NCBI GenBank assembly: GCA_011033025.1
Contig: WFMF01000066.1
Location: 372,001 to 436,000 of the forward strand
From: Beroe forskalii
Lineage: Eukaryota; Ctenophora; Nuda; Beroida; Beroidae
DNA: 64,000 nt
Reading direction: 5' to 3'
Position numbers and translations under genes: made by a program. Every line of letters begins with the position of its first letter. Position 1 is the stretch's first letter. Below, piece after piece: positions 1 through 64,000 of this stretch. The notes beneath the pieces are model-generated. The model was not told the origin of the DNA. It searched no databases and saw nothing but the letters and a program-made list of their open reading frames with translations.

Positions 1-22
1 CTACTATTCTGACCCAAAATGA
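1..22 (+). CDS. 3' end of an upstream BTB-domain paralog (partial)
   Basis: The first 22 bases read YYSDPK-stop in frame. They match the last codons of the complete BTB gene ending at 2827, except that this copy ends in TGA and the other in TAA. The flanking DNA that follows is also homologous to that following the complete gene, so this is the tail of a tandem paralog whose body lies left of the window. Only seven codons are visible, so its function is inferred from the neighbour. Confidence 0.75.
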
Positions 23-1000
23 TCTGTATTTCATAGCCATACCATTATTCAGATCTTAGTTTTAGACTTTTTTAAATTAAATGATAAACACATCTCTTAA
101 TGCCTTTGAAAAATTTCAATGTCGCTGAATATCAGTTTGATAATAATGGATATTCATATTGAATGTGTTAACTAATTCATTACAACTTAAACATAGAACA
201 ACTGTTATTAACTTTTCAATCTGTTTTTATATTATCAATGTTTTGAAACCAAACATTTTGTTCTAGCTTACTAGAATCTGTTTGTTTCGCTAATAAACTA
301 CATAAACAGCAAATTAAAATGTATATATTGAATTATCTAATTTCTAGATTAATCTTTTCCGATTCCAATACTACTGATATGCAAGGACGCATTTCATAGG
401 TTGTAGTCATATTAATGAGTTAATGGCATTGAATTAATCAGCTTATGTTTTGGAATTATTACTATTATTGACAACTTTATACTTTTTAATATATTTAAGT
501 TGCCCATTTTTAACTTTTTAATGATTCTAATTTATCTCACTTACTCATATTATGTTACCGTTTAATTGTTATTTTTATCTCAATGAATCGATCGTTTCAT
601 TGTTTGATGATAATAATGAAAAAGGGCATTTCGTCAAATCACTAACTAGGCGCTTTTTGATGGTACTGCTGATATGCTTCGGGCTGGGGCCTGCAATTTG
701 CCGTACTTCCCATTTATCCCCGTTCAATTCAATGTTCTGAGAGATAACTATATAAGTGCCCTCCACCCAGATCGTACTAAATGCTGAAATGCTGGCATCA
801 TAAAGGTGAATAAAGCTGTTAAACTTTATAGTGCATTGATTTGAAGACAGTACCGATTTAATTTAGCTGTTCGTTATACAAAAGTACAAACATACTAGAG
901 TGAAGAGTCTCTGGTATAAGAAAAGAAAATAACTGCAGGTAAAATAGCTGTTGGGAATTGCAAAGAGATTGAATCCAAGGGATTGAGCTACTAATTCTTT
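1..1000. repeat. Left copy of a tandemly duplicated BTB gene 3' flank
   Basis: Position 1 aligns to position 2806. Similarity continues with indels through the 3' flank, for example around 680-780 against 3440-3540 and the segment near 945-1000 against 3592-3640. The unit is therefore about 2.8 kb or slightly less and includes one BTB gene. Divergence is well beyond allelic noise, so this is an old duplication. Confidence 0.75.
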
Positions 1001-1156
1001 TTTTTTTATTAAATAAAATAATTCTTCTATGTTTGTATGTTTACAAGTATACACCGTTTTGAGTTAATGAAGTAATAGCTCATTTGTTAGTTTTAATATA
1101 TTTTGAACTACATCTATTTCCCATTGCCTTATATACAAAACCATAAACAGGTTTTA

Positions 1157-2827
1157 ATGTATCAATACATGGAACCTCACAAAATAAAGCTGCCCATGGA
1201 TTTCGGAATCAGGCACCTGGGGAAGCCAGCTCATGGTAACCTCGTCTTGAGACTAAGAGATGGGGTGGAAGTGAAAGCCAACTCAGTAATTCTATCCCTG
1301 AACAGTCCTGTTATTGCAAGGTTGACCAGTGACTATGACCAGACATCTGTCGATGTGGATGACTTCTCCAAGGAAGCTGTTGATGTCTTTGTTGAGGCTA
1401 TGTACTCTGGAAAGGTTGAGAAATTAGGCATGTCCAATTTCCGGGATGTCAATAAGATGGCTCATGTTTTTCATGTTTTATGGCTCAAAAAGCATTGCTG
1501 GAAATACTTCAAAGAAGAAATTTGCTATTTTGGCTGTTTGAAAGCTAAAGAATACGACAGTAGCAGGGTCTTTTTCTGTGTGGATGAAGCAATTTATGTG
1601 TTGCAAACCCAGAAAAACAGCCATTTCATCGATTATATAACTGATTGTCTTGGCTCTTCTGATTTTGAAACTAGAAATAACTTTCTTGGGAAATATTTTG
1701 ATGACTTGAAAGGCATGAATAACCAACAGTTAGATTTCTTGGTCAATACGACAGGGAGTCATATGGAAATATTAATGGATATCTTGAAATCTCACCTTGC
1801 TAAGAATGAGAATCTGTTTGACGACAAAATCCGATATATTATCGAGTCCCTCAAACTCACTGACCCGAAACATGCTGACGCGTTGCTTGATTTAATGGAC
1901 GATGTTGCAAATGTATCAACTGATGATTACAAAACAGTAGTCAGTTTCTACAAGAAAAAAGTAAATGGAAAAGAAACACAATCACCTCTTGGCAAAGTGA
2001 TAAACTTTATAGATATCACTGACATAAAATCCATGAAAGGGTCATCCTCGGAGGAGTTTATAGAATATCTGTCCTCCAATGCCAGTAATGATTCTCACTA
2101 TTTACTTCTGGAGAAAGTTATTCTTTGGCTTGGAATGAAGCCTGAACATAAAGATTGGGACTTCTTCACGAAGCAATCATTCATTGCTGAGATCGTTAAG
2201 CTCCAATCTCGTCCAGTATCTGCTAAGTTCCTCAAAAACTGTTCCCTCGATGTCTGTGATGACATGCTCGAAATGATGCTGATGTCACCGCTTGTCACCA
2301 GAGTTGATCATAAAGGTGAATATGTCATTGAATGCGAAGGGAGGATATCTGCAGCAAAGCTTTTCGATAATAAGTGTAAACTCAATTTCTATTTTGAACG
2401 CCGTATGAGTAAGAAGTGTTCCTGGGAAAGTACCGACTGTGGTTTTGTGTTACGGACTACTCCGCATTCTTCTTCAACAGAGTTTGACATCACCCTAAGT
2501 GTTGACGAGAACGATTACTCTGAAGGTGACATACATTTTCATAGTGATCTGATTTCAGCTACAAACATGCATTTAACTGCCGTTTATAACTGGCGTGAAG
2601 ATAATTGCAAGGAAACAGTTTTCAAAGAAACACAACTTTATATCTCTCCTCGGCCTAGATACAGGATCACGGATAATTCTTTCACTTTGTATAACTGGTC
2701 TTGGGGTAGCTATAAATTCATTAATCCTCAGTCTAAAATTAAATTTCCTGCAAATCCTGAAGGAGGGGTTTTTAATTTTTCTGATGCGCAACTTAGCTTA
2801 CGAATCTACTATTCTGACCCAAAATAA
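1157..2827 (+). CDS. BTB/POZ-BACK domain protein, tandem family member
   Basis: About 557 residues. A BTB/POZ fold lies near residues 26-112: HGNLVLRLRDG, then KANSVILSLNSPVIARL, then AVDVFVEAMYSGKVE. It is followed by a helical BACK-like segment (about 115-210) with a conserved W/H pattern. The C-terminal third (about 400-557) is beta-rich and aromatic and is not a Kelch repeat set. BTB-BACK proteins usually act as dimeric cullin-3 substrate adaptors, which is family knowledge and not shown here. The open frame extends back to an ATG at 1103, but AG at 1149-1150 looks like a splice acceptor just before the ATG at 1157, so I prefer 1157 with an upstream non-coding exon. A paralog sits immediately upstream. 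A polyadenylation-type AATAAA follows at 2883. Confidence 0.85.
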   Translation: MYQYMEPHKIKLPMDFGIRHLGKPAHGNLVLRLRDGVEVKANSVILSLNSPVIARLTSDYDQTSVDVDDFSKEAVDVFVEAMYSGKVEKLGMSNFRDVNKMAHVFHVLWLKKHCWKYFKEEICYFGCLKAKEYDSSRVFFCVDEAIYVLQTQKNSHFIDYITDCLGSSDFETRNNFLGKYFDDLKGMNNQQLDFLVNTTGSHMEILMDILKSHLAKNENLFDDKIRYIIESLKLTDPKHADALLDLMDDVANVSTDDYKTVVSFYKKKVNGKETQSPLGKVINFIDITDIKSMKGSSSEEFIEYLSSNASNDSHYLLLEKVILWLGMKPEHKDWDFFTKQSFIAEIVKLQSRPVSAKFLKNCSLDVCDDMLEMMLMSPLVTRVDHKGEYVIECEGRISAAKLFDNKCKLNFYFERRMSKKCSWESTDCGFVLRTTPHSSSTEFDITLSVDENDYSEGDIHFHSDLISATNMHLTAVYNWREDNCKETVFKETQLYISPRPRYRITDNSFTLYNWSWGSYKFINPQSKIKFPANPEGGVFNFSDAQLSLRIYYSDPK

Positions 2828-3645
2828 TCTGTTTTTCATAACCATACCATTATTTAGATTTTGATATTTTTTTTAAATTTCTAATAAACATGCATAGTAT
2901 TTTTATACCTTTTTTAAACAATTTGCTGTTTCTGAATTTCACGTGAATAGTTAAATAATGATGGATGACTTTAAATATTCAATGTTATCTAAGTCATCAA
3001 AACTTGAACAGTTAAATATAAAACAAATTCTGTTATTGGTTTTTAATATGTTTTCATTTCATCAATGTTTAAATTATGTTTTTAACCAAACGTTTTGTCT
3101 TAGGTTACTAGAATTGATTTGTTTCGCAAATAAAATACGAACAATCAAAATTTAACTGTCTATCAACTAGTATTTATTTAGTTATAAATTTTCCAGATTA
3201 TAATCAACGCATGTTTTAGAAGTATTAATTTTTTAATGCATTGTTTTTACTGTCAACTTAATGTAATAAAGTTGACCACTTATCACTTTTTAATTCTTAT
3301 TTATCACACTCACTAATATTTTATTGTTTCACAATTGTTTTTATGACAATGAATAGATCGTTTCACTGCTTGATATTGCTCGGTTAATAGAAAAAAAGGC
3401 TGTTGGAATTTTGTAAAAGCGCAGGCTTCGATTAACTGTACTGCTGATCAGCTTCAAGACGGTGTCAGTTCTGCAATTTGACAAACTGCCCAGTTGCCCG
3501 TTCAACTTAATGTTCCAAGTGTTTCCGCTCAGATCACACTAAATGTTTTAATGCTTCGATCATAAAAGCGAATATAACTGAAAAGTTGAATAGCTGTTGG
3601 GGCTGCAAAGGGAATCCAAGGAATTGAACTATAATTCTATTTTAG
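2806..3645. repeat. Right copy of the duplicated BTB gene 3' flank
   Basis: Counterpart of 1-1000. It holds the last codons of the complete BTB gene and about 800 bases of AT-rich 3' flank, with no other gene visible. The match to the left copy ends near 3640, shortly before the SAP30BP promoter region. Confidence 0.7.
2883..2888 (+). promoter_or_regulatory. Candidate polyadenylation signal of the BTB gene
   Basis: AATAAA 55 bases after the stop codon. The paralog at the window start has a GATAAA variant at the equivalent place (near 81). Confidence 0.45.
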
Positions 3646-3823
3646 TGTCGTGCCATGAAAGTGGGGACGTCAAAAATGAAACTTGAGAGGGGAGTAGGAT
3701 AGATTTTAATTTAAACGTCCATATGATGCAAATTCGCCACTAAGTGCACAACGATAATTGCATGATTACCGAATGATCATTACTCCGAAGAGCCACTAAA
3801 CTATTCCACTGACTTCACGTAGG

Positions 3824-5817
3824 ATGGATGGTTTGATTGGTACTTACGGTGGTGTGAGTGACGAAGAAGATGAAACAATGGAATACGACACGAGAAGGAA
3901 TGAAGTCAGTGATGGTCACAACACTAACGGTAAGTGTCCGGTGGCGTCAAATTGTTACTTTCACTGAGTCAACTGTCATGTTGGTTGTGTTGTATTTACT
4001 TAGATCAATGTCACTGTGAAAAGTTCTCATCGAGTTTTACAATATAACGCTACCATTATTTAATGTTTAACAGTACAATGTTGCAAATGGGATTGGATTC
4101 TCTAAACAGCCTTAACATGATATAACAACCAATCATTGCTTATTGTGGTGCAGAATTCCCCGACTAAACTAACTCTCCCCAGAAGAGGACGTGACAGACA
4201 GGCTACTTAACGAGATAGAGAGTTCGCCCCCCGACTCTAACCGAACGTCGCGGGACAGTAATAAGCCCTACTCGCCCCCCACCTCGCCCCCTAGCTCGCC
4301 CCACCCACCTACCTCAAACCAGAACTCAGCCCACGACACAGACACCCCGCCCGACTCAGCCAGGGACGACACGCCCCCTAATAACAACACCACATTGCCC
4401 GGACTTAGGTCCTACACATCAGTTAGTCCTGTGAGTATTGCGTCTTTACATTTAGTGTGTTTACATTCAGTGGTATGATGGTGAAATGTTTGATTCTGGG
4501 AACTCCTGTAAGATAATTGGGTAAATGGCGCTTACGTTGAAATGCCAGATATTTCTAGAAATTGGGCTAATTTTGGTGCTTTTCATTACAGAGTCGCACA
4601 GTTAATACAGCCCTCACTTCACTACTTGACTCTTACGATGACCTTGATAAAACTACCAACGAGGAAAAGAATGAAGAGGACATCGAAAAGCAATATGAGT
4701 TGGATGTAAAATCAAGTGCATCTTTATCCCGCACGAATTAAATTATGATGCCAATATTGGAGGAAGATTCTGAATCATCTGATTCATGTGTGTTCAACAG
4801 TAATTTCACAGAGATTTGACGGTCACAAACTTAAAGGAGTACGTTGAACGCGACTTCCACATGACATTTTATCATACAGATTTTATTATTTGTCAATAAA
4901 ACCAATTATTGAGCCGCGCAACGCGCCTAGCCTTCATGAAGTTAATGATGCGTCAATTTCTCCTCGTGTACAAATTTACTCTTCGACTCACCCATAATAT
5001 CCGATTATCATATTTGGTGATGTCACCTAGCCTTATAAGATCATTTAATCACATATTCGAATGTTTATCAAAGCTTGAAATACCAATTAAGTTCAGTTCG
5101 TACTCCGTATCAAAAACGGCTTGTAACAGTACAGACCAGTCACACTGAACTTCTAAAGCTCCCTTTTGTGGCTACTTTAATACATATCATTTTAGTCATA
5201 ACTGTAATTGTTTTCCTGATTATTGGCATATTGTTTCAGATGATGTGACAGTGGAGAATTCAGATTCGGAATCCGACTCAGAGAATTTCATGGGAAAACT
5301 TGACGAAAACGGGAATGTGAAAATTCCGTCGGAGCCGAAAGGAAAGTGTTCGTCTAAGTTGCAGGAAAAGATAGTGAACGAGCTTGTAAAACGGAGGAAA
5401 TTCGGCTACGATCCGTGCAGCAAGATGAAAGAAAACAAACAGTTCCGTAACCCAAGTATATACGACAAACTCATCGAGAAATTCGGCATCAACGAAACGG
5501 GAACAAATTTCACTGATCCCATTTTGAACAAAAGCTCATGGCGCCCCGAGTCATTCTACAAACAACTAGCAGAAAAACAACAAAAGGAATACGAAAAGAG
5601 AGAAAGTGATCGTAAAAAAGAACAAGCGAGTGACCCGAACTCTAAGATAAAACAGATGGTTATTGCAGACAAGGAGAAACGGTCAAAGTGGGACGAAAAA
5701 TCAGGAAATGTCAGGGACATTGGCAATATGTCATCGAAAGACAAGCTAGACAAACAGCTGAAAGCTCAACTTATTCAAGATAAATTAAACAAGCAGTTGA
5801 TGGCTAAAAGTAGTTGA
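3824..5817 (+). CDS. SAP30BP: SAP30-binding protein (HCNGP family), multi-exon
   Basis: Exon 1 is 3824-3929 (MDGLIGTYGGVSDEEDE) with donor GTAAGT. Exon 2 is 4183-4430, Ser/Pro-rich, with donor GTGAGT. Exon 3 starts at 4592 and is acidic. The last exon, 5240-5817, carries the diagnostic block: KIPSEPKGKCSSKLQEKI, FRNPSIYDKLIEKFGI, GTNF, SWRPESFYKQLAEKQ and a C-terminal KRSKWD. These align with the HCNGP core of SAP30BP, a nuclear protein linked to the Sin3 co-repressor and, in later work, to splicing of short introns with RNPS1. Exon 2 ends in phase 0 and the last exon needs one incoming base. The exon 3 donor is therefore unresolved; a GT at 4716 gives the right phase but is weak, and an extra small acidic exon near 4752-4800 is possible. 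The 5240-5817 exon is certain; the N-terminal exons are well supported. Confidence 0.88.
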
Positions 5818-6156
5818 TACTGTCATAACTTCTTGATAACTTTAGTCACAGTCTCGTTAGGTCCGTATATATCCTGGCCATTTGAGATAAATTATTGAGC
5901 TACATTTTGCACAATACACCCGATGATGAGTGATCGTGATTTATGATTCACTTGTGTGCGAATTTTTGCATAATCACGGCATAGATGAAGTATGGCTGAG
6001 TTCACGACATCGCAAAAAGCGATTCATTCTGAAATATCCTAGACGTTGTGATAGTACTGTAGAATAGTTACCACATACTTGAACAGATGGTGCTCGTTTG
6101 GAAATGTAAGAATTATTTTCAGACGCCCCAACACCTCCCGAAGTGGAAGTACATCA

Positions 6157-6162
6157 AATAAA
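6157..6162 (+). promoter_or_regulatory. Candidate polyadenylation signal of SAP30BP
   Basis: AATAAA 340 bases after the SAP30BP stop, in the interval 5818-6224 that otherwise shows no coding signal. Confidence 0.3.
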
Positions 6163-6224
6163 AATGCCAGACATTCCTTTCTTTTCACTTTGGAAATAGT
6201 TTGCTAACGAATCTAAATTTCATT

Positions 6225-6850
6225 TTAGTGTACTTGTTTATCAAAATTGGATAAAAAATTGCCTTGCTAAGCTCGCTCGCCAAAGTGGTAGTTGGCCTAT
6301 ATTGGACTCGAATGTGGCCAGATTCGCCATATGACCTTCAAACTTCTTTTGCCCATCATTTAGGTCGATATCGATGGACAAATCGGGTGTAATTTGGCCA
6401 TATAAACCTCGCAAAAATCCATAGAATGGTCTTGACTCGAAACGCAATGTTTCCAAAGTGTCCTCCAGTCAACGTCTGATAACTTCGCATTTCACAATTT
6501 TTTGGGCCAAATGGGCTCAAAAATTATTTGAGGCCTAAATCAAAAATCCGGATCAATTAGTTTCTGCGGGAGTTACCCCTCTAACCCCTGCAATTATGGA
6601 AAAATATAAATCTTTGCCGAAGATATTAGACGTAAAGTTGAGGCCACCTTGGAAAAATTGCATTTTGAGATAAGGCCATTTTGTGGACTTTTGGGAGCTT
6701 TTTATGGGCTAAAATGGCCAAAGTACACCCGATTTGCCAATCGATATTGACCCTTAATCTAATGATGGGCAAAAGGGAGCTGTCACATATTACGTCATCA
6801 CCCGACGGGAGAGGGGGTTTCTAAATGCTGACAAGGGAGGGAGGGGGTTT
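6225..6850. repeat. Left arm of a large degenerate foldback
   Basis: Starting with TTTTAGTGTACTTGTTTATC, this arm matches the reverse complement of about 8040-8300. Shared landmarks are GCTCGC..CGCC, then AAAGT..GTTGGCCTAT, and further in CACATATTACGTCA. The match is interrupted and diverged. It is either an old foldback element or two inverted copies of one repeat. No coding potential. Confidence 0.5.
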
Positions 6851-6995
6851 GAACTAGGCTGAAGTCAGCTAAAATTTTGACATTTTTGCATCCCTAGGAT
6901 ACGATTTCCTAACGTTTTGTCCATAATATATTGTTTTGAACTACTTATTTTACTGCTGAAATATGATATCCACATTCTACAAGGCACGTGACAGG

Positions 6996-7869
6996 GGGAA
7001 CGGACTCTAGGTCAGGGGACTCTGGGTCGGCGGCGGCAAACCAGGGTGGACTATGGGTCGGGAGATCCCCACAGGGTGGACTCTAGGTCGGGAGCCTCTT
7101 TAGTTTCTAAACACTACTTCTAAAGCTCTTCACTTATACGGTGAATCTCTCGGTTAACCCTGATGACAGAACCCGGATGGAGGGTCCAATCATGTGATCC
7201 ACTGGATCATTGCTGAGACACTGAGGGACTCACGATGCAGGGTGTCATCATGTGATCCACCGGATCGTAGCTGGCACTATCCCATACCGCTTGTTGGCTG
7301 ATGGGGTCATATCTCATGTCATCGGAGGGGATACGTGATACGAGAGGTTCTTCTTTCCTCCCTGCTCACTCCACCAACCCTCCCTCCTCCTCTCAGCCAA
7401 CCCCTCCTCTCCCTACAGACACCTCCATCAGGATCATCCTTGCCACCAGTGACAACCTCACCATCCTTCAAGTACTCACCCCAACTCTTCTATCAGATCC
7501 TCATCCTGCATACTGACTGATCTCCTCCCACACAGAAGACTGATCATGGTGCAAATCTTTTCACGAATGTTTTTTTTTTCTATCCAAAACTTTCATACCT
7601 CTACTAACTACACAAAATTTTTTCTATCTTGAAATTTCTACCCTTGGTAAATATTTTTGTGCTTTTTCACTTTCTCTCACTACCCATACTTGTAACTCTT
7701 TAAAGTATCTGAACTCGATGTATTCGATGCCTCATTCATGTTACCTAATCAGCGTAACATGTAACTAGGGTTCCGGATCTAGAGTCCACTCTGTGGAGAT
7801 CTCCCGACCCAGAGTCCACCCTGGTTTGCCGCCGCCGACCCAGAGTCCCCTGACCTAGAGTCCTATACT
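6996..7869. mobile_element. Non-autonomous DNA element with ~93-bp TIRs, MULE-like
   Basis: GGACTCTAGGTCAGGGGACT at 7002 begins a segment running to about 7092. It is repeated in inverted orientation at 7771-7863 with only a few mismatches, including the GGCGGCGGCAAACCAGGGTGG core. The 11-mer CACGTGACAGG occurs directly at 6985-6995 and 7870-7880, exactly flanking the pair, as expected of a target-site duplication. Long TIRs with a 9-11 bp duplication fit Mutator-like elements (family knowledge; assignment is inference). The interior holds two GTGATCCAC-type repeats near 7195 and 7252 and no transposase. Confidence 0.7.
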
Positions 7870-8039
7870 CACGTGACAGGCCATTTGATGATGTGGTTCA
7901 TCTGAAACGAGTAGAACCATATTTTGTTAATCACAAAGTTTAAACGAAGAAGATAAGAAACACCACTCCTACCTGATTGGTATTTTGTTTCCATTGTTTC
8001 GATCCGAAATTACCAAAATTTGTTTTTAATTATAATATG

Positions 8040-8300
8040 GGGGGACCGGGGGTTGTTCATTGCTGGCGTCAGCAAAGGGAGGGTCAGCCAATGATGGGGA
8101 AGGGTCAAAAATGACCAAAAGGTGCTGACGTAATATGTGAGGGCTCCCAAACAATTTTGAAGCTCATATCTCGAGAAATTTGGCCAAAATAGGCCAACAG
8201 CAACTTTGGTGAGGCGGTGCGAGCGCACTTTGAAAGGCCATAACATGGCTTTTTTCATCCCATTTTGGCAAACAAATACACTAAACTTAACAGTTCGTCG
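8040..8300. repeat. Right arm of the large degenerate foldback
   Basis: The reverse complement matches the arm at 6225-6850. The long-TIR element at 6996-7869 lies between the two arms, so it probably inserted into an older inverted structure. Confidence 0.5.
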
Positions 8301-8621
8301 AGGCGAATTGAATGCGATCAAAATTTTGGTACTCGTCCTGGCCAACTCCTATTCCAAAATCGTGTTTTTTTCAAAATATCAAGGGTGAATCCCCCTTTAA
8401 TTCTTTAAATCTTTTTTATTTGATTCTAATGATATTCATTTAGAGAGAGGTGTGTAGATTTTGTTCATTGAATTCGAATAACATTGATTAATGATAAAGG
8501 ATCGTCCGCATATTAAATTATTATGTAAGGGGAGGGTACGATGTCCTAAAAAGAAGGATGTTTTCTTTTTTGAATATAAATTTTAAAATTTAACTCATTC
8601 TCGAACGCGTGTGTCTTGCCA

Positions 8622-8830
8622 GGCGCAAAGTGACGTCCAAATGTGGAACGTTGCGCCGCGCGCGTGAGGGTACGATGGAGACGCGTGCCGCGCGCGAGCC
8701 ACACAGGGATAAACGTGTTTAAAAAGCTTCCCACGGCCGGAGTGAAACGATGACGCGCGCAAAGGCGTTGGTTGAAGCAATGCTGGAGAATTAGCTTTTT
8801 GCATGCAAGCCTTGCTTGCAACCACGTACG
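8622..8830. repeat. GC-rich modular repeat, distant copy
   Basis: The 43 bases at 8622-8664 are identical to 60923-60965. They are followed by CGCGCG-linked modules including GCCGCGCGCGAGCCACACAGGG, which recurs reversed near 61795-61820, and a variant of the ACAGGGAT..ACGTGTTTA module at 8703-8721. Local base composition is strikingly unlike the AT-rich flanks. The open frames across it are by-products of high GC. Confidence 0.75.
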
Positions 8831-8948
8831 ACATTTAGTGCATCGTCCAACTAAGAAACTCCTGCTTTTGAAATTTTTTTACATAAAAAATTTTTCATAA
8901 AAATTTTTTTATAAAAATTTTACTTGAAAATTTTTATATAAATTTTTT

Positions 8949-9106
8949 GATCCTCTTTGTCCAACCCCGTGGCCGAGGAGGATCACTTTTTACTATAAAA
9001 AAATTTTTCAAGAAAAAAAAAAACATGAAAAAAATTTTTAGGCTCACTTTTTTTATGTAAAAAAAAGTGAGCCTCTTCGTCCATGCCCGTGGCCGAGGAG
9101 GCTCAC
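8949..9106. repeat. Paired hairpins with matching stem changes
   Basis: Hairpin 1 (8949-8984) pairs GATCCTC with GAGGATC. Hairpin 2 (9067-9106) pairs GTGAGCCTC with GAGGCTCAC. Their loops are nearly identical (GTCCA.CCCGTGGCC), and the differing stem position is changed on both sides. GGCTCAC at 9041 can alternatively pair with GTGAGCC at 9067-9073, giving a hairpin that excludes hairpin 2. The surroundings (8870-9060) are A/T homopolymer-rich. Function unknown. Confidence 0.6.
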
Positions 9107-9374
9107 TCCAGGGCATCACTTTTTTCAATAAAAACTCGCGTGCGCGCTCAAATCCCGCGCTGAAGTGCTTGTAAGAGAATGGTAGCGTGTTCCATAATAT
9201 ACGAAATTCATGCACATTTGATAAATAAGCGGTCGAGATGTCGTCATTATCAGACTTCTATATAGTAAGTTAATGACGCCTCATAGCTTATTTTAATATG
9301 GTGCATAGCAGAATCGACAAGCTGCCACACTTACGTACGAATTCGACTACGGACAAAGGTCACCATATTCGTAT

Positions 9375-9433
9375 ACCTTAGTACAGAATATTTATACATC
9401 ACAATGTTTATACGAAATATTCTGTACTAAGGT
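9375..9433. repeat. Perfect 19-bp inverted repeat
   Basis: ACCTTAGTACAGAATATTT at 9375-9393 is perfectly complementary to 9415-9433, with a 21-base loop. No gene is visible from 9107 to 10054 apart from this. Confidence 0.7.
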
Positions 9434-10054
9434 AATTCAAAGTTTTCACATTTATTCGTCTTTATCAGAAACTCAACCAGGAGAGCTGACCGGTACTGAT
9501 AGCCCCATTTCATACCTAGCTATCCAGGTGTCCCGAAAGGCATAACAAAATTAAATCAATATTCAAGGTATATGGCGACCGATACGTCAGTACCTACTTC
9601 AGTTAAATATACGGCGACCGTTGGAGTTCTTCATTTAATTTTTAAGATGCGTGAGTCGTGACTCGTAAGTATTAATGGTCTCACTGAGGCATTTTGAAAG
9701 AACGTATTACAATAACATTCTGTAATTTTTCCTTGACAAAACGAAGCTTTGTCAAGGAGTTTTAATCTTGTCGTGCCTTTAGGGTCCCTGATACAATTTT
9801 GGTTCAGTTCTGGTATAGCTAATTTGAAATGAAAGAAGTTCAGTAACAAATTTGAAGAGACAAAATAATACACTTCATATATTTAGTTCATTAATTGTCC
9901 AATTATATTCCACAATCATTATAGATACAATGAGTATATCTTTCAAAATTCTTATCACCACTCCCGTTCAAATAACTCCTACTATGCCGTTAAAAGGAGA
10001 ATATAACTGGCATTTTCACGGGCGTGCAAATTTAGGAATCATGTAATATACGGT

Positions 10055-10180
10055 AAATGCACACTTGCGAGTGGGATCCATGCAATAAATGCACGACCTT
10101 GCTAGTGGGATTCATGAAATAAATGCACCAGCTTGCGAGTGCATTAATTGAAGTCATTGCACGAGCTTGCGATTGCAATT
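10055..10180. repeat. Short tandem repeat, ~33-bp unit, about four copies
   Basis: Units begin AAATGCAC, continue with a TTGCGAGTGGGATTCATG-like segment, and recur at 10055, 10087, 10121 and about 10153, with the last diverged. The flanks 9434-10054 and 10181-10790 show no coding signal. Confidence 0.6.
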
Positions 10181-10791
10181 ACGATGGTTATTCTAATACC
10201 CATGTGAGCATTTACTGTATCAATACCCTGCCATATACGAAACAATGAAAGCAAACGCTATAAAAACAATTCATACGAATCAGTGTTTCATATGAATCAT
10301 CGTGTCAAGAATTATATGCACATCATACATTATTTCTTTATATCATGATCGAAGAGGTTGAAAAAGTTGACACTCCCTTCGCCATTCGTTAATTCATAAA
10401 AAGTCAATGTAGCATAAATGCCTAATCATAGCGCCATGGTATTATGTAACAAATAAATACAGAGGCCAATGATCACAACATGCTTAAGCGGGAGTATAGA
10501 CTATAGTACATCGAGCAATGGGAATGACGCCAATATGCATGTATATTTAATATCTATACCAATCTTAAAACTCTAACTCAAAACTCAAGAAATAAACTCT
10601 GACACATCAAACACGGCAGCAAAAGATATGAAACATAACAAAACAAAATCATAAAATGGACCACAAGTCTGTGTTATCTTTATTTTGATCCCCAGACTGG
10701 GGATACAGATTACATTGTGCTCCATCCCTGCTTCCACCAGATATAGAGGTGATATTATATATATTTTAGAAATTTTTATCTTGCGTTAATA

Positions 10792-11146
10792 AGGGATCGT
10801 TTTATCTTGCGTTAATTTTTGTGCCAACCCCCTCTCCCCTCGTAATAAACGTTTAAAGCCCATTTCTCTTGAGGAGAATATTACGTAATCATGACTTACC
10901 CCTTTGAGTAGAAAAATGAAGAAATGGTTATGCATTAAAATTGATTATGTAATGAAAATATTGAGGTAAGTTTACGAAAAAATGGTGCTGAAAAAATGGT
11001 TTTTGATTGGTTTTTTGAAAAATTTGCTAAAAATAAGAAAATTTGTGGCAAAAATTGTGTCAAAAATTGAAATTTTGATTATGTAATCGTTTCATTTGAA
11101 AACCAACCCCCCAGGTGATCATTACGTAGCTATGTGAACGATCCCT
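10792..11146. mobile_element. Possible MITE with 10-bp terminal inverted repeats
   Basis: AGGGATCGTT at 10792-10801 is matched by AACGATCCCT at 11137-11146. The interior is AT-rich, non-coding, and carries ATTACGTA words near both ends. No clear target-site duplication was found, so this is tentative. Confidence 0.35.
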
Positions 11147-11770
11147 AATCTATATTAATAATTTCAGAGTGTTCGTGCATCTGTCTGTCTGTCTGGCTGT
11201 CTGTGTAAAATGACTATTTAAGAAGTGCATTTGATATTTTTGATCGTTTTTTCGGGAAAATCTTCTCCCAATTAAGGGGCTTATTACTATTTAAGGAAAA
11301 TTTGAATTGGACCATCCGTTGATTAGTTATTTGCATAATAAATATCATGCGTTTACTAATGCTAATATATGCTATGGAAAGGCAATATTATATAGGTGAT
11401 CTCAAATTACGAAGTATGTTGTGCGGTGCATTTCCGCGAATATCTGTAATCCTCGGTAAGCGGTAATGGTGATCCAATTACTTAACAAATTCCAAGATGA
11501 GATCATAAAGCAAGTAGCTGTTGGCTGCTGGATACAAGATGAACCAAAGGTATCAGGTTGATTGTTTCCGCGAATCTTCGCGGGCAAACGCTATAACAAA
11601 TAAACTGTTAGTGCAGAAATGAGGGATTCCCTTAGAATTGGGAAAAGGTCGAAAAAGTTGTGATATTGCTTAAAAATTTAAAGGGAAATGCTCGAAACGT
11701 TAAAGAAAAGGTCGCTTGAAGAGTCTGCAGTGGGTTTCTCTGATTTCTGAGGTACGGGAGGTTTGTTCAG

Positions 11771-12075
11771 GTGTGTGTTATGAGTGGAGAGGGGTGTGCT
11801 TTGAGTTGACAGGGGTCTGTTGAGTTGAGAGAGGTGTCTTATGAGTGGAGAGAGGTATAATATGAGTGGCGGAGGTGTGTTACGAGTGAAGAGGGGTGTG
11901 TTATGAGTGGAGAGGAGTGTGTTATGAGTTGAGGGGGGGGGGGTTGTTATGAGTTGAGAGGGGTGCGTTATGAGTTGAGAAGGGTGTTATATGAGTGGAT
12001 AGAGGTATAATATGAGTGGAGAGGGGTGGGTTACGATGAGATAGGGGTATGTTATAAGTTGAGAGGGGTGTGTTA
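11771..12075. repeat. Minisatellite, ~21-bp GTGTGTTATGAGTKGAGAGGG unit
   Basis: About 13-14 degenerate copies of a purine-rich unit containing TTATGAGTGGAGAGG or TTATGAGTTGAGAGG run without interruption. The reverse-strand open frame here is periodic low-complexity peptide and not a gene. Confidence 0.85.
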
Positions 12076-12403
12076 CCCGTAAGTAAGCCTATCAAACTCC
12101 TAAGAAAGTCAATGCAAGTCGCACTCCTAAGAGAGCCCGTCACACTCCTCAGTTACCCTCAGTTAGCATATTTAAATTACTATTTTGTCGCAAAGTAGAG
12201 GAAAATCAAAATTCTATCAAAAGATTATCGAAAACCATGCCAATCATAAATATTACCCCTCCGATGTATGATTAACCGGGCTCCAAATTAAAATTCCTAA
12301 CTTAGTTCTTTCAGTAAATTTGGTCATTTTCCAAGGTTAAATCATTTCAGATTCAAAAAATTACACTTTAACCTTTGAAAAAGAACAGAAAGTTTTAAAA
12401 TCG

Positions 12404-12520
12404 ATTATTCCCTCCCGTGGCTCAAACTCCAGTGTAATAATTATCGATATATCACTCCTTTGTAGAACTACTGCAAAGTGGCGGAATAATAGAGCAGAAT
12501 ATCTTATATATGAAGTAAAG
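12404..12520. repeat. Dispersed repeat, copy 1 (ATCGATATATCAC core)
   Basis: Matches 13573-13680 over about 100 bases: CCCTCCCGTG, AATTATCGATATATCACTCC, AGAACTACTG and GTGGCGGAATAATAGAGCAG are shared. Non-coding. Confidence 0.7.
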
Positions 12521-12522
12521 TC

Positions 12523-12700
12523 ACACGTGAATAATGTTTGTCTGTGCCGCCGTCCACAATTAAATTTGAGCTTGCCAAGAAAATAGCAAGAGAAACGAAT
12601 GCAAAAGGGAGAAATGAGGCGCCGTTGCTATGTAAACCAATTTTGCGCACGTGCAGATTATAATCAGTGCTATGCGAGAGCTTTCTATTACGCTACTACT
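12523..12700. repeat. Dispersed repeat family B, copy 1
   Basis: Strongly similar to 58631-58810. Both carry GTCTGTGCCGCCGT, then TTGCCAAGAAAATA, AAGAGAAACGAATGC, and AAAAGGGAGAAATGAGGCGC, GCGCACGTGCA. Origin unknown; no reverse transcriptase or transposase frame is present. Confidence 0.75.
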
Positions 12701-13298
12701 GTTAAATGCTGTGCTGACATAGTTTTTGAAACTTTGACGTTGTTTTACATCAAATTCTCAAGATGGAGAATGGACATAACTTGAACAACGGAGGATATTT
12801 CAGATGAATTGTTTTCTGTGGCAGAGTTTGGCAGATAATCAATGCTGAGTCGGTGATAACAATAGTAACTATAGTTTCGAAATTAGCCGTTTAGTTTACA
12901 AAAGTGTACAATTCAATCGAATCGAATATAGGTGTAGCAGATTACGAAGACAGTTCCTGGCCTGGATTAATTATGTAAACAAAACAAAATGGTCCAATGT
13001 CAGTATCAGTATGAGAATTAACATAGACTTCTTGCAATCAAAACGGAACGCTGGAACAAAACTCACATGGTTTAGCATAACTAAGACTAACCGACGCCGT
13101 TCTATTATCCACTCTGCTCCTTCATAAAATTGAATAATGATTTAATTGATGGCGTTACGAATAACTTTTGATCTAATTAGAATTCTTGATGCGGTAAGAC
13201 GTATCCAATCAATTGGAATGGTAGTTTTTAAAATTTGCGAACGAGGTGCTGCGTAGTTGTGTGATCTGTGTATATGCATGCCCAACGGGCCTGCTAGT

Positions 13299-13370
13299 CG
13301 TTAAATAAATTGTTGATTTTATGAAGGAGCATTCGAAAATCTATAAAAATTGCATTTCAATGGAGATCTC
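13299..13370. repeat. Dispersed repeat, partial copy (TTGATTTTATGAAGGAGCA)
   Basis: Shares AAATTGTTGATTTTATGAAG and the following AAAATCTATAAAAA with 13676-13722, the 3' part of the second copy of the same family. Confidence 0.65.
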
Positions 13371-13572
13371 AAATCTTGAAAAAAACCTGATAGACTGAAT
13401 ACGAAATTTTCACCCTCCTATTTTCATAAATTTGGGCCAAAAAGTAGTTTCTGTAGACTGTAGGATAAAACATATTTTCAAGATTTTTGCGTGGACGAAT
13501 ATACGATTTTTCTTCGTAAAGTGGGCTAAAAGTGTAAAAAAGGCAATTTCCAATATTTCTATAGTTCTAATT

Positions 13573-13730
13573 ATTACCCTCCCGTGCTCAAACTCGGACA
13601 GTGTGATAATTATCGATATATCACTCCTTTATAGAACTACTGTACAGTGGCGGAATAATAGAGCAGAATATCGTTGAATAAATTGTTGATTTTATGAAGG
13701 AGCACTCAAAATCTATAAAAACGTTGAATT
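13573..13730. repeat. Dispersed repeat, copy 2 (ATCGATATATCAC core)
   Basis: The longest copy of the family seen at 12404-12520 and 13299-13370. It joins both of those parts, so they are probably fragments of one element. Confidence 0.7.
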
Positions 13731-13786
13731 CATACGAGGGTCGTCAGACCCGAGTGGGAGGGAGTACTGTTTTGTCGGGAATAATA

Positions 13787-13889
13787 CAATTAACAAACTA
13801 ATGGATCGTGTGATATCGAAAATTGTCAAACTCGGCTGACGCCTCGTGTGATAATTTTCGATATCACACTCCCATTCGTTTGTTAATCG
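13787..13889. repeat. Inverted repeat, ~46-bp arms
   Basis: The left arm (CAATTAACAAAC..AATGG..GTGTGATATCGAAAATT) pairs with the right arm ending at 13889, with few mismatches around a short loop. The arms contain the same GTGATA..TATCGATA..ATCAC theme as the dispersed repeat at 12404 and 13573, suggesting a related foldback element. Confidence 0.75.
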
Positions 13890-14084
13890 TACATTATATT
13901 TCAATACTAGCCAAACTGTGTTCGTTAGGTATTCAGTTTCGCTGAACATAAATCATTAAAGTACTCTGGTATGAACATTCCGATCATCGGCAATCGGCAT
14001 GCTTGATTGGGTACTGAGTGGTGTCAGAAAAAATCTGTGGCTATATATAAGCCACCGGACAGACAGAAACCATAAACCGACAGA

Positions 14085-14689
14085 CAGATATATATTTATT
14101 TATTTATTTATTTATTTATTTATTATTCCATCTATCTATCTATCTAATTTACTCCATCTATTCATCTTATTCCATTCCATCTATCCATCTACCCATCTAT
14201 TCATCTATTCATTCCCATCTATTTATTTATCTATTTATTCCATTTCCATTTCCCATCTATTCCATCTATTTCCATCTATCTATCCATTTCATTTTATCTC
14301 ATTCATTTCCATCTATTTTATTCTATTTATCGATTTATTCATTTATCTCCATCTCCATTCATTTATTCCATTCCACTTCCATTTCATTTATTTCATCTTT
14401 ATTTCATTTATTTCATTTCCATTTCATTTCTATCTATTTTACTTCATTTCCATTTATCTATCTATCTTACTCCATCTATCTACTCATCTACCCATCTATC
14501 TTTACCATCTATCTACTCCATCTATCTTACCTACATTCATTCATCTATCTACTCCATCTACTCATCTATCTACTTCCATCTATCTATCTACTCCATTCAT
14601 CTACTTCATCTATCTATCTATCTGATCTATCTAATTACTCCATTCATCTATCTATCTATCTATCTACTCCATTTCCATTCATTTACTCC

Positions 14690-14722
<33 letters not shown>

Positions 14723-14795
14723 ATTCATTCATCTACTCCATCTATTCCATTCATCCATTCCATCTATCTATCTGATTTTATTTCCATTTATTTAT

Positions 14796-14830
<35 letters not shown>

Positions 14831-14909
14831 ACTTCCATTTCCATTTATCTATCTATCTATCTATCTATTTATTTCCATTTCATTCTATCTTTACTTCCAT
14901 TTCCATTTC

Positions 14910-14955
<46 letters not shown>

Positions 14956-15455
14956 TTCCATTTCATTTCCATTTATCATTTCCATTTACTTCCATTTCCA
15001 TTTTATCTATTCATTTATCTATCATCTATTTTACTTCCATTCATCTATCTATCTATCTACTCCATCATTCCATTCCATTTCATTTCCATTTCATTTATCT
15101 ATTCCATCACTTCCATTCCATTTCATTTTATTTCCATTTCATTTCATTTATTTTATTTCCATTTCCATTTCATTTCATTTATTTCATTTCATTTACATTT
15201 CATTTCATTTGTTTTATTTCCATTTTATTTACTTCATTTCATTTCATTTATTTGTTCCATTCCATTTTACTCCATCTATTCATTCATCTATCATTCATCT
15301 ACTTCCATCTATCTACTCCATCTATCTACTCCATTTTATCTATCCATCTTATCTATCTATCTACTTCCATCTATCGACATCTATCTATCTACTCCATCTA
15401 CCATCTATCTACTTCATCTACTTACTCCATCTATTTATCTTACTCCATCTATCTA
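14085..15455. repeat. Long compound microsatellite (ATCT / ATTT / CATTT)
   Basis: About 1.4 kb made of ATCT, ATTT and TTCCATTT-type words, interrupted but with no unique sequence. The long open frames through it (Ile/Tyr/Leu/Ser/His-rich peptide) come from the absence of stops in the repeat and are not genes. Confidence 0.95.
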
Positions 15456-15555
15456 NNNNNNNNNNNNNNNNNNNNNNNNNNNNNNNNNNNNNNNNNNNNN
15501 NNNNNNNNNNNNNNNNNNNNNNNNNNNNNNNNNNNNNNNNNNNNNNNNNNNNNNN
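15456..15555. other. Assembly gap, exactly 100 N
   Basis: One hundred Ns inside the tetranucleotide tract, a conventional size for a gap of unknown length. The tract length is therefore undetermined. Sequence from 15556 to 16085 is AT-rich and shows nothing coding. Confidence 0.99.
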
Positions 15556-16085
15556 CTTCCATCACTATGTATTTTCCCTGATGATGAAGAAAATAGAAAT
15601 GACTGACCACTCTTTTACTTTCATTATAAATCGCAATTCAATACTAGATAGTGCTAGATTAAATAGTAATATAATAATAAAGACTAAAGTACAGGCACCA
15701 GTAATTCTTTTTGAATTTTGAAATCATCATTCATCATAAATACATAATCAACAGCGCTATGTTGAATAATTTTCAAAGTCTCGTAATTATTATTATTATA
15801 AAGCTGGATTAAATAATAAAAAAGTTTATGATCTTATTCCCGATATAATTGGAACATCATAAGAATGGTATCTGCTCCTGTCCCTCTTACAATCAGCTTC
15901 GTGCCAAGCCAGTCTGGTCATGTAGCACACTGAATCGTGCTTAAACCTATCTGAAAATGGTTGAGTGAAAACCCCTGAGGGGCACCATCAAGGGTTTGAA
16001 ACAATAAATTTATGAAATAATAAATTTATGAAACAATAAATTTATAAAAAATAATAAATCATCATTTTTCATTTTACAGCAATCA

Positions 16086-16301
16086 TCATTTGCATTTATG
16101 GGACATTGTTCCTAAAACCGCCATCTCACCTTGTGCCATGGGATGTATAAAGAGGACTATCAGACAAACCATTCCACCAAATGTCAGAATGAGAAACACA
16201 TTCGCAAGAACGCTCTTAACCATAGCAGCATCCATAATACCACAGAGGAGCTTTGGTTTTCCAACACAGCCGTCTTGAGGGAAGACGAATTCGTATTTCA
16301 A
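16086..16301 (-). CDS. Possible exon of a small membrane protein
   Basis: A 71-residue minus-strand frame contains one strong hydrophobic segment (VFLILTFGGMVCLIVLFI, about residues 35-52) followed by HPMAQGE. The CAAG/GTGAGA junction inside it, after MAQ, reads as a good splice donor, which would make this an exon and not a complete gene. No partner exon was found in 15556-16085, and the region upstream to 17283 shows no other coding signal. No family recognised. Confidence 0.25.
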   Translation of the reverse strand: MKYEFVFPQDGCVGKPKLLCGIMDAAMVKSVLANVFLILTFGGMVCLIVLFIHPMAQGEMAVLGTMSHKCK

Positions 16302-17283
16302 CTTTTCAAGTTATCATCGTGTAGTAGGTAGCTCTGCCATTGTCTGCAGATATTGCTGTCTCAAAATGTTGGATGGAAGCATGCATTGGACAAAATCTTA
16401 ATAAGAAAAACATAATCTTGATAAGAAAGTTCAAGAATCAATATTAGAATATCAGGCATATTTTGTGCAACCAGAAGTCAGTACCCGCATGAGTTTTTAA
16501 TGCCATTCACTTCAGTAAAACTCATTGAAGATTTATAGGAGATAAAGAAAAAAAGGTACTCGAATTTTCGGAAACCAATTCCAAGAATAATCAGGACTTA
16601 TTAAATTATCAGCTTATCAAGATTAAAAACCAGCATCTTATGAAACAAAAAATTAAAAAAAACAAATCTTTACTGTAATCATCAACGAAAAAAATCAATG
16701 CAAATTTAGCCAATCAATGAATGTATAATATAAAATAGAGTTGATAAGTAAAAGTATGTATTTGAAGAATAGATCAGTAATGCTCATTTTTAGATCTTTG
16801 AATTATTTCTTGCAGCAGGCATTGAATAATTTCTTGCATTATTGAAATCTGTGCAATACCTTATCAAATAAAAACATCAGCACAGTGCACACTATTAACA
16901 AAAGAATTGTATAATACAGCTACTGTATGGTCACATAATAATAACATTGCAATTCATACTGTAGAGAAAAAATGTAGATTTGATTAATATAATTGCCATG
17001 GCCAATATAATCTAAACATAGCGATACATTTTGATCATGTGCTTCAGAGAACAAAAGAGCACATGGAGCCATAGTGATGCTCTATTGTTATGCTATTACA
17101 GGCTTGACAGAATTAAGCTCTAGATTTGCTCACCTCTGTAATATGGCAGTCCTTTGTGAGATTACTCCGTTTCAATTTGGTACTGTCATTCCATAAGACA
17201 TATTTTGTTTTACTAAATATACCAGTAGATTTCTAATTTGGCACCTTTTTTTGTTATCAAGGTATATAGCTCGAAGCAAATTA

Positions 17284-17745
17284 TAATTAATAAATAATAA
17301 TAATAATAATAAAGCACACATTTATAACCCGCTTAACCATAATTAAGAAACTTAATTCTCTAGGCAACTAAGCGGTAACTTTTTAGAGGCATTCCACAGC
17401 CTTTGAGATCCTAAAAAGAAGCATATTCTAAATCTAAACAGTATTTTCAATCCCAACATATATTTTAAGATGATCATTTAATAGCAAATTAAAATTCGAG
17501 TTCAATATTGTAAGTTGTACTATTCACATCCTCTGCAAATGCACGTTTGAAGAAATGAGTTTTAAGAGCTATTTTGAAAGCTTCAATATCTGACATTGAG
17601 CGTAATCTATAAGGAAGATTGTTCCATATCTGGGGAGCTGACAAACTGAATGCACCAGTGGTCTTAACGCATCGTGGCAGTGGTGGATGATTAAGGAGGT
17701 AAAAGTCATTATCAGCTCTAACAGTCACCAATCTAAGCAACGTTT
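17284..17745 (-). mobile_element. 3' end of a non-LTR retrotransposon (CR1/L2-like clade)
   Basis: The frame at 17489-17740 reads RCVKTTGAFSLSAPQIWNNL, then PYRLRSM and IEAFKIALKTHFFKRAF. This is the characteristic tail found C-terminal to the reverse transcriptase in many CR1/L2-type LINE ORF2 proteins. About 200 bases downstream the minus strand ends in a TTATTATTATT tract (17287-17310 on plus), a usual 3' tail for such elements. The RT and endonuclease are missing, so this is a strongly 5'-truncated copy. It begins about 10 bases after the stop of the DXO gene on the same strand. Confidence 0.75.
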
Positions 17746-17750
17746 CACCT

Positions 17751-18785
17751 CTATTTTGCTGGATGCTTTAAGCGCAGGGTCTTTACTTTTCCAATTAATT
17801 CATTTTCCTCTGTGCTATTTAAAAACTCCTCATACCAGATGGGTAAATATTTTTCCGGGCTCTTAGTTAAGGTTAAATTGTTACTGCCTTTATATTCCAA
17901 TACCCATGTTTCATTTGCATCAGGTATAGAGGTGAAGATGCAATCAATGACATCATGAAGGAAACCAAACATAGCATTTGCCTCCTGGACTTTTAAATAT
18001 TTGCCAACTACATGTGCCATAGGAACCCTACTTGGCTCACTTGTAATCAAGCCATGTTTGTCTTTCATCCCAAAATAAAGGGTATCAACTCTTCCCAAGT
18101 AAGATTGTAACCATGTAAATGGAACCTTATTTCTAAATTTATTAGGAAAGCATGTTTTTATCTCAATGAATTTTCCTTTAGATGATATAGCATCTATCTC
18201 AGCACTCAGCAAGACATTTTTGTTTCCAATTCTACCCTTTAACATGGTGTAGCTGGACTTTATTCCAGGTTTTTGATTTAAGATTGATGATTCAAACTTT
18301 CTGCCCCAGTAAGTGTTCTGGATACACCAGGCATCACCATCATCTCCTTCATTGTCAGGTTTTCTCATGTAGAGCTTTTTGTTCAATTTACAAACTTCAA
18401 ATTTCCACGGATTTTTAAAGTTATTATGGTTTGTGTACCCTATATCTTTAAGAAGACCACGCTGGGTTATGACATCAGCATCAGACAGTGACTGGTAACC
18501 AATTTTGCTTTTATGAATCCATTTCAATACTTTTTCTGACTGTGGAAAAGTTGTTTCATCATGATAAGCCTGATCAATATAACTTGGATCATAGCCTTCA
18601 TTTAAATCTAGTGGCAGCTTTAAACTATTCAGACGAGGAAATGCAGATGAGTCACACTGAACAAATTCTCCTTCTGTGTCAATAGAAAAATTTCCCACTT
18701 GAATTGGTTGATAGTCTGAATAGTTTTGTAGACTGGAATAGTGAGAAATTCCTTTGATGTCATAAATTTTACTGTTCCTAATCAT
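17751..18785 (-). CDS. DXO: Decapping exoribonuclease DXO/RAI1 homologue
   Basis: 344 residues. The N-terminus IQVGNFSIDTEGEF and LPLDLNEGYD resemble the DXO opening. The catalytic core is in order: WGRKFE (160-165, motif II Glu), SAEIDA (195-200, the E-h-D metal-binding motif), FIEIKT (206-211, E-h-K), and WLQSYL (225-230, motif V Gln). The C-terminal LPIWYEEF (314-321) is also typical. DXO/Rai1 enzymes remove incomplete, FAD- or NAD-type 5' caps and degrade RNA 5' to 3'. The acidic metal ligands and the Lys are present, so activity is plausible. The motif I arginine region (near 118-135) is not obviously conserved. TTCAATTCAG directly before the ATG resembles a splice acceptor, so an upstream exon is likely. 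The frame ends just where a LINE tail begins, so the native C-terminus may be altered. Confidence 0.85.
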   Translation of the reverse strand: MIRNSKIYDIKGISHYSSLQNYSDYQPIQVGNFSIDTEGEFVQCDSSAFPRLNSLKLPLDLNEGYDPSYIDQAYHDETTFPQSEKVLKWIHKSKIGYQSLSDADVITQRGLLKDIGYTNHNNFKNPWKFEVCKLNKKLYMRKPDNEGDDGDAWCIQNTYWGRKFESSILNQKPGIKSSYTMLKGRIGNKNVLLSAEIDAISSKGKFIEIKTCFPNKFRNKVPFTWLQSYLGRVDTLYFGMKDKHGLITSEPSRVPMAHVVGKYLKVQEANAMFGFLHDVIDCIFTSIPDANETWVLEYKGSNNLTLTKSPEKYLPIWYEEFLNSTEENELIGKVKTLRLKHPAK

Positions 18786-19477
18786 TCCTGAATTGAAATT
18801 GTTATATATTCAATTCAATAATTAAGCAAGAATCTGAGCTACCTCAGTGAATGAATGTGATGCATTATCACAATTATATGCGAAGTCTGAAATTCTGGTA
18901 AGCTGTCAAACTGTAATGTTGCTGTAAGACCATTTAGAAGTATAGATGCCAGATATAACATTAATAATTAATTGATATGTTAAATGTTTTAAACTTTACA
19001 GCACTACTAAATATAATAAAGTTATTGAAAGTTATTGAAAGTGCTGATTAATCAATTTTTAGAAAAAAAAAACTGTTTTTTGCATCTGACAGCATTCATG
19101 CACATTCAATTCTTCATAACAAAAGTTCAACTTTTAAAACTTTTAAAACTCCTGGAATTCTCTTTATTACAGTATTTGTATTCAATTTTAAATTATTACT
19201 GCTGCTTGAATTATTTTTGACTAAAATTTGAGCAGGTAGACGTATGTCCAATGACACCCCCTAAGGGGAGAAAGTGACGAAGTGATCTGAAGCAACAAGA
19301 TCCAGAGGAAATTACTACTCAGCTCTGAATTCGGTTTGTTACTGATTTTCATATGCTTACCATGGGTTCTTTCTTTGATTCAGTTCAGAAAGATAGCTCT
19401 TTCCTTAAACCACATGGAAAAAGATTAGAGGGTTTAGTAGAAATAAAACTGTAACTGTTCAATTGCTAAAGGATAAG

Positions 19478-20338
19478 ATGGACAAGGATAAAATGGCTCA
19501 CATCATCTTGAAGTCATGGAGAGAACTGAAGAATGTAGCATTACTGCAGAATGCAGTAAGTGTAGTTGATTTGAGTCAAAAGGAGAGCAAGGAAGCTGGA
19601 AATAAAGTCATACAGTTACAAGATGAGTTATTGTCCAGTAAGACAAATCAGATTAATCAATTTCAGAAAATGGTAGACAGTCAGCTCAAAAACACCATTA
19701 AAACAGAGATGAAGAGCTATAGTGATGCAGTGAAGAAGGATGCTGGAGAAAATCTTACTATCAGGAACATCAAAACTGCTGTGAAAGACATAGTAAAGAA
19801 TGCATCAGAGGAGAGGGAGAAAAATGTTATACTTTTTGGTGTTCCTGAGGAAGCGGATGAAAACTTGAAGGAAAAGGTTGATGAGATATTCAATGTCATC
19901 AATGTCAAGCCAAGATTTGTTGCAACTCGCTTTGGTAGGATTGAAGGCAAGAGGCCTGTCCGCGTAACAGTGGACAAGACTGATACTGTATTTGAGGTTT
20001 TGAAAGTGGCTAAGAATCTGAAGCAGAATCGAGTCTATAGTAATGTATTCATTGGCTTGGATAAAACACCAGAAGAACGGGCTGAGAGGAGAAAGTTAGT
20101 ACAGGAATTGAAGAAAAAAATTGCTGAACATCCCAGGAAGAAATTCTTCATAAAAAGGGGTGAGATTCATTGTTCAGAGGATAATGTAGAAGCAGTGTCA
20201 TCTGAGCAGAGGGTTAAAGCTGAACGAGAAGAAGTTTCAGGGGCTAAGCCTAGGGTGCATCCTCCTCCTTTCCAGAGGGTAGCATCCACTAGAAGGCCTG
20301 CATTCTCTGAGACGGAGGTAGACAGTTCGGACTATTAA
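19478..20338 (+). CDS. Non-LTR retrotransposon ORF1-type protein (coiled coil + RRM)
   Basis: About 286 residues from the first ATG. A charged, heptad-like segment (about 30-100) is followed by EREKNVILFGVPE and KPRFVATRFGRIEG..RPVRVTV, the RRM-like signature of L1/CR1-type ORF1 proteins that bind LINE RNA. A basic C-terminal part follows (ERAERRKLVQELKKKI, RKKFFIKRGEIHCSE). The frame is intact, but no endonuclease/RT ORF2 follows: 20339-20611 is non-coding and then runs into AT repeats. It is therefore an orphan ORF1, either a dead LINE fragment or, less likely, a co-opted gene. Confidence 0.75.
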   Translation: MDKDKMAHIILKSWRELKNVALLQNAVSVVDLSQKESKEAGNKVIQLQDELLSSKTNQINQFQKMVDSQLKNTIKTEMKSYSDAVKKDAGENLTIRNIKTAVKDIVKNASEEREKNVILFGVPEEADENLKEKVDEIFNVINVKPRFVATRFGRIEGKRPVRVTVDKTDTVFEVLKVAKNLKQNRVYSNVFIGLDKTPEERAERRKLVQELKKKIAEHPRKKFFIKRGEIHCSEDNVEAVSSEQRVKAEREEVSGAKPRVHPPPFQRVASTRRPAFSETEVDSSDY

Positions 20339-20609
20339 AGTAATTGGTCTAGCAATTAGTTTAAACTCAGTGGATTTGGATAAACAATTTTTTAATCATT
20401 AAATGTTATGAATGGATCAGATAAAATGACGCCTGATGATGTCATTTACCGACTGATCATCATAAAAATGACATATCAACTATGAACTATTCAGTTTAGT
20501 GTTTGAGATCCATGCATGAGCAGTGAAGGATATCTGTTTTCTCTAGATTTGTTTTATCTGCTTTCATTACCACACGTTAAGGCGGAGCCTTTGATCAAGG
20601 CATTTAGAG

Positions 20610-20611
<2 letters not shown>

Positions 20612-20704
<93 letters not shown>
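20612..20704. repeat. (TA)n microsatellite
   Basis: Uninterrupted TA alternation except one TT near 20669. It flanks the 116-bp unit at 20707-20822. Confidence 0.97.
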
Positions 20705-20706
<2 letters not shown>

Positions 20707-20708
<2 letters not shown>

Positions 20709-20820
20709 CTTTACAACACTACTTTATACAATCAAATTTGAGTATGATCCTTAGAAGATGTAATTTATCGAAGTTCCAGATCAGTTAAATGTTGTATCAT
20801 TTGAGTCCTGTTGAATTTTG

Positions 20821-20822
<2 letters not shown>
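20707..20822 (-). repeat. Penelope terminal-type repeat unit, inverted copy
   Basis: Reverse complement of 33327-33429: both share TTTCAAAATT..ACAGGACTCAAATGATAC, then TTTAACTGATC, TTCGATAAATTACATCTTC and CAAATTTGATTGTATAAAG. It is bounded on both sides by (TA)n. Partial copies are at 22509-22572 and 33441-33474. Confidence 0.75.

Positions 20823-20890
<68 letters not shown>
20823..20890. repeat. (TA)n microsatellite, left flank of the TIR element
   Basis: About 34 TA units directly abutting the TIR at 20891. A similar tract (22471-22508) abuts the other TIR. Confidence 0.97.
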
Positions 20891-20896
<6 letters not shown>

Positions 20897-22465
20897 AATT
20901 CCACGACAATGTTTACCACAGGTCAAAAATTCAAGATGGACCTAAGGTGATGAAATTTTGTGTTTAGTTAGAAGAGATCTGTAACTTTCAGGAACAAAAA
21001 CCGTTTGTGAATAGTCTCATCAGTTTTACGTGAGATTCAGTCAAACTTTGCTACAAATGTGCATTAATAACAGTCAATTTTGAGACTTTTTCGACCATAT
21101 AATATCTTGACAAATGTGCAACTTGATGTGCTGCAAAACATTTGCGCATATTGTTTGGAACCCTAACAGCATTGTCGTGGTGTATTGGCTCTTAAGTACT
21201 TCAAATGAAGGAGATATTTCATTTTAGTCTGTAGCTCAAACGTTGTGAATTACGTAACGGTATAGTACTAAAGTTTTATTACTCCTGGACTATCAAGTCC
21301 TTTGTCTTGAAATTTTCATTTCAGGAGTTTAGTGGGTATATCTTGACACTGAGACAATTCGTTTTGCTCTATTTTTACCCCTGAATGAGATAAAGCTGAT
21401 GTGAATTACGTAACGTTACGTAATTCACAAATTTCAAAGTATGCCATTTAATTTCAAAATGCCTCTATTCTGCAGCTATTAATATAAAATTGATTGGGAT
21501 ACGCTTCAAGTAACCAAAACTATCAATTTTGTATACATACTGTCATTCGTTGTCTAAGGCTGTCCAATTTAGCGGTTTTCAAAGATGCATCAGGGACAAG
21601 AAAGTCAACAAAACGATCGTTTTTACAGTTATCCATATCAATAACATGTCATTTTGAGACTTGAATGTATTTCAAACAATAAAAAAGAGTTTGGCAGCGT
21701 TATGAGGTTATTATGAACAAAAATGACCAAAATCAGTTGTGAATTACTTAACAAATAATGTGAAATGTTTCAAATTCATGATTTTTCAATACTTAGCACT
21801 CTAAATAATGAAAATCAGTGGCCTTTCACTAATCACAGTCGATATTTAATGAAAGTATGAAGAATTCGCCCCTTATAGGTTGTGATTGATGATTTCTGGT
21901 AATTCACATTTTTGAAGCATGATAATTCAATTTTAAATAAATAAATCTGTGATTCAAGCAATGCCTATGACTTATCTTCATTTGATGACAATCTGAAAAC
22001 CAAATGACACAATAAAGTGAAGCAAAATTACAATTGTGACGTAATGAATGTGTCTCGTGAATTACGTAACACAAAATTGTGAATTACGTAACAGGAGAAA
22101 AGTGCTTGGTACAGATCCAAAATAGGAACTAGTAAATAAGTGGTTATTTTTCTGAACATTTACCCCCCTAAGAGCTATGACTGGCACAATCAAAAGAGCA
22201 CTGCATTTCTGTTTTGAGCTGAAATACCCCTATCAGATTTTCTTAGTGTGAAAGTATGATTTAGCCCTGTGGAATTACGTAACGCTTTTAAAACACTCTC
22301 ACAAGAAACCCTTTTGATCTCTAGAAATAATATTTCTATAGGATGTAGATAACTTCCTGAAGTATTGGATGAGCCAAAAATGGGGTTCCTTGATGATAAT
22401 TGTTGTAACTGTTGAGCAATTTTTGTCAAATATTAGACGTTTTGTGAATTACGTAACGTGGAATT

Positions 22466-22471
<6 letters not shown>
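20891..22471. mobile_element. Non-coding TIR element with internal GTGAATTACGTAAC repeats
   Basis: ATGTCCAATTCCACG at 20891-20905 is perfectly inverted at 22457-22471, and both ends abut (TA)n tracts, consistent with insertion at TA. GTGAATTACGTAAC occurs at 21245, 21401, 22057, 22079 and 22444. There is a one-mismatch copy at 21739, a near copy at 22269, and an inverted copy completing a perfect 28-bp palindrome at 21401-21428. The last direct copy overlaps the right TIR. No transposase frame is present. Repeated subterminal words of this kind are usually transposase-binding sites (inference). Confidence 0.75.

Positions 22472-22508
<37 letters not shown>
22471..22508. repeat. (TA)n microsatellite, right flank of the TIR element
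   Basis: About 19 TA units. It is followed immediately by a Penelope terminal-type unit at 22509. Confidence 0.95.
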
Positions 22509-22509
<1 letters not shown>

Positions 22510-23520
22510 CAAAATTTCATCAAGACTCGAATGAAACAGCAATTAACTGATCTGGAACGTCGATAAATTACAAAGACATTCACGAATTAGTATAACAGAA
22601 TACAATATCAAAATCTGAAAAGTCAAGTGGTGGCGTACGGCCAGAGCACACATTAAAATTTGTTACAATATCAATGATTCTCTACAACTAAAAGAAAAAA
22701 TTACATTATCAATGGCATACATAAATCTGAAAGCAAACAATATCAATAAATTATTACATCCTGAAAACATCAAACATAAAAAATCTGAAAGAATAAATTA
22801 CAAAAAACGAAGTCGGGTAAAGGGGTGAATCTGAGCTATGCAAAATACATGAATAAACGAACTAGAAGATTACCAGTAGTAACCAGGGTATAGGAATTGA
22901 CTGATAGAAGGGATTTGGGAATGCTCTTGTGCCTATCTATAGTCATGGGATTAGTTACTTTGTGCTCGCTTATTGGCAATTAATCGTTCATTACGGATGT
23001 TCAGCCCTCCATCTGATTCAAAGGTTTTAAGTTGGTGTTGCCAATAAGCCTCTTTCTTACTTAGTTTGTTGGTAATGCTCTCTGGCGTATCCCATGGCTC
23101 AGGCTTAACCTTATCTACAAGGGTGACCTTTAGTTCTAGTGCTAGAGTAGCATTGTATTGGGCTTGACTATCTATACTAAACTTATGTGCCTTATTCTGA
23201 TTATAATGAACTGCTACTCTACAACTGTTGACCCTCTTCTTTATGTGGCTTTTGTGATTAGAGAAACGGAGTTTCATAGTGCTATCAGTACTGCCTACAC
23301 TCTGTTTATTACAAACTAGATCGGTTATTACGTAAATTACATGCTCATCATCACAAGAAATGGTTTGGTTAATATTGAGTACTTGTTTAGTAGTTAATGA
23401 TTGAATTTTAACAGAATTGTCAGATAAAAAGTATTTACAAAGATTACATTTTCCACAATTAACCCTGCTAAAACTGGCACGAGGTTGATTCCGCCTCGCC
23501 CTCCTCTTCAATTGGCCATA
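22509..23520 (-). mobile_element. Penelope-like element, 3' part (endonuclease end)
   Basis: It contains the GIY-YIG frame at 22951-23511, a non-coding 3' region, and at 22509-22572 a TTTCAAAATT..GACTC.AATGA terminal unit. This unit is in the same orientation relative to coding as the unit at the 5' end of the RT copy at 33327. The RT part is missing. The interval 23521-24362 shows no gene, only a short GAGGTGGAATCAACCTCGCC segment at 23708 related to the linker of this element. Confidence 0.65.
22951..23511 (-). CDS. GIY-YIG endonuclease domain of a Penelope-like retroelement
   Basis: 186 residues. A basic start (KRRARRNQP) leads into NCGKCNLCKYF, the Cys cluster that links RT and endonuclease in Penelope-like elements. 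Then comes HVIYVITDLVCNKQSVGST, the modified GIY..YIG motif of this group, and LRFSNHKSHIKK, the catalytic Arg/His helix. The C-terminal KKEAYWQHQLKTF also fits. These domains nick target DNA for insertion. The frame is intact, but without the RT this copy is not autonomous. Confidence 0.8.
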   Translation of the reverse strand: MKRRARRNQPRASFSRVNCGKCNLCKYFLSDNSVKIQSLTTKQVLNINQTISCDDEHVIYVITDLVCNKQSVGSTDSTMKLRFSNHKSHIKKRVNSCRVAVHYNQNKAHKFSIDSQAQYNATLALELKVTLVDKVKPEPWDTPESITNKLSKKEAYWQHQLKTFESDGGLNIRNERLIANKRAQSN

Positions 23521-24362
23521 ACTTAGCTGTTACTTACTGTCTGAATTATTGACACACATGTATTTTAGCAGAATTTTATCTGCTTTAAGACCATGTAACT
23601 ATCATTTAACTACTATCTGAAAAACAATGAGAAATTTAGTGGTTTTTAAACATGATCAGAAAAAATTTGGCTGATATAGTGGTTTTCTGCATCCAGAACC
23701 CGACCCGAGGTGGAATCAACCTCGCCCTCCCAGACACGCTAATTAGTTTACTTGCAAGGAGGCGTTCTGCTACTGTAATATTTCCGTAAACGCGGGATTG
23801 TGATTGTCACGTATGTAGGTTGCAATTGTAGATATGATTGCAGCACGTATCATATATCATAGGTTTGTGTGTAATACACCGCAACTCTCACTAACTATAA
23901 AGACTTGGTGAACAGACTTCAGCAATTCTGTACTGTAGTTTGTAGATAAAAATACAGCTTACACAAACATCCATGGGTGGAACTTGCAACCGGTAATCCC
24001 CATTTATTCAGGAAATTAGAAGCAGGTTATTTTATGACCATTTTCTAAAAGCAAAAATATTAAATTGAAAGATATTTCTGGAAATAGAATGATATTTATC
24101 GTCGTCCATCTTTTATTGAACTTTCAACATATATGTTGAAACCATATATGGTTTATCATGCACCTCTAGCCTACCTTTTTTACAGTGCACCTTAAAAACC
24201 CGTTTATGCACCGTAGCACATCAAAACTTGTTATGGTCGAGTGGAGATAGATAACTTATTACTTTATTATGGTGCAGTGCAACAATCAATTATGCACGAT
24301 AGGGCTAGTTATTGATTAGTTGATTCATATCATAATCCAAGATATATCCTTGTGTTTGAAAA

Positions 24363-25310
24363 TATCACTGGTGAAACAGGTGGGAATAGTGAGACCAGGT
24401 GTGTGACACCGGTGGGAATAGTGAGAACAGTTGTGTGACACTGGGAATAGTGAGAAGAGTTGTGTGACACTGGTGGGAATAGTGATAACAGGTGTGTGGC
24501 ACTGGTGGGAATAGTGATAACAGGTGCGTGACACTGGGAATAGTGATAACAGGTGTGTGGCACTGGTGGGAATAGTGATAACAGGTGCGTGACACTGGGA
24601 ATAGTGAGAAGAGTTGTGTGACACTGGTGGGAATAGTGAAAACAGGTGTGTGACACTGGTGGGAATAGTGAGAACAGGTGTGTGAAACTGGTGGGAATAG
24701 TGAAAACAGGTGTGTGACACTGGTGGGAACAGTGAGAACAGGTGCGTGACACTGGTGGGAACAGTGAGAACAGGTGCGTGACACTGGGAATAGTGAGAAC
24801 AGGTGTGTGACACTGGTGGGAATAGCGAGAACAGGTGTGTGACACTGGTGGGAATAGTGAGAACAGGTGTGTGACAGTGGTTTGTATAGTGAGAACAGGC
24901 GTGTGACACTGGTGGGAATAGTGAGAACAGGTGCGTGACACCGGTGGGAATAGTGAGAACAGGTGCGTGACACTGGTGGGAATAGTGAGAACAGGTGCGT
25001 GACACTGGTGGGAATAGTGAGAACAGGTGTGACACTGGTGGGAATAGTGAGAACAGATGTGACACTGGAGGAAATGGTGAGAACAGATGTGTGACACTGG
25101 TGGGAACAGTGAGAACAGGTACGTGACCTCTGATGGAAATGGTGAGAACAGGTTTGTGACACTGGTGGAAATGGTGAGGTTGTGTGACACTGGTGGGAAC
25201 AGTGAGAACAGGTGCGTGACACTGGTGGGAATAGTGAGAACAGGTGTGTGACACTGGCGGGAATAGTGAGAACAGATGTGTGACACTGGTGGGAACAGTG
25301 AGAACAGGTG
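24363..25310. repeat. Minisatellite, 32-bp unit, about 30 copies
   Basis: The unit contains GTGTGACACTGGTGGGAATA followed by GTGAGAACAGGT. Some copies lack four bases (GTGG or similar), giving about 28-bp variants. Because 32 is not a multiple of three and the unit has no stops, all three minus-strand frames are open over about 0.9 kb. The predicted His/Ser/Cys-rich peptides repeat in 32-residue cycles. Confidence 0.95.
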
Positions 25311-25801
25311 ATTGACTCTATAATCTATATCTATGAGGAAAATACTAAAATAGTTGACACCTAATATCGTGTTTGCGAGATTAACAGTCTTTTATGAGCA
25401 AAATAATGAACAAAAACACGAGAGACAGAACGCCCTTACTTAATTGAAGAATTGATCAACACGGTTATCACAGAATTTTGCTTCATTGTTCTAGCTTCAT
25501 TTTGATCTAAAAATGACATCACTTTGTGACGTGGTATAGGTATTAATGTTGGAACAGAACTTTCAGTGAAGAATTGATAGTTTTGACAAAATTGTCTTGA
25601 AAAACGTCGACCACAATTATACTCCTACCTATGCACATAGTTTATTATCATAACTTATGTCATATTATTATTGAGTATCTTAATTATGGGTCCCTATACT
25701 CTACAGTCAACTTTGTACCTAAAGCAAGTTTAGAGTTTCACAGAACGCTATCCAGTGTAGGAACACTGTGCTGACCTACTATCTACTATCTATATTTCCT
25801 C

Positions 25802-27619
25802 TACGGGTATATGCCCCACAAAATAACACGCCCCACAAAACATATAATTTTGTTTTTCATCATATAAGTAAACAAATATGATTTTTCATACTTTTGAAGT
25901 TAATTACACATAAACTAGTGTCTTATGTGAAGATTTCCTGATCAATATGACGGCTTTAGATGGATTTTTTTCATTCCAATTTTTCCCTTGAAAGTGAAAA
26001 TGTTGATTATTAGGAAAATTGATTTGCATATTTCCTCGATATTTTTGAGAAATCTGTTATAAATCGAGTAGTTGAATACATCTCCATTAATTTCAAATTG
26101 ACATAAGCGATTCCATGATCAAATTTCGAAAAATAGAGGAATTATTCAAAAAAATTGACTCAGACCCACAAAATAACATGGAATGCCCCACAAAATAACA
26201 TAGCTAAATTCAAGGTTTTATGAACCTAAATAAGTCTATGATGCTTATTTGACGTCATTGAATGATGAATATTATTCAAGAAGCATGTAATTCACAATGA
26301 GGCATAAAGTTAATGAATAGGGTGTAAAGCCGATATTTACCATGCCCCACAAAATAACACTATATTCCAAATATGCCCCACAAAATATATCTAATTTCCA
26401 TACAACGTTGTGGTGAAAGCAAATACAATGAAATAAAGATGGATCATGTAAGGACCACTAATTGAAGGTAGTTTACATATCAAATAGTATAAAATTTGTT
26501 TACTATGAACAACAATATTCTTGAATTCTTGCAGATTTATCTGCACGTGACTGATAAATTTCATCAAAATCAGTGTTAAAGTTTGAATTTGAACCTTTAA
26601 TAAGGTCGAAATCAATATGATTGAATGTGACTCGTTCTCTATTACTAATGAATTTAACAATTAAATGATTCTCAAGATCATCTGGTTTCATGACCTACTG
26701 TACTGTTTTCACCTGTAGTGATTGCAAATTATGATAGAGGTTCCTGGCCAAAAATACCACAAAATGGCATAAGCAATAGCAGAATAACCATCCCAACTGG
26801 TTTAAAAATGTGTATTCAAATAAAACGTCTAATTCGTGTCTATTTATTGACTGGACACATAGCCTGATCTTTATTCAAACTTTCAAGGCCAAAAATGCAT
26901 CAGGCAATATCAATAAGCCCAATATACATAGATGCCCAAAACATCATAATTTTCACTATAAAACCCTCAAACCCTCAAACATGATTTCTATCTTCTAAAC
27001 TTTCAGACCAACATCTCAAAGTAGTTTTGGGGGTTCAACTATATAAAATTTGAAGCTTCTCACCTCCCACAAAAATATATAATCCAAAAAATTAATTTCA
27101 GGAAAACTCTGAGTTGGCATAGTGCATATGGATTGCAGTTTACGTTTATTGAGCTAATTATGGACAAATTTATAAGAGAGAAACATCATCTTTATCGTAA
27201 CTTCAAAAAAATATAACGGTTTTCCTTGATTTGAGTGTTATTTTGTGGGCTCTTACACCTTTCATGGATCATAAAATCAACAATAAAAATGATGGAATCC
27301 CAAATTGTTTAGTTTGAAGATTTGTTAAGTTTCAAAACAGTATAATCGAGACAAAACTTTTGTTAAGGTTAATGTTTGTTAAACAATTTCATATTTTTCA
27401 TGTTGTATATTTTGTGGGTCATGGCAAAAATGAAGGGCGTTTTTCACAGAAAATTTTCGGGACCACTAAAGGGCTAAATTTTTGTTTAAAATCGGTGTGG
27501 AAAAACTTTTAAGCCTTTTTGCTATAAGGAATCCTTTATTAGTCACATCATGCTCAATATCTCTGGACGAGAGGTATTTGAAAATCGTATATATATTTTG
27601 TGGGTCAAATACCCACGTA
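25802..27619. mobile_element. 1.8-kb TIR element with CCCCACAAAATA motifs, copy 1
   Basis: Begins TACGGGTATATGCCCCACAA and ends in an imperfect inverted copy (..TTTTGTGGGTCAAATACCCACGTA). CCCCACAAAA words lie on the plus strand in the left half and as TTTTGTGGG in the right half. About 97% similar by eye to copy 3 at 36548. No transposase; the small frames are not conserved as proteins. Confidence 0.75.
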
Positions 27620-27747
27620 CACATTTTGGTAATTCCCACTTTACACATTTACACATCTATCATCAAGCAAATTAGAGGCTTGGAAGGGAGGTAATAAAAA
27701 AACGGAATTGCGCATTCATAGAAGCAGTCTGCAGATCTGTTCGTAAA

Positions 27748-28870
27748 TTAATTATTGTGTCTAGATAGGGCGAGGTTGTTTCCACCTCGGGTCGGGATCT
27801 CGATGCAGGCAAAAAGGTCGGATTTAGCAGGGTTAATATTACCTAGGGCTATGTTACTATCTGGAGAGTCACGAGAATATCGGGAATGAACAAGAGAATC
27901 CCCGATAGTCTTGGCCTTTCTGAAGGTCACAAAGATGTTATCTTTGGAGACTACATCCTTCAGAGTATCATCCAAGTCAAGAAGGTACTTATGTTTGTTA
28001 ACAGCTCTGGTAGCACCTGCATAACTTGGATGAAAGTCAGGACTAAGAAATTCTCTGGCCTTACCCTCCTTCTGATATTAAAAACTTATTTCCAGGTCAC
28101 CATTAAATCTAATCTGTCTAAATTGTCACATTTATCAAATTCTGTACAAATAAATTCTCTATGATATCCTCTATCAACGAAATGTTCTGTGTGTGATAAT
28201 TTATGTTTTTTATATTCTGATTCATCTGAACAAATCCTTTTGATCCTCTTGGCTACTCCCTGAGGTATATTTGTGCACACATGCTTAGGATGGCAGGAGT
28301 TTGGATTGAGATAAGCATGTGTGTCTGAGGGCTTGGTATAAAGAGTAGTATGTATAAAGGAGTCTTTAATATATACTCTTGTGTCAAGATATTCAATGCC
28401 TTCAGAGGAGTCTTCTGCAAAGTTCATTGTAAATTTTATCTTAGGATGAAGGGTGTTTATCCAGGCATTGAACTCATGGAGCTTTTCTAACCCCATGATC
28501 CAAGGACAAAAAATATCATCTTTAAACCTACACCACAAGGCAATAGTGAAATCTTTGTTCTGATTAATCATCTGGTCTATAGGGTGCATAGCTATGTCAC
28601 ATATGAACAGGCATTATGCGGTCCCATAGCAGTACCGATTTTGGACATAAGCAACGTTGTTGAAAAATGAGATGTTTGTTCTCCAAAAATCTAGTTGCCT
28701 CTAGGATGCTTGGCAAGGGTGCTGGGGAACTTGACATCTCTCTTATCTAACAACGCCTTGCAAGCATCAAGGCCCATAGTATTATCAATACTAGGGGAAC
28801 ATTGCTACTACATCCCAACTGACTAAAATAATATCCCAATCTTTTCACTCAAGTCAAATTAAAACTTTCC
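27748..28870 (-). pseudogene. Penelope-like RT fragment, copy B
   Basis: The frame at 28086-28589 includes MHPIDQMINQNKDF and CRFKDDIFCP (RT motif C), EGIEYLDTRVYIKD, and QGVAKRIKRICSDE. A further piece, DDTLKDVVSKDNIFVTFRKA, reads at 27748-27975. The upstream RT motifs A and B are cut off near 28870, and indels break the frame near 28020-28090 and 28600-28800. The endonuclease is absent. Where copy C is broken this copy is open, and vice versa. Confidence 0.75.
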
Positions 28871-29377
28871 TTAATAAAATTTTTTATAAAATCTTTTTGG
28901 GGAAAAAAATACTAAAATAGTTGACACCTAATATCGTGTTTGCGAGATTAACAGTTTTTTATGAGCAAAATAATGAAAAAAACCCCGAAGACAGAACCCC
29001 TTATTTAAATTAAAAGAATTGATAAACCGTTTATCACAAAATTTTTTGCTTCATTGTTCAAACTTCTTTTTTGATCTAAAAATGACATCATTTTGTGACG
29101 TGGTATAGGTATTAATGTTGGAACAGAACTTTCAGTGAAAAATTGATAGTTTTGAAAAAAATTGTCTTGAAAAACGTCGACCAAAATTTATATTTTCCTC
29201 CCTATGCACATGTTTATTACCCAAACTTATGTCAAAATTTATTATTAGTATTTTAATTATGGGCCCCCTATACTCTACAGTCAACTTTGTACCTAAAAAC
29301 AAGTTTAGAGTTTCACAAAACCCGCTATCAGTGTGGAACACTGTGCTGACCTACTCTTTTTATCAAATTTGAGGTCA

Positions 29378-31156
29378 GGTATACCCCAAAATAACACCCC
29401 CACAAAACATATAATTTGTTTTCATCATATAAGTAAAAAAATATGTTTTTCTATTTTTGAAGTTAATTACACATAAAAAATTGTCTTATGTGAAGTTTTC
29501 CCTAATCAATATGAGGGTTTTTAGATGGTTTTTTTTCTTTCCCAATTTTTCCCTTGAAAGTGAAAATGTTGATTATTAGGAAAATTGATTTGCATTTTTC
29601 CCTCGATATTTTTGGGGAAATCTTTATAAATCAGTAGTTGAATACATCTCCATTAATTTCAAATTGACAAAAAGCGTTCCATATCAAATTTCGAAAAAAG
29701 AGGAATTATTAAAAAAAAATTGACTCAGACCCAAAAAAATAACATGGAATGCCCACAAAATAACATAGCTAAATTAAAGGGTTTTTATGAACCAAAAAAG
29801 CCCTATGATGCTTTTTGACGTCATTGAATGATAATTTTTCCAAAAAAAGCATGTAATTCACAATGAAAAAAAGTTAATGAATAAAGGGGGTAAAAACCGA
29901 TATTTACCATACAAAATAACACTATATTTAAAAATTTCCCCCCAAAAAATATCTAATTTCCATACAACGTTGTGGTGAAAGCAAATACAATGAAATAAAA
30001 AATGGATCATGTAAGGACCACTAATTTAAAGGTAGTTTTTCATATCCCAAAAAGTATAAAATTTGTTTACTATGAACAACAATATTCTTGAATTCTTGCA
30101 GTTTATCTCCCTGACTATAAATTTCATAAAAATCAGTGTTAAAGTTTGAATTTGAACCTTTAATAAGGTCGAAATCAATATGATTAAAAATTGACTCGTT
30201 CTCTATTATAATAAATTTAACAATTAAATGATTCTCAAGATCATCTGGTTTCATGACCTACTGTACTTTTTTCACCTGTAGTGATTGCAAATTATGATAA
30301 GTTCCCTGGCCAAAAATACCACAAAATGGCATAAGCAATAGCAGAATAACCACCCCAACGGGTTTTAAAAAATTTATTCAAAAAAAACTCTAATTCTTTT
30401 CTATTTATTGACTGGACACAATAACCTGATCTTTATTCAAACTTTCAAGGAAAAAAAACATCAGGCAATACCCAATAAGCCCAATATCTAGACCCCAAAA
30501 CATCATAATTTTCACTATAAAACCCTCAAACCCTCAAACAATGATTTCTATCTTCCTTTCAGCCCAACATCTCAAATGTTTGGGGTTCAACTATAAAAAA
30601 TTTGGCTTCTCACCTTTCAAAATATAAATCCAAAAAATTAATTTCAGGAAAACTCTGAGTTGGAAAGTCATATGGATTGCAGTTTACTTTTATTAGCTAA
30701 TTTGGACAAATTTATAAAAAGGAAACATCATCTTTTCTAACTTCAAAAAAATATAACGTTTCCTTGATTTGGGGTTTTATTTTGTGGGCCTTACATTTTC
30801 ATGGATCAAAAAATCAACAAAAAAATGAGGGAACCCCCAAATTGTTTAGTTTGAAGATTTGTTAATTTTCAAAACAGTATAATCGACAAAACTTTTTTTA
30901 AAGGTTAATGTTTGAAAACAATTTCATATTTTTCATGTTGTATATTTTGTGGGTCATGGCAAAAAAATGAAGGGCGTTTTCACAGAAAATTTTCGACCAC
31001 TAAAGGGCTAAATTTTTAATTTAAAAATCGGTGTGGAAAACTTTTTTTAAGCCTTTTACTACTATAAAGGAATCCTTATTAGTCACATCATGCTCAATAT
31101 CTCTGGACGAGAGGTATTTGAAAAATCGTATATATTTTGTGGGTCAAATACCCGTA
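29378..31156. mobile_element. 1.8-kb TIR element with CCCCACAAAATA motifs, copy 2
   Basis: Homologous to copies 1 and 3. The left terminus is degraded (AGGTATACCCC) and the right terminus reads CAAATACCCGTA. Most CCCCACAAAA motifs are shortened or lost by one or two bases, which may be sequencing error. Confidence 0.65.
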
Positions 31157-31399
31157 CACACATTTTGGTAATTCCCACTTACACATTTACACATCTATCA
31201 TCAAGCAAATTAGAAGGCTTGGAAGGGGAGGTAATTAATAAAACGGAATTGCATTCGAAAACAGTCTAGAATCTGTTCGTAAATTAATTATTGTGTCTAG
31301 ATAGAGGGCGAGGTTGTTTTCCACCTCGGGTCAGGATCTCGATGCAGGCAAAGGTCGGATTTGCTGGGGTTAATATTGCCTAGGGCTATGTTACTATCT

Positions 31400-33227
31400 G
31401 GAGAGTCACGAATATCGGGAATGAACAAGAGAATCCCCGATAGTCTTGGCCTTTCTGAAGGTCACAAAGATGTTATCTTTGGAGACTACATCCTTCAGAG
31501 TATCATCCAAGTCAAGAAGGTACTTATGTTTGTTAACAGCTCTGGTAGCACCTGCATAACTTGGATGAAAGTCCAGGACTAAGGGAATTCTCCTGGCCTT
31601 ACCCTCCTTCTCGATATTAAAACTTATTTCAGGGTCACCAATTAAATCTAATCTGTCTAAATTGTCACATTTATCAAATTCTGTACAAATAAATTCTCTA
31701 TGATATCCTCTATCAACGAAATGTTCTGTGTGTGATAATTTATGTTTTTTATATTCTGATTCATCTGAACAAATCCTTTTGATCCTCTTGGCTACTCCCT
31801 GAGGTATATTTGTGCACACATGCTTAGGATGGCAGGAGTTTGGATTGAGATAAGCATGTGTGTCTGAGGGCTTGGTATAAAGAGTAGTATGTATAAAGGA
31901 GTCTTTAATATATACTCTTGTGTCAAGATATTCAATGCCTTCAGAGAGTCTTCTGCAAAGTTCATTGTAAATTTATCTTGGGATGAGGGTGTTTATCCAG
32001 GCATTGAACTCATGGAGCTTTTCAACCCCATGATCCAGGACAAAAAATATCATCTTTAAACCTACACCACAAGGCAATAGTGAAATCTTTGTTCTGATTA
32101 ATCATCTGGTCTATAGGGTGCATAGCTATGTCCGCATATGAACAGGCATTATGTGGTCCCATAGCAGTACCATTTTTTTGGACATAAGCAACGTTGTTGA
32201 AAAATGAGATGTTGTTCTCCAAAGTAATCCTAGTTGCCTCTAGGATACTTGTGGTGCTGGGGAACTTGACATCTCTCTTATCTAGCAACTCCTTGCAAGC
32301 ATCAAGGCCCATAGTATTATCAATACTAGGGAACATTGCTACTACATCCCAACTGACTAAAATAATATCCCCAATCTTTTCACTCTGAGTCAAATTAAAC
32401 TTGAAAATTTCATAAAGGAATTCAGATGAATCTTTCAGTACATATGGTAATTCAACAGCAATCTGCTTTAGATAATAGTCTGACCAAGCAGCTAGATTCT
32501 CAGTAGGAGACCCACACCCTGAAGTAATAAGACGCCCTGGGAAATTCGCCTGGGGCTTGTGTACCTTGTAATTACAATAGTCGTAACCTGGCCGAGATTC
32601 TTCCTTGACCATCCAAGAGCCCAGACGTTGGCTAATATCTCCTGCTGCCAATGAAGTTTCTACCCATTTTTCAATCATTTCATTGATGTCTTTGATTTTC
32701 TTTGGAATGGGTGAGGTATCATTTTCTTCATTGATGGGAGTGAAAGTGTCTGTGTCTCCCAGATGTGCCATGACTTTTGCTTCATAGTTGTCTTGAGTAT
32801 CTATAACCCAGCCAGTTCCCTTATCAAAATACCTAAAAACTGTGTCATCCCAATTTTGCAACTGTTTGAGGGCTTGTCTGTGCTTGGGAGACATGTTGTC
32901 AAAGGACTTATTACAGAGGCCAGCTGTCTTAAGTTCTTTAACAGTGAGTTGCAAATAAAGCTCAAGAGCCTGACTTGTGCTCTTGGGAGCTTCTCTGCCA
33001 GAAGGAGGAATGAGTGCAATTTCAGATTTTTTATGATCATTCTGAATGTTTGAAGAAGGTTGTTTACTGAAAAAGTGAGCCCATCTGAGTTTGCTCACCC
33101 ACCTATCGATGTCATTGTCCCTTTTGTCGATCTGTGGGTGTGAGGGGGTGGGAGCAAAGTCAGGGCCTAGAGTGAGGACTTCTTTCTGGTCATCAGTAAG
33201 CAGTTTTCCTGACAGGTTCAGAATCAT
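31400..33227 (-). pseudogene. Penelope-like reverse transcriptase, copy C
   Basis: Reads MILNLSGKLLTDDQ at 33227 and runs 401 residues. Motif A is VSWDVVAMFPSID, motif B is GTAMGPHNACSYADI, and motif C is RFKDDIF. Then indels near 32030 and 31950 shift the frame. The 3' part resumes at 31819-31406 (QGVAKRIKRICSDE to DSLVHSRYS). The GIY-YIG domain is missing; the sequence instead enters the 1.8-kb element flank near 31290. Penelope-like RTs prime on target DNA and are related to telomerase (family knowledge). Non-functional as assembled. Confidence 0.82.
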
Positions 33228-33309
33228 GCGATCATTGACTTTGACTGCTTCATTACCTTTAATTATTTTGTTGAGTGTCTGTTTCCTATTAGATCTAGCT
33301 GTGGCCTTC

Positions 33310-33502
33310 TTATATATATATATATTTCAAAATTGAACAGGACTCAAATGATACACCATTTAACTGATCGGAATCTTCGATAAATTACATCTTCTAAGGA
33401 TCATAAAGCTCAAATTTGATTGTATAAAGTATATATATATAGTTTCAAAATTCAACAGGACTCAAATGAAACGACATATATATATATATATATATATATA
33501 TA
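33310..33502. repeat. Penelope 5' terminal unit interleaved with (TA)n
   Basis: (TA)n at 33310-33326 is followed by a ~103-bp unit at 33327-33429, (TA)n to 33441, a partial unit (TTTCAAAATTCAACAGGACT) to 33474, and (TA)n to 33502. The unit is the same as 20707-20822 (inverted) and the start of 22509-22572. Nothing coding is seen from 33503 to 35412 apart from a short TAATAAT run near 34862. Confidence 0.75.
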
Positions 33503-35412
33503 AACGATGTGATACTGCGTGGGGCCCTCACACAGCACCGGTGAGTCAAGATGAATGTAATTCACAAGACATGCGCATCGAGGGGAATTATAAATATGTG
33601 ATTTCCAGTTGCGAAACCGGAGTGTACGTCTTCGACCGAAAACTGTACGTTGTCTGATAACAGGTAACGTCTAGCTTTTTCTGAACATCTCTTCGTCTTT
33701 CATGCGAGTTTCGTGTCTTTGAAATTACGTTCTGATCGGTGTGAATTTTCAAGATTCAAGTTTCAAACGTAAAAATAAAACGAGATTTTGAAATAAATGT
33801 AAACGTTTTCGTCCTTCTATTTACATCAGGGACTTATCAAACATCAAAATCTCGAAATGATAACTCAAATGGTGACAGTCTCGCATGTGCAATTTTTGCT
33901 CCTTTATAAAGCAGTTTTCACTCAACCAATGTTTCTATCATTATTAGGAATTATAAAAACTGCGATGTTAAAACTTAAAAACTTCAGCTGGAATAAGGCA
34001 AGCATATTCCCAACTAACTGACTTCTCAGAATAGGATATATCCTTATATCATAACAAACCCAAATGTCAATAAATATGGACTGCTAGGGGAGTAGCTTCA
34101 CAAGGCCACAGAAGAAAAATTTGAAATAAACTACGAATTTTCAATCAGAAACCAAGCATGAAATCACGGAAAAAAGAAAATCAGACAATATTAATGACTA
34201 AAAAGAACAAATTCAATAACAAACTGCAAATGGCTTGCACTACGGCGACAAAGTCCGAATCTAGAGCTTCTCAGCATTATCCGCTCATCTGAGCATCTGA
34301 CTCCCTTGTCGAGAAACATATCTGGAAAGCAAATTTATACTGCAGTTATAATTAACAAATTTCTTTTCAATTGTACCACAGTGGACGAAAATATCCAACC
34401 ACTTACTCAACAACAACCACAGTGCTTCCGTCTAGATGCAGCGTCAACTTCTGACACAGTGGGATAACACAAAGTCGTCCGATGATGTATATTCGACAAC
34501 GGCAAAATGAGTCGTGCGTAATAATGTGTCAGAGTGACGAACTCTAAAATAATATATATTATTTTTATATAGTAGCAGGACACCCAGCAGAGCCAAGGAG
34601 GATGATCATTTGACACAGCCATAATGTACTATAAACTGAGCAACAGCATCTAGACGTCTCTAATTAACAATCACAATGTTGATTTATTGACCTCCCTCTC
34701 TCCCTCTCCTAGCAGATAGTTTATGTTTATATATATTTTATATGTCCGTGTAACAGCTTTCCAGAACCGCCAGAAAATTTTGCAGCTTTCATCGTTGTAA
34801 TTAGCATTTAATATTTTGCAGTACCATGAAGCAAGGTTGCACGGAGAGAAAAAAGACTAAATAATAATAATAATAATCGGTTTTTACAGCCTCCAGACTG
34901 TAGGGGCACGTGACCTAGTCAGACCAATGATTTCCTAAAGTGAGTCGTCCCCGGAGGGTGTTTAACAGGGAATCATTCGTTGAATAATTTACTGTTAATA
35001 TTATAACAAGCATGTTATACTTTTCTCCAACGATCAGACACGCACAAAACAATTATTCGGAAGAAAATTCAAGACTTGGTGCTGGATTTATTGAAATTTA
35101 TTAGGTTATTAATTGGCCTGCTCATTAGAACACTTGAATACCTATCATCCCCTGGACAACTCGCACCCTCTTAATACTTTAATAGTTTAATTAAACAACA
35201 GCGTTCGGAGTCTACAAGTTCTACTTTTACTGCGCCTGTCACTGCCGATTTACAATCGATTGCTCTACTTACTTATCTACGTATATTATATTTGCTGCGG
35301 GTAAACATTGCCAAATATTTGTCAAGTTATTCCAAGGATTTCAATGAGTTGCAGATTTCATCACATTCCTGCACTCTCCGGCTCCAGTGCATCCACAGGC
35401 CTAGTTCAGTCT

Positions 35413-35555
35413 TGGGGTCCATTCCGAAACAGGTCCATTCCGAAACAGAACTTACGTCAAAAACTGACTTAAGTAAAAAGTTGATTGCAAATTTACACTA
35501 CAATTTTGACTTAAGTCCTTTTTTTACTTAAGTCTGTTTCGGTACAAATACCCCC
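35413..35555. mobile_element. Small MITE-like inverted repeat
   Basis: GGGGTCCATTCCGAAACAG at the left, with a tandem echo of GTCCATTCCGAAACAG, matches the reverse complement of the right end (CTGTTTCGGTACAAATACCCC). The inner GACTTAAGTAAAAA words are also inverted. No coding content. The interval 35556-36547 shows nothing else. Confidence 0.6.
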
Positions 35556-36547
35556 TGAGGTGGGGTGAAATAGCTCCAGAGACTGCAGCAGGAGTTTATT
35601 AGTGTACTGGCAGCCGTTAGGCAGCTAGATGAGTATCTGTGGAAAGAATTAAGAAAGTGCTCGGATACAATGAAGAAGAAGAAGAAGATGGGATATTATG
35701 AGTATAAGGCTAGTACCTACATGGGAACATTTATTGGTATTGCATCGTTGAAAAAGTTAAACGATATCTACTTATCGAGTTTATGAACTAATCTTTAGTC
35801 CTTCCTTAGTTTTTGGCATTTACGCAGTATAATATACGGAACATATTGCTTAGTTTACATTTACAGCATTACTGAGACGCTTTGGGCTGACATGTCACAT
35901 ATTTTCACAGAGTAACAGGATGAAATTTCACAGGGCCATCTGTAGCACATCTGCACATATTGTGGATGTGTAAAAAGTTGGTCAATACCGCATTGTTAAG
36001 TGAATGGGTGAAGGTTGGTGATGACACGATAATAATTTCATTACGTACTTCATTAGTACCTCTCCTACTAAGCTAGAATAGTAGAATGTTAGATCCTGGA
36101 TATTGGACTCACTAGTTAAAAAAGTAAATAGAAATCAGGCCCATCAAGGACTTTCTCGTGCACATAATTAATTTTTCTTAAAGGTTTAAATCCTTACTTC
36201 CTTAAATCTATAGACCCATAGAAATTGTAGCAACAGTAGGTATTTGCCATGGCTGGTAGCAATATGATTTTCTTGTCCCTCTGTCCATCAATGAAGGTCA
36301 CAAAGTGAAGACAAGGAGCTTTAAATTCAGTTATTAAGTGTCATGTCTCCAGTCTGAGATTGAATTTAAATCATGGGAGTGCCTAAGAATGGGACCTTTC
36401 ATTCAGTTATCCAGAATTAGATTACCCTAGAACAGAACATTTATGGAATGACTGCTTTAGTGTTTTCGACGCACAGTATAAGGTATGAATTTATGTATGA
36501 CTTCCGTGAGAGTTTAAGTAATATAATGGGTTAACTTCATAAATTTG

Positions 36548-38370
36548 TACGGGTATATGCCCCACAAAATAACACGCCCCACAAAACATATAATTTTGTT
36601 TTTCATCATATAAGTAAATAAATATGATTTTTCATACTTTTGAAGTTAATTACACATAAACTAGTGTCTTATGTGAAGATTTCCTGATCAATATGACGGC
36701 TTTAGATGGATTTTTTTCATTCCAATTTTTCCCTTGAAAGTGAAAATGTTGATTATTAGGAAAATTGATTTGCATATTTCCTCGATATTTTTGAGAAATC
36801 TGTTATAAATCGAGTAGTTGAATACATCTCCATTAATTTCAAATTGACATAAGCGATTCCATGATCAAATTTCGAAAAATAGAGGAATTATTCAAAAAAA
36901 TTGACTCAGACCCACAAAATAACATGGAATGCCCCACAAAATAACATAGCTAAATTCAAGGTTTTATGAACCTAAATAAGTCTATGATGCTTATTTGACG
37001 TCATTGAATGATGAATATTATTCAAGAAGCATGTAATTCACAATGAGGCATAAAGTTAATGAATAGAGTGTAAAAAGCCGATATTTACCATGCCCCACAA
37101 AATAACACTATATTCCAAATATGCCCCACAAAATATATCTAATTTCCATACAACGTTGTGGTGAAAGCAAATACAATGAAATAAAGATGGATCATGTAAG
37201 GACCACTAATTGAAGGTAGTTTACATACAAATAGTAGAAATTTGTTTACTATGAACAACAATATTCTTGAATTCTTGCAGATTTATCTGCACGTGACTGA
37301 TAAATTTCATCAAAATCAGTGTTAAAGTTTGAATTTGAACCTTTAATAAGGTCGAAATCAATATGATTGAATGTGACTCGTTCTCTATTACTAATGAATT
37401 TAACAATTAAATGATTCTCAAGATCATCTGGTTTCATGACCTACTGTACTGTTTTCACCTGTAGTGATTGCAAATTATGATAGAGGTTCCTGGCCAAAAA
37501 TACCACAAAATGGCATAAGCAATAGCAGAATAACCATCCCAACTGGTTTAAAATGTGTATTCAAATAAAACGTATAATTCGTGTCTATTTATTGACTGGA
37601 CACAATAGCCTGATCTTTATTCAAACTTTCAAAGGCCAAAAATGCATCGGAGCAATATCCAATAAGCCCAATATACATAGATGCCCAAAACATCATAATT
37701 TTTCACTAAAAACCCTCAAACCCTCAAACAATGATTTTCTATCTTCATAAACTTTCAGACCAACATCTCAAGTAGTTTTGGGGGTTCAACTATATAAAAT
37801 TTGAAGCTTCTCACCTATTGCCCCACAAAATATATAATCCAAAAAATTAATTCCAGGAAAACTCTGAGTTGGCATAGTGCATATGGATTGCAGTTTACGT
37901 TTATTGAGCTAATTATGGTCAAATTTATAAGAGAGAAACATCATCTTTATCGTAACTTCAAAAAAATATAACGGTTTTCCTTGATTTGAGTGTTATTTTG
38001 TGGGGCTCTTACACCTTTCATGGATCATAAAATCAACAATAAAAATGATGGAATCCCAAATTGTTTAGTTTGAAGATTTGTTAAGTTTCAAAATAGTATA
38101 ATCGAACAAAACTTTTTGTTAAGGTTAATGTTTGTTAAACAATTTCATATTTTTCATGTTGTATATTTTGTGGGTCATGGCAAAATGAAGGGCGTTTTCA
38201 CAGAAAATTTTCGACCACTAAAGGGCTAAATTTTTGTTAAAAATCGGTGTGGAAAACTTTTTTAAGCCTTTTGCTACTATAAGGAATCCTTATTAGTCAC
38301 ATCATGCTCAATATCTCTGGACGAGAGGTATTTGAAAAATCGTATATATTTTGTGGGTCAAATACCCGTA
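36548..38370. mobile_element. 1.8-kb TIR element with CCCCACAAAATA motifs, copy 3
   Basis: Starts TACGGGTATATGCCCCACAA and ends TTTTGTGGGTCAAATACCCGTA, an imperfect ~26-bp TIR. Ten CCCCACAAAA-type words are present: plus strand at 36560, 36576, 36911, 36932, 37092, 37124 and 37821; minus strand at about 37992, 38163 and 38346. The flanking TTG on both sides could be a 3-bp target duplication. This is the only copy outside the tandem duplication, so it defines the element ends. The interval 38371-39601 shows no gene. Confidence 0.8.
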
Positions 38371-39601
38371 TTGAACAACGCTTTGATTTAAAATCACTAG
38401 ACCTTTGCTGTATAATAAGATAATGATTATGTTTAATGTTCTCAAAACAGGAATTTAGGTAGTCGATGTGCACTTGGCCCCTAACAGTATGTATAGTAAT
38501 ATCCCATTTCATAATATTCAGATATCCAGATGCTTCGTCTCAAACAGGTAAAAGTGATTACTGATTACCGTAGCGCTAACGATCTTGCGAGTGTTCCTAA
38601 AAAGATTCATTAGCTCGTAAATATTTTACATGATCGATCTAGACGTCCCAGGGGACATATGTGTGATATTTACCTTTCCTCTGGTTATTAGTCCCACAGA
38701 CCTGTTATACACCACCACCTGTTTACAGAACGGTAAGTCTTACATTCTTACATTCGGTGTACTGCGACTAAGTTGTATATTATTACTATTTGTAAATCAC
38801 CAGAGCACCTGGCTACTCTGTGTCGTGACACCCGTCTGTGAGACTGTGTGTCACTGGTAAAACTACATAATATTATTCTGCTGAGCTGCTGCAAGCTGCT
38901 ACTCGGGGGAATCTTCAAGTCATGTTTATTCCTAGTAGGTATCGGCAACGTAAGGAGTTGCTGAGCCTGAGTCACGCCCTAGAAAAGTAGCAAACAAAAT
39001 CTTTCTTTTTATAAAAGATCCCACTTTCGTACCCAGTTGTTGTATGTGACTACGAGGTTCTGAAGTTATGTGGCTCAGAAATTGGCCTCTTAATTATACT
39101 TAGGTATGTGGAGTATAATAAGATAATACAAGTATAAACTTAGATAAACACATCTGCCCTAGCAGCACTCCAATTAGTTCTTCAGAAATCAAAATTAGTT
39201 TTGAACAGACAGTCTGACTCTCTTTATATGTGTTTAGGTGTAGTATATATTTAAGAAAACAGCGGCAGGAAGACCGGAAAACCTTGAAAATAATGCATAA
39301 TATGGGCATATTATTATGAATAATATTCTATCTTTTGTAAAACTGATGACATATAAGTGCAAATCCCAAATTTTATGTCTACCAGAGTAAACAAGTGTCA
39401 GGTTTGCCGAGTATTTTAAGATTTCCATAGACATCATAAATCCACCAAATCATCAGACACTACAGGTACAACGGACATAACAACTATTCCCAAGTAATAT
39501 GATTTTGTTTATAAATGAAAACTAGCAGACTTGTGCTTAACTCCCACATGCTTTGCTGATTTCACGGATCGGGTCGTTGAATAAGAGTCGCATGATTACA
39601 A

Positions 39602-39721
39602 TTGACGAGTAATTGATTTATTCTCTCTTGACTCAATGGTACAGGTACAAATCTAAACGATGTGGTTTAGATTTGAACCTGTACCACTGAGTCAAAAGAG
39701 AATAAATCAATTACTCATCAA
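39602..39721. repeat. Long hairpin, ~56-bp arms, 8-base loop
   Basis: TTGACGAGTAATTGATTTAT at 39602 pairs with ATAAATCAATTACTCATCAA ending at 39721. The whole 56-base arms match with about five mismatches around the loop CGATGTGG. It lies about 250 bases downstream of the predicted stop of the giant minus-strand gene, and the left arm carries TTTATT (AATAAA on the minus strand) at 39617, so it may sit in that gene's 3' UTR. It could alternatively be a tiny MITE. Confidence 0.8.
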
Positions 39722-39971
39722 TCCCACAGGCTCTCCTTCGTTACAATGGGTCAATTAATAACTATGGAGTTCTAAAAGCACAAAATATTATTGGCATTAC
39801 ATAAGCATGATATTATTATATCAGTGAATGGAAGTCTTGCTGTGTCAGTTGAACTTCATCAAATGGTAATATGGTATGTTATGCATGCTAATCACGATAA
39901 AAGAATGCTTTAAAGTTGCGATGAAACAACTGTGTGAAAAAGATGCTACCAATCAATGATCAATATTGCTG

Positions 39972-42900
39972 TCACTCACCATCATCATCGACATTGCAGT
40001 AGTCCAAAAGATCAATCACGACTTCCACCAGTTCAGGCTCCTGTTTTCCCCAGAGCTTTGATTGCCTCACCATCTTTATCAAGCATGTGTTCTAATATAA
40101 GATTCACCAGAACAGCAACAGGTTCAATGCGACTGTCATCTGTTTTTAGAATGCCATTTTCACCATAGGGCACCATCTTTGAATTGTCCAGCTCAGAAAT
40201 CAAATTGTCTCGGGCAGTTTGAGGGATATCAAGATTCTTAATAGCATTTCTTATTCTGTCCTTCATGTCACTACTCAGCATGTGAGAAACTGGGATATCC
40301 TTATCAACTCCTTCAAGCAGAACATATTCACGGTCATCCTTCCATAATTCTTTGTTCTTTATATCCTTATCAATGTCATCCATCCTGGCTGGTTCAGTGA
40401 CTAAAGGTTCCCTTTCCACCTCATCTTTGGTATCTTCTTCAACAACTATGTCCTCAATGATCCTATCCTCAATATCTTCAGACTCTAATAACAATTGTGG
40501 TGCATCTTCTTGTTCTTCAAAGGGTAATGGTGTACACTTCGAACAATGTGCTTTATGTTTATGGTCAAATTTATTGGTGTCCCATCTTCTTTAGCAGTGC
40601 TCAAGTTGATACAATCCCCTTCAACAGAATCAACACCTTCCAACTCTTTTGCAAGCAAGTTTACAGTTTCATCATCAAGACCACTTGATTTTAAAGACTC
40701 CAAGATTTCTGATTTTACATCGTCTGACACAATAATTGGCTTTGGAACTGGAGACTCAGACTTTTCAATAACTTTGGGTGAGTTTTCTTTAACCTCACAT
40801 TTATCCTCTTCCACATGTATATCACTGTCAGCTATCTCATCGTCAACATCACATGACTCCAATGATAATTCCGGAACTTTATTATCATCAATAGGATCTT
40901 TTTCAACTTTTTGTTTTATGTCTTCTTCGACAGTAATATCATCTTCAGGTAAATCACCAATATCACAAGATTTTAACAATAAGTCAGGTGACTTGTCCTT
41001 GCTATCTTCTGAGGTGGGAACATTTTCAATGCCGAATTGATCATTATCAACATCAAGAGGCTTTGGAACAATGTTTTTAATGATATGCTTGATATTAATT
41101 GTTAAGCTCACAGGTGTGCCATCAGCTTTCGAGGTTGCTAAATTTATTGTATCACCGTCAATTGATTCAACTTTGTCCAACTCTTCTTTCAGCAAATGGA
41201 TGGTCTCATCATCCAGATTCCCATTTTTGAGTGATTCAATAACCTGAGCTTTCATATAATCAGTCACAGGTGTCGCTTTTGGGGCAACAATCTCCTCACT
41301 GGGCTGAATACGGTCTATGGTCAATGTGAGATGAACAGGAGTACCATCACTCTTTTTGGTGTTCAGGAGCATTGTATCATAATCTTTTATTCCACTTTTT
41401 TCAAATTCTTTAACAAGCAGATTAATTGATTCATCATCTAAGTTACAACTTTTTAGAGCATCAGTTAAGGCTGATTTTATATCCTCAGTTACAGGCACAT
41501 CTTCGTTTTGGCTTGCTACTGGTTCAGGTAATGAAATACTACACTGACATACTATTGGTTGAAGTGAAATTGGAATGCCTTCATCTGGTTCAGGTTTGGC
41601 AACAAATTCGTAACTGTCATCACTATCATCTTTAGGCGAGGGTTCACACTGTGTAGCTTGCTTGTCAGAAGATACAATTTGGGGAAGTAATTCAAAACCA
41701 TCATCACACTTTCCAGGCAATTCAGCAACATCTTTATTTTCATCAGCTTTCTGAACCAGCTCAAAACTTTCATCAGGTAAGCTTTCCTTTTCCACAGGGA
41801 AGTCAACAATTTCATAATCTTCATTTGTGGTAGTCAATGGAATGGGCTTAACATCTTTTGTTATGTGGCTTACATTTATTGTCAATTCAATTGGTGAACC
41901 ATCTTTTCTGGTGGCATTTAGTTTCACTTGATCGCTTTCTAGATTTTCAATCTTATCAATTTCATCTTTCAAAGCATTGAACGTTTCATCATCCAGGCCA
42001 GCAGATTTAAGTGAATCGATGATTTGGGACTTTATTTCATCTGTAACAGGAACTGGAAAATGTGCTCCAGGCATCGTCTTTTGCTCACCTTCTATAGCAG
42101 GATCTCCACCATCATCAGAGGGTTTATCATCTGTGGTGGAGGGGTGCGATGGAGCAGGTTTATGAGCTTTTCCATCAGATGCTGGAATGTCATGTTCAGA
42201 CTTATCTAGCGATTCATCTGAATTAGCTGCAGAGTCATTATTATCAAAACCTCCCAAAGGAGGAATCGCACGAAAAAAATTCTTGACGTGAGTGATATTA
42301 ATTTTAAGTTCAACGGCAGTACCGTCTTCTTTCCTGACATAAAGCGTCAGGGATTTTGGTGGCAATTCATTCATATTCTCCAGTTCTTTACTTATCAGGG
42401 AAATGATTTCGGCATCCACATTACCAGCCCGCAAAGAATCTGTTATTTGAAGCCTTATATTATCAGTAAGTGGAGTAGATACTGGAGTATCATCTTTACC
42501 ACTAACTTCTATTGCTTCAGTTAACTTTATTGCATCTTTTTTCCTAACAGATGGTTTAGCTCCTCCTACTTCATCATCAGCATTGGCATTGTTCAGTAGT
42601 ATATTTTTTATGCTTATTGTAAGATTAACAGGAATACCATCGTGAGTATGACAGCTCAGGTGAAGTTCATCGCCTTCAACTTGCTTCCGTTTTTCTACCT
42701 CAGCTGCAAAAAGATCAATGAGATCCTGATTCATCTCGCCACATTTCAATGCATCAATAATCTGGGACTTGATTTCTGGAGTAAGTTCAGTTACAATGCC
42801 AGATTCTGAAGTCATGATGGGACTGTCTTCAACATTTGATGAAACAAGTAAGCTCACATCACCAATATTAAGAGGATCCTTGTCAGTTACCTCGTCATTG

Positions 42901-45900
42901 CTATCATCTGGTGCCTGCTTTGTGATCTGACTTATACTGATTATCAAATTTATTGGATTTCCATCCTTTTTAGTGGATGTAAGCTTCATTTGAGTACCTT
43001 GTAAAGTTTTCAGCTGATTAATTTCACTTTCCAGCAATATTCGAGTTTCATCATCAAGAGAACTAGCTTTGAGAGATTTCAAGAGTTCGAGTCTTATTTC
43101 ATCAGTAACAAGAATTTCAGGATTCTCAGTTGCCTGTGTTACAACTCTTTCTAAAGTTATATGGACATCATCCAGATGAACAATCTTGGCAGTGTTATCA
43201 ATAGGGTCTGTTTTCTCGGAATCAAGAGGTGTGGAAGGCTCAATCATTACTGAAGGGATAGCTGGGTCTGAACCTAAGAATTTGATGTTAATCACAATTT
43301 CAACTGGAGAACCATCATCTTTAGTCACCCCAATTTTCAGCTGTTCTCCCTTGATGTCAGTAAGTTCTCTAACTCTGACCAAAATGAGCTTTTTGAGGTC
43401 CTTATCAATATCACTGGATATAATTGCTTTTAAAATTCGTTTCTTCAATTTTTCTATCAAGGAAGGCTTGTTTTTAGGATCATCTTGTGGAATGATGAAA
43501 TCAACATCAATAGACAACGTTATTGTGGTTGATGGAAGCTTTATGATCTTGGTTATATTGAAGATCAGCTCAATGCATGTCCCATCTTTCATTGTCCCAA
43601 TAACCTTTATCGTATTGCCTTCAAATGACAAATTTGTATCAATTCCATCCAAAAGAAGTAGCTTTATTTCTTCACTTAGATCACTGGACTTAATCAGCAA
43701 TATCAATTGCTGTCTTATTTCATCTGATAATGGATGCTTCAGCAACGTTTCCAGGTCACAAGCTCCTTTTTCACTTACTGTCAATTCACAATCAATGATG
43801 ATTGGTTTTCTGACAGCAGGTGTCCCAGGAATCTCAATCATACCCACGGAAGCATCATTGGCTTCCATTGTAATAGTGAGTATAATTGGAGTTCCATCTT
43901 TCTTGGAAACCCTAAGCTTGATGCCATTGTCTCCAATGCTACTCAACTTATTGAGTTCTTTGATCAGGAGCTGTTTTGTCTCGGGATCAATGTCTTTTGA
44001 TGAAATTAATAGAATGAGTAGCTTCTTGATATCATGTTCAGCTGCACCAGGTGTTACCACAAAAGAAATGGGTTCTGATTTTCCTTCTTTAATCTTAACA
44101 TAGATTTTGAATCCAATTGGTCTTGTTTGCTCAAGGGCCATTTCATCCACTTTATCAGGTGAGGGCATACTTGCCGTTTGATCGTCTTGAGCAGGTTGAG
44201 AGTTTATGATGTGACTTATGTTTATTGTCAGCATAATTGGGGTCCCATCCTTCTTTGTGGCTTCAAGTTTTACTGAATCACCTTCAAAAGATTGCAGCAG
44301 ATTGATCTGTCCTAAAAGAAGTTCTTTGGTTTCATCATCAAGGTCACTTGATCTGATTGAGGCAATCAATTGCTGTTTTATGTCATCTGTTAGAGGTGTA
44401 ACAATAGGTTCAGATTTGGTTGTGGGTCCTTCTGAAGCAGCATCTACAGATGGTATGAGTGGCTCTTCTACATCCATGGGGACATCTTCTGAAATGGGAA
44501 CAGTCTCAGACTTGATGATATGACTTATATTTATGGTCAGCTCAATTGGAGTGCCATCCTTCTTCTTTGCTTTCAGTATCACAGAATCACCATCTAAATT
44601 TGAAAGTTTATCAACTTCATTTAGAAGGAGCTGTTTTGTTTCTTCGTCAAGACCACTTGAAGTGATTGAAAATTTCAGTTGCAGTCGTATGTCCTCACTA
44701 ATTGGAGTTGACGTTGGAGACATCAAATTTTCATCCGTTTGCATTATGACATCCTCATCAATTGGAACAACATTTGTTTCCTGAGGAGCATCAGTTTGTG
44801 ATTTAGTGATATGACTTATATTTATAGTCAGATTTATAGGGGTGCCATCTTTTTTCTTCGCTTTCAATATCAAAGAATCACCTTCCAAAGTGGAGAGGTT
44901 ATCAACTTCATTCAAGAGGAGTTGTATAGCTTCTTCATCGAGACCACATGAAGTAATTGATGATATCAATTGCAGTTTCAAATCTCCAGAGAGTGGTGTC
45001 GAAGCCTCAGTCATGGATTTATCATCTCCATCTTTGCTGCTTGGAAGCGCCTCGTTATTGTCACTAACTTTGATACCAACTTGGCTTGGGACCTCTGAGT
45101 CAGTTTCAACTGTATCCATGACCTTTTCTACTTCAGGTGCTGGTTCTTTTTGAGGAACGGTTCCAGATTTGATGATATGACTTATGTTTATGGTCAACTC
45201 AATTGGGGTGCCATCTTTTTTCTTTGCTTTTAGAAGAACAGAGTCACCTTCTAAAGTGGTGAGTTTATTGACCTCATCTAGAAGAAGCTCTTTAGTTTCG
45301 TCATCTAGACCACTTGATGTAATTGATGCTACAAGTTTCAGTTTGATATCTTCACTAGCAGGGGTTGATATTGGCTGACTTTCATCTGCAGGTTTCTGTA
45401 TTTCAGTAAGAGCATGAACATCATCAAGATGAACAGATTCATCTGGGAGAGCTTCCACTACATCATGAGTTTCACTTTCAACAAAGGGAATAAAAGGTTC
45501 TTCTACCTCCATTGGAACTTCTTCATCTAGAATATCTTCAGATACCATGCCAGGTTTTGCCTTAGCAACACCACCCTCAGCTTTCAATGGCGATTCTCCA
45601 TCCCCAACTGATGGCTTTCCAGCTTCAGGCTTGGTCTTAGCAACCCCACCTTCAGCTTTTAGAGTTGATTCTTCATCCCCAACAGATGGCTTGCCAGCTT
45701 CGGGTTTAGTCTTAGCAACCCCACCTTCAGCTTTCGATGGCGATTCCTCATCTCCAACTGATGGCTTGCCATCTTTAGGTTTAGTCTTAGCAACCCCACC
45801 TTCGAGCTTTTAGAGTTGATTCTTCATCCCCAACTGATGGCTTTCCAGCTTCAGGCTTTAGTCTTAGTTAAACCCCACCTTCAGCTTTCGATGGCGATTC

Positions 45901-48900
45901 CTCATCTCCAACTGATGGCTTGCCATCTTTAGGTTTGGTCTTAGCGACCACCACTCAACAGATTTCTTTTAGAGTCTTTAGCTGATTCTTCATCCCCAAC
46001 TGATGGCTTTCCAGCTTCAGGCTTGGTCTTAGCAACCCCACCTTCAGCTTTCGATGGCGAATCTTCATCTCCAACTGATGGCTTGCCATCTTTAGGTTTG
46101 GTCTTAGCGACACCAGCTTGAGCTTTTAGAGTTGATTCTTCATCCCCAACAGATGGCTTGCCAGCTTTAGGGGTTTAGTCTTCAATGGTGAAACCCCACC
46201 TTCAGCTTTCGATGGCGATTCCTCATCTCCAACTGATGGCTTGCCATCCTTAGGTTTAGTCTTAGCAACCCCACCTTCAGCTTTTAGAGTTGATTCGTCA
46301 TCCCCAACAGATGGCTTGCCAGCTTCGGGTTTAGTCTTAGCAACCCCACCTTCAGCTTTCGATGGCGATTCCTCATCTCCAACTGATGGCTTGCCATCTT
46401 TAGGTTTGGTCTTAGCGACACCAGCTTGAGCTTTTAGAGTTGATTCTTCATCCCCAACAGATGGCTTGCCAGCTTCGGGTTTAGTCTTAGCAACCCCACC
46501 TTCAGCTTTCGATGGCGATTCCTCATCTCCAACTGATGGCTTGCCATCTTTAGGTTTAGTTTTAGCTAAACCACCTTCAGCTTTCAGTGGTGATTCTTCA
46601 TCTCCAACTGATGGCTTGCCATCTTTAGGTTTAGTCTTTAGCAACTCCACCTTCAGCTTTCAGTGGCGATTCTTCATCTCCAACAGAAGGCTTGCCATCT
46701 TTAGGTTTAGTCTTAGCGACACCAGCTTGAGCTTTTAGAGTTGATTCTTCATCCCCAACAGATGGCTTGCCAGCTTCGGGTTTAGTCTTAGCAACCCCAC
46801 CTTCAGCTTTCATCTCCAACTGATGGCTTGCCATCTTTAGGTTTAGTCTTGGCTAAACCACCTTCAGCTTTCAGTGGTGATTCTTCATCTCCAACTGATG
46901 GCTTGCCATCTTTAGGTTTAGTCTTAGCAACCCCACCTTCAGCTTTCAGTGGCGAATCTTCATCTCCAACTGATGGCTTGCCAGCTTCAGGTTTAGTTTT
47001 AGCTAAACCACCTTCAGCTTTCAATGGTGAATCTTCATCTTCAACTGATGGCTTGCCATCTTTAGGTTTAGTCTTAGCTAAACCACCTTCAGCTTTTGAT
47101 GGTGACTCTTCATCTCCAATTGATGGCTTGCCATCTTTAGGTTTAGTCTTAGCAACTCCACCTTCAGCTTTCAGTGGCGATTCCTCATCTCCAACTGATG
47201 GCTTGCCAGCTTCAGGTTTGGTCTTAGCGACACCAGCTTGAGCTTTTAGAGTTGATTCTTCATCCCCAACAGATGGCTTGCCAGCTTCGGGTTTAGTCTT
47301 AGCAACCCCACCTTCAGCTTTCAGTGGCGATTCCTCATCTCCAACTGATGGCTTGCCATCTTTAGGTTTAGTCTTAGCTAAACCACCTTCAGCTTTTGAT
47401 GGTGACTCTTCATCTCCAACAGATGGCTTGCCGTCTTTAGATTTGGTCTTAGCAACACCACTCTGAGCTTTAAGACGTGCATCTTCATCTCCAACAGATG
47501 GCTTGCCGTCTTTAGATTTGGTCTTAGCAACACCACTCTGAGCTTTAAGACGTGCATCTTCATCTCCTACAGATGGCTTACCATCTTCAGTCTGAGGAGT
47601 AGCTTCCACAGGGGCTTGTGTTCCATCTTCAACAAGGGGAAGAGGAGATTCTTCCACCTCCATTGGAACCTCTTCATCAAGAATATCCTCAGATACCATA
47701 CCAGGTTTGGTCTTGGCAACCCCACCTTCAGCTTTCGATGGTGAATCTTCATCTCCAATTGATGGCTTGCCATCTTTAGGTTTGGTCTTAGCAACACCAC
47801 CTTGAGCTTTTAGTGGTGATTCTTCATCTCCAACAGATGGCTTGCCATCTTTAGGTTTAGTCTTAGCTAAACCACCTTCAGCTTTCAGTGGTGATTCTTC
47901 ATCTCCAACTGATGGCTTGCCATCTTCAGGTTTAGTCTTAGCAACCCCACCTTCAGCTTTCGATGGCGATTCCTCATCTCCAACTGATGGCTTGCCATCT
48001 TTAGGTTTAGTCTTGGCTAAACCACCTTCAGCTTTCAGTGGTGATTCTTCATCTCCAACTGATGGCTTGCCATCTTTAGGTTTAGTCTTAGCTAAACCAC
48101 CTTCAGCATTCAATGGCGAATCTTCATCTCCTACAGATGGCTTACCATCTTCAGTCTGAGGAGTAGCTTCCACCGGGGCTTGTGTTCCATCTTCAACAAG
48201 GGGAACAGGAGATTCTTCTACCTCCATTGGAACCTCTTCATCTGGTATATCTTCAGAAACAAGCTCTGGCTTGGTTTTGGTAACACCTTCCTGAGCCTGC
48301 AAAACTGAATCATCATTTTGCCTGGAAGGCACTTCAGAACCTTCTATTTCCATTGGTGTATCTGTACTTCCAATGTTTTCAATCATTTTTATATTAATAT
48401 TAAATTTCAAAGGTGTGCCATCTTTTTTCACAACATCAAGTGTGATTGTATCTCCTGTGTAATAAGCTAGATTTTTAAGTCTCACTAAAAGCATCTTTTT
48501 AGTTTCTTCATCAAAATCGCCATTATTGATCATATCAACTAGTTTAAGCCTAAACACGGGATCAATTGTTTTCAGATCAGCAACAGGTGTGGGGTCTTCA
48601 CAAATAGTAACTGATTGATCTCCTTGAGATGTTTCTTCTAAATTCCACTTGATATTGAATTTGAGTGGGGAGCCATCCTTTTTCACAACACTGAGAGTAA
48701 TGGTTTCACCTGTTAAACAGGCTAAACTATTTACTTCCGTCAATAGCAGCTTTTTAGTTTCATCATCGAAATTACTAGCATTGATCATATCGATTATTTT
48801 GAGTTTGAATACAGCATCTACTTCTTTCTTATCCGGGGCACTACTATCTTCAGAAGGTGCAGCAGCTCCTTTTTGTCCCACTGACTTATCATCTTTTCCT

Positions 48901-51900
48901 GCCTCCTCAATAAAATCACATTTTATACTAAACTTTAAAGGAGTACCATCTTTTTTCATTATATTAAGCACAATGGTGTCTCCTGTATAATATGCTAGTT
49001 CATCTAATTGATTAAGGAGCATCTTTTTAGTATCATCGTCAAAATCACTGTTATTAATCATGTCAACTATCTTGAGCTTGAATATTGGTTCAATCACTTT
49101 TCTTTCACCGTCAAGACTTGAATCTTCAACTTCGGGAGTACTCTGTACAGGCTTTACCATTGGTGGACTGTCCACAATCTCTTCAGGACCTTTTGCAGTG
49201 GCACCATCAACAGACATGTAATTAATTTTAAACACAACAGGTGTACCATCCTTTTTAGTAACGTCAAGGGTTATTGTGTCTCCATAAAAACAAACAAGAT
49301 CGTCCAACTTACTGAGAAGAAGGTCTTTTGTTTCATCGTCAAAATCTCCACTTTTAATCATATCAACTATCTTCAATTTCATCACAGGATCAAGATTTCT
49401 CTTTTGCAAGTCTGCCTCCAAATCTTTCGACTCATCAGGCTTTACCATTGGTGGACTGTCCACAATCTCTTCAGGACCTTTTGCAGTGGCACCATCAACA
49501 GAAAGGTAATTGATTTTAAACACAACAGGTGTACCATCCTTTTTAGTAACGTCAAGGGTTATTGTATCTCCATAAAAACAAACAAGATCGTCCAACTTAC
49601 TGAGAAGAAGGTCTTTTGTTTCATCATCAAAATCTCCACTCTTAATCATATCAATTATCTTCAGTTTCATCACAGGATCAAGATTTCTCTTTTGCAAGTC
49701 TGCTTCCAAATCTTTCGGCTCACCAGGCAGAACACGGATTTTATAGATCTTCTTGGATTCACTTATGTTAAAGACAGCATCAGGACCCTCAATACTATAA
49801 GTTGTTTTCACTAGTGCTTTGATAACTTCATCTTGCTCGGGATTTGTAAGATCACTAACTGAAAAATGAGTGATAACCTTTTTCTTTAAGTCATCTTCTG
49901 GAATGACAACTTCATTAGGATTTTGAGGTGGAATACCGAATTTAAACTTGATTGGGATCCTCTTATAAGTTATTTCGATCATAGCAGAATCAGGTGCTTG
50001 ATTGAAATTGCCTGCATAGAACTTCTCGGTCAGTAGCTTCTTCTTTTCAGGAGTAAATTTCGATTCTTTAATTGCATCAGTTCCTAATATCAGAATTCGT
50101 ATTGGTATGAATGAGCCAGGAGTAGAAGAGTTACTGTACTCAATTTTGACGTCAGTGATTTCATACTTTTTAATCAATACAGTCAAAATCAAAATTGGAT
50201 CAGTGATAGATTTGATGATTATCTCATTGTTGGTCATCTTAAATTTATCATCAACAAGTTTTCGGATGAGTTCAACTTTATGCTTGTCATCTATGCTCAG
50301 CATTGTAATGAGCTTGATTATCTTATGTTTCAATTGAATCATTTCATCACTTAGTGGTCCTGCTATTTTTTCATCATCTTCAGTTGAATCTTGAGAATCC
50401 AAAGTTGTAGCAGATATACTTGCTTCAAACGGCTTGGGCTTTTCAGATAATTTCTTATTGGTATGTATTTTAACAGCTAATTCAGGAGAAGAAGCACACT
50501 CATCAGAGGATGTTAAACTATCTCGTTTGAATCCTTCAATCAGAATTTTGTTTCCATCTCGTCTATATCTCCCATGTTTTACAGCTCGAATTGCAATGTC
50601 TCTACTTTCAGGGTTGATTGTTGAAGAATTGATGATCTCAATGAGCTTTTCTGCAACCTCTTCGTCTGGAACATCTTTAGAGATGTAAAAGTATGGTAGG
50701 TACACTTTGTTACTACTTTTGTTTTCAAGCTGTGATGGATCAACTTCAAGTTCAAGCGATTGCCTTTCCTCACCATCTTTGAGAAGGACAGAAAGATTAT
50801 TGCCCTCTAAGACATAGTTATTATTATATATGGAAGACAAAACTGAATTACGTTCAGTAGCATTCATATTTTTGTCTGCAGTAAACTTATCCACAATCTC
50901 AACTAATTTTGAGGTAGCAATGTTAGATTCCCTCTGAATAATTTGTGGATACAGAACTCCAGGAAGATTCAAGGTTATATTTTGAGTTGTATTGCCTGAT
51001 TTCATGAGGATAGTAACTTTACTGAGCCCAACTTCACATTGGTCATTCTGTATTGCTTGCAACAATCTTGTTTTGATATGGGATGGAAATTTCAACTTTG
51101 AGATTGCAAGATTTATGAACTGTTTTGTAGAGGCATGTAGAATTTTAGGATTGTTTGGATCTTTTCCAGGTAGGATGAATCTTGCTTGAAGGTCGGGTCC
51201 AGCAAAAATAACAAGATTGAGATCTTTACAAGTATAGCTTTCATGATTTATTGCATTGATGAGAAGTTCTTTTTGTATCTCAGAAATCTTGTTATGGGTC
51301 TTAACAAACTCTTTAACTCGCGCAATCCTTTGTCTTAGCATTCCAGTGTCCTTTACTATAGACTTGAGGGCTCCTTTATTCTTGAGAGCACTCAAACGAG
51401 AGAATTTGGACACTTTTGAAGAACCTTGTTTTGGACTGCCGGGTGGACTTCTTCGAACTCCTTTTGGGCTATCTTTTTTACCAGCAGGAGGACTAGGCTT
51501 AGGGTTAGATCCTGGAACAGGAATCCCTTTCTTTGCAGTTGGAGACTCAACTCTAGGAGGAGTCGTCTTCTGAGATGGTGAGCCAGTTCGCACAGGAATT
51601 GATCTTTGTGTCGGTGACTCAACTCTCGTGGGAGCAGATTTAGGTGTTGGTGATCCCGTTTTAACTCTTTTTTGAGAAGGAGATGGATCCTCCTGCTTCG
51701 GAGTTGGAGATTCTTCTCGAGCAGTTTTCTGTGAAACTTTTTCAGGCTGAACACTTTCATCAGAGCCTACTTTTGTGGCACCGAATTTAGAGGCGCCAAA
51801 TTTGGAGCCAGCTAATCCTCCCCTTCCAGGAGGATTTCCAAATTTTGATGCCCCAACACCAGGTTTGTTTGCTGCATCATCTGCTGCCGCTCCTTGACCA

Positions 51901-52091
51901 AATCGGCTGGAAACCTTTGATGCCGGCTTTTCCCACGGTTTCCTAGGGGCAGCTGCTGGTTCTTCCGATGCAGTTGATGACTTTCGCTGCCATGATTCTG
52001 CAAGTTTTCCCTTTGGCACACCAACACCCCCCTTACCAGCAAATGAAACGCCTCTGGTTGGAGGGACTCCTGATCCCTTGTTAGAGGACAT
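39972..52091 (-). CDS. Giant modular repeat protein (~4,000 aa), DGTP-hairpin modules
   Basis: No known family recognised. From ATG at 52091: residues 1-245 are basic and disordered, with four KFG/RFG motifs (about 62-107) and a run of SPTP/SPTQ/SPSQ sites. Residues 252-792 hold seven diverged and 805-1240 five clear copies of a ~62-residue module (amphipathic helix, D-D-E-T-K turn, helix, then GDTITLDVTKKDGTP and a beta strand). A central array of 25-residue repeats follows (48160-45547), then 14 more modules (45353-40545) and a diverged last one. Frames break at about 46800-45790 (many small indels in the array), once near 40540, and once in a G-run near 40050. Repeat phase resumes after each break, so I read one gene with assembly indels. 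After the last shift the protein ends VEVVIDLLDYCNVDDDGE at 39972, unless GTGAGT at about 39979 is a donor to a further exon. No introns otherwise. A cytoskeletal or scaffold role is only a guess. Confidence 0.85.
40040..45353 (-). repeat. C-terminal DGTP module array, 15 modules
   Basis: Fourteen clear copies plus a degenerate fifteenth. Pattern: (T/S)(D/E)xIKxQLIxSIxSSxLDDE, TKxLLLxEVDKL, then xGDSVxLKAKKKDGTPIEL and TINISHIIKS. Spacers of 10-90 residues are acidic and unstructured-looking (for example SEDIPDEEVPMEVEE and DDSYEFVAKPEPDEG). The KDGTP turn is the best conserved element; variants are KDGSP, KDGNP and HDGIP. Confidence 0.85.
45547..48160 (-). repeat. 75-bp tandem array encoding 25-residue SPxK repeats
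   Basis: About 30 copies of a 75-base unit encoding KPSVGDEESPLKAEGG followed by VAKTKPKDG, interrupted once at about 47577-47745 by a SEDI(L)DEEVPMEVEE spacer. Most copies contain SPLK or SPSK, the (S/T)PxK consensus of proline-directed CDK-type kinases; other variants are STLK and ARLK. The segment 45790-46200 has irregular insertions that break the frame, unlike the clean copies around it. Confidence 0.9.
48372..51340 (-). repeat. N-terminal DGTP module array, 12 modules
   Basis: Five clear modules occur at residues 805-866, 901-961, 1001-1062, 1092-1152 and 1177-1240, preceded by seven diverged ones at 252-792 in which only the helix pair and the beta hairpin are recognisable. The first two clear modules and their linkers are a nearly identical 288-base tandem duplication (49425-49712 and 49137-49424). 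Confidence 0.8.
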
Positions 52092-55000
52092 GAAACGCTC
52101 AACTATTCGAGAATGCTAGAAAATCCGTCTTACACGTACTCCATGAACTGCTCGACTATGAGGAGAGTTTAATCAATTAATGATTAACACATATTATATG
52201 AAACAAACCAAATTGGTCACTAAAAAGGTACATGTAACTTGTTGGGATTACCTATTCGGTAATTATGAAAAATGGCAACAACAATAAATTATCGCAGTGC
52301 ACTTTCAAGTCGAGGCAAATGGCAGCAAAAGTGGATATCAAAGCGAACTGTAATGAAAATGATGACTCATATTGACTAACAATTTATAAAGAAAGAAGCG
52401 CAGGAACTGAACACTGAACTGAATCAGAATATCTAGCTGAATCAATAAACAGTAGTTAGATAATTATAGTGACTATGACCATTTTAACTATGAAATTTTC
52501 ATATTACTATATTAATGCAAATTTTGAACAATTTTCGTTACAGGACGCCTTTCAAATAATAATTATGACTAAATAATGAATTAAATGTTCAGATGTCAAG
52601 TCACCAGGCACTACTTATGTTCGATCGACATGAGAAGCAACTGTAAGTCGCCTATATGCATGCGTATTACGTAAGTCGCATGACATTGCTGACAAGATAT
52701 TTACACGACACAAATCAAACCCATTCGGTGACTTCTCACGACGACTACGATTTCCCTGCGGCTCTTATTGCGACCGAGAAATAACTTTACTGCAAATAAT
52801 TTATATGTGGGTTCGGTAAATTCCATTAAATTTTAAGGATTGAATTTAGTTTTACCTGACTCTGAATAAGAGTAATAACGAACAAGCGGCGAAAGTCAGA
52901 ATCCAATTACAGAAGAAAGCATTACGAAGATTACTACACATTATGACACTCACAACTACATCGCAGGAAAGTTCAGAGCAGGGAACTAAGCATATTTGTA
53001 TGGTACCTGTTATACCTAGTACCTACAAGTTAGAAGCTTTCGGCATGGCGTCATCCCTGCAACATTATAAGCAGGTATAACTGCAACAAAGGTGCTGACA
53101 AGATGGCTCTTGTTGTGAAGCCTCTCTTCTGGCAGCAATTATACTGGCAGCAGTTGTGCTGGCCGTGTTTATACCAATCACTTTGCGAATTTCTATTAAT
53201 TAACTGCGGATACTATTTCAAGCTTTTGAACTTCCAAAGCAATTTAAGGACGCACAAAGCAATAATTAACAAGTACGAAATGCCATTTTCTGGATTTTCT
53301 GGAGTTGAGATTGGGTACTGTTTATGGTGGGGCCTCAGATTTTAGATGTTTAAATGGTAATAATACAGCTCGATGATGATTTAACGACAGCTGAGCACTA
53401 CAGTATGTTAAAACCGTGCTAGGTATTCCATCGTATGTCAAGACGTGTGTCTTGTATATGTCGAGATGAGAAGCTATCAGTTGAGATCATTCCATCACAT
53501 GGTCGCCGGCAGCGCCGTCACTCATCACACAGCATTGCTGCAGTGCTTTCTGACTCCTAACCAACAAGGCAGAACACGCCTAGGTTAAGCATGGGCGTGA
53601 GAAGAGCTTGAGGTGGTCGCGTGACTCTTTTAATTAATTATTATTATCTGCTAATTATTCAGATATCTAATCAAGATCTTAGGGGGATGTTGACTTATTA
53701 AAATTCCCATCTGACACTCTGAATGAGACATACGCTTCCCTCCGCAATCAAAATTCCTACTTTCCATTTAATCTTTAGATTGCATGCACCATCTAATTTT
53801 TCATCACACAACCAGATTTTAATGATAAATATGAAGCTCGATCTGAATGGGGTGATCCTTGGATTGAAATCAGTAAAACAGCCCTGACTGTGGTGCTCTG
53901 AAACATACCAACGCCCAAAACCCGTCGAATAAAAAACGGAACAAACATGCACCGTTTTCAACATTCCCTAAGAGCCAATAATAATATCGACATACCCCAG
54001 CCCTGATAATTATCGTTATTTAACGAAAATAGTTAAACATAACAAATGCCGGTATCGCAAAAGAGTTCTAGTAGTTATAACGGGTGTGCATTCTTTAGTG
54101 GGAGTGATAATTTTAAGGGAAGAAACACAAGTTGTCAACATGGATTCCTTAGCAGTCTTCCAGGCTACCATTATAACACGAACTGAATCATGAAACGAAT
54201 ATGGTTGGTCGAGAACTTAGTCACAAGTAAGTCAGGTTAATTAGAGTTCATTACTTCACTACTTGGTATTTCGATGAAACATTCTTATTTCAGGCTCAGG
54301 TTATAATATAGCGAGATCTTAGAAGAGAATATTTCAGATTGGTAATATTATTCGCAAGTAAAGCCTTGCGATATATGTTACAGGAATTAACAGAGATGAT
54401 GTTGAATATGATAATATTCGATGTCATCAATTCTATATTTCATGGCTTCATCCCTTCATGCATGATTAAGTAGCTGCTGTTAGTGATGGGAATGAATCAG
54501 CAAAAGCTGTCAGTTTATGACCCGTGAAAAATTCAATTCATCATCATTTTAGGGAAACGTAAAGCAAGATAGTCCCGATCCTCACTAATGTCTAATTGTA
54601 TAAATTATATGCTCGTATCGTGCATACACTTGAAAAACTTGAAATATAAAATCAGATAGTGAAGAATAAGCCGTAAATTGCTAAATAGCTTGAAGTACTG
54701 TTCCAAAATAATAAATTTCATCAATATGACGTGTGCATTAGAGCTTAGCCCCATTATACCGAGAACACCTCTAAAATCATTTCCTACCATTTCAGTTATT
54801 AACGGAGAACGTGCTCAGTCTCATGGCTCAGTATCATGACGAGCCTATCAACATATCATTTCTTCATTTATATTTTTATGGCGATGAACGCTCACATGCA
54901 ACTTATATGTCTCATAATCAAGTGCTTAAAACGATAAACATGCCTTTAGACCTTACTTTGGTTCCTTTAATATTGACACAAATTGCATTCCATCCCAATC

Positions 55001-58000
55001 CTCGCATACCATAATAATCCTCCCAATAAACGATAAAATATAGTACTTTCCTCCAAACTTAGCCCAAACCAATCCCTGCAAACAATAAACGTGCTGCAGC
55101 GTAGCAATATATTTATCAAATTCCCAAACATACATAGACATTTATTAACTGAATTGGCCCGAAAGCGTTTTATTTAATGGACTATGAATTAATTTAATTT
55201 ATTGAGTAGACGGTGACTTGACATCTGAACAAAAAGAGTTGCTTACCATTTCAAATTTTAGAACATTCTAGCATTCAATACACAAGTCATTAGATTTACG
55301 AGTGATACAGGTCATTGTCATACTTTATATGAAAAAGGATGACAGAATCGTCTCGACATCAACAGGCTGGTTTTAATAATGATTGGATTTAGACAAAACA
55401 CAAATGCGAGCTGAGTCTATGGTAAAAAAGAACGGCGTTATTTGTAATTACGCAAGGAATAAATCTGTACAGTAATTAGGTTCAAATTAGTTCCATTCTA
55501 AGTGCACGGTTTCACAACAAGAGAAAAAGATGCAGCGCTGCAGTGTAATCCGGAGAAGGAGTTACTAAATGACTGCCAGACCTGTACACTCGCAGCTAAT
55601 GATGGCGTGCCGCTGAGGACAAGTTTACCATGGGATATAAATATCATAGGGCAAGCAGGGAAAAAGAAATAAATTCTGACTTCATATTGTGTGCTCGGAA
55701 AAAGGTTAAACCTCAGAAAACAACAAGTAAAGCAGAGAGGGCCGGTAGAAAGCCTTTCATCACTGTCCAGTGCACTGCGATGACAGCTCCTATACATTCC
55801 TTTCTGCTTTAAAGTAAGAGCTGGCTCATCATTGGACCACCTTGGTCACGTGACTTTTAATCGGAGATATGATTGGTCCAAGCAAAAACACCCCGAAGCA
55901 GCAGCAGCAGTAGCTCAATAAAGTCACTTTAGATTTATTATGACTGGTATAATAAGGTACCTTGCCCTAGGTCACGTTACTTACTGTTTAAATCAATGTT
56001 TTGATTCTCATGAGAACCCGTGTCTAGATTTTAAAAAATGTTCCGTAAAAACGAACAAAAAATAATAATTTAGCTAACAATTTGAGGAGTCGTTGTAGTG
56101 TCGGCATGTAACATATCATTCCCACCCACCCTACGGCAGTAGCGACTTACTTATGCTCATAATTAAGTAATTATTTAATTGGAACTCTAACAATGCACCA
56201 CTTCTGCTGATGATATTCCATGTGATGATTAAGTCGACAGAACAGTATCTAATACGGTCTAACGCGGCATGGCATAAAATATTAAATAGTTATATCCCGA
56301 TTTTCACACCACTCGGTATTTTAACAAGATCATCAAATTCACGTGCATCAGTCGCCACTCGCCGCGTCAACTAGATCTCCGGCTTTCCAGTGCAGTATGT
56401 GATATTATTAAAGTATTTAGTTATATCACCCCCTGAATGGATTCCAGTATATGATATTCCAGGCTCAGGAGATCATATTCGAAAATGATATTAGTTCAAA
56501 TATTTGACGGAGGGTTATTTACAACTCTCCTGCGGGCACGAGTTGCAGGAAGCTGTAGAGGGTAGAGAGAGCTGCGTACGCTGGCTACATTCCTTCTGCA
56601 GAATGGCGTACTATATTCACTCAAACTGGAATATAATATGTAGTATTATCATGTGTCATATTGTAAGGCAGATTAAGTCCTGTCGACGTTTAATGGGTTA
56701 GATTTATGTCGCATCGTTTTGTTTCGAGTCTCCACATGTACTGTGCCGAGAGTTGGACAGAGAGTTGTTACTTTGTTTATGATACGCTCTTTGCATGAGA
56801 CATGCATTACACAAACTTTTACCAGTTTTACATACGTTTTCTGAGACGATAACAGGGCCTCAGGGTAAGTCTTACGTCTCAACGTTCCATAAGAAGTCTA
56901 TCAAAGCCTTGTTAGCACTTCTTAAATCAGGTGTAACGTAGTAGAGTGTTGACAGATGTGAGAGGGTGTTTTTCAGACCCATGTTATTCCACCTCACACA
57001 TCAGCACGAGGAATTCACCTTACAAGCTGCTTCCAAAACAACCCTGAATTCTTAAATCTCCGGTATATTTTCATGGATAATTCATAGATTTACTTATTTA
57101 GGGAATGCAGAATTCTCATTCTATTCGAATGAAAAATATTTGAAGAAATCTGACTTCCATTCAGCTACAGAGCCACCTGGCTACTCAGCACGAATTATTT
57201 CCTTTCAGTGGTGGAGTGCATCCTACCATATAATAGTGTACGACTGGTTTTCTATTTTCAATTCAAGATATCTCCAGGTTCTCGAATGGTTCACACTCTA
57301 TCCTTTCCGACTAAGGAGAAGTAAACAACTTTTGCCTTCTTCTATGGTCTAAAATTATAAGTAAGTAGGTGGGTCTAGGTACATTAATGAACTGGTGGCG
57401 GGAGGTAAGCCCTGTACACCGTGAATTTATTAAAAACAAAAGCTTCAAGTTGGGATGAAGCCAGAGTAATCAACCTACCCTGTTTAACTCCTGCCCATCC
57501 TTGGAAATGTAATTGTTTCTCTATGCTATTAATAGATATCTTAATAATGTTCAAAGAAACTGACCTAACTAATAAGCTAATATTTCATGTACCCTCATAC
57601 GTCAAGCAATAACACACAGTGTGCAAACAAACATTAAAACAGGATAGAACATTTTTAAAAACCTATCACACTAACATATCAAACACTGATAGCATTGTTG
57701 TGTCTAGAAATAGATTTCCTCTACACTGGTTATCTTGAAGCCTGACTCTTTGACTTTACTCAGCACTCTTCAACGGATCATTTTATTTAACCCAAGGGAC
57801 CTCAAAATTTATCAATCTAAATTTTGGCTATTATCACATAACATGTCACAGCAGCAATGGCCTGTACCTAAGTTTGTACTGTACCTGCATTCAATAGAAA
57901 TATTGAGAATAAGATAAACTACTGGAATTACCAACACAAGCATAGTTAAACTGAGAACTACTGGAATTTTCTGTCATAAGGGGCTGGAATGGGACAAAAA

Positions 58001-58630
58001 ACCTTGCATATTGTTCATCTGATAATTCATACAAAAAAAACATTGCTTCCATTCAATAACCTATTTTGTGACTTATGAGTAGCAAATTTTCATATTTTTA
58101 AGTGTTTCTTCCATAATGGTGAGTGAATGAAACTACCCCAGGACCGAACTCCCCAGTAAGGATATTATGGTTATGGTCATGTTTAAGAATAAAGTTTAGG
58201 TAAGGGTTAGTTTTTCAGCTAGGGTCTAGGTTAGAATTAAATGCATAAAGTTCTAGGCCAGCTGATAGATTTATGATCAAAAGTTCTTCAACAGTAAAAA
58301 TCAAGTTCTTAAATATAAGACCCTATCCGGGTCACCCATTAGGGCTTTGAAGTTATAGCTTTTGATGGTAATTTTGTAGTTAGATTGAATGACACAGCAT
58401 ATATTCAAATCATGTGAACAGTGGACAACAATCATTGATCAATCACAGCAAACAGTCAACAAAGTAGTTATGAATAATAAATGCACAGACAATATAGTAC
58501 CGACATGGGTACCACAGCAGACTACATATCATAACAGACCAAATAAGTAACATAGGTAAAACCACAATGAATCCATCACAATAACTTCACATCACATCTA
58601 TATTGTATCTTAATTATAATTTCGTAAGAG
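52092..58630. other. Gene-free AT-rich interval
   Basis: No frame longer than about 100 codons, no recognisable domain and no strong tandem repeat. The first few hundred bases should hold the promoter and any 5' UTR exons of the giant minus-strand gene; a TTTTCTAG acceptor-like site lies about 30 bases before its ATG. A weak degenerate TTAGGGT/GTTAGG run lies near 58200-58235. Confidence 0.6.
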
Positions 58631-58810
58631 CACGTGAATTATGTCTGTCTGTGCCGCCGTATACAATTAAATTTGACCTTGCCAAGAAAATATCAAGAGA
58701 AACGAATGCAAAAGGGAGAAATGAGGCGCCGTTGCTATGGAGATTGGATATTTGCGCACGTGCAACATAAAGTAGTTCGTAAGTAGTGTTACTATTACGT
58801 TAGTGATTAA
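58631..58810. repeat. Dispersed repeat family B, copy 2
   Basis: Same orientation as, and about 85-90% similar by eye to, 12523-12700, including CACGTGAAT at the start, GTCTGTGCCGCCGT, and AAAAGGGAGAAATGAGGCGC. Similarity fades after the GCGCACGTGCA word. Confidence 0.75.
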
Positions 58811-59184
58811 AGCTGTCGAGATGTTGCTTTTGAATGCTGATTTTTTAAATTCGTAGTTCATGAGGCATGTAGGGTTATTTTGGACGACAGTTATTGGAAG
58901 TTTAGGAAAGTAGGAAGTTATTACAAAATATCTAAGCAGTAGACTTAGAGTTCAACGATAAAATAAATTCGCATCGAACGATGTTCTCACGTCTCGGCGT
59001 GTTAAAATTAATGAGAAGTTCACGAAGTTCGATTCAGAGCACTTCACGTAGCGTAAGGGAAAACAAAATTGCTGAACTAACAAAACGCGGCCTCATTTTA
59101 ATCTTGCGCGCGCGCAGAAACTCTCTGCGATCATAACAATAATCTGGAATTTTTGACGCGACAGAATCATCAGTAAATTTGATA

Positions 59185-59292
59185 AATGGGAAAAAATGGG
59201 TAAAATGGGGAAAAAATGAGGGACTTTTTCATGAGAATTTAGCTTTTTCCAACTGAAAAATTCCCCATTTCCCCATTTTTCCCCATTGCCAC
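59185..59292. repeat. Inverted purine/pyrimidine tract
   Basis: AAATGGGAAAAAATGGGTAA at the left mirrors TTCCCCATTTCCCCATTTTT at the right across a 40-base spacer. Low-complexity G/A against C/T arms; no gene. The interval 59293-60230 shows nothing else coding. Confidence 0.6.
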
Positions 59293-60637
59293 CGCCCCGA
59301 TTGAATAACCAAATCCACGCGCTATGATTAATGATTTCATATTGTGGTTCATGACATGGAATTTCTGCTGGTCATATAAGATATGAAGCTGCTGGTCAGA
59401 TGGCAAATACGTATACAAATGTCATAAAAATGTTCACCTAGGACATAGAACTAAAAGCGAACCCATTGAAGCTCTGATGTTAGATGTGACAATGAAGCAA
59501 AATGAGTGCCTATTTCAATCGGCAAACATCAGTACAGAAGTGCTGTGACCCGATCATACCCCCATTAAATCCATATTTGTGATACCATAGTTTTAGGTAT
59601 GGCATGGTTTCGCCGTGAAATCATGTATATCAAGCAATTGATAGTTCTGTAAGTGGGTACGGCTGGGATACCAAAACAATGCTCATAACCTCTAATATAG
59701 CTGACTTGAATTTCATATCAAAGTTATGGATTGTTTTCTCAATTTTACCAGCAATTCAAATTGAACTTACTCCGTCTTTCCCCATGATTGCAAGACTGGG
59801 TCAGTCAACAAGTTCTGAGGATTTGTTACCGTGGTAACGATGTGTAGTTTACCAAGATCGGTCCTTCTTCTCGATAGATAACCGAACCACCCAGTCAATG
59901 TAAATGCAATTCAATGACAACAACAAATATCACAAGCCGCAATGATTGCTTCGGAGAGAAATAGAAATTTGTAATTACTGCGCAAGAATTCCAAACAAAA
60001 TATTAATATTGTGATTGCGCGGCGCGCAAGAAAATCGTTCAGCAGAGAAGTAACGCAGCTCCGCCTGAAATTTTATATATGAAACTAGTTTTATATTGAT
60101 GATACACCCTTCCAGCTGCATCAACGGGTTTGGACTCTGGATTCAGCAGACAAGGAATTCCTAACTCGAGAAAAAAAAATTGCAGCTGAGTTTTATGGAT
60201 GAAAATCTTGTCAAACGTTGTTTGACCTTGCTCTAACCAGATCCCTAGTTTTACGCGCGCGCCGCGCCTTGCTCCACCCCTGGTTAGGGGGAAGTTGGAC
60301 AAAGGGCAGGGGCGACGTCCATAATTGCAATGTATATGTAGATTGTAGAACGTCGCGTTGCTTGTCTCTCGATGCAGCTGCAGATGATAGATTGATAGAC
60401 CCTTCCGAGCGACGCGCCGCACAGCCGCTGCATCAGACCTTCCTAAGCCCGCATAGGTGTGTGTACGCGCGCGGCGCTTCCCTACGCTTCCCCTGTTCTG
60501 GGGAAGCGCGCCGCGCAACGCAGACAGGGATATACGTGTTTAGCAACATCAGACCCGGGTCTGGTATCACCTGGCAGAACGTTGCGCGCCGCGCACGAGG
60601 GTAGGGTCCGGGTAAGATCTTACGAGCTAGGGTACGT

Positions 60638-60873
60638 CTCCCATATAAACGGGAGCCTTCATTATCTATGACAATGACGTCACTCAGAAAAATATAATTA
60701 AGCGCACCTAGCGCTTTAAGGACTAGGGTTAGGGTCGGGATTAGGGTCAGGATTTGTTAGGGTTAGGGTTAGGATTCAGGTTAGGGTTTTGGTTAGGGCA
60801 ATGGTTAGGTTTAGGATACAGAAAAATTGACGTTTAGATCTGTGACGTCACTCAGAGCCGTTTATATGGGAGA
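60638..60873. mobile_element. 236-bp TTAGGG-bearing MITE-like element, copy 1
   Basis: Bounded by CTCCCATATAAACGG and its inverse CCGTTTATATGGGAG. The interior has two TGACGTCA palindromes (60675 and 60843), GCGCACCTAGCGCT, and degenerate TTAGGG/GTTAGG repeats. A second copy lies at 60990-61225. Confidence 0.75.
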
Positions 60874-60989
60874 GATACCCGAGCTAGACACGTGTAATGT
60901 TGGTCGACGGGCGATGTCCGAAGGCGCAAAGTGACGTCCAAATGTGGAACGTTGCGCCGCGCGCGCGAGGGTAGGGTAACATGGCTAGT

Positions 60990-61225
60990 GTCCCATATAA
61001 CTCCTGGCTCTTCATTATCTATGATAATGACGTCAGTCAGAAAAATATAGTTAAGCGCACCTAGCGCTTTAAGGACTAGGGTTATGGTCAGGATTAGGGT
61101 CAGGATTTGTTAGGGTTAGGGTTAGGATTAAGGTTAGGGTTTTGGTTAGGGTCATGGTTAGGTTTAGGATACAGAAAAATTGACCTTAAGGTCGGTGACG
61201 TCACTCAGCCAAAGTTATATGGGAC
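60990..61225. mobile_element. 236-bp TTAGGG-bearing MITE-like element, copy 2
   Basis: Same length and order as copy 1, with GTCCCATATAAC and GTTATATGGGAC termini. TGACGTCA is at 61028 and 61196. The terminal differences from copy 1 are matched on both sides (GTCCC..GGGAC against CTCCC..GGGAG), as if the TIRs evolve together. Confidence 0.75.
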
Positions 61226-62367
61226 ACATACCGGTAACATCCTACGATAATGTTGGTGGATCGATTTCTCCCATCCCTGAGCTAGTGCGCGCTACACTCG
61301 GAGGTTTGGAGGGTCTTCCTAAGCTTGCTAAACACGTATATCCCTGTCTGCGTTGCGCGGCGCGCTTCCCGTAGGGTAGCGCGGCGCGTTCCCCTAACCA
61401 GGGGTGTCGCGAGTAAAACTAGGGATCTGGTTAGAGCAACGCGGCGCGCGTACGCACAACTATGCGGGCTTAGGAATCCTAAGCCCGCATAGGTGCCTGT
61501 ACGCGCCGCGCGAGCCCACACAGGGCCAGGGATATACGTGTTTAGCAATGGAGGGTCGTGTTGCATACTCCCGCGGAAAATTAAACGTTGCGTGCGCGGC
61601 GGAGGGTTGCTAAACACGTATATTCCTGTCTGCGTTGTGCGTACGCATACCTATGCGGGCTTAGGAAGGCGGAGGGTAGGGTAACATCCTACAACGTATA
61701 ATGTATATCCTTGCTAAACACAGTAAACACGTATACCATACCCCTGTAATCGTCGCGCGGCGCGTACACACACCTATGCGGGCTTAGGAATGTATATCCC
61801 TGTGTGGCTCGCGCGCGGCGCGCTTCTCCAATTACCAGAGGTGCAGTCCGGTGTGCGTATGTGCTTGAAACCTTGGTTACTTGGTTAGCTGAGACGATTA
61901 TTTTTTAATCGCAAATGCTTTCACTTGCATTGCATTTGATCTATCCCATGTTTAGAGAGCACTTCCCGTGTCTTGTCGAACGATGTAAGTCCTGCTGACG
62001 CCAGCGTGCGGCGCTGAATGCTGATTTTCACGAGGGTCTGTCAACAGCCGACATAGTAATAGTCAAGTTATTTTTGTCAGCATTATTATCGTTATTGAGA
62101 AGATTTATTTATTCATCCTTTTTGTCTCTTTTGTACAGCTACAAGATAAATTATGGTTTATTTTCGTAGTTTATTTTCGTACCAGACCACTACAACTCTT
62201 CTTTTTGTTTTGAACATTCTCCTTGAAGATATCAAGCTGCAGATTCTTTGTTTCGTTTTTACCTTTCATTTTAGTATATAATAAAGGCAATCTTTATGGA
62301 TATTAGAATATTAAGCTATTACTAAGGTAGCTATAAATCATTGAGTTTTAATGCAGTCAGCATAGGT

Positions 62368-63345
62368 ATGTCATTGTCCTACTTCTCATCCCTTGAGGAG
62401 GTGATCCAAACTACAGATGAAGAACTTCAGACTGGTATAGGATCTTTGGATCCTGAAACTGTAACAAAGTATGTGTTCCATCTTAGGAATAAATTGAGAG
62501 AAGCTGATCAGGATAAGGCAAGATATAATGAGGAGATTTCAAGACTACAGGGTGTAGTTGAAACTCTTCAGGTTAGCTTGGACAAGAACATGGAAATGTT
62601 GAATGTAGATGGACCACCTCCCTGTGTCCCTTCTTCCTCACAGGCTGCTATCTTCCCCAGTATTCCAGGCAGTGTATGGACCTGGGCCCATGATGGGAGT
62701 AGACCCAATGGGATAATAGAATTTATACCTGATGGAGGGACTAAGTGGTTCAATGGGAAAAGACAAGGCCACTGGAAGTTGAAGAATGGAAATACTGTAT
62801 TGGAAACAGAATTCAATGGAGTTTATCATGAACTGGAGTACATTGCTAATGAGCAGAAGGCAATTTTGAAGGTACCCATTAGGTCACCACCAAGTCAAAT
62901 GTGGATTCAGGTCAATAGATTTGATTCTCCTCTGCAAGATATGTGTAAAGACTCCAAAATAGCTTTATCTAGTTGCCACAAAACATTTGTTCAAGCTCAC
63001 TCTGATGGTACAGTTGATTGCAGTGGAGTTGATATCACACCCAATGCTGTTTGTGAAGTAGTTCCAGTTAAACCTAACACAGTGGCTTTCAGATCTACTT
63101 TTGGAAAATACCTTTCAGCTCAACCATCTGGGAAGCTAGAATGGAACAGAGGGGGAGCTCCTAATGTATGGGAATTTTTCACAGTTCAAAAAATAGGTGG
63201 CAAAATAGCACTGTATTCATGCCATGGTAAATATATTTCAGCTCAACCCAATGGCAGTATTGAAGTGAATCGACAGTTAGCTCAGGCCTGGGAGTATTTT
63301 TCTGTGATTGATGGAAATATTTTCAATTCACTAGGTATAATATAA
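62368..63345 (+). CDS. Coiled-coil protein with fascin-like beta-trefoil domain
   Basis: 325 residues from the first in-frame ATG; the frame is open upstream to 62341. A coiled coil lies near 37-80 (KYVFHLRNKLREADQDKARY). Next comes a Trp/Gly-rich beta domain at 100-182 (GSVWTWAHDG, GGTKWFNGKRQGHWKLKNGN, ETEFNGVYHELEY). The C-terminal part has three internal repeats typical of a fascin/FRG1-type trefoil: KIALSSCHKTFVQAHSDGTV, VAFRSTFGKYLSAQPSGKLE, and KIALYSCHGKYISAQPNGSI, each closing with (V/A)WE(F/Y)F. Fascin trefoils bind actin or other ligands; one trefoil with a coiled coil would need dimerisation to cross-link (inference). It is not a four-trefoil fascin. Single exon as seen; 61821-62367 upstream shows no other gene. 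Confidence 0.8.
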   Translation: MSLSYFSSLEEVIQTTDEELQTGIGSLDPETVTKYVFHLRNKLREADQDKARYNEEISRLQGVVETLQVSLDKNMEMLNVDGPPPCVPSSSQAAIFPSIPGSVWTWAHDGSRPNGIIEFIPDGGTKWFNGKRQGHWKLKNGNTVLETEFNGVYHELEYIANEQKAILKVPIRSPPSQMWIQVNRFDSPLQDMCKDSKIALSSCHKTFVQAHSDGTVDCSGVDITPNAVCEVVPVKPNTVAFRSTFGKYLSAQPSGKLEWNRGGAPNVWEFFTVQKIGGKIALYSCHGKYISAQPNGSIEVNRQLAQAWEYFSVIDGNIFNSLGII

Positions 63346-63512
63346 TGAAGCATTACTCCCTCTATAATTTGTCTAATTTGGCAAGTGATACAAATAATCA
63401 TAATCCCCCCATTTATTTCATTGTAGTATGTGTAACATTGTATACTGTATTATATGTAGATATTTGTATAATGTATATTTCTTTAATGCATATTTTGATA
63501 ATATTAGGACCT

Positions 63513-63518
63513 AATAAA
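63513..63518 (+). promoter_or_regulatory. Candidate polyadenylation signal of the fascin-like gene
   Basis: AATAAA 168 bases after the stop, in an AT-rich 3' flank without other coding signal to 63815. Confidence 0.45.
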
Positions 63519-63815
63519 TTTCATTTTAATTTTCAGATTTTGCCACTTCAATTACTAATTTTAAATTTCAGAACTGAAGATAATGTCTTGCAAATTTGAA
63601 AATATTTTTGATTAATTACCCCTTGTTTCACTAAAAGAGTTTGCAGTTCAGAATTAACTCAGATCAATGGAAACAATGCAACTCGTGAGTATAGCCCCAT
63701 CTGAAGCAACTGAGGCCTTTTTGATATATGAAAAAATAGGTGTCATGAGATTCCTTTCAATGATAACCACTATTACAATAATGCTTATTATAATAGGACA
63801 TCTACTGGTCTGTCA

Positions 63816-63990
63816 AAGCCCCCTTTTTCCCATTTTACCCCCTTTCTGCCCATTTCCCCCTTTTGCCCATTGCCTGCCCAGGTGTGCCCTTTTTGTCCCC
63901 CCCCCCCTTTTTGATCCCTTTTTGCAATGGGATAAATGTTTGCTGAAACAGATATGTGAAAGAGGGGTACTGGGAAAAAGTGCAAAAAGA
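63816..63990. repeat. Pyrimidine-rich CCCCTTTTT/CCCATT low-complexity tract
   Basis: Repeated short C-run/T-run words (CCCCCTTTTTCCCATTTTAC, CCCCTTTTGCCCATTGCC) including a run of about 13 C. The minus-strand frame (Gly/Lys-rich) is a by-product. Confidence 0.8.
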
Positions 63991-64000
63991 TGGCAAAAAG

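Follow-up and report, generated by a model that had tools for sequence, protein, structure and literature searches.

Epiplakin is a very large protein that consists almost only of one repeated domain and is encoded by a huge coding exon; its plakin repeats form a Pfam family. AHNAK is a giant protein with long central repeats, most of which is encoded by a single giant exon flanked by small ones, and it combines an N-terminal region containing a PDZ domain with repeats of ~128 residues, those of AHNAK2 being ~165 residues long (PMC10682155). We describe here a locus of the ctenophore Beroe forskalii in which two long open frames encode many copies of one module (Table 1). The window, i.e., the whole stretch of DNA that was analyzed, comprises 64,000 nucleotides (positions 372,001 to 436,000 of contig WFMF01000066.1), and coordinates are those of the window. 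Eleven stretches of the genome match the Wnt family above its cut-off, compared with 0/14 control genomes, which agrees with an animal source, Wnt being a family of animals. The earlier note on this DNA had called the large exon unusual, which it is, although exon size alone is not new since giant repeat exons have a precedent in AHNAK. What is new, judged from sequence, appears to be a module under constraint for which no catalogued relative could be accepted and which the genome search places in a single gene. The chances seem to us about equal that this module is, or is not, an undescribed small domain family found in this animal lineage only, which would have arisen and multiplied in one gene to give a scaffold of ~4,000 residues that serves a cytoskeletal or structural function specific to that lineage.

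A repeated module with a conserved Asp-Gly turn

Nineteen clear copies of a module of ~66 residues were identified, 14 in ORF C and five in ORF N. A profile built from these motif-centered segments returned the same 19 copies at 67 to 98 bits from the six frames of the window, with only weak matches elsewhere in those frames (i-E 4.8 or worse). Since this search is circular for its own seeds, a separate profile was made from each half. The profile of the five N modules recovers 14/14 ORF C modules, each with an i-E ≤ 1.6e-4, and that of the 14 C modules recovers 5/5 ORF N modules, while 0/100 shuffles of either target reach an E of 0.01. The earlier note had placed the module in both halves of the protein, and its presence, strand, and coordinates hold up.

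Table 1. Features of the modular gene (window coordinates)
Feature	Position	Strand	Remarks
ORF N	46803..52115	(-)	1,770 aa between stop codons; first Met = 52091
N-terminal tail, basic, Cys-free	51372..52091	(-)	240 aa, pI 10.8, 13 SP/TP
Diverged module region, m1-m7	49716..51347	(-)	m4-m7 supported, m1-m3 not individually
Module 1 (N813)	49482..49679	(-)	Profile match and alignment
Module 2 (N909)	49194..49391	(-)	Recently duplicated in tandem with module 1 (unit of 288 bp)
Module 3 (N1009)	48894..49091	(-)	Profile match and alignment
Module 4 (N1100)	48621..48818	(-)	Profile match and alignment
Module 5 (N1185)	48366..48563	(-)	Profile match and alignment
75-bp (25-aa) tandem array	45552..48154	(-)	Between modules 5 and 6; frame-breaking
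ORF C	40485..45809	(-)	1,774 aa between stop codons; in frame with ORF N
Module 6 (C152)	45159..45356	(-)	Profile match and alignment
Module 7 (C274)	44793..44990	(-)	Profile match and alignment
Module 8 (C371)	44502..44699	(-)	Profile match and alignment
Module 9 (C474)	44193..44390	(-)	Profile match and alignment; query for genome-wide search
Module 10 (C591)	43842..44039	(-)	Profile match and alignment
Module 11 (C695)	43530..43727	(-)	Profile match and alignment
Module 12 (C785)	43260..43457	(-)	Profile match and alignment
Module 13 (C902)	42909..43106	(-)	Profile match and alignment
Module 14 (C1010)	42585..42782	(-)	Profile match and alignment
Module 15 (C1115)	42270..42467	(-)	Profile match and alignment
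Module 16 (C1256)	41847..42044	(-)	Profile match and alignment
Module 17 (C1441)	41292..41489	(-)	Profile match and alignment
Module 18 (C1516)	41067..41264	(-)	Profile match and alignment
Module 19 (C1695)	40530..40727	(-)	Profile match and alignment
Probable continuation ORF, other frame than ORF C	40033..40590	(-)	One diverged module, about 40096-40290
Possible C-terminal end, ORF C's frame again	39972..40043	(-)	Read by eye; TGA overlaps GTGAGT donor-like site

Eight weaker segments (m1 to m7 and E, the latter in the 3' ORF) were picked by eye, and the score of every segment was compared with those of shuffled versions of it (500 made for each, the denominators being those that HMMER reported). 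Five are supported as diverged copies, with the real score reached by 0/462 shuffles for m4, 4/499 for m5, 0/451 for m6, 0/471 for m7, and 0/486 for E. The other three are doubtful (35/462 for m1, 29/480 for m2, and 167/493 for m3), and the count of about 27 copies proposed earlier is thus an upper figure made up of 19 clear, five supported, and three doubtful ones. Taken as one, residues 241-805 are matched or beaten by 1/740 scored shuffles (1,000 made). A profile of m1-m7 matches that of the strong modules with a probability of 63% and an E of 7e-5 over 38 columns, which correspond to the helices, a match favored by the by-eye choice of segments.

AlphaFold2, given the 19 modules as alignment, predicts two helices (residues 2-14 and 19-31) followed by two strands (39-45 and 51-57), with a mean pLDDT of 83 and a pTM of 0.68, and places D48-G49 between the two strands. 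This model agrees with the helix-helix-beta-hairpin unit that had been proposed. D48 and G49 are the only invariant residues of the alignment (19/19 each); by reading of the alignment, P is found in 17/19 modules, T in 14/19, and K before D in 13/19, so the K(K/E)DGTP turn previously described as invariant reduces to its D and G. From an alignment restricted to the eight diverged segments, with m7 as its first sequence, the prediction is helix, helix, short strand, and hairpin (pLDDT 71, pTM 0.48), which lends moderate support to a common fold of diverged and strong modules. Selection has acted on the module, with pN below pS in 171/171 pairs of the 19 modules (means 0.43 and 0.72). Since a mean pS of 0.72 puts synonymous sites near saturation, dN/dS is rough for most pairs; the C152/C371 pair has a dN of 0.11 and a dS of 1.18. 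Together with the predicted fold, these values uphold the view of a folded unit under selection.

The 288-bp unit with module 1 is tandemly duplicated, with 96% matches. In a tree of the modules, the five N modules form a starred group, whereas the C152-C371 and C902-C1695 groups are not starred, and 2/16 inner branches are well supported. This pattern suggests that the gene may have grown by block-wise tandem duplication, in order along its length.

The module is confined to a single locus by a search of the 216-Mb genome, which scores only the best candidates, so that distant paralogs could be missed. A single module (C474) gave 19 matches at E ≤ 1, 19/19 of them in this gene, and most of ORF C (1,609 aa) gave four, all at this locus. 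The diverged region and the N-terminal tail each found only themselves, while the DNA of the last three modules matched, apart from itself, a single further stretch of the gene. Among prokaryote genomes, viral contigs, phages, and plasmids, there was no confirmed relative.

The protein has a charge polarity. From the basic tail, the pI falls to 8.1 in the diverged region, 4.5 in the five modules with their linkers, 4.7 in the part of the array within ORF N, and 4.9 in the 14 modules. The linkers between the 14 C modules are 11-121 aa long and, with a pI of 4.06, are as acidic as had been claimed; several of them end, by eye, in TPL or TPI immediately ahead of helix 1. Cys, absent from the tail, is rare elsewhere. 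For signal peptide and disorder, the assessment drew on visual inspection and composition.

Frame breaks and extent of the gene

ORF N and ORF C together provide ~10.6 kb of intact frame. A ~4,000-residue protein encoded by an intronless 12-kb single exon had been proposed at this locus. The two ORFs, of 1,770 and 1,774 aa, lie in one frame, and each is open over 5.3 kb, the extent over which the gene is shown to be intronless, but the frame is interrupted as assembled, and an unbroken 12-kb frame is absent from the assembly.

Within the 75-bp array, 5/26 anchored intervals have a length that is not a multiple of three (61, 151, 83, 163, and 154), all situated between about 46832 and 45771. 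They sum to 612, a net change of 0 mod 3, by which the frame is restored. In the 20 exact 75-bp units of the 26 intervals, differences at codon positions 1/2/3 are 0.10/0.05/0.23, and this concentration at position 3 indicates that the array is also constrained as protein. We prefer assembly or consensus error in near-identical repeats as the explanation of the frame shifts in the array; real lesions are a possible one.

At the 3' end, ORF C stops at 40485, and the continuation to the TGA at 39972, which the earlier note had counted as part of the gene, takes two frame changes, out and back, which cancel. Both lie within about 500 bp of nonrepetitive DNA, and the second adjoins a GGGGAAAA run. 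GT-AG intron joins are possible, with as many as 33 and 19 solutions, so the gene end at 39972 is a guess, and the frame breaks could stem from a faulty assembly, from genuine lesions, or from short introns. Four other ORFs of the window with Pfam matches are each a single open frame, hence base errors are not obviously common, which weakens homopolymer sequencing errors as the source of the two 3' changes. Just downstream of the gene lies an inverted repeat (39601-39722), which may be a small hairpin resembling a transposon; its 58-nt arms show 93% complementarity and are separated by 6 nt, and an AATAAA at 39622 is situated within it.

The frame breaks admit two other readings of the locus. 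The gene might be decaying, its formerly joined halves parted by frameshifts and its C-terminal end already lost, as the five out-of-frame array intervals, the two 3' changes, and the open state of the four neighboring ORFs would suggest. We regard this as quite improbable given the intact frame of about 10.6 kb in two ORFs, the cancellation of the shifts in the array as well as of those at the 3' end, and the run next to one 3' change; module pairs with dN well under dS also speak against decay, although they reflect mostly past constraint and are compatible with a recent onset. Less probable still are two separate genes with module and array in common. Such a pair would look like what is seen, two long ORFs separated by a stretch in which the frame is broken, but ORF N and ORF C lie on one strand and in one frame, array units and the SEDI(P/L)DEEVPMEVEE linker are present on either side of the array break, and at E ≤ 0.1 the genome search with the tail returned no match other than the tail.

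Several other features of the window were noted. A 32/189-bp tandem array at 24371-25310 imitates long ORFs by virtue of its repeats, three frames of the minus strand being open. Single open frames encode a RAI1-like nuclease of 352 aa (17751-18809; E 3.1e-35) and a protein with a fascin-type domain (62326-63345; Fascin E 4.5e-9). Stretches at 22951-23529, 28086-28613, and 31406-33326 look by eye like several partial copies of a Penelope-like reverse transcriptase/endonuclease; the ORFs at 22951-23529 and 32022-33326 have no Pfam match. TAGGGT-type hexamer arrays form a telomere-like stretch inside the contig (60724-61168), and a 100-N assembly gap (15456-15555) closes a long TATC-type low-complexity stretch.

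Known families, predicted fold, and proposed role

Taken singly, the modules have no significant match in Pfam (best E 0.036), NCBIfam (0.016), or PHROGs (0.037), the best value coming in each case from 1/19 members. To this extent the module lies outside described families, as the earlier note had surmised, but the whole of ORF C scores 35.3 bits against Pfam PAS_9 (PF13426; E 1.5e-8) and passes the cut-off of 27 bits; against Pap_E4 it scores 24.6 bits (E 5.1e-5), below a cut-off that is also 27 bits. This comes close to the significant HMM match that the earlier note had named as evidence against a new family, except that 0 stretches of ORF C pass alone for PAS_9 or Pap_E4. The best PAS_9 stretch spans only profile positions 56-87 of 103, an E ≤ 1 for PAS_9 is reached by only 2/19 modules taken singly (best 0.075), and one further module matches the PAS family with an E of 0.096. 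We read the PAS_9 score as the sum of many weak matches to one D-G-turn hairpin. Since no stretch passes alone and the matched part of PAS is the hairpin, we do not accept PAS membership of the module.

Against solved structures, the module profile matches a tandem SUMO-2 chain (E 1e-6), two designed chains (0.031 and 0.044), and single SUMOs (from 0.083). In the single SUMO chains, the match is confined to profile positions 32-57, and in the tandem chain the best single domain spans 18-57 with an i-E of 0.031; no SUMO/ubiquitin-like match was found to extend beyond one hairpin. The predicted module is H-H-E-E, and beta-grasp chains are absent among the fold matches listed, although the module could have such a fold nonetheless. 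Foldseek with the module model gave no match at E ≤ 0.001, fold searches against solved structures gave nothing convincing, and Phmmer with ORF N or ORF C found no PDB match at E ≤ 1. In Pfam, ORF N matches only DUF2835 (E 0.11), with no PDZ, and neither ORF contains an accepted domain that would indicate a location.

We see roughly even prospects that this single-copy gene encodes a giant intracellular beads-on-a-string scaffold with a basic tail and a mostly acidic body. Each bead would be a ~60-residue helix-helix-beta-hairpin domain, in which the invariant Asp-Gly forms the hairpin turn and is probably needed for folding rather than catalysis. Acidic linkers, presumably disordered, would join the beads, and the 25-residue tandem array may serve as a long flexible spacer. 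Through the tail, which carries Ser/Thr-Pro sites, the chain would be held on an acidic surface (a cytoskeletal filament or nucleic acid), and its acidic body of beads would extend away from that surface and serve as a multivalent scaffold or spacer. It is from the charge polarity, the lack of an accepted catalytic family, and the tandem arrangement of beads and spacers that we infer this role; that the anchor is cytoskeletal is guessed from composition.

Two alternatives bear on what the module is and where the protein acts. The module could be a shortened, diverged, and many times repeated member of a known D-G-turn hairpin family (PAS or SUMO/ubiquitin-like), which would fit the PAS_9 score of ORF C above its cut-off and the matches to the tandem and single SUMO chains. 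We find such kinship highly improbable, since the PAS_9 score dissolves into stretches that fail individually, a single hairpin accounts for most of what the SUMO matches span, and the model, two helices and then one hairpin, has no Foldseek counterpart at E ≤ 0.001. Moreover, many hairpins use a D-G turn, which would explain the weak PAS and SUMO matches without kinship. The main functional rival to a cytoskeletal anchor is a nuclear protein, whose basic tail would bind nucleic acid while its acidic modular body organized chromatin or RNP. Charge polarity and SP/TP motifs speak for it but suit a cytoskeletal anchor as well, and no nucleic-acid-binding family reached its cut-off for ORF N or ORF C; we consider it unlikely.

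If lineage-restricted, the module would offer a clean case of a small fold multiplying within one gene, with domain birth and spread readable within a single locus, whose copies range from highly diverged ones at one end to two tandem neighbors that are almost the same. If relatives prove widespread in animals, an uncatalogued module still gains a name and a fold. The function of the gene is directly testable by localization and knockdown.

Among the closest known systems, the X domains of paramyxovirus phosphoproteins have a three-helix X-domain fold. PAS (PF13426) and SUMO-2/3 share with the module a beta-hairpin with a D-G turn, but it is mainly this hairpin that aligns, and neither the pair of helices ahead of it nor the size agrees. 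Epiplakin is, like the protein described here, a very large product built from one repeated domain, except that plakin repeats are in Pfam and the present module matches no family on its own. Projection proteins of the MAP1B/Futsch and neurofilament-H type share no domain with it in the Pfam scan but resemble it in their opposite charge blocks, low-complexity arrays, and Ser/Thr-Pro sites. Finally, AHNAK and AHNAK2 resemble the putative product of this gene, encoded in two open frames of 5.3 kb, as giant repeat proteins; AHNAK differs in its PDZ domain, for which there is no match here, and in its longer repeats, in place of which a ~66-residue module, predicted to fold, and an array of 25-residue units are encoded here.
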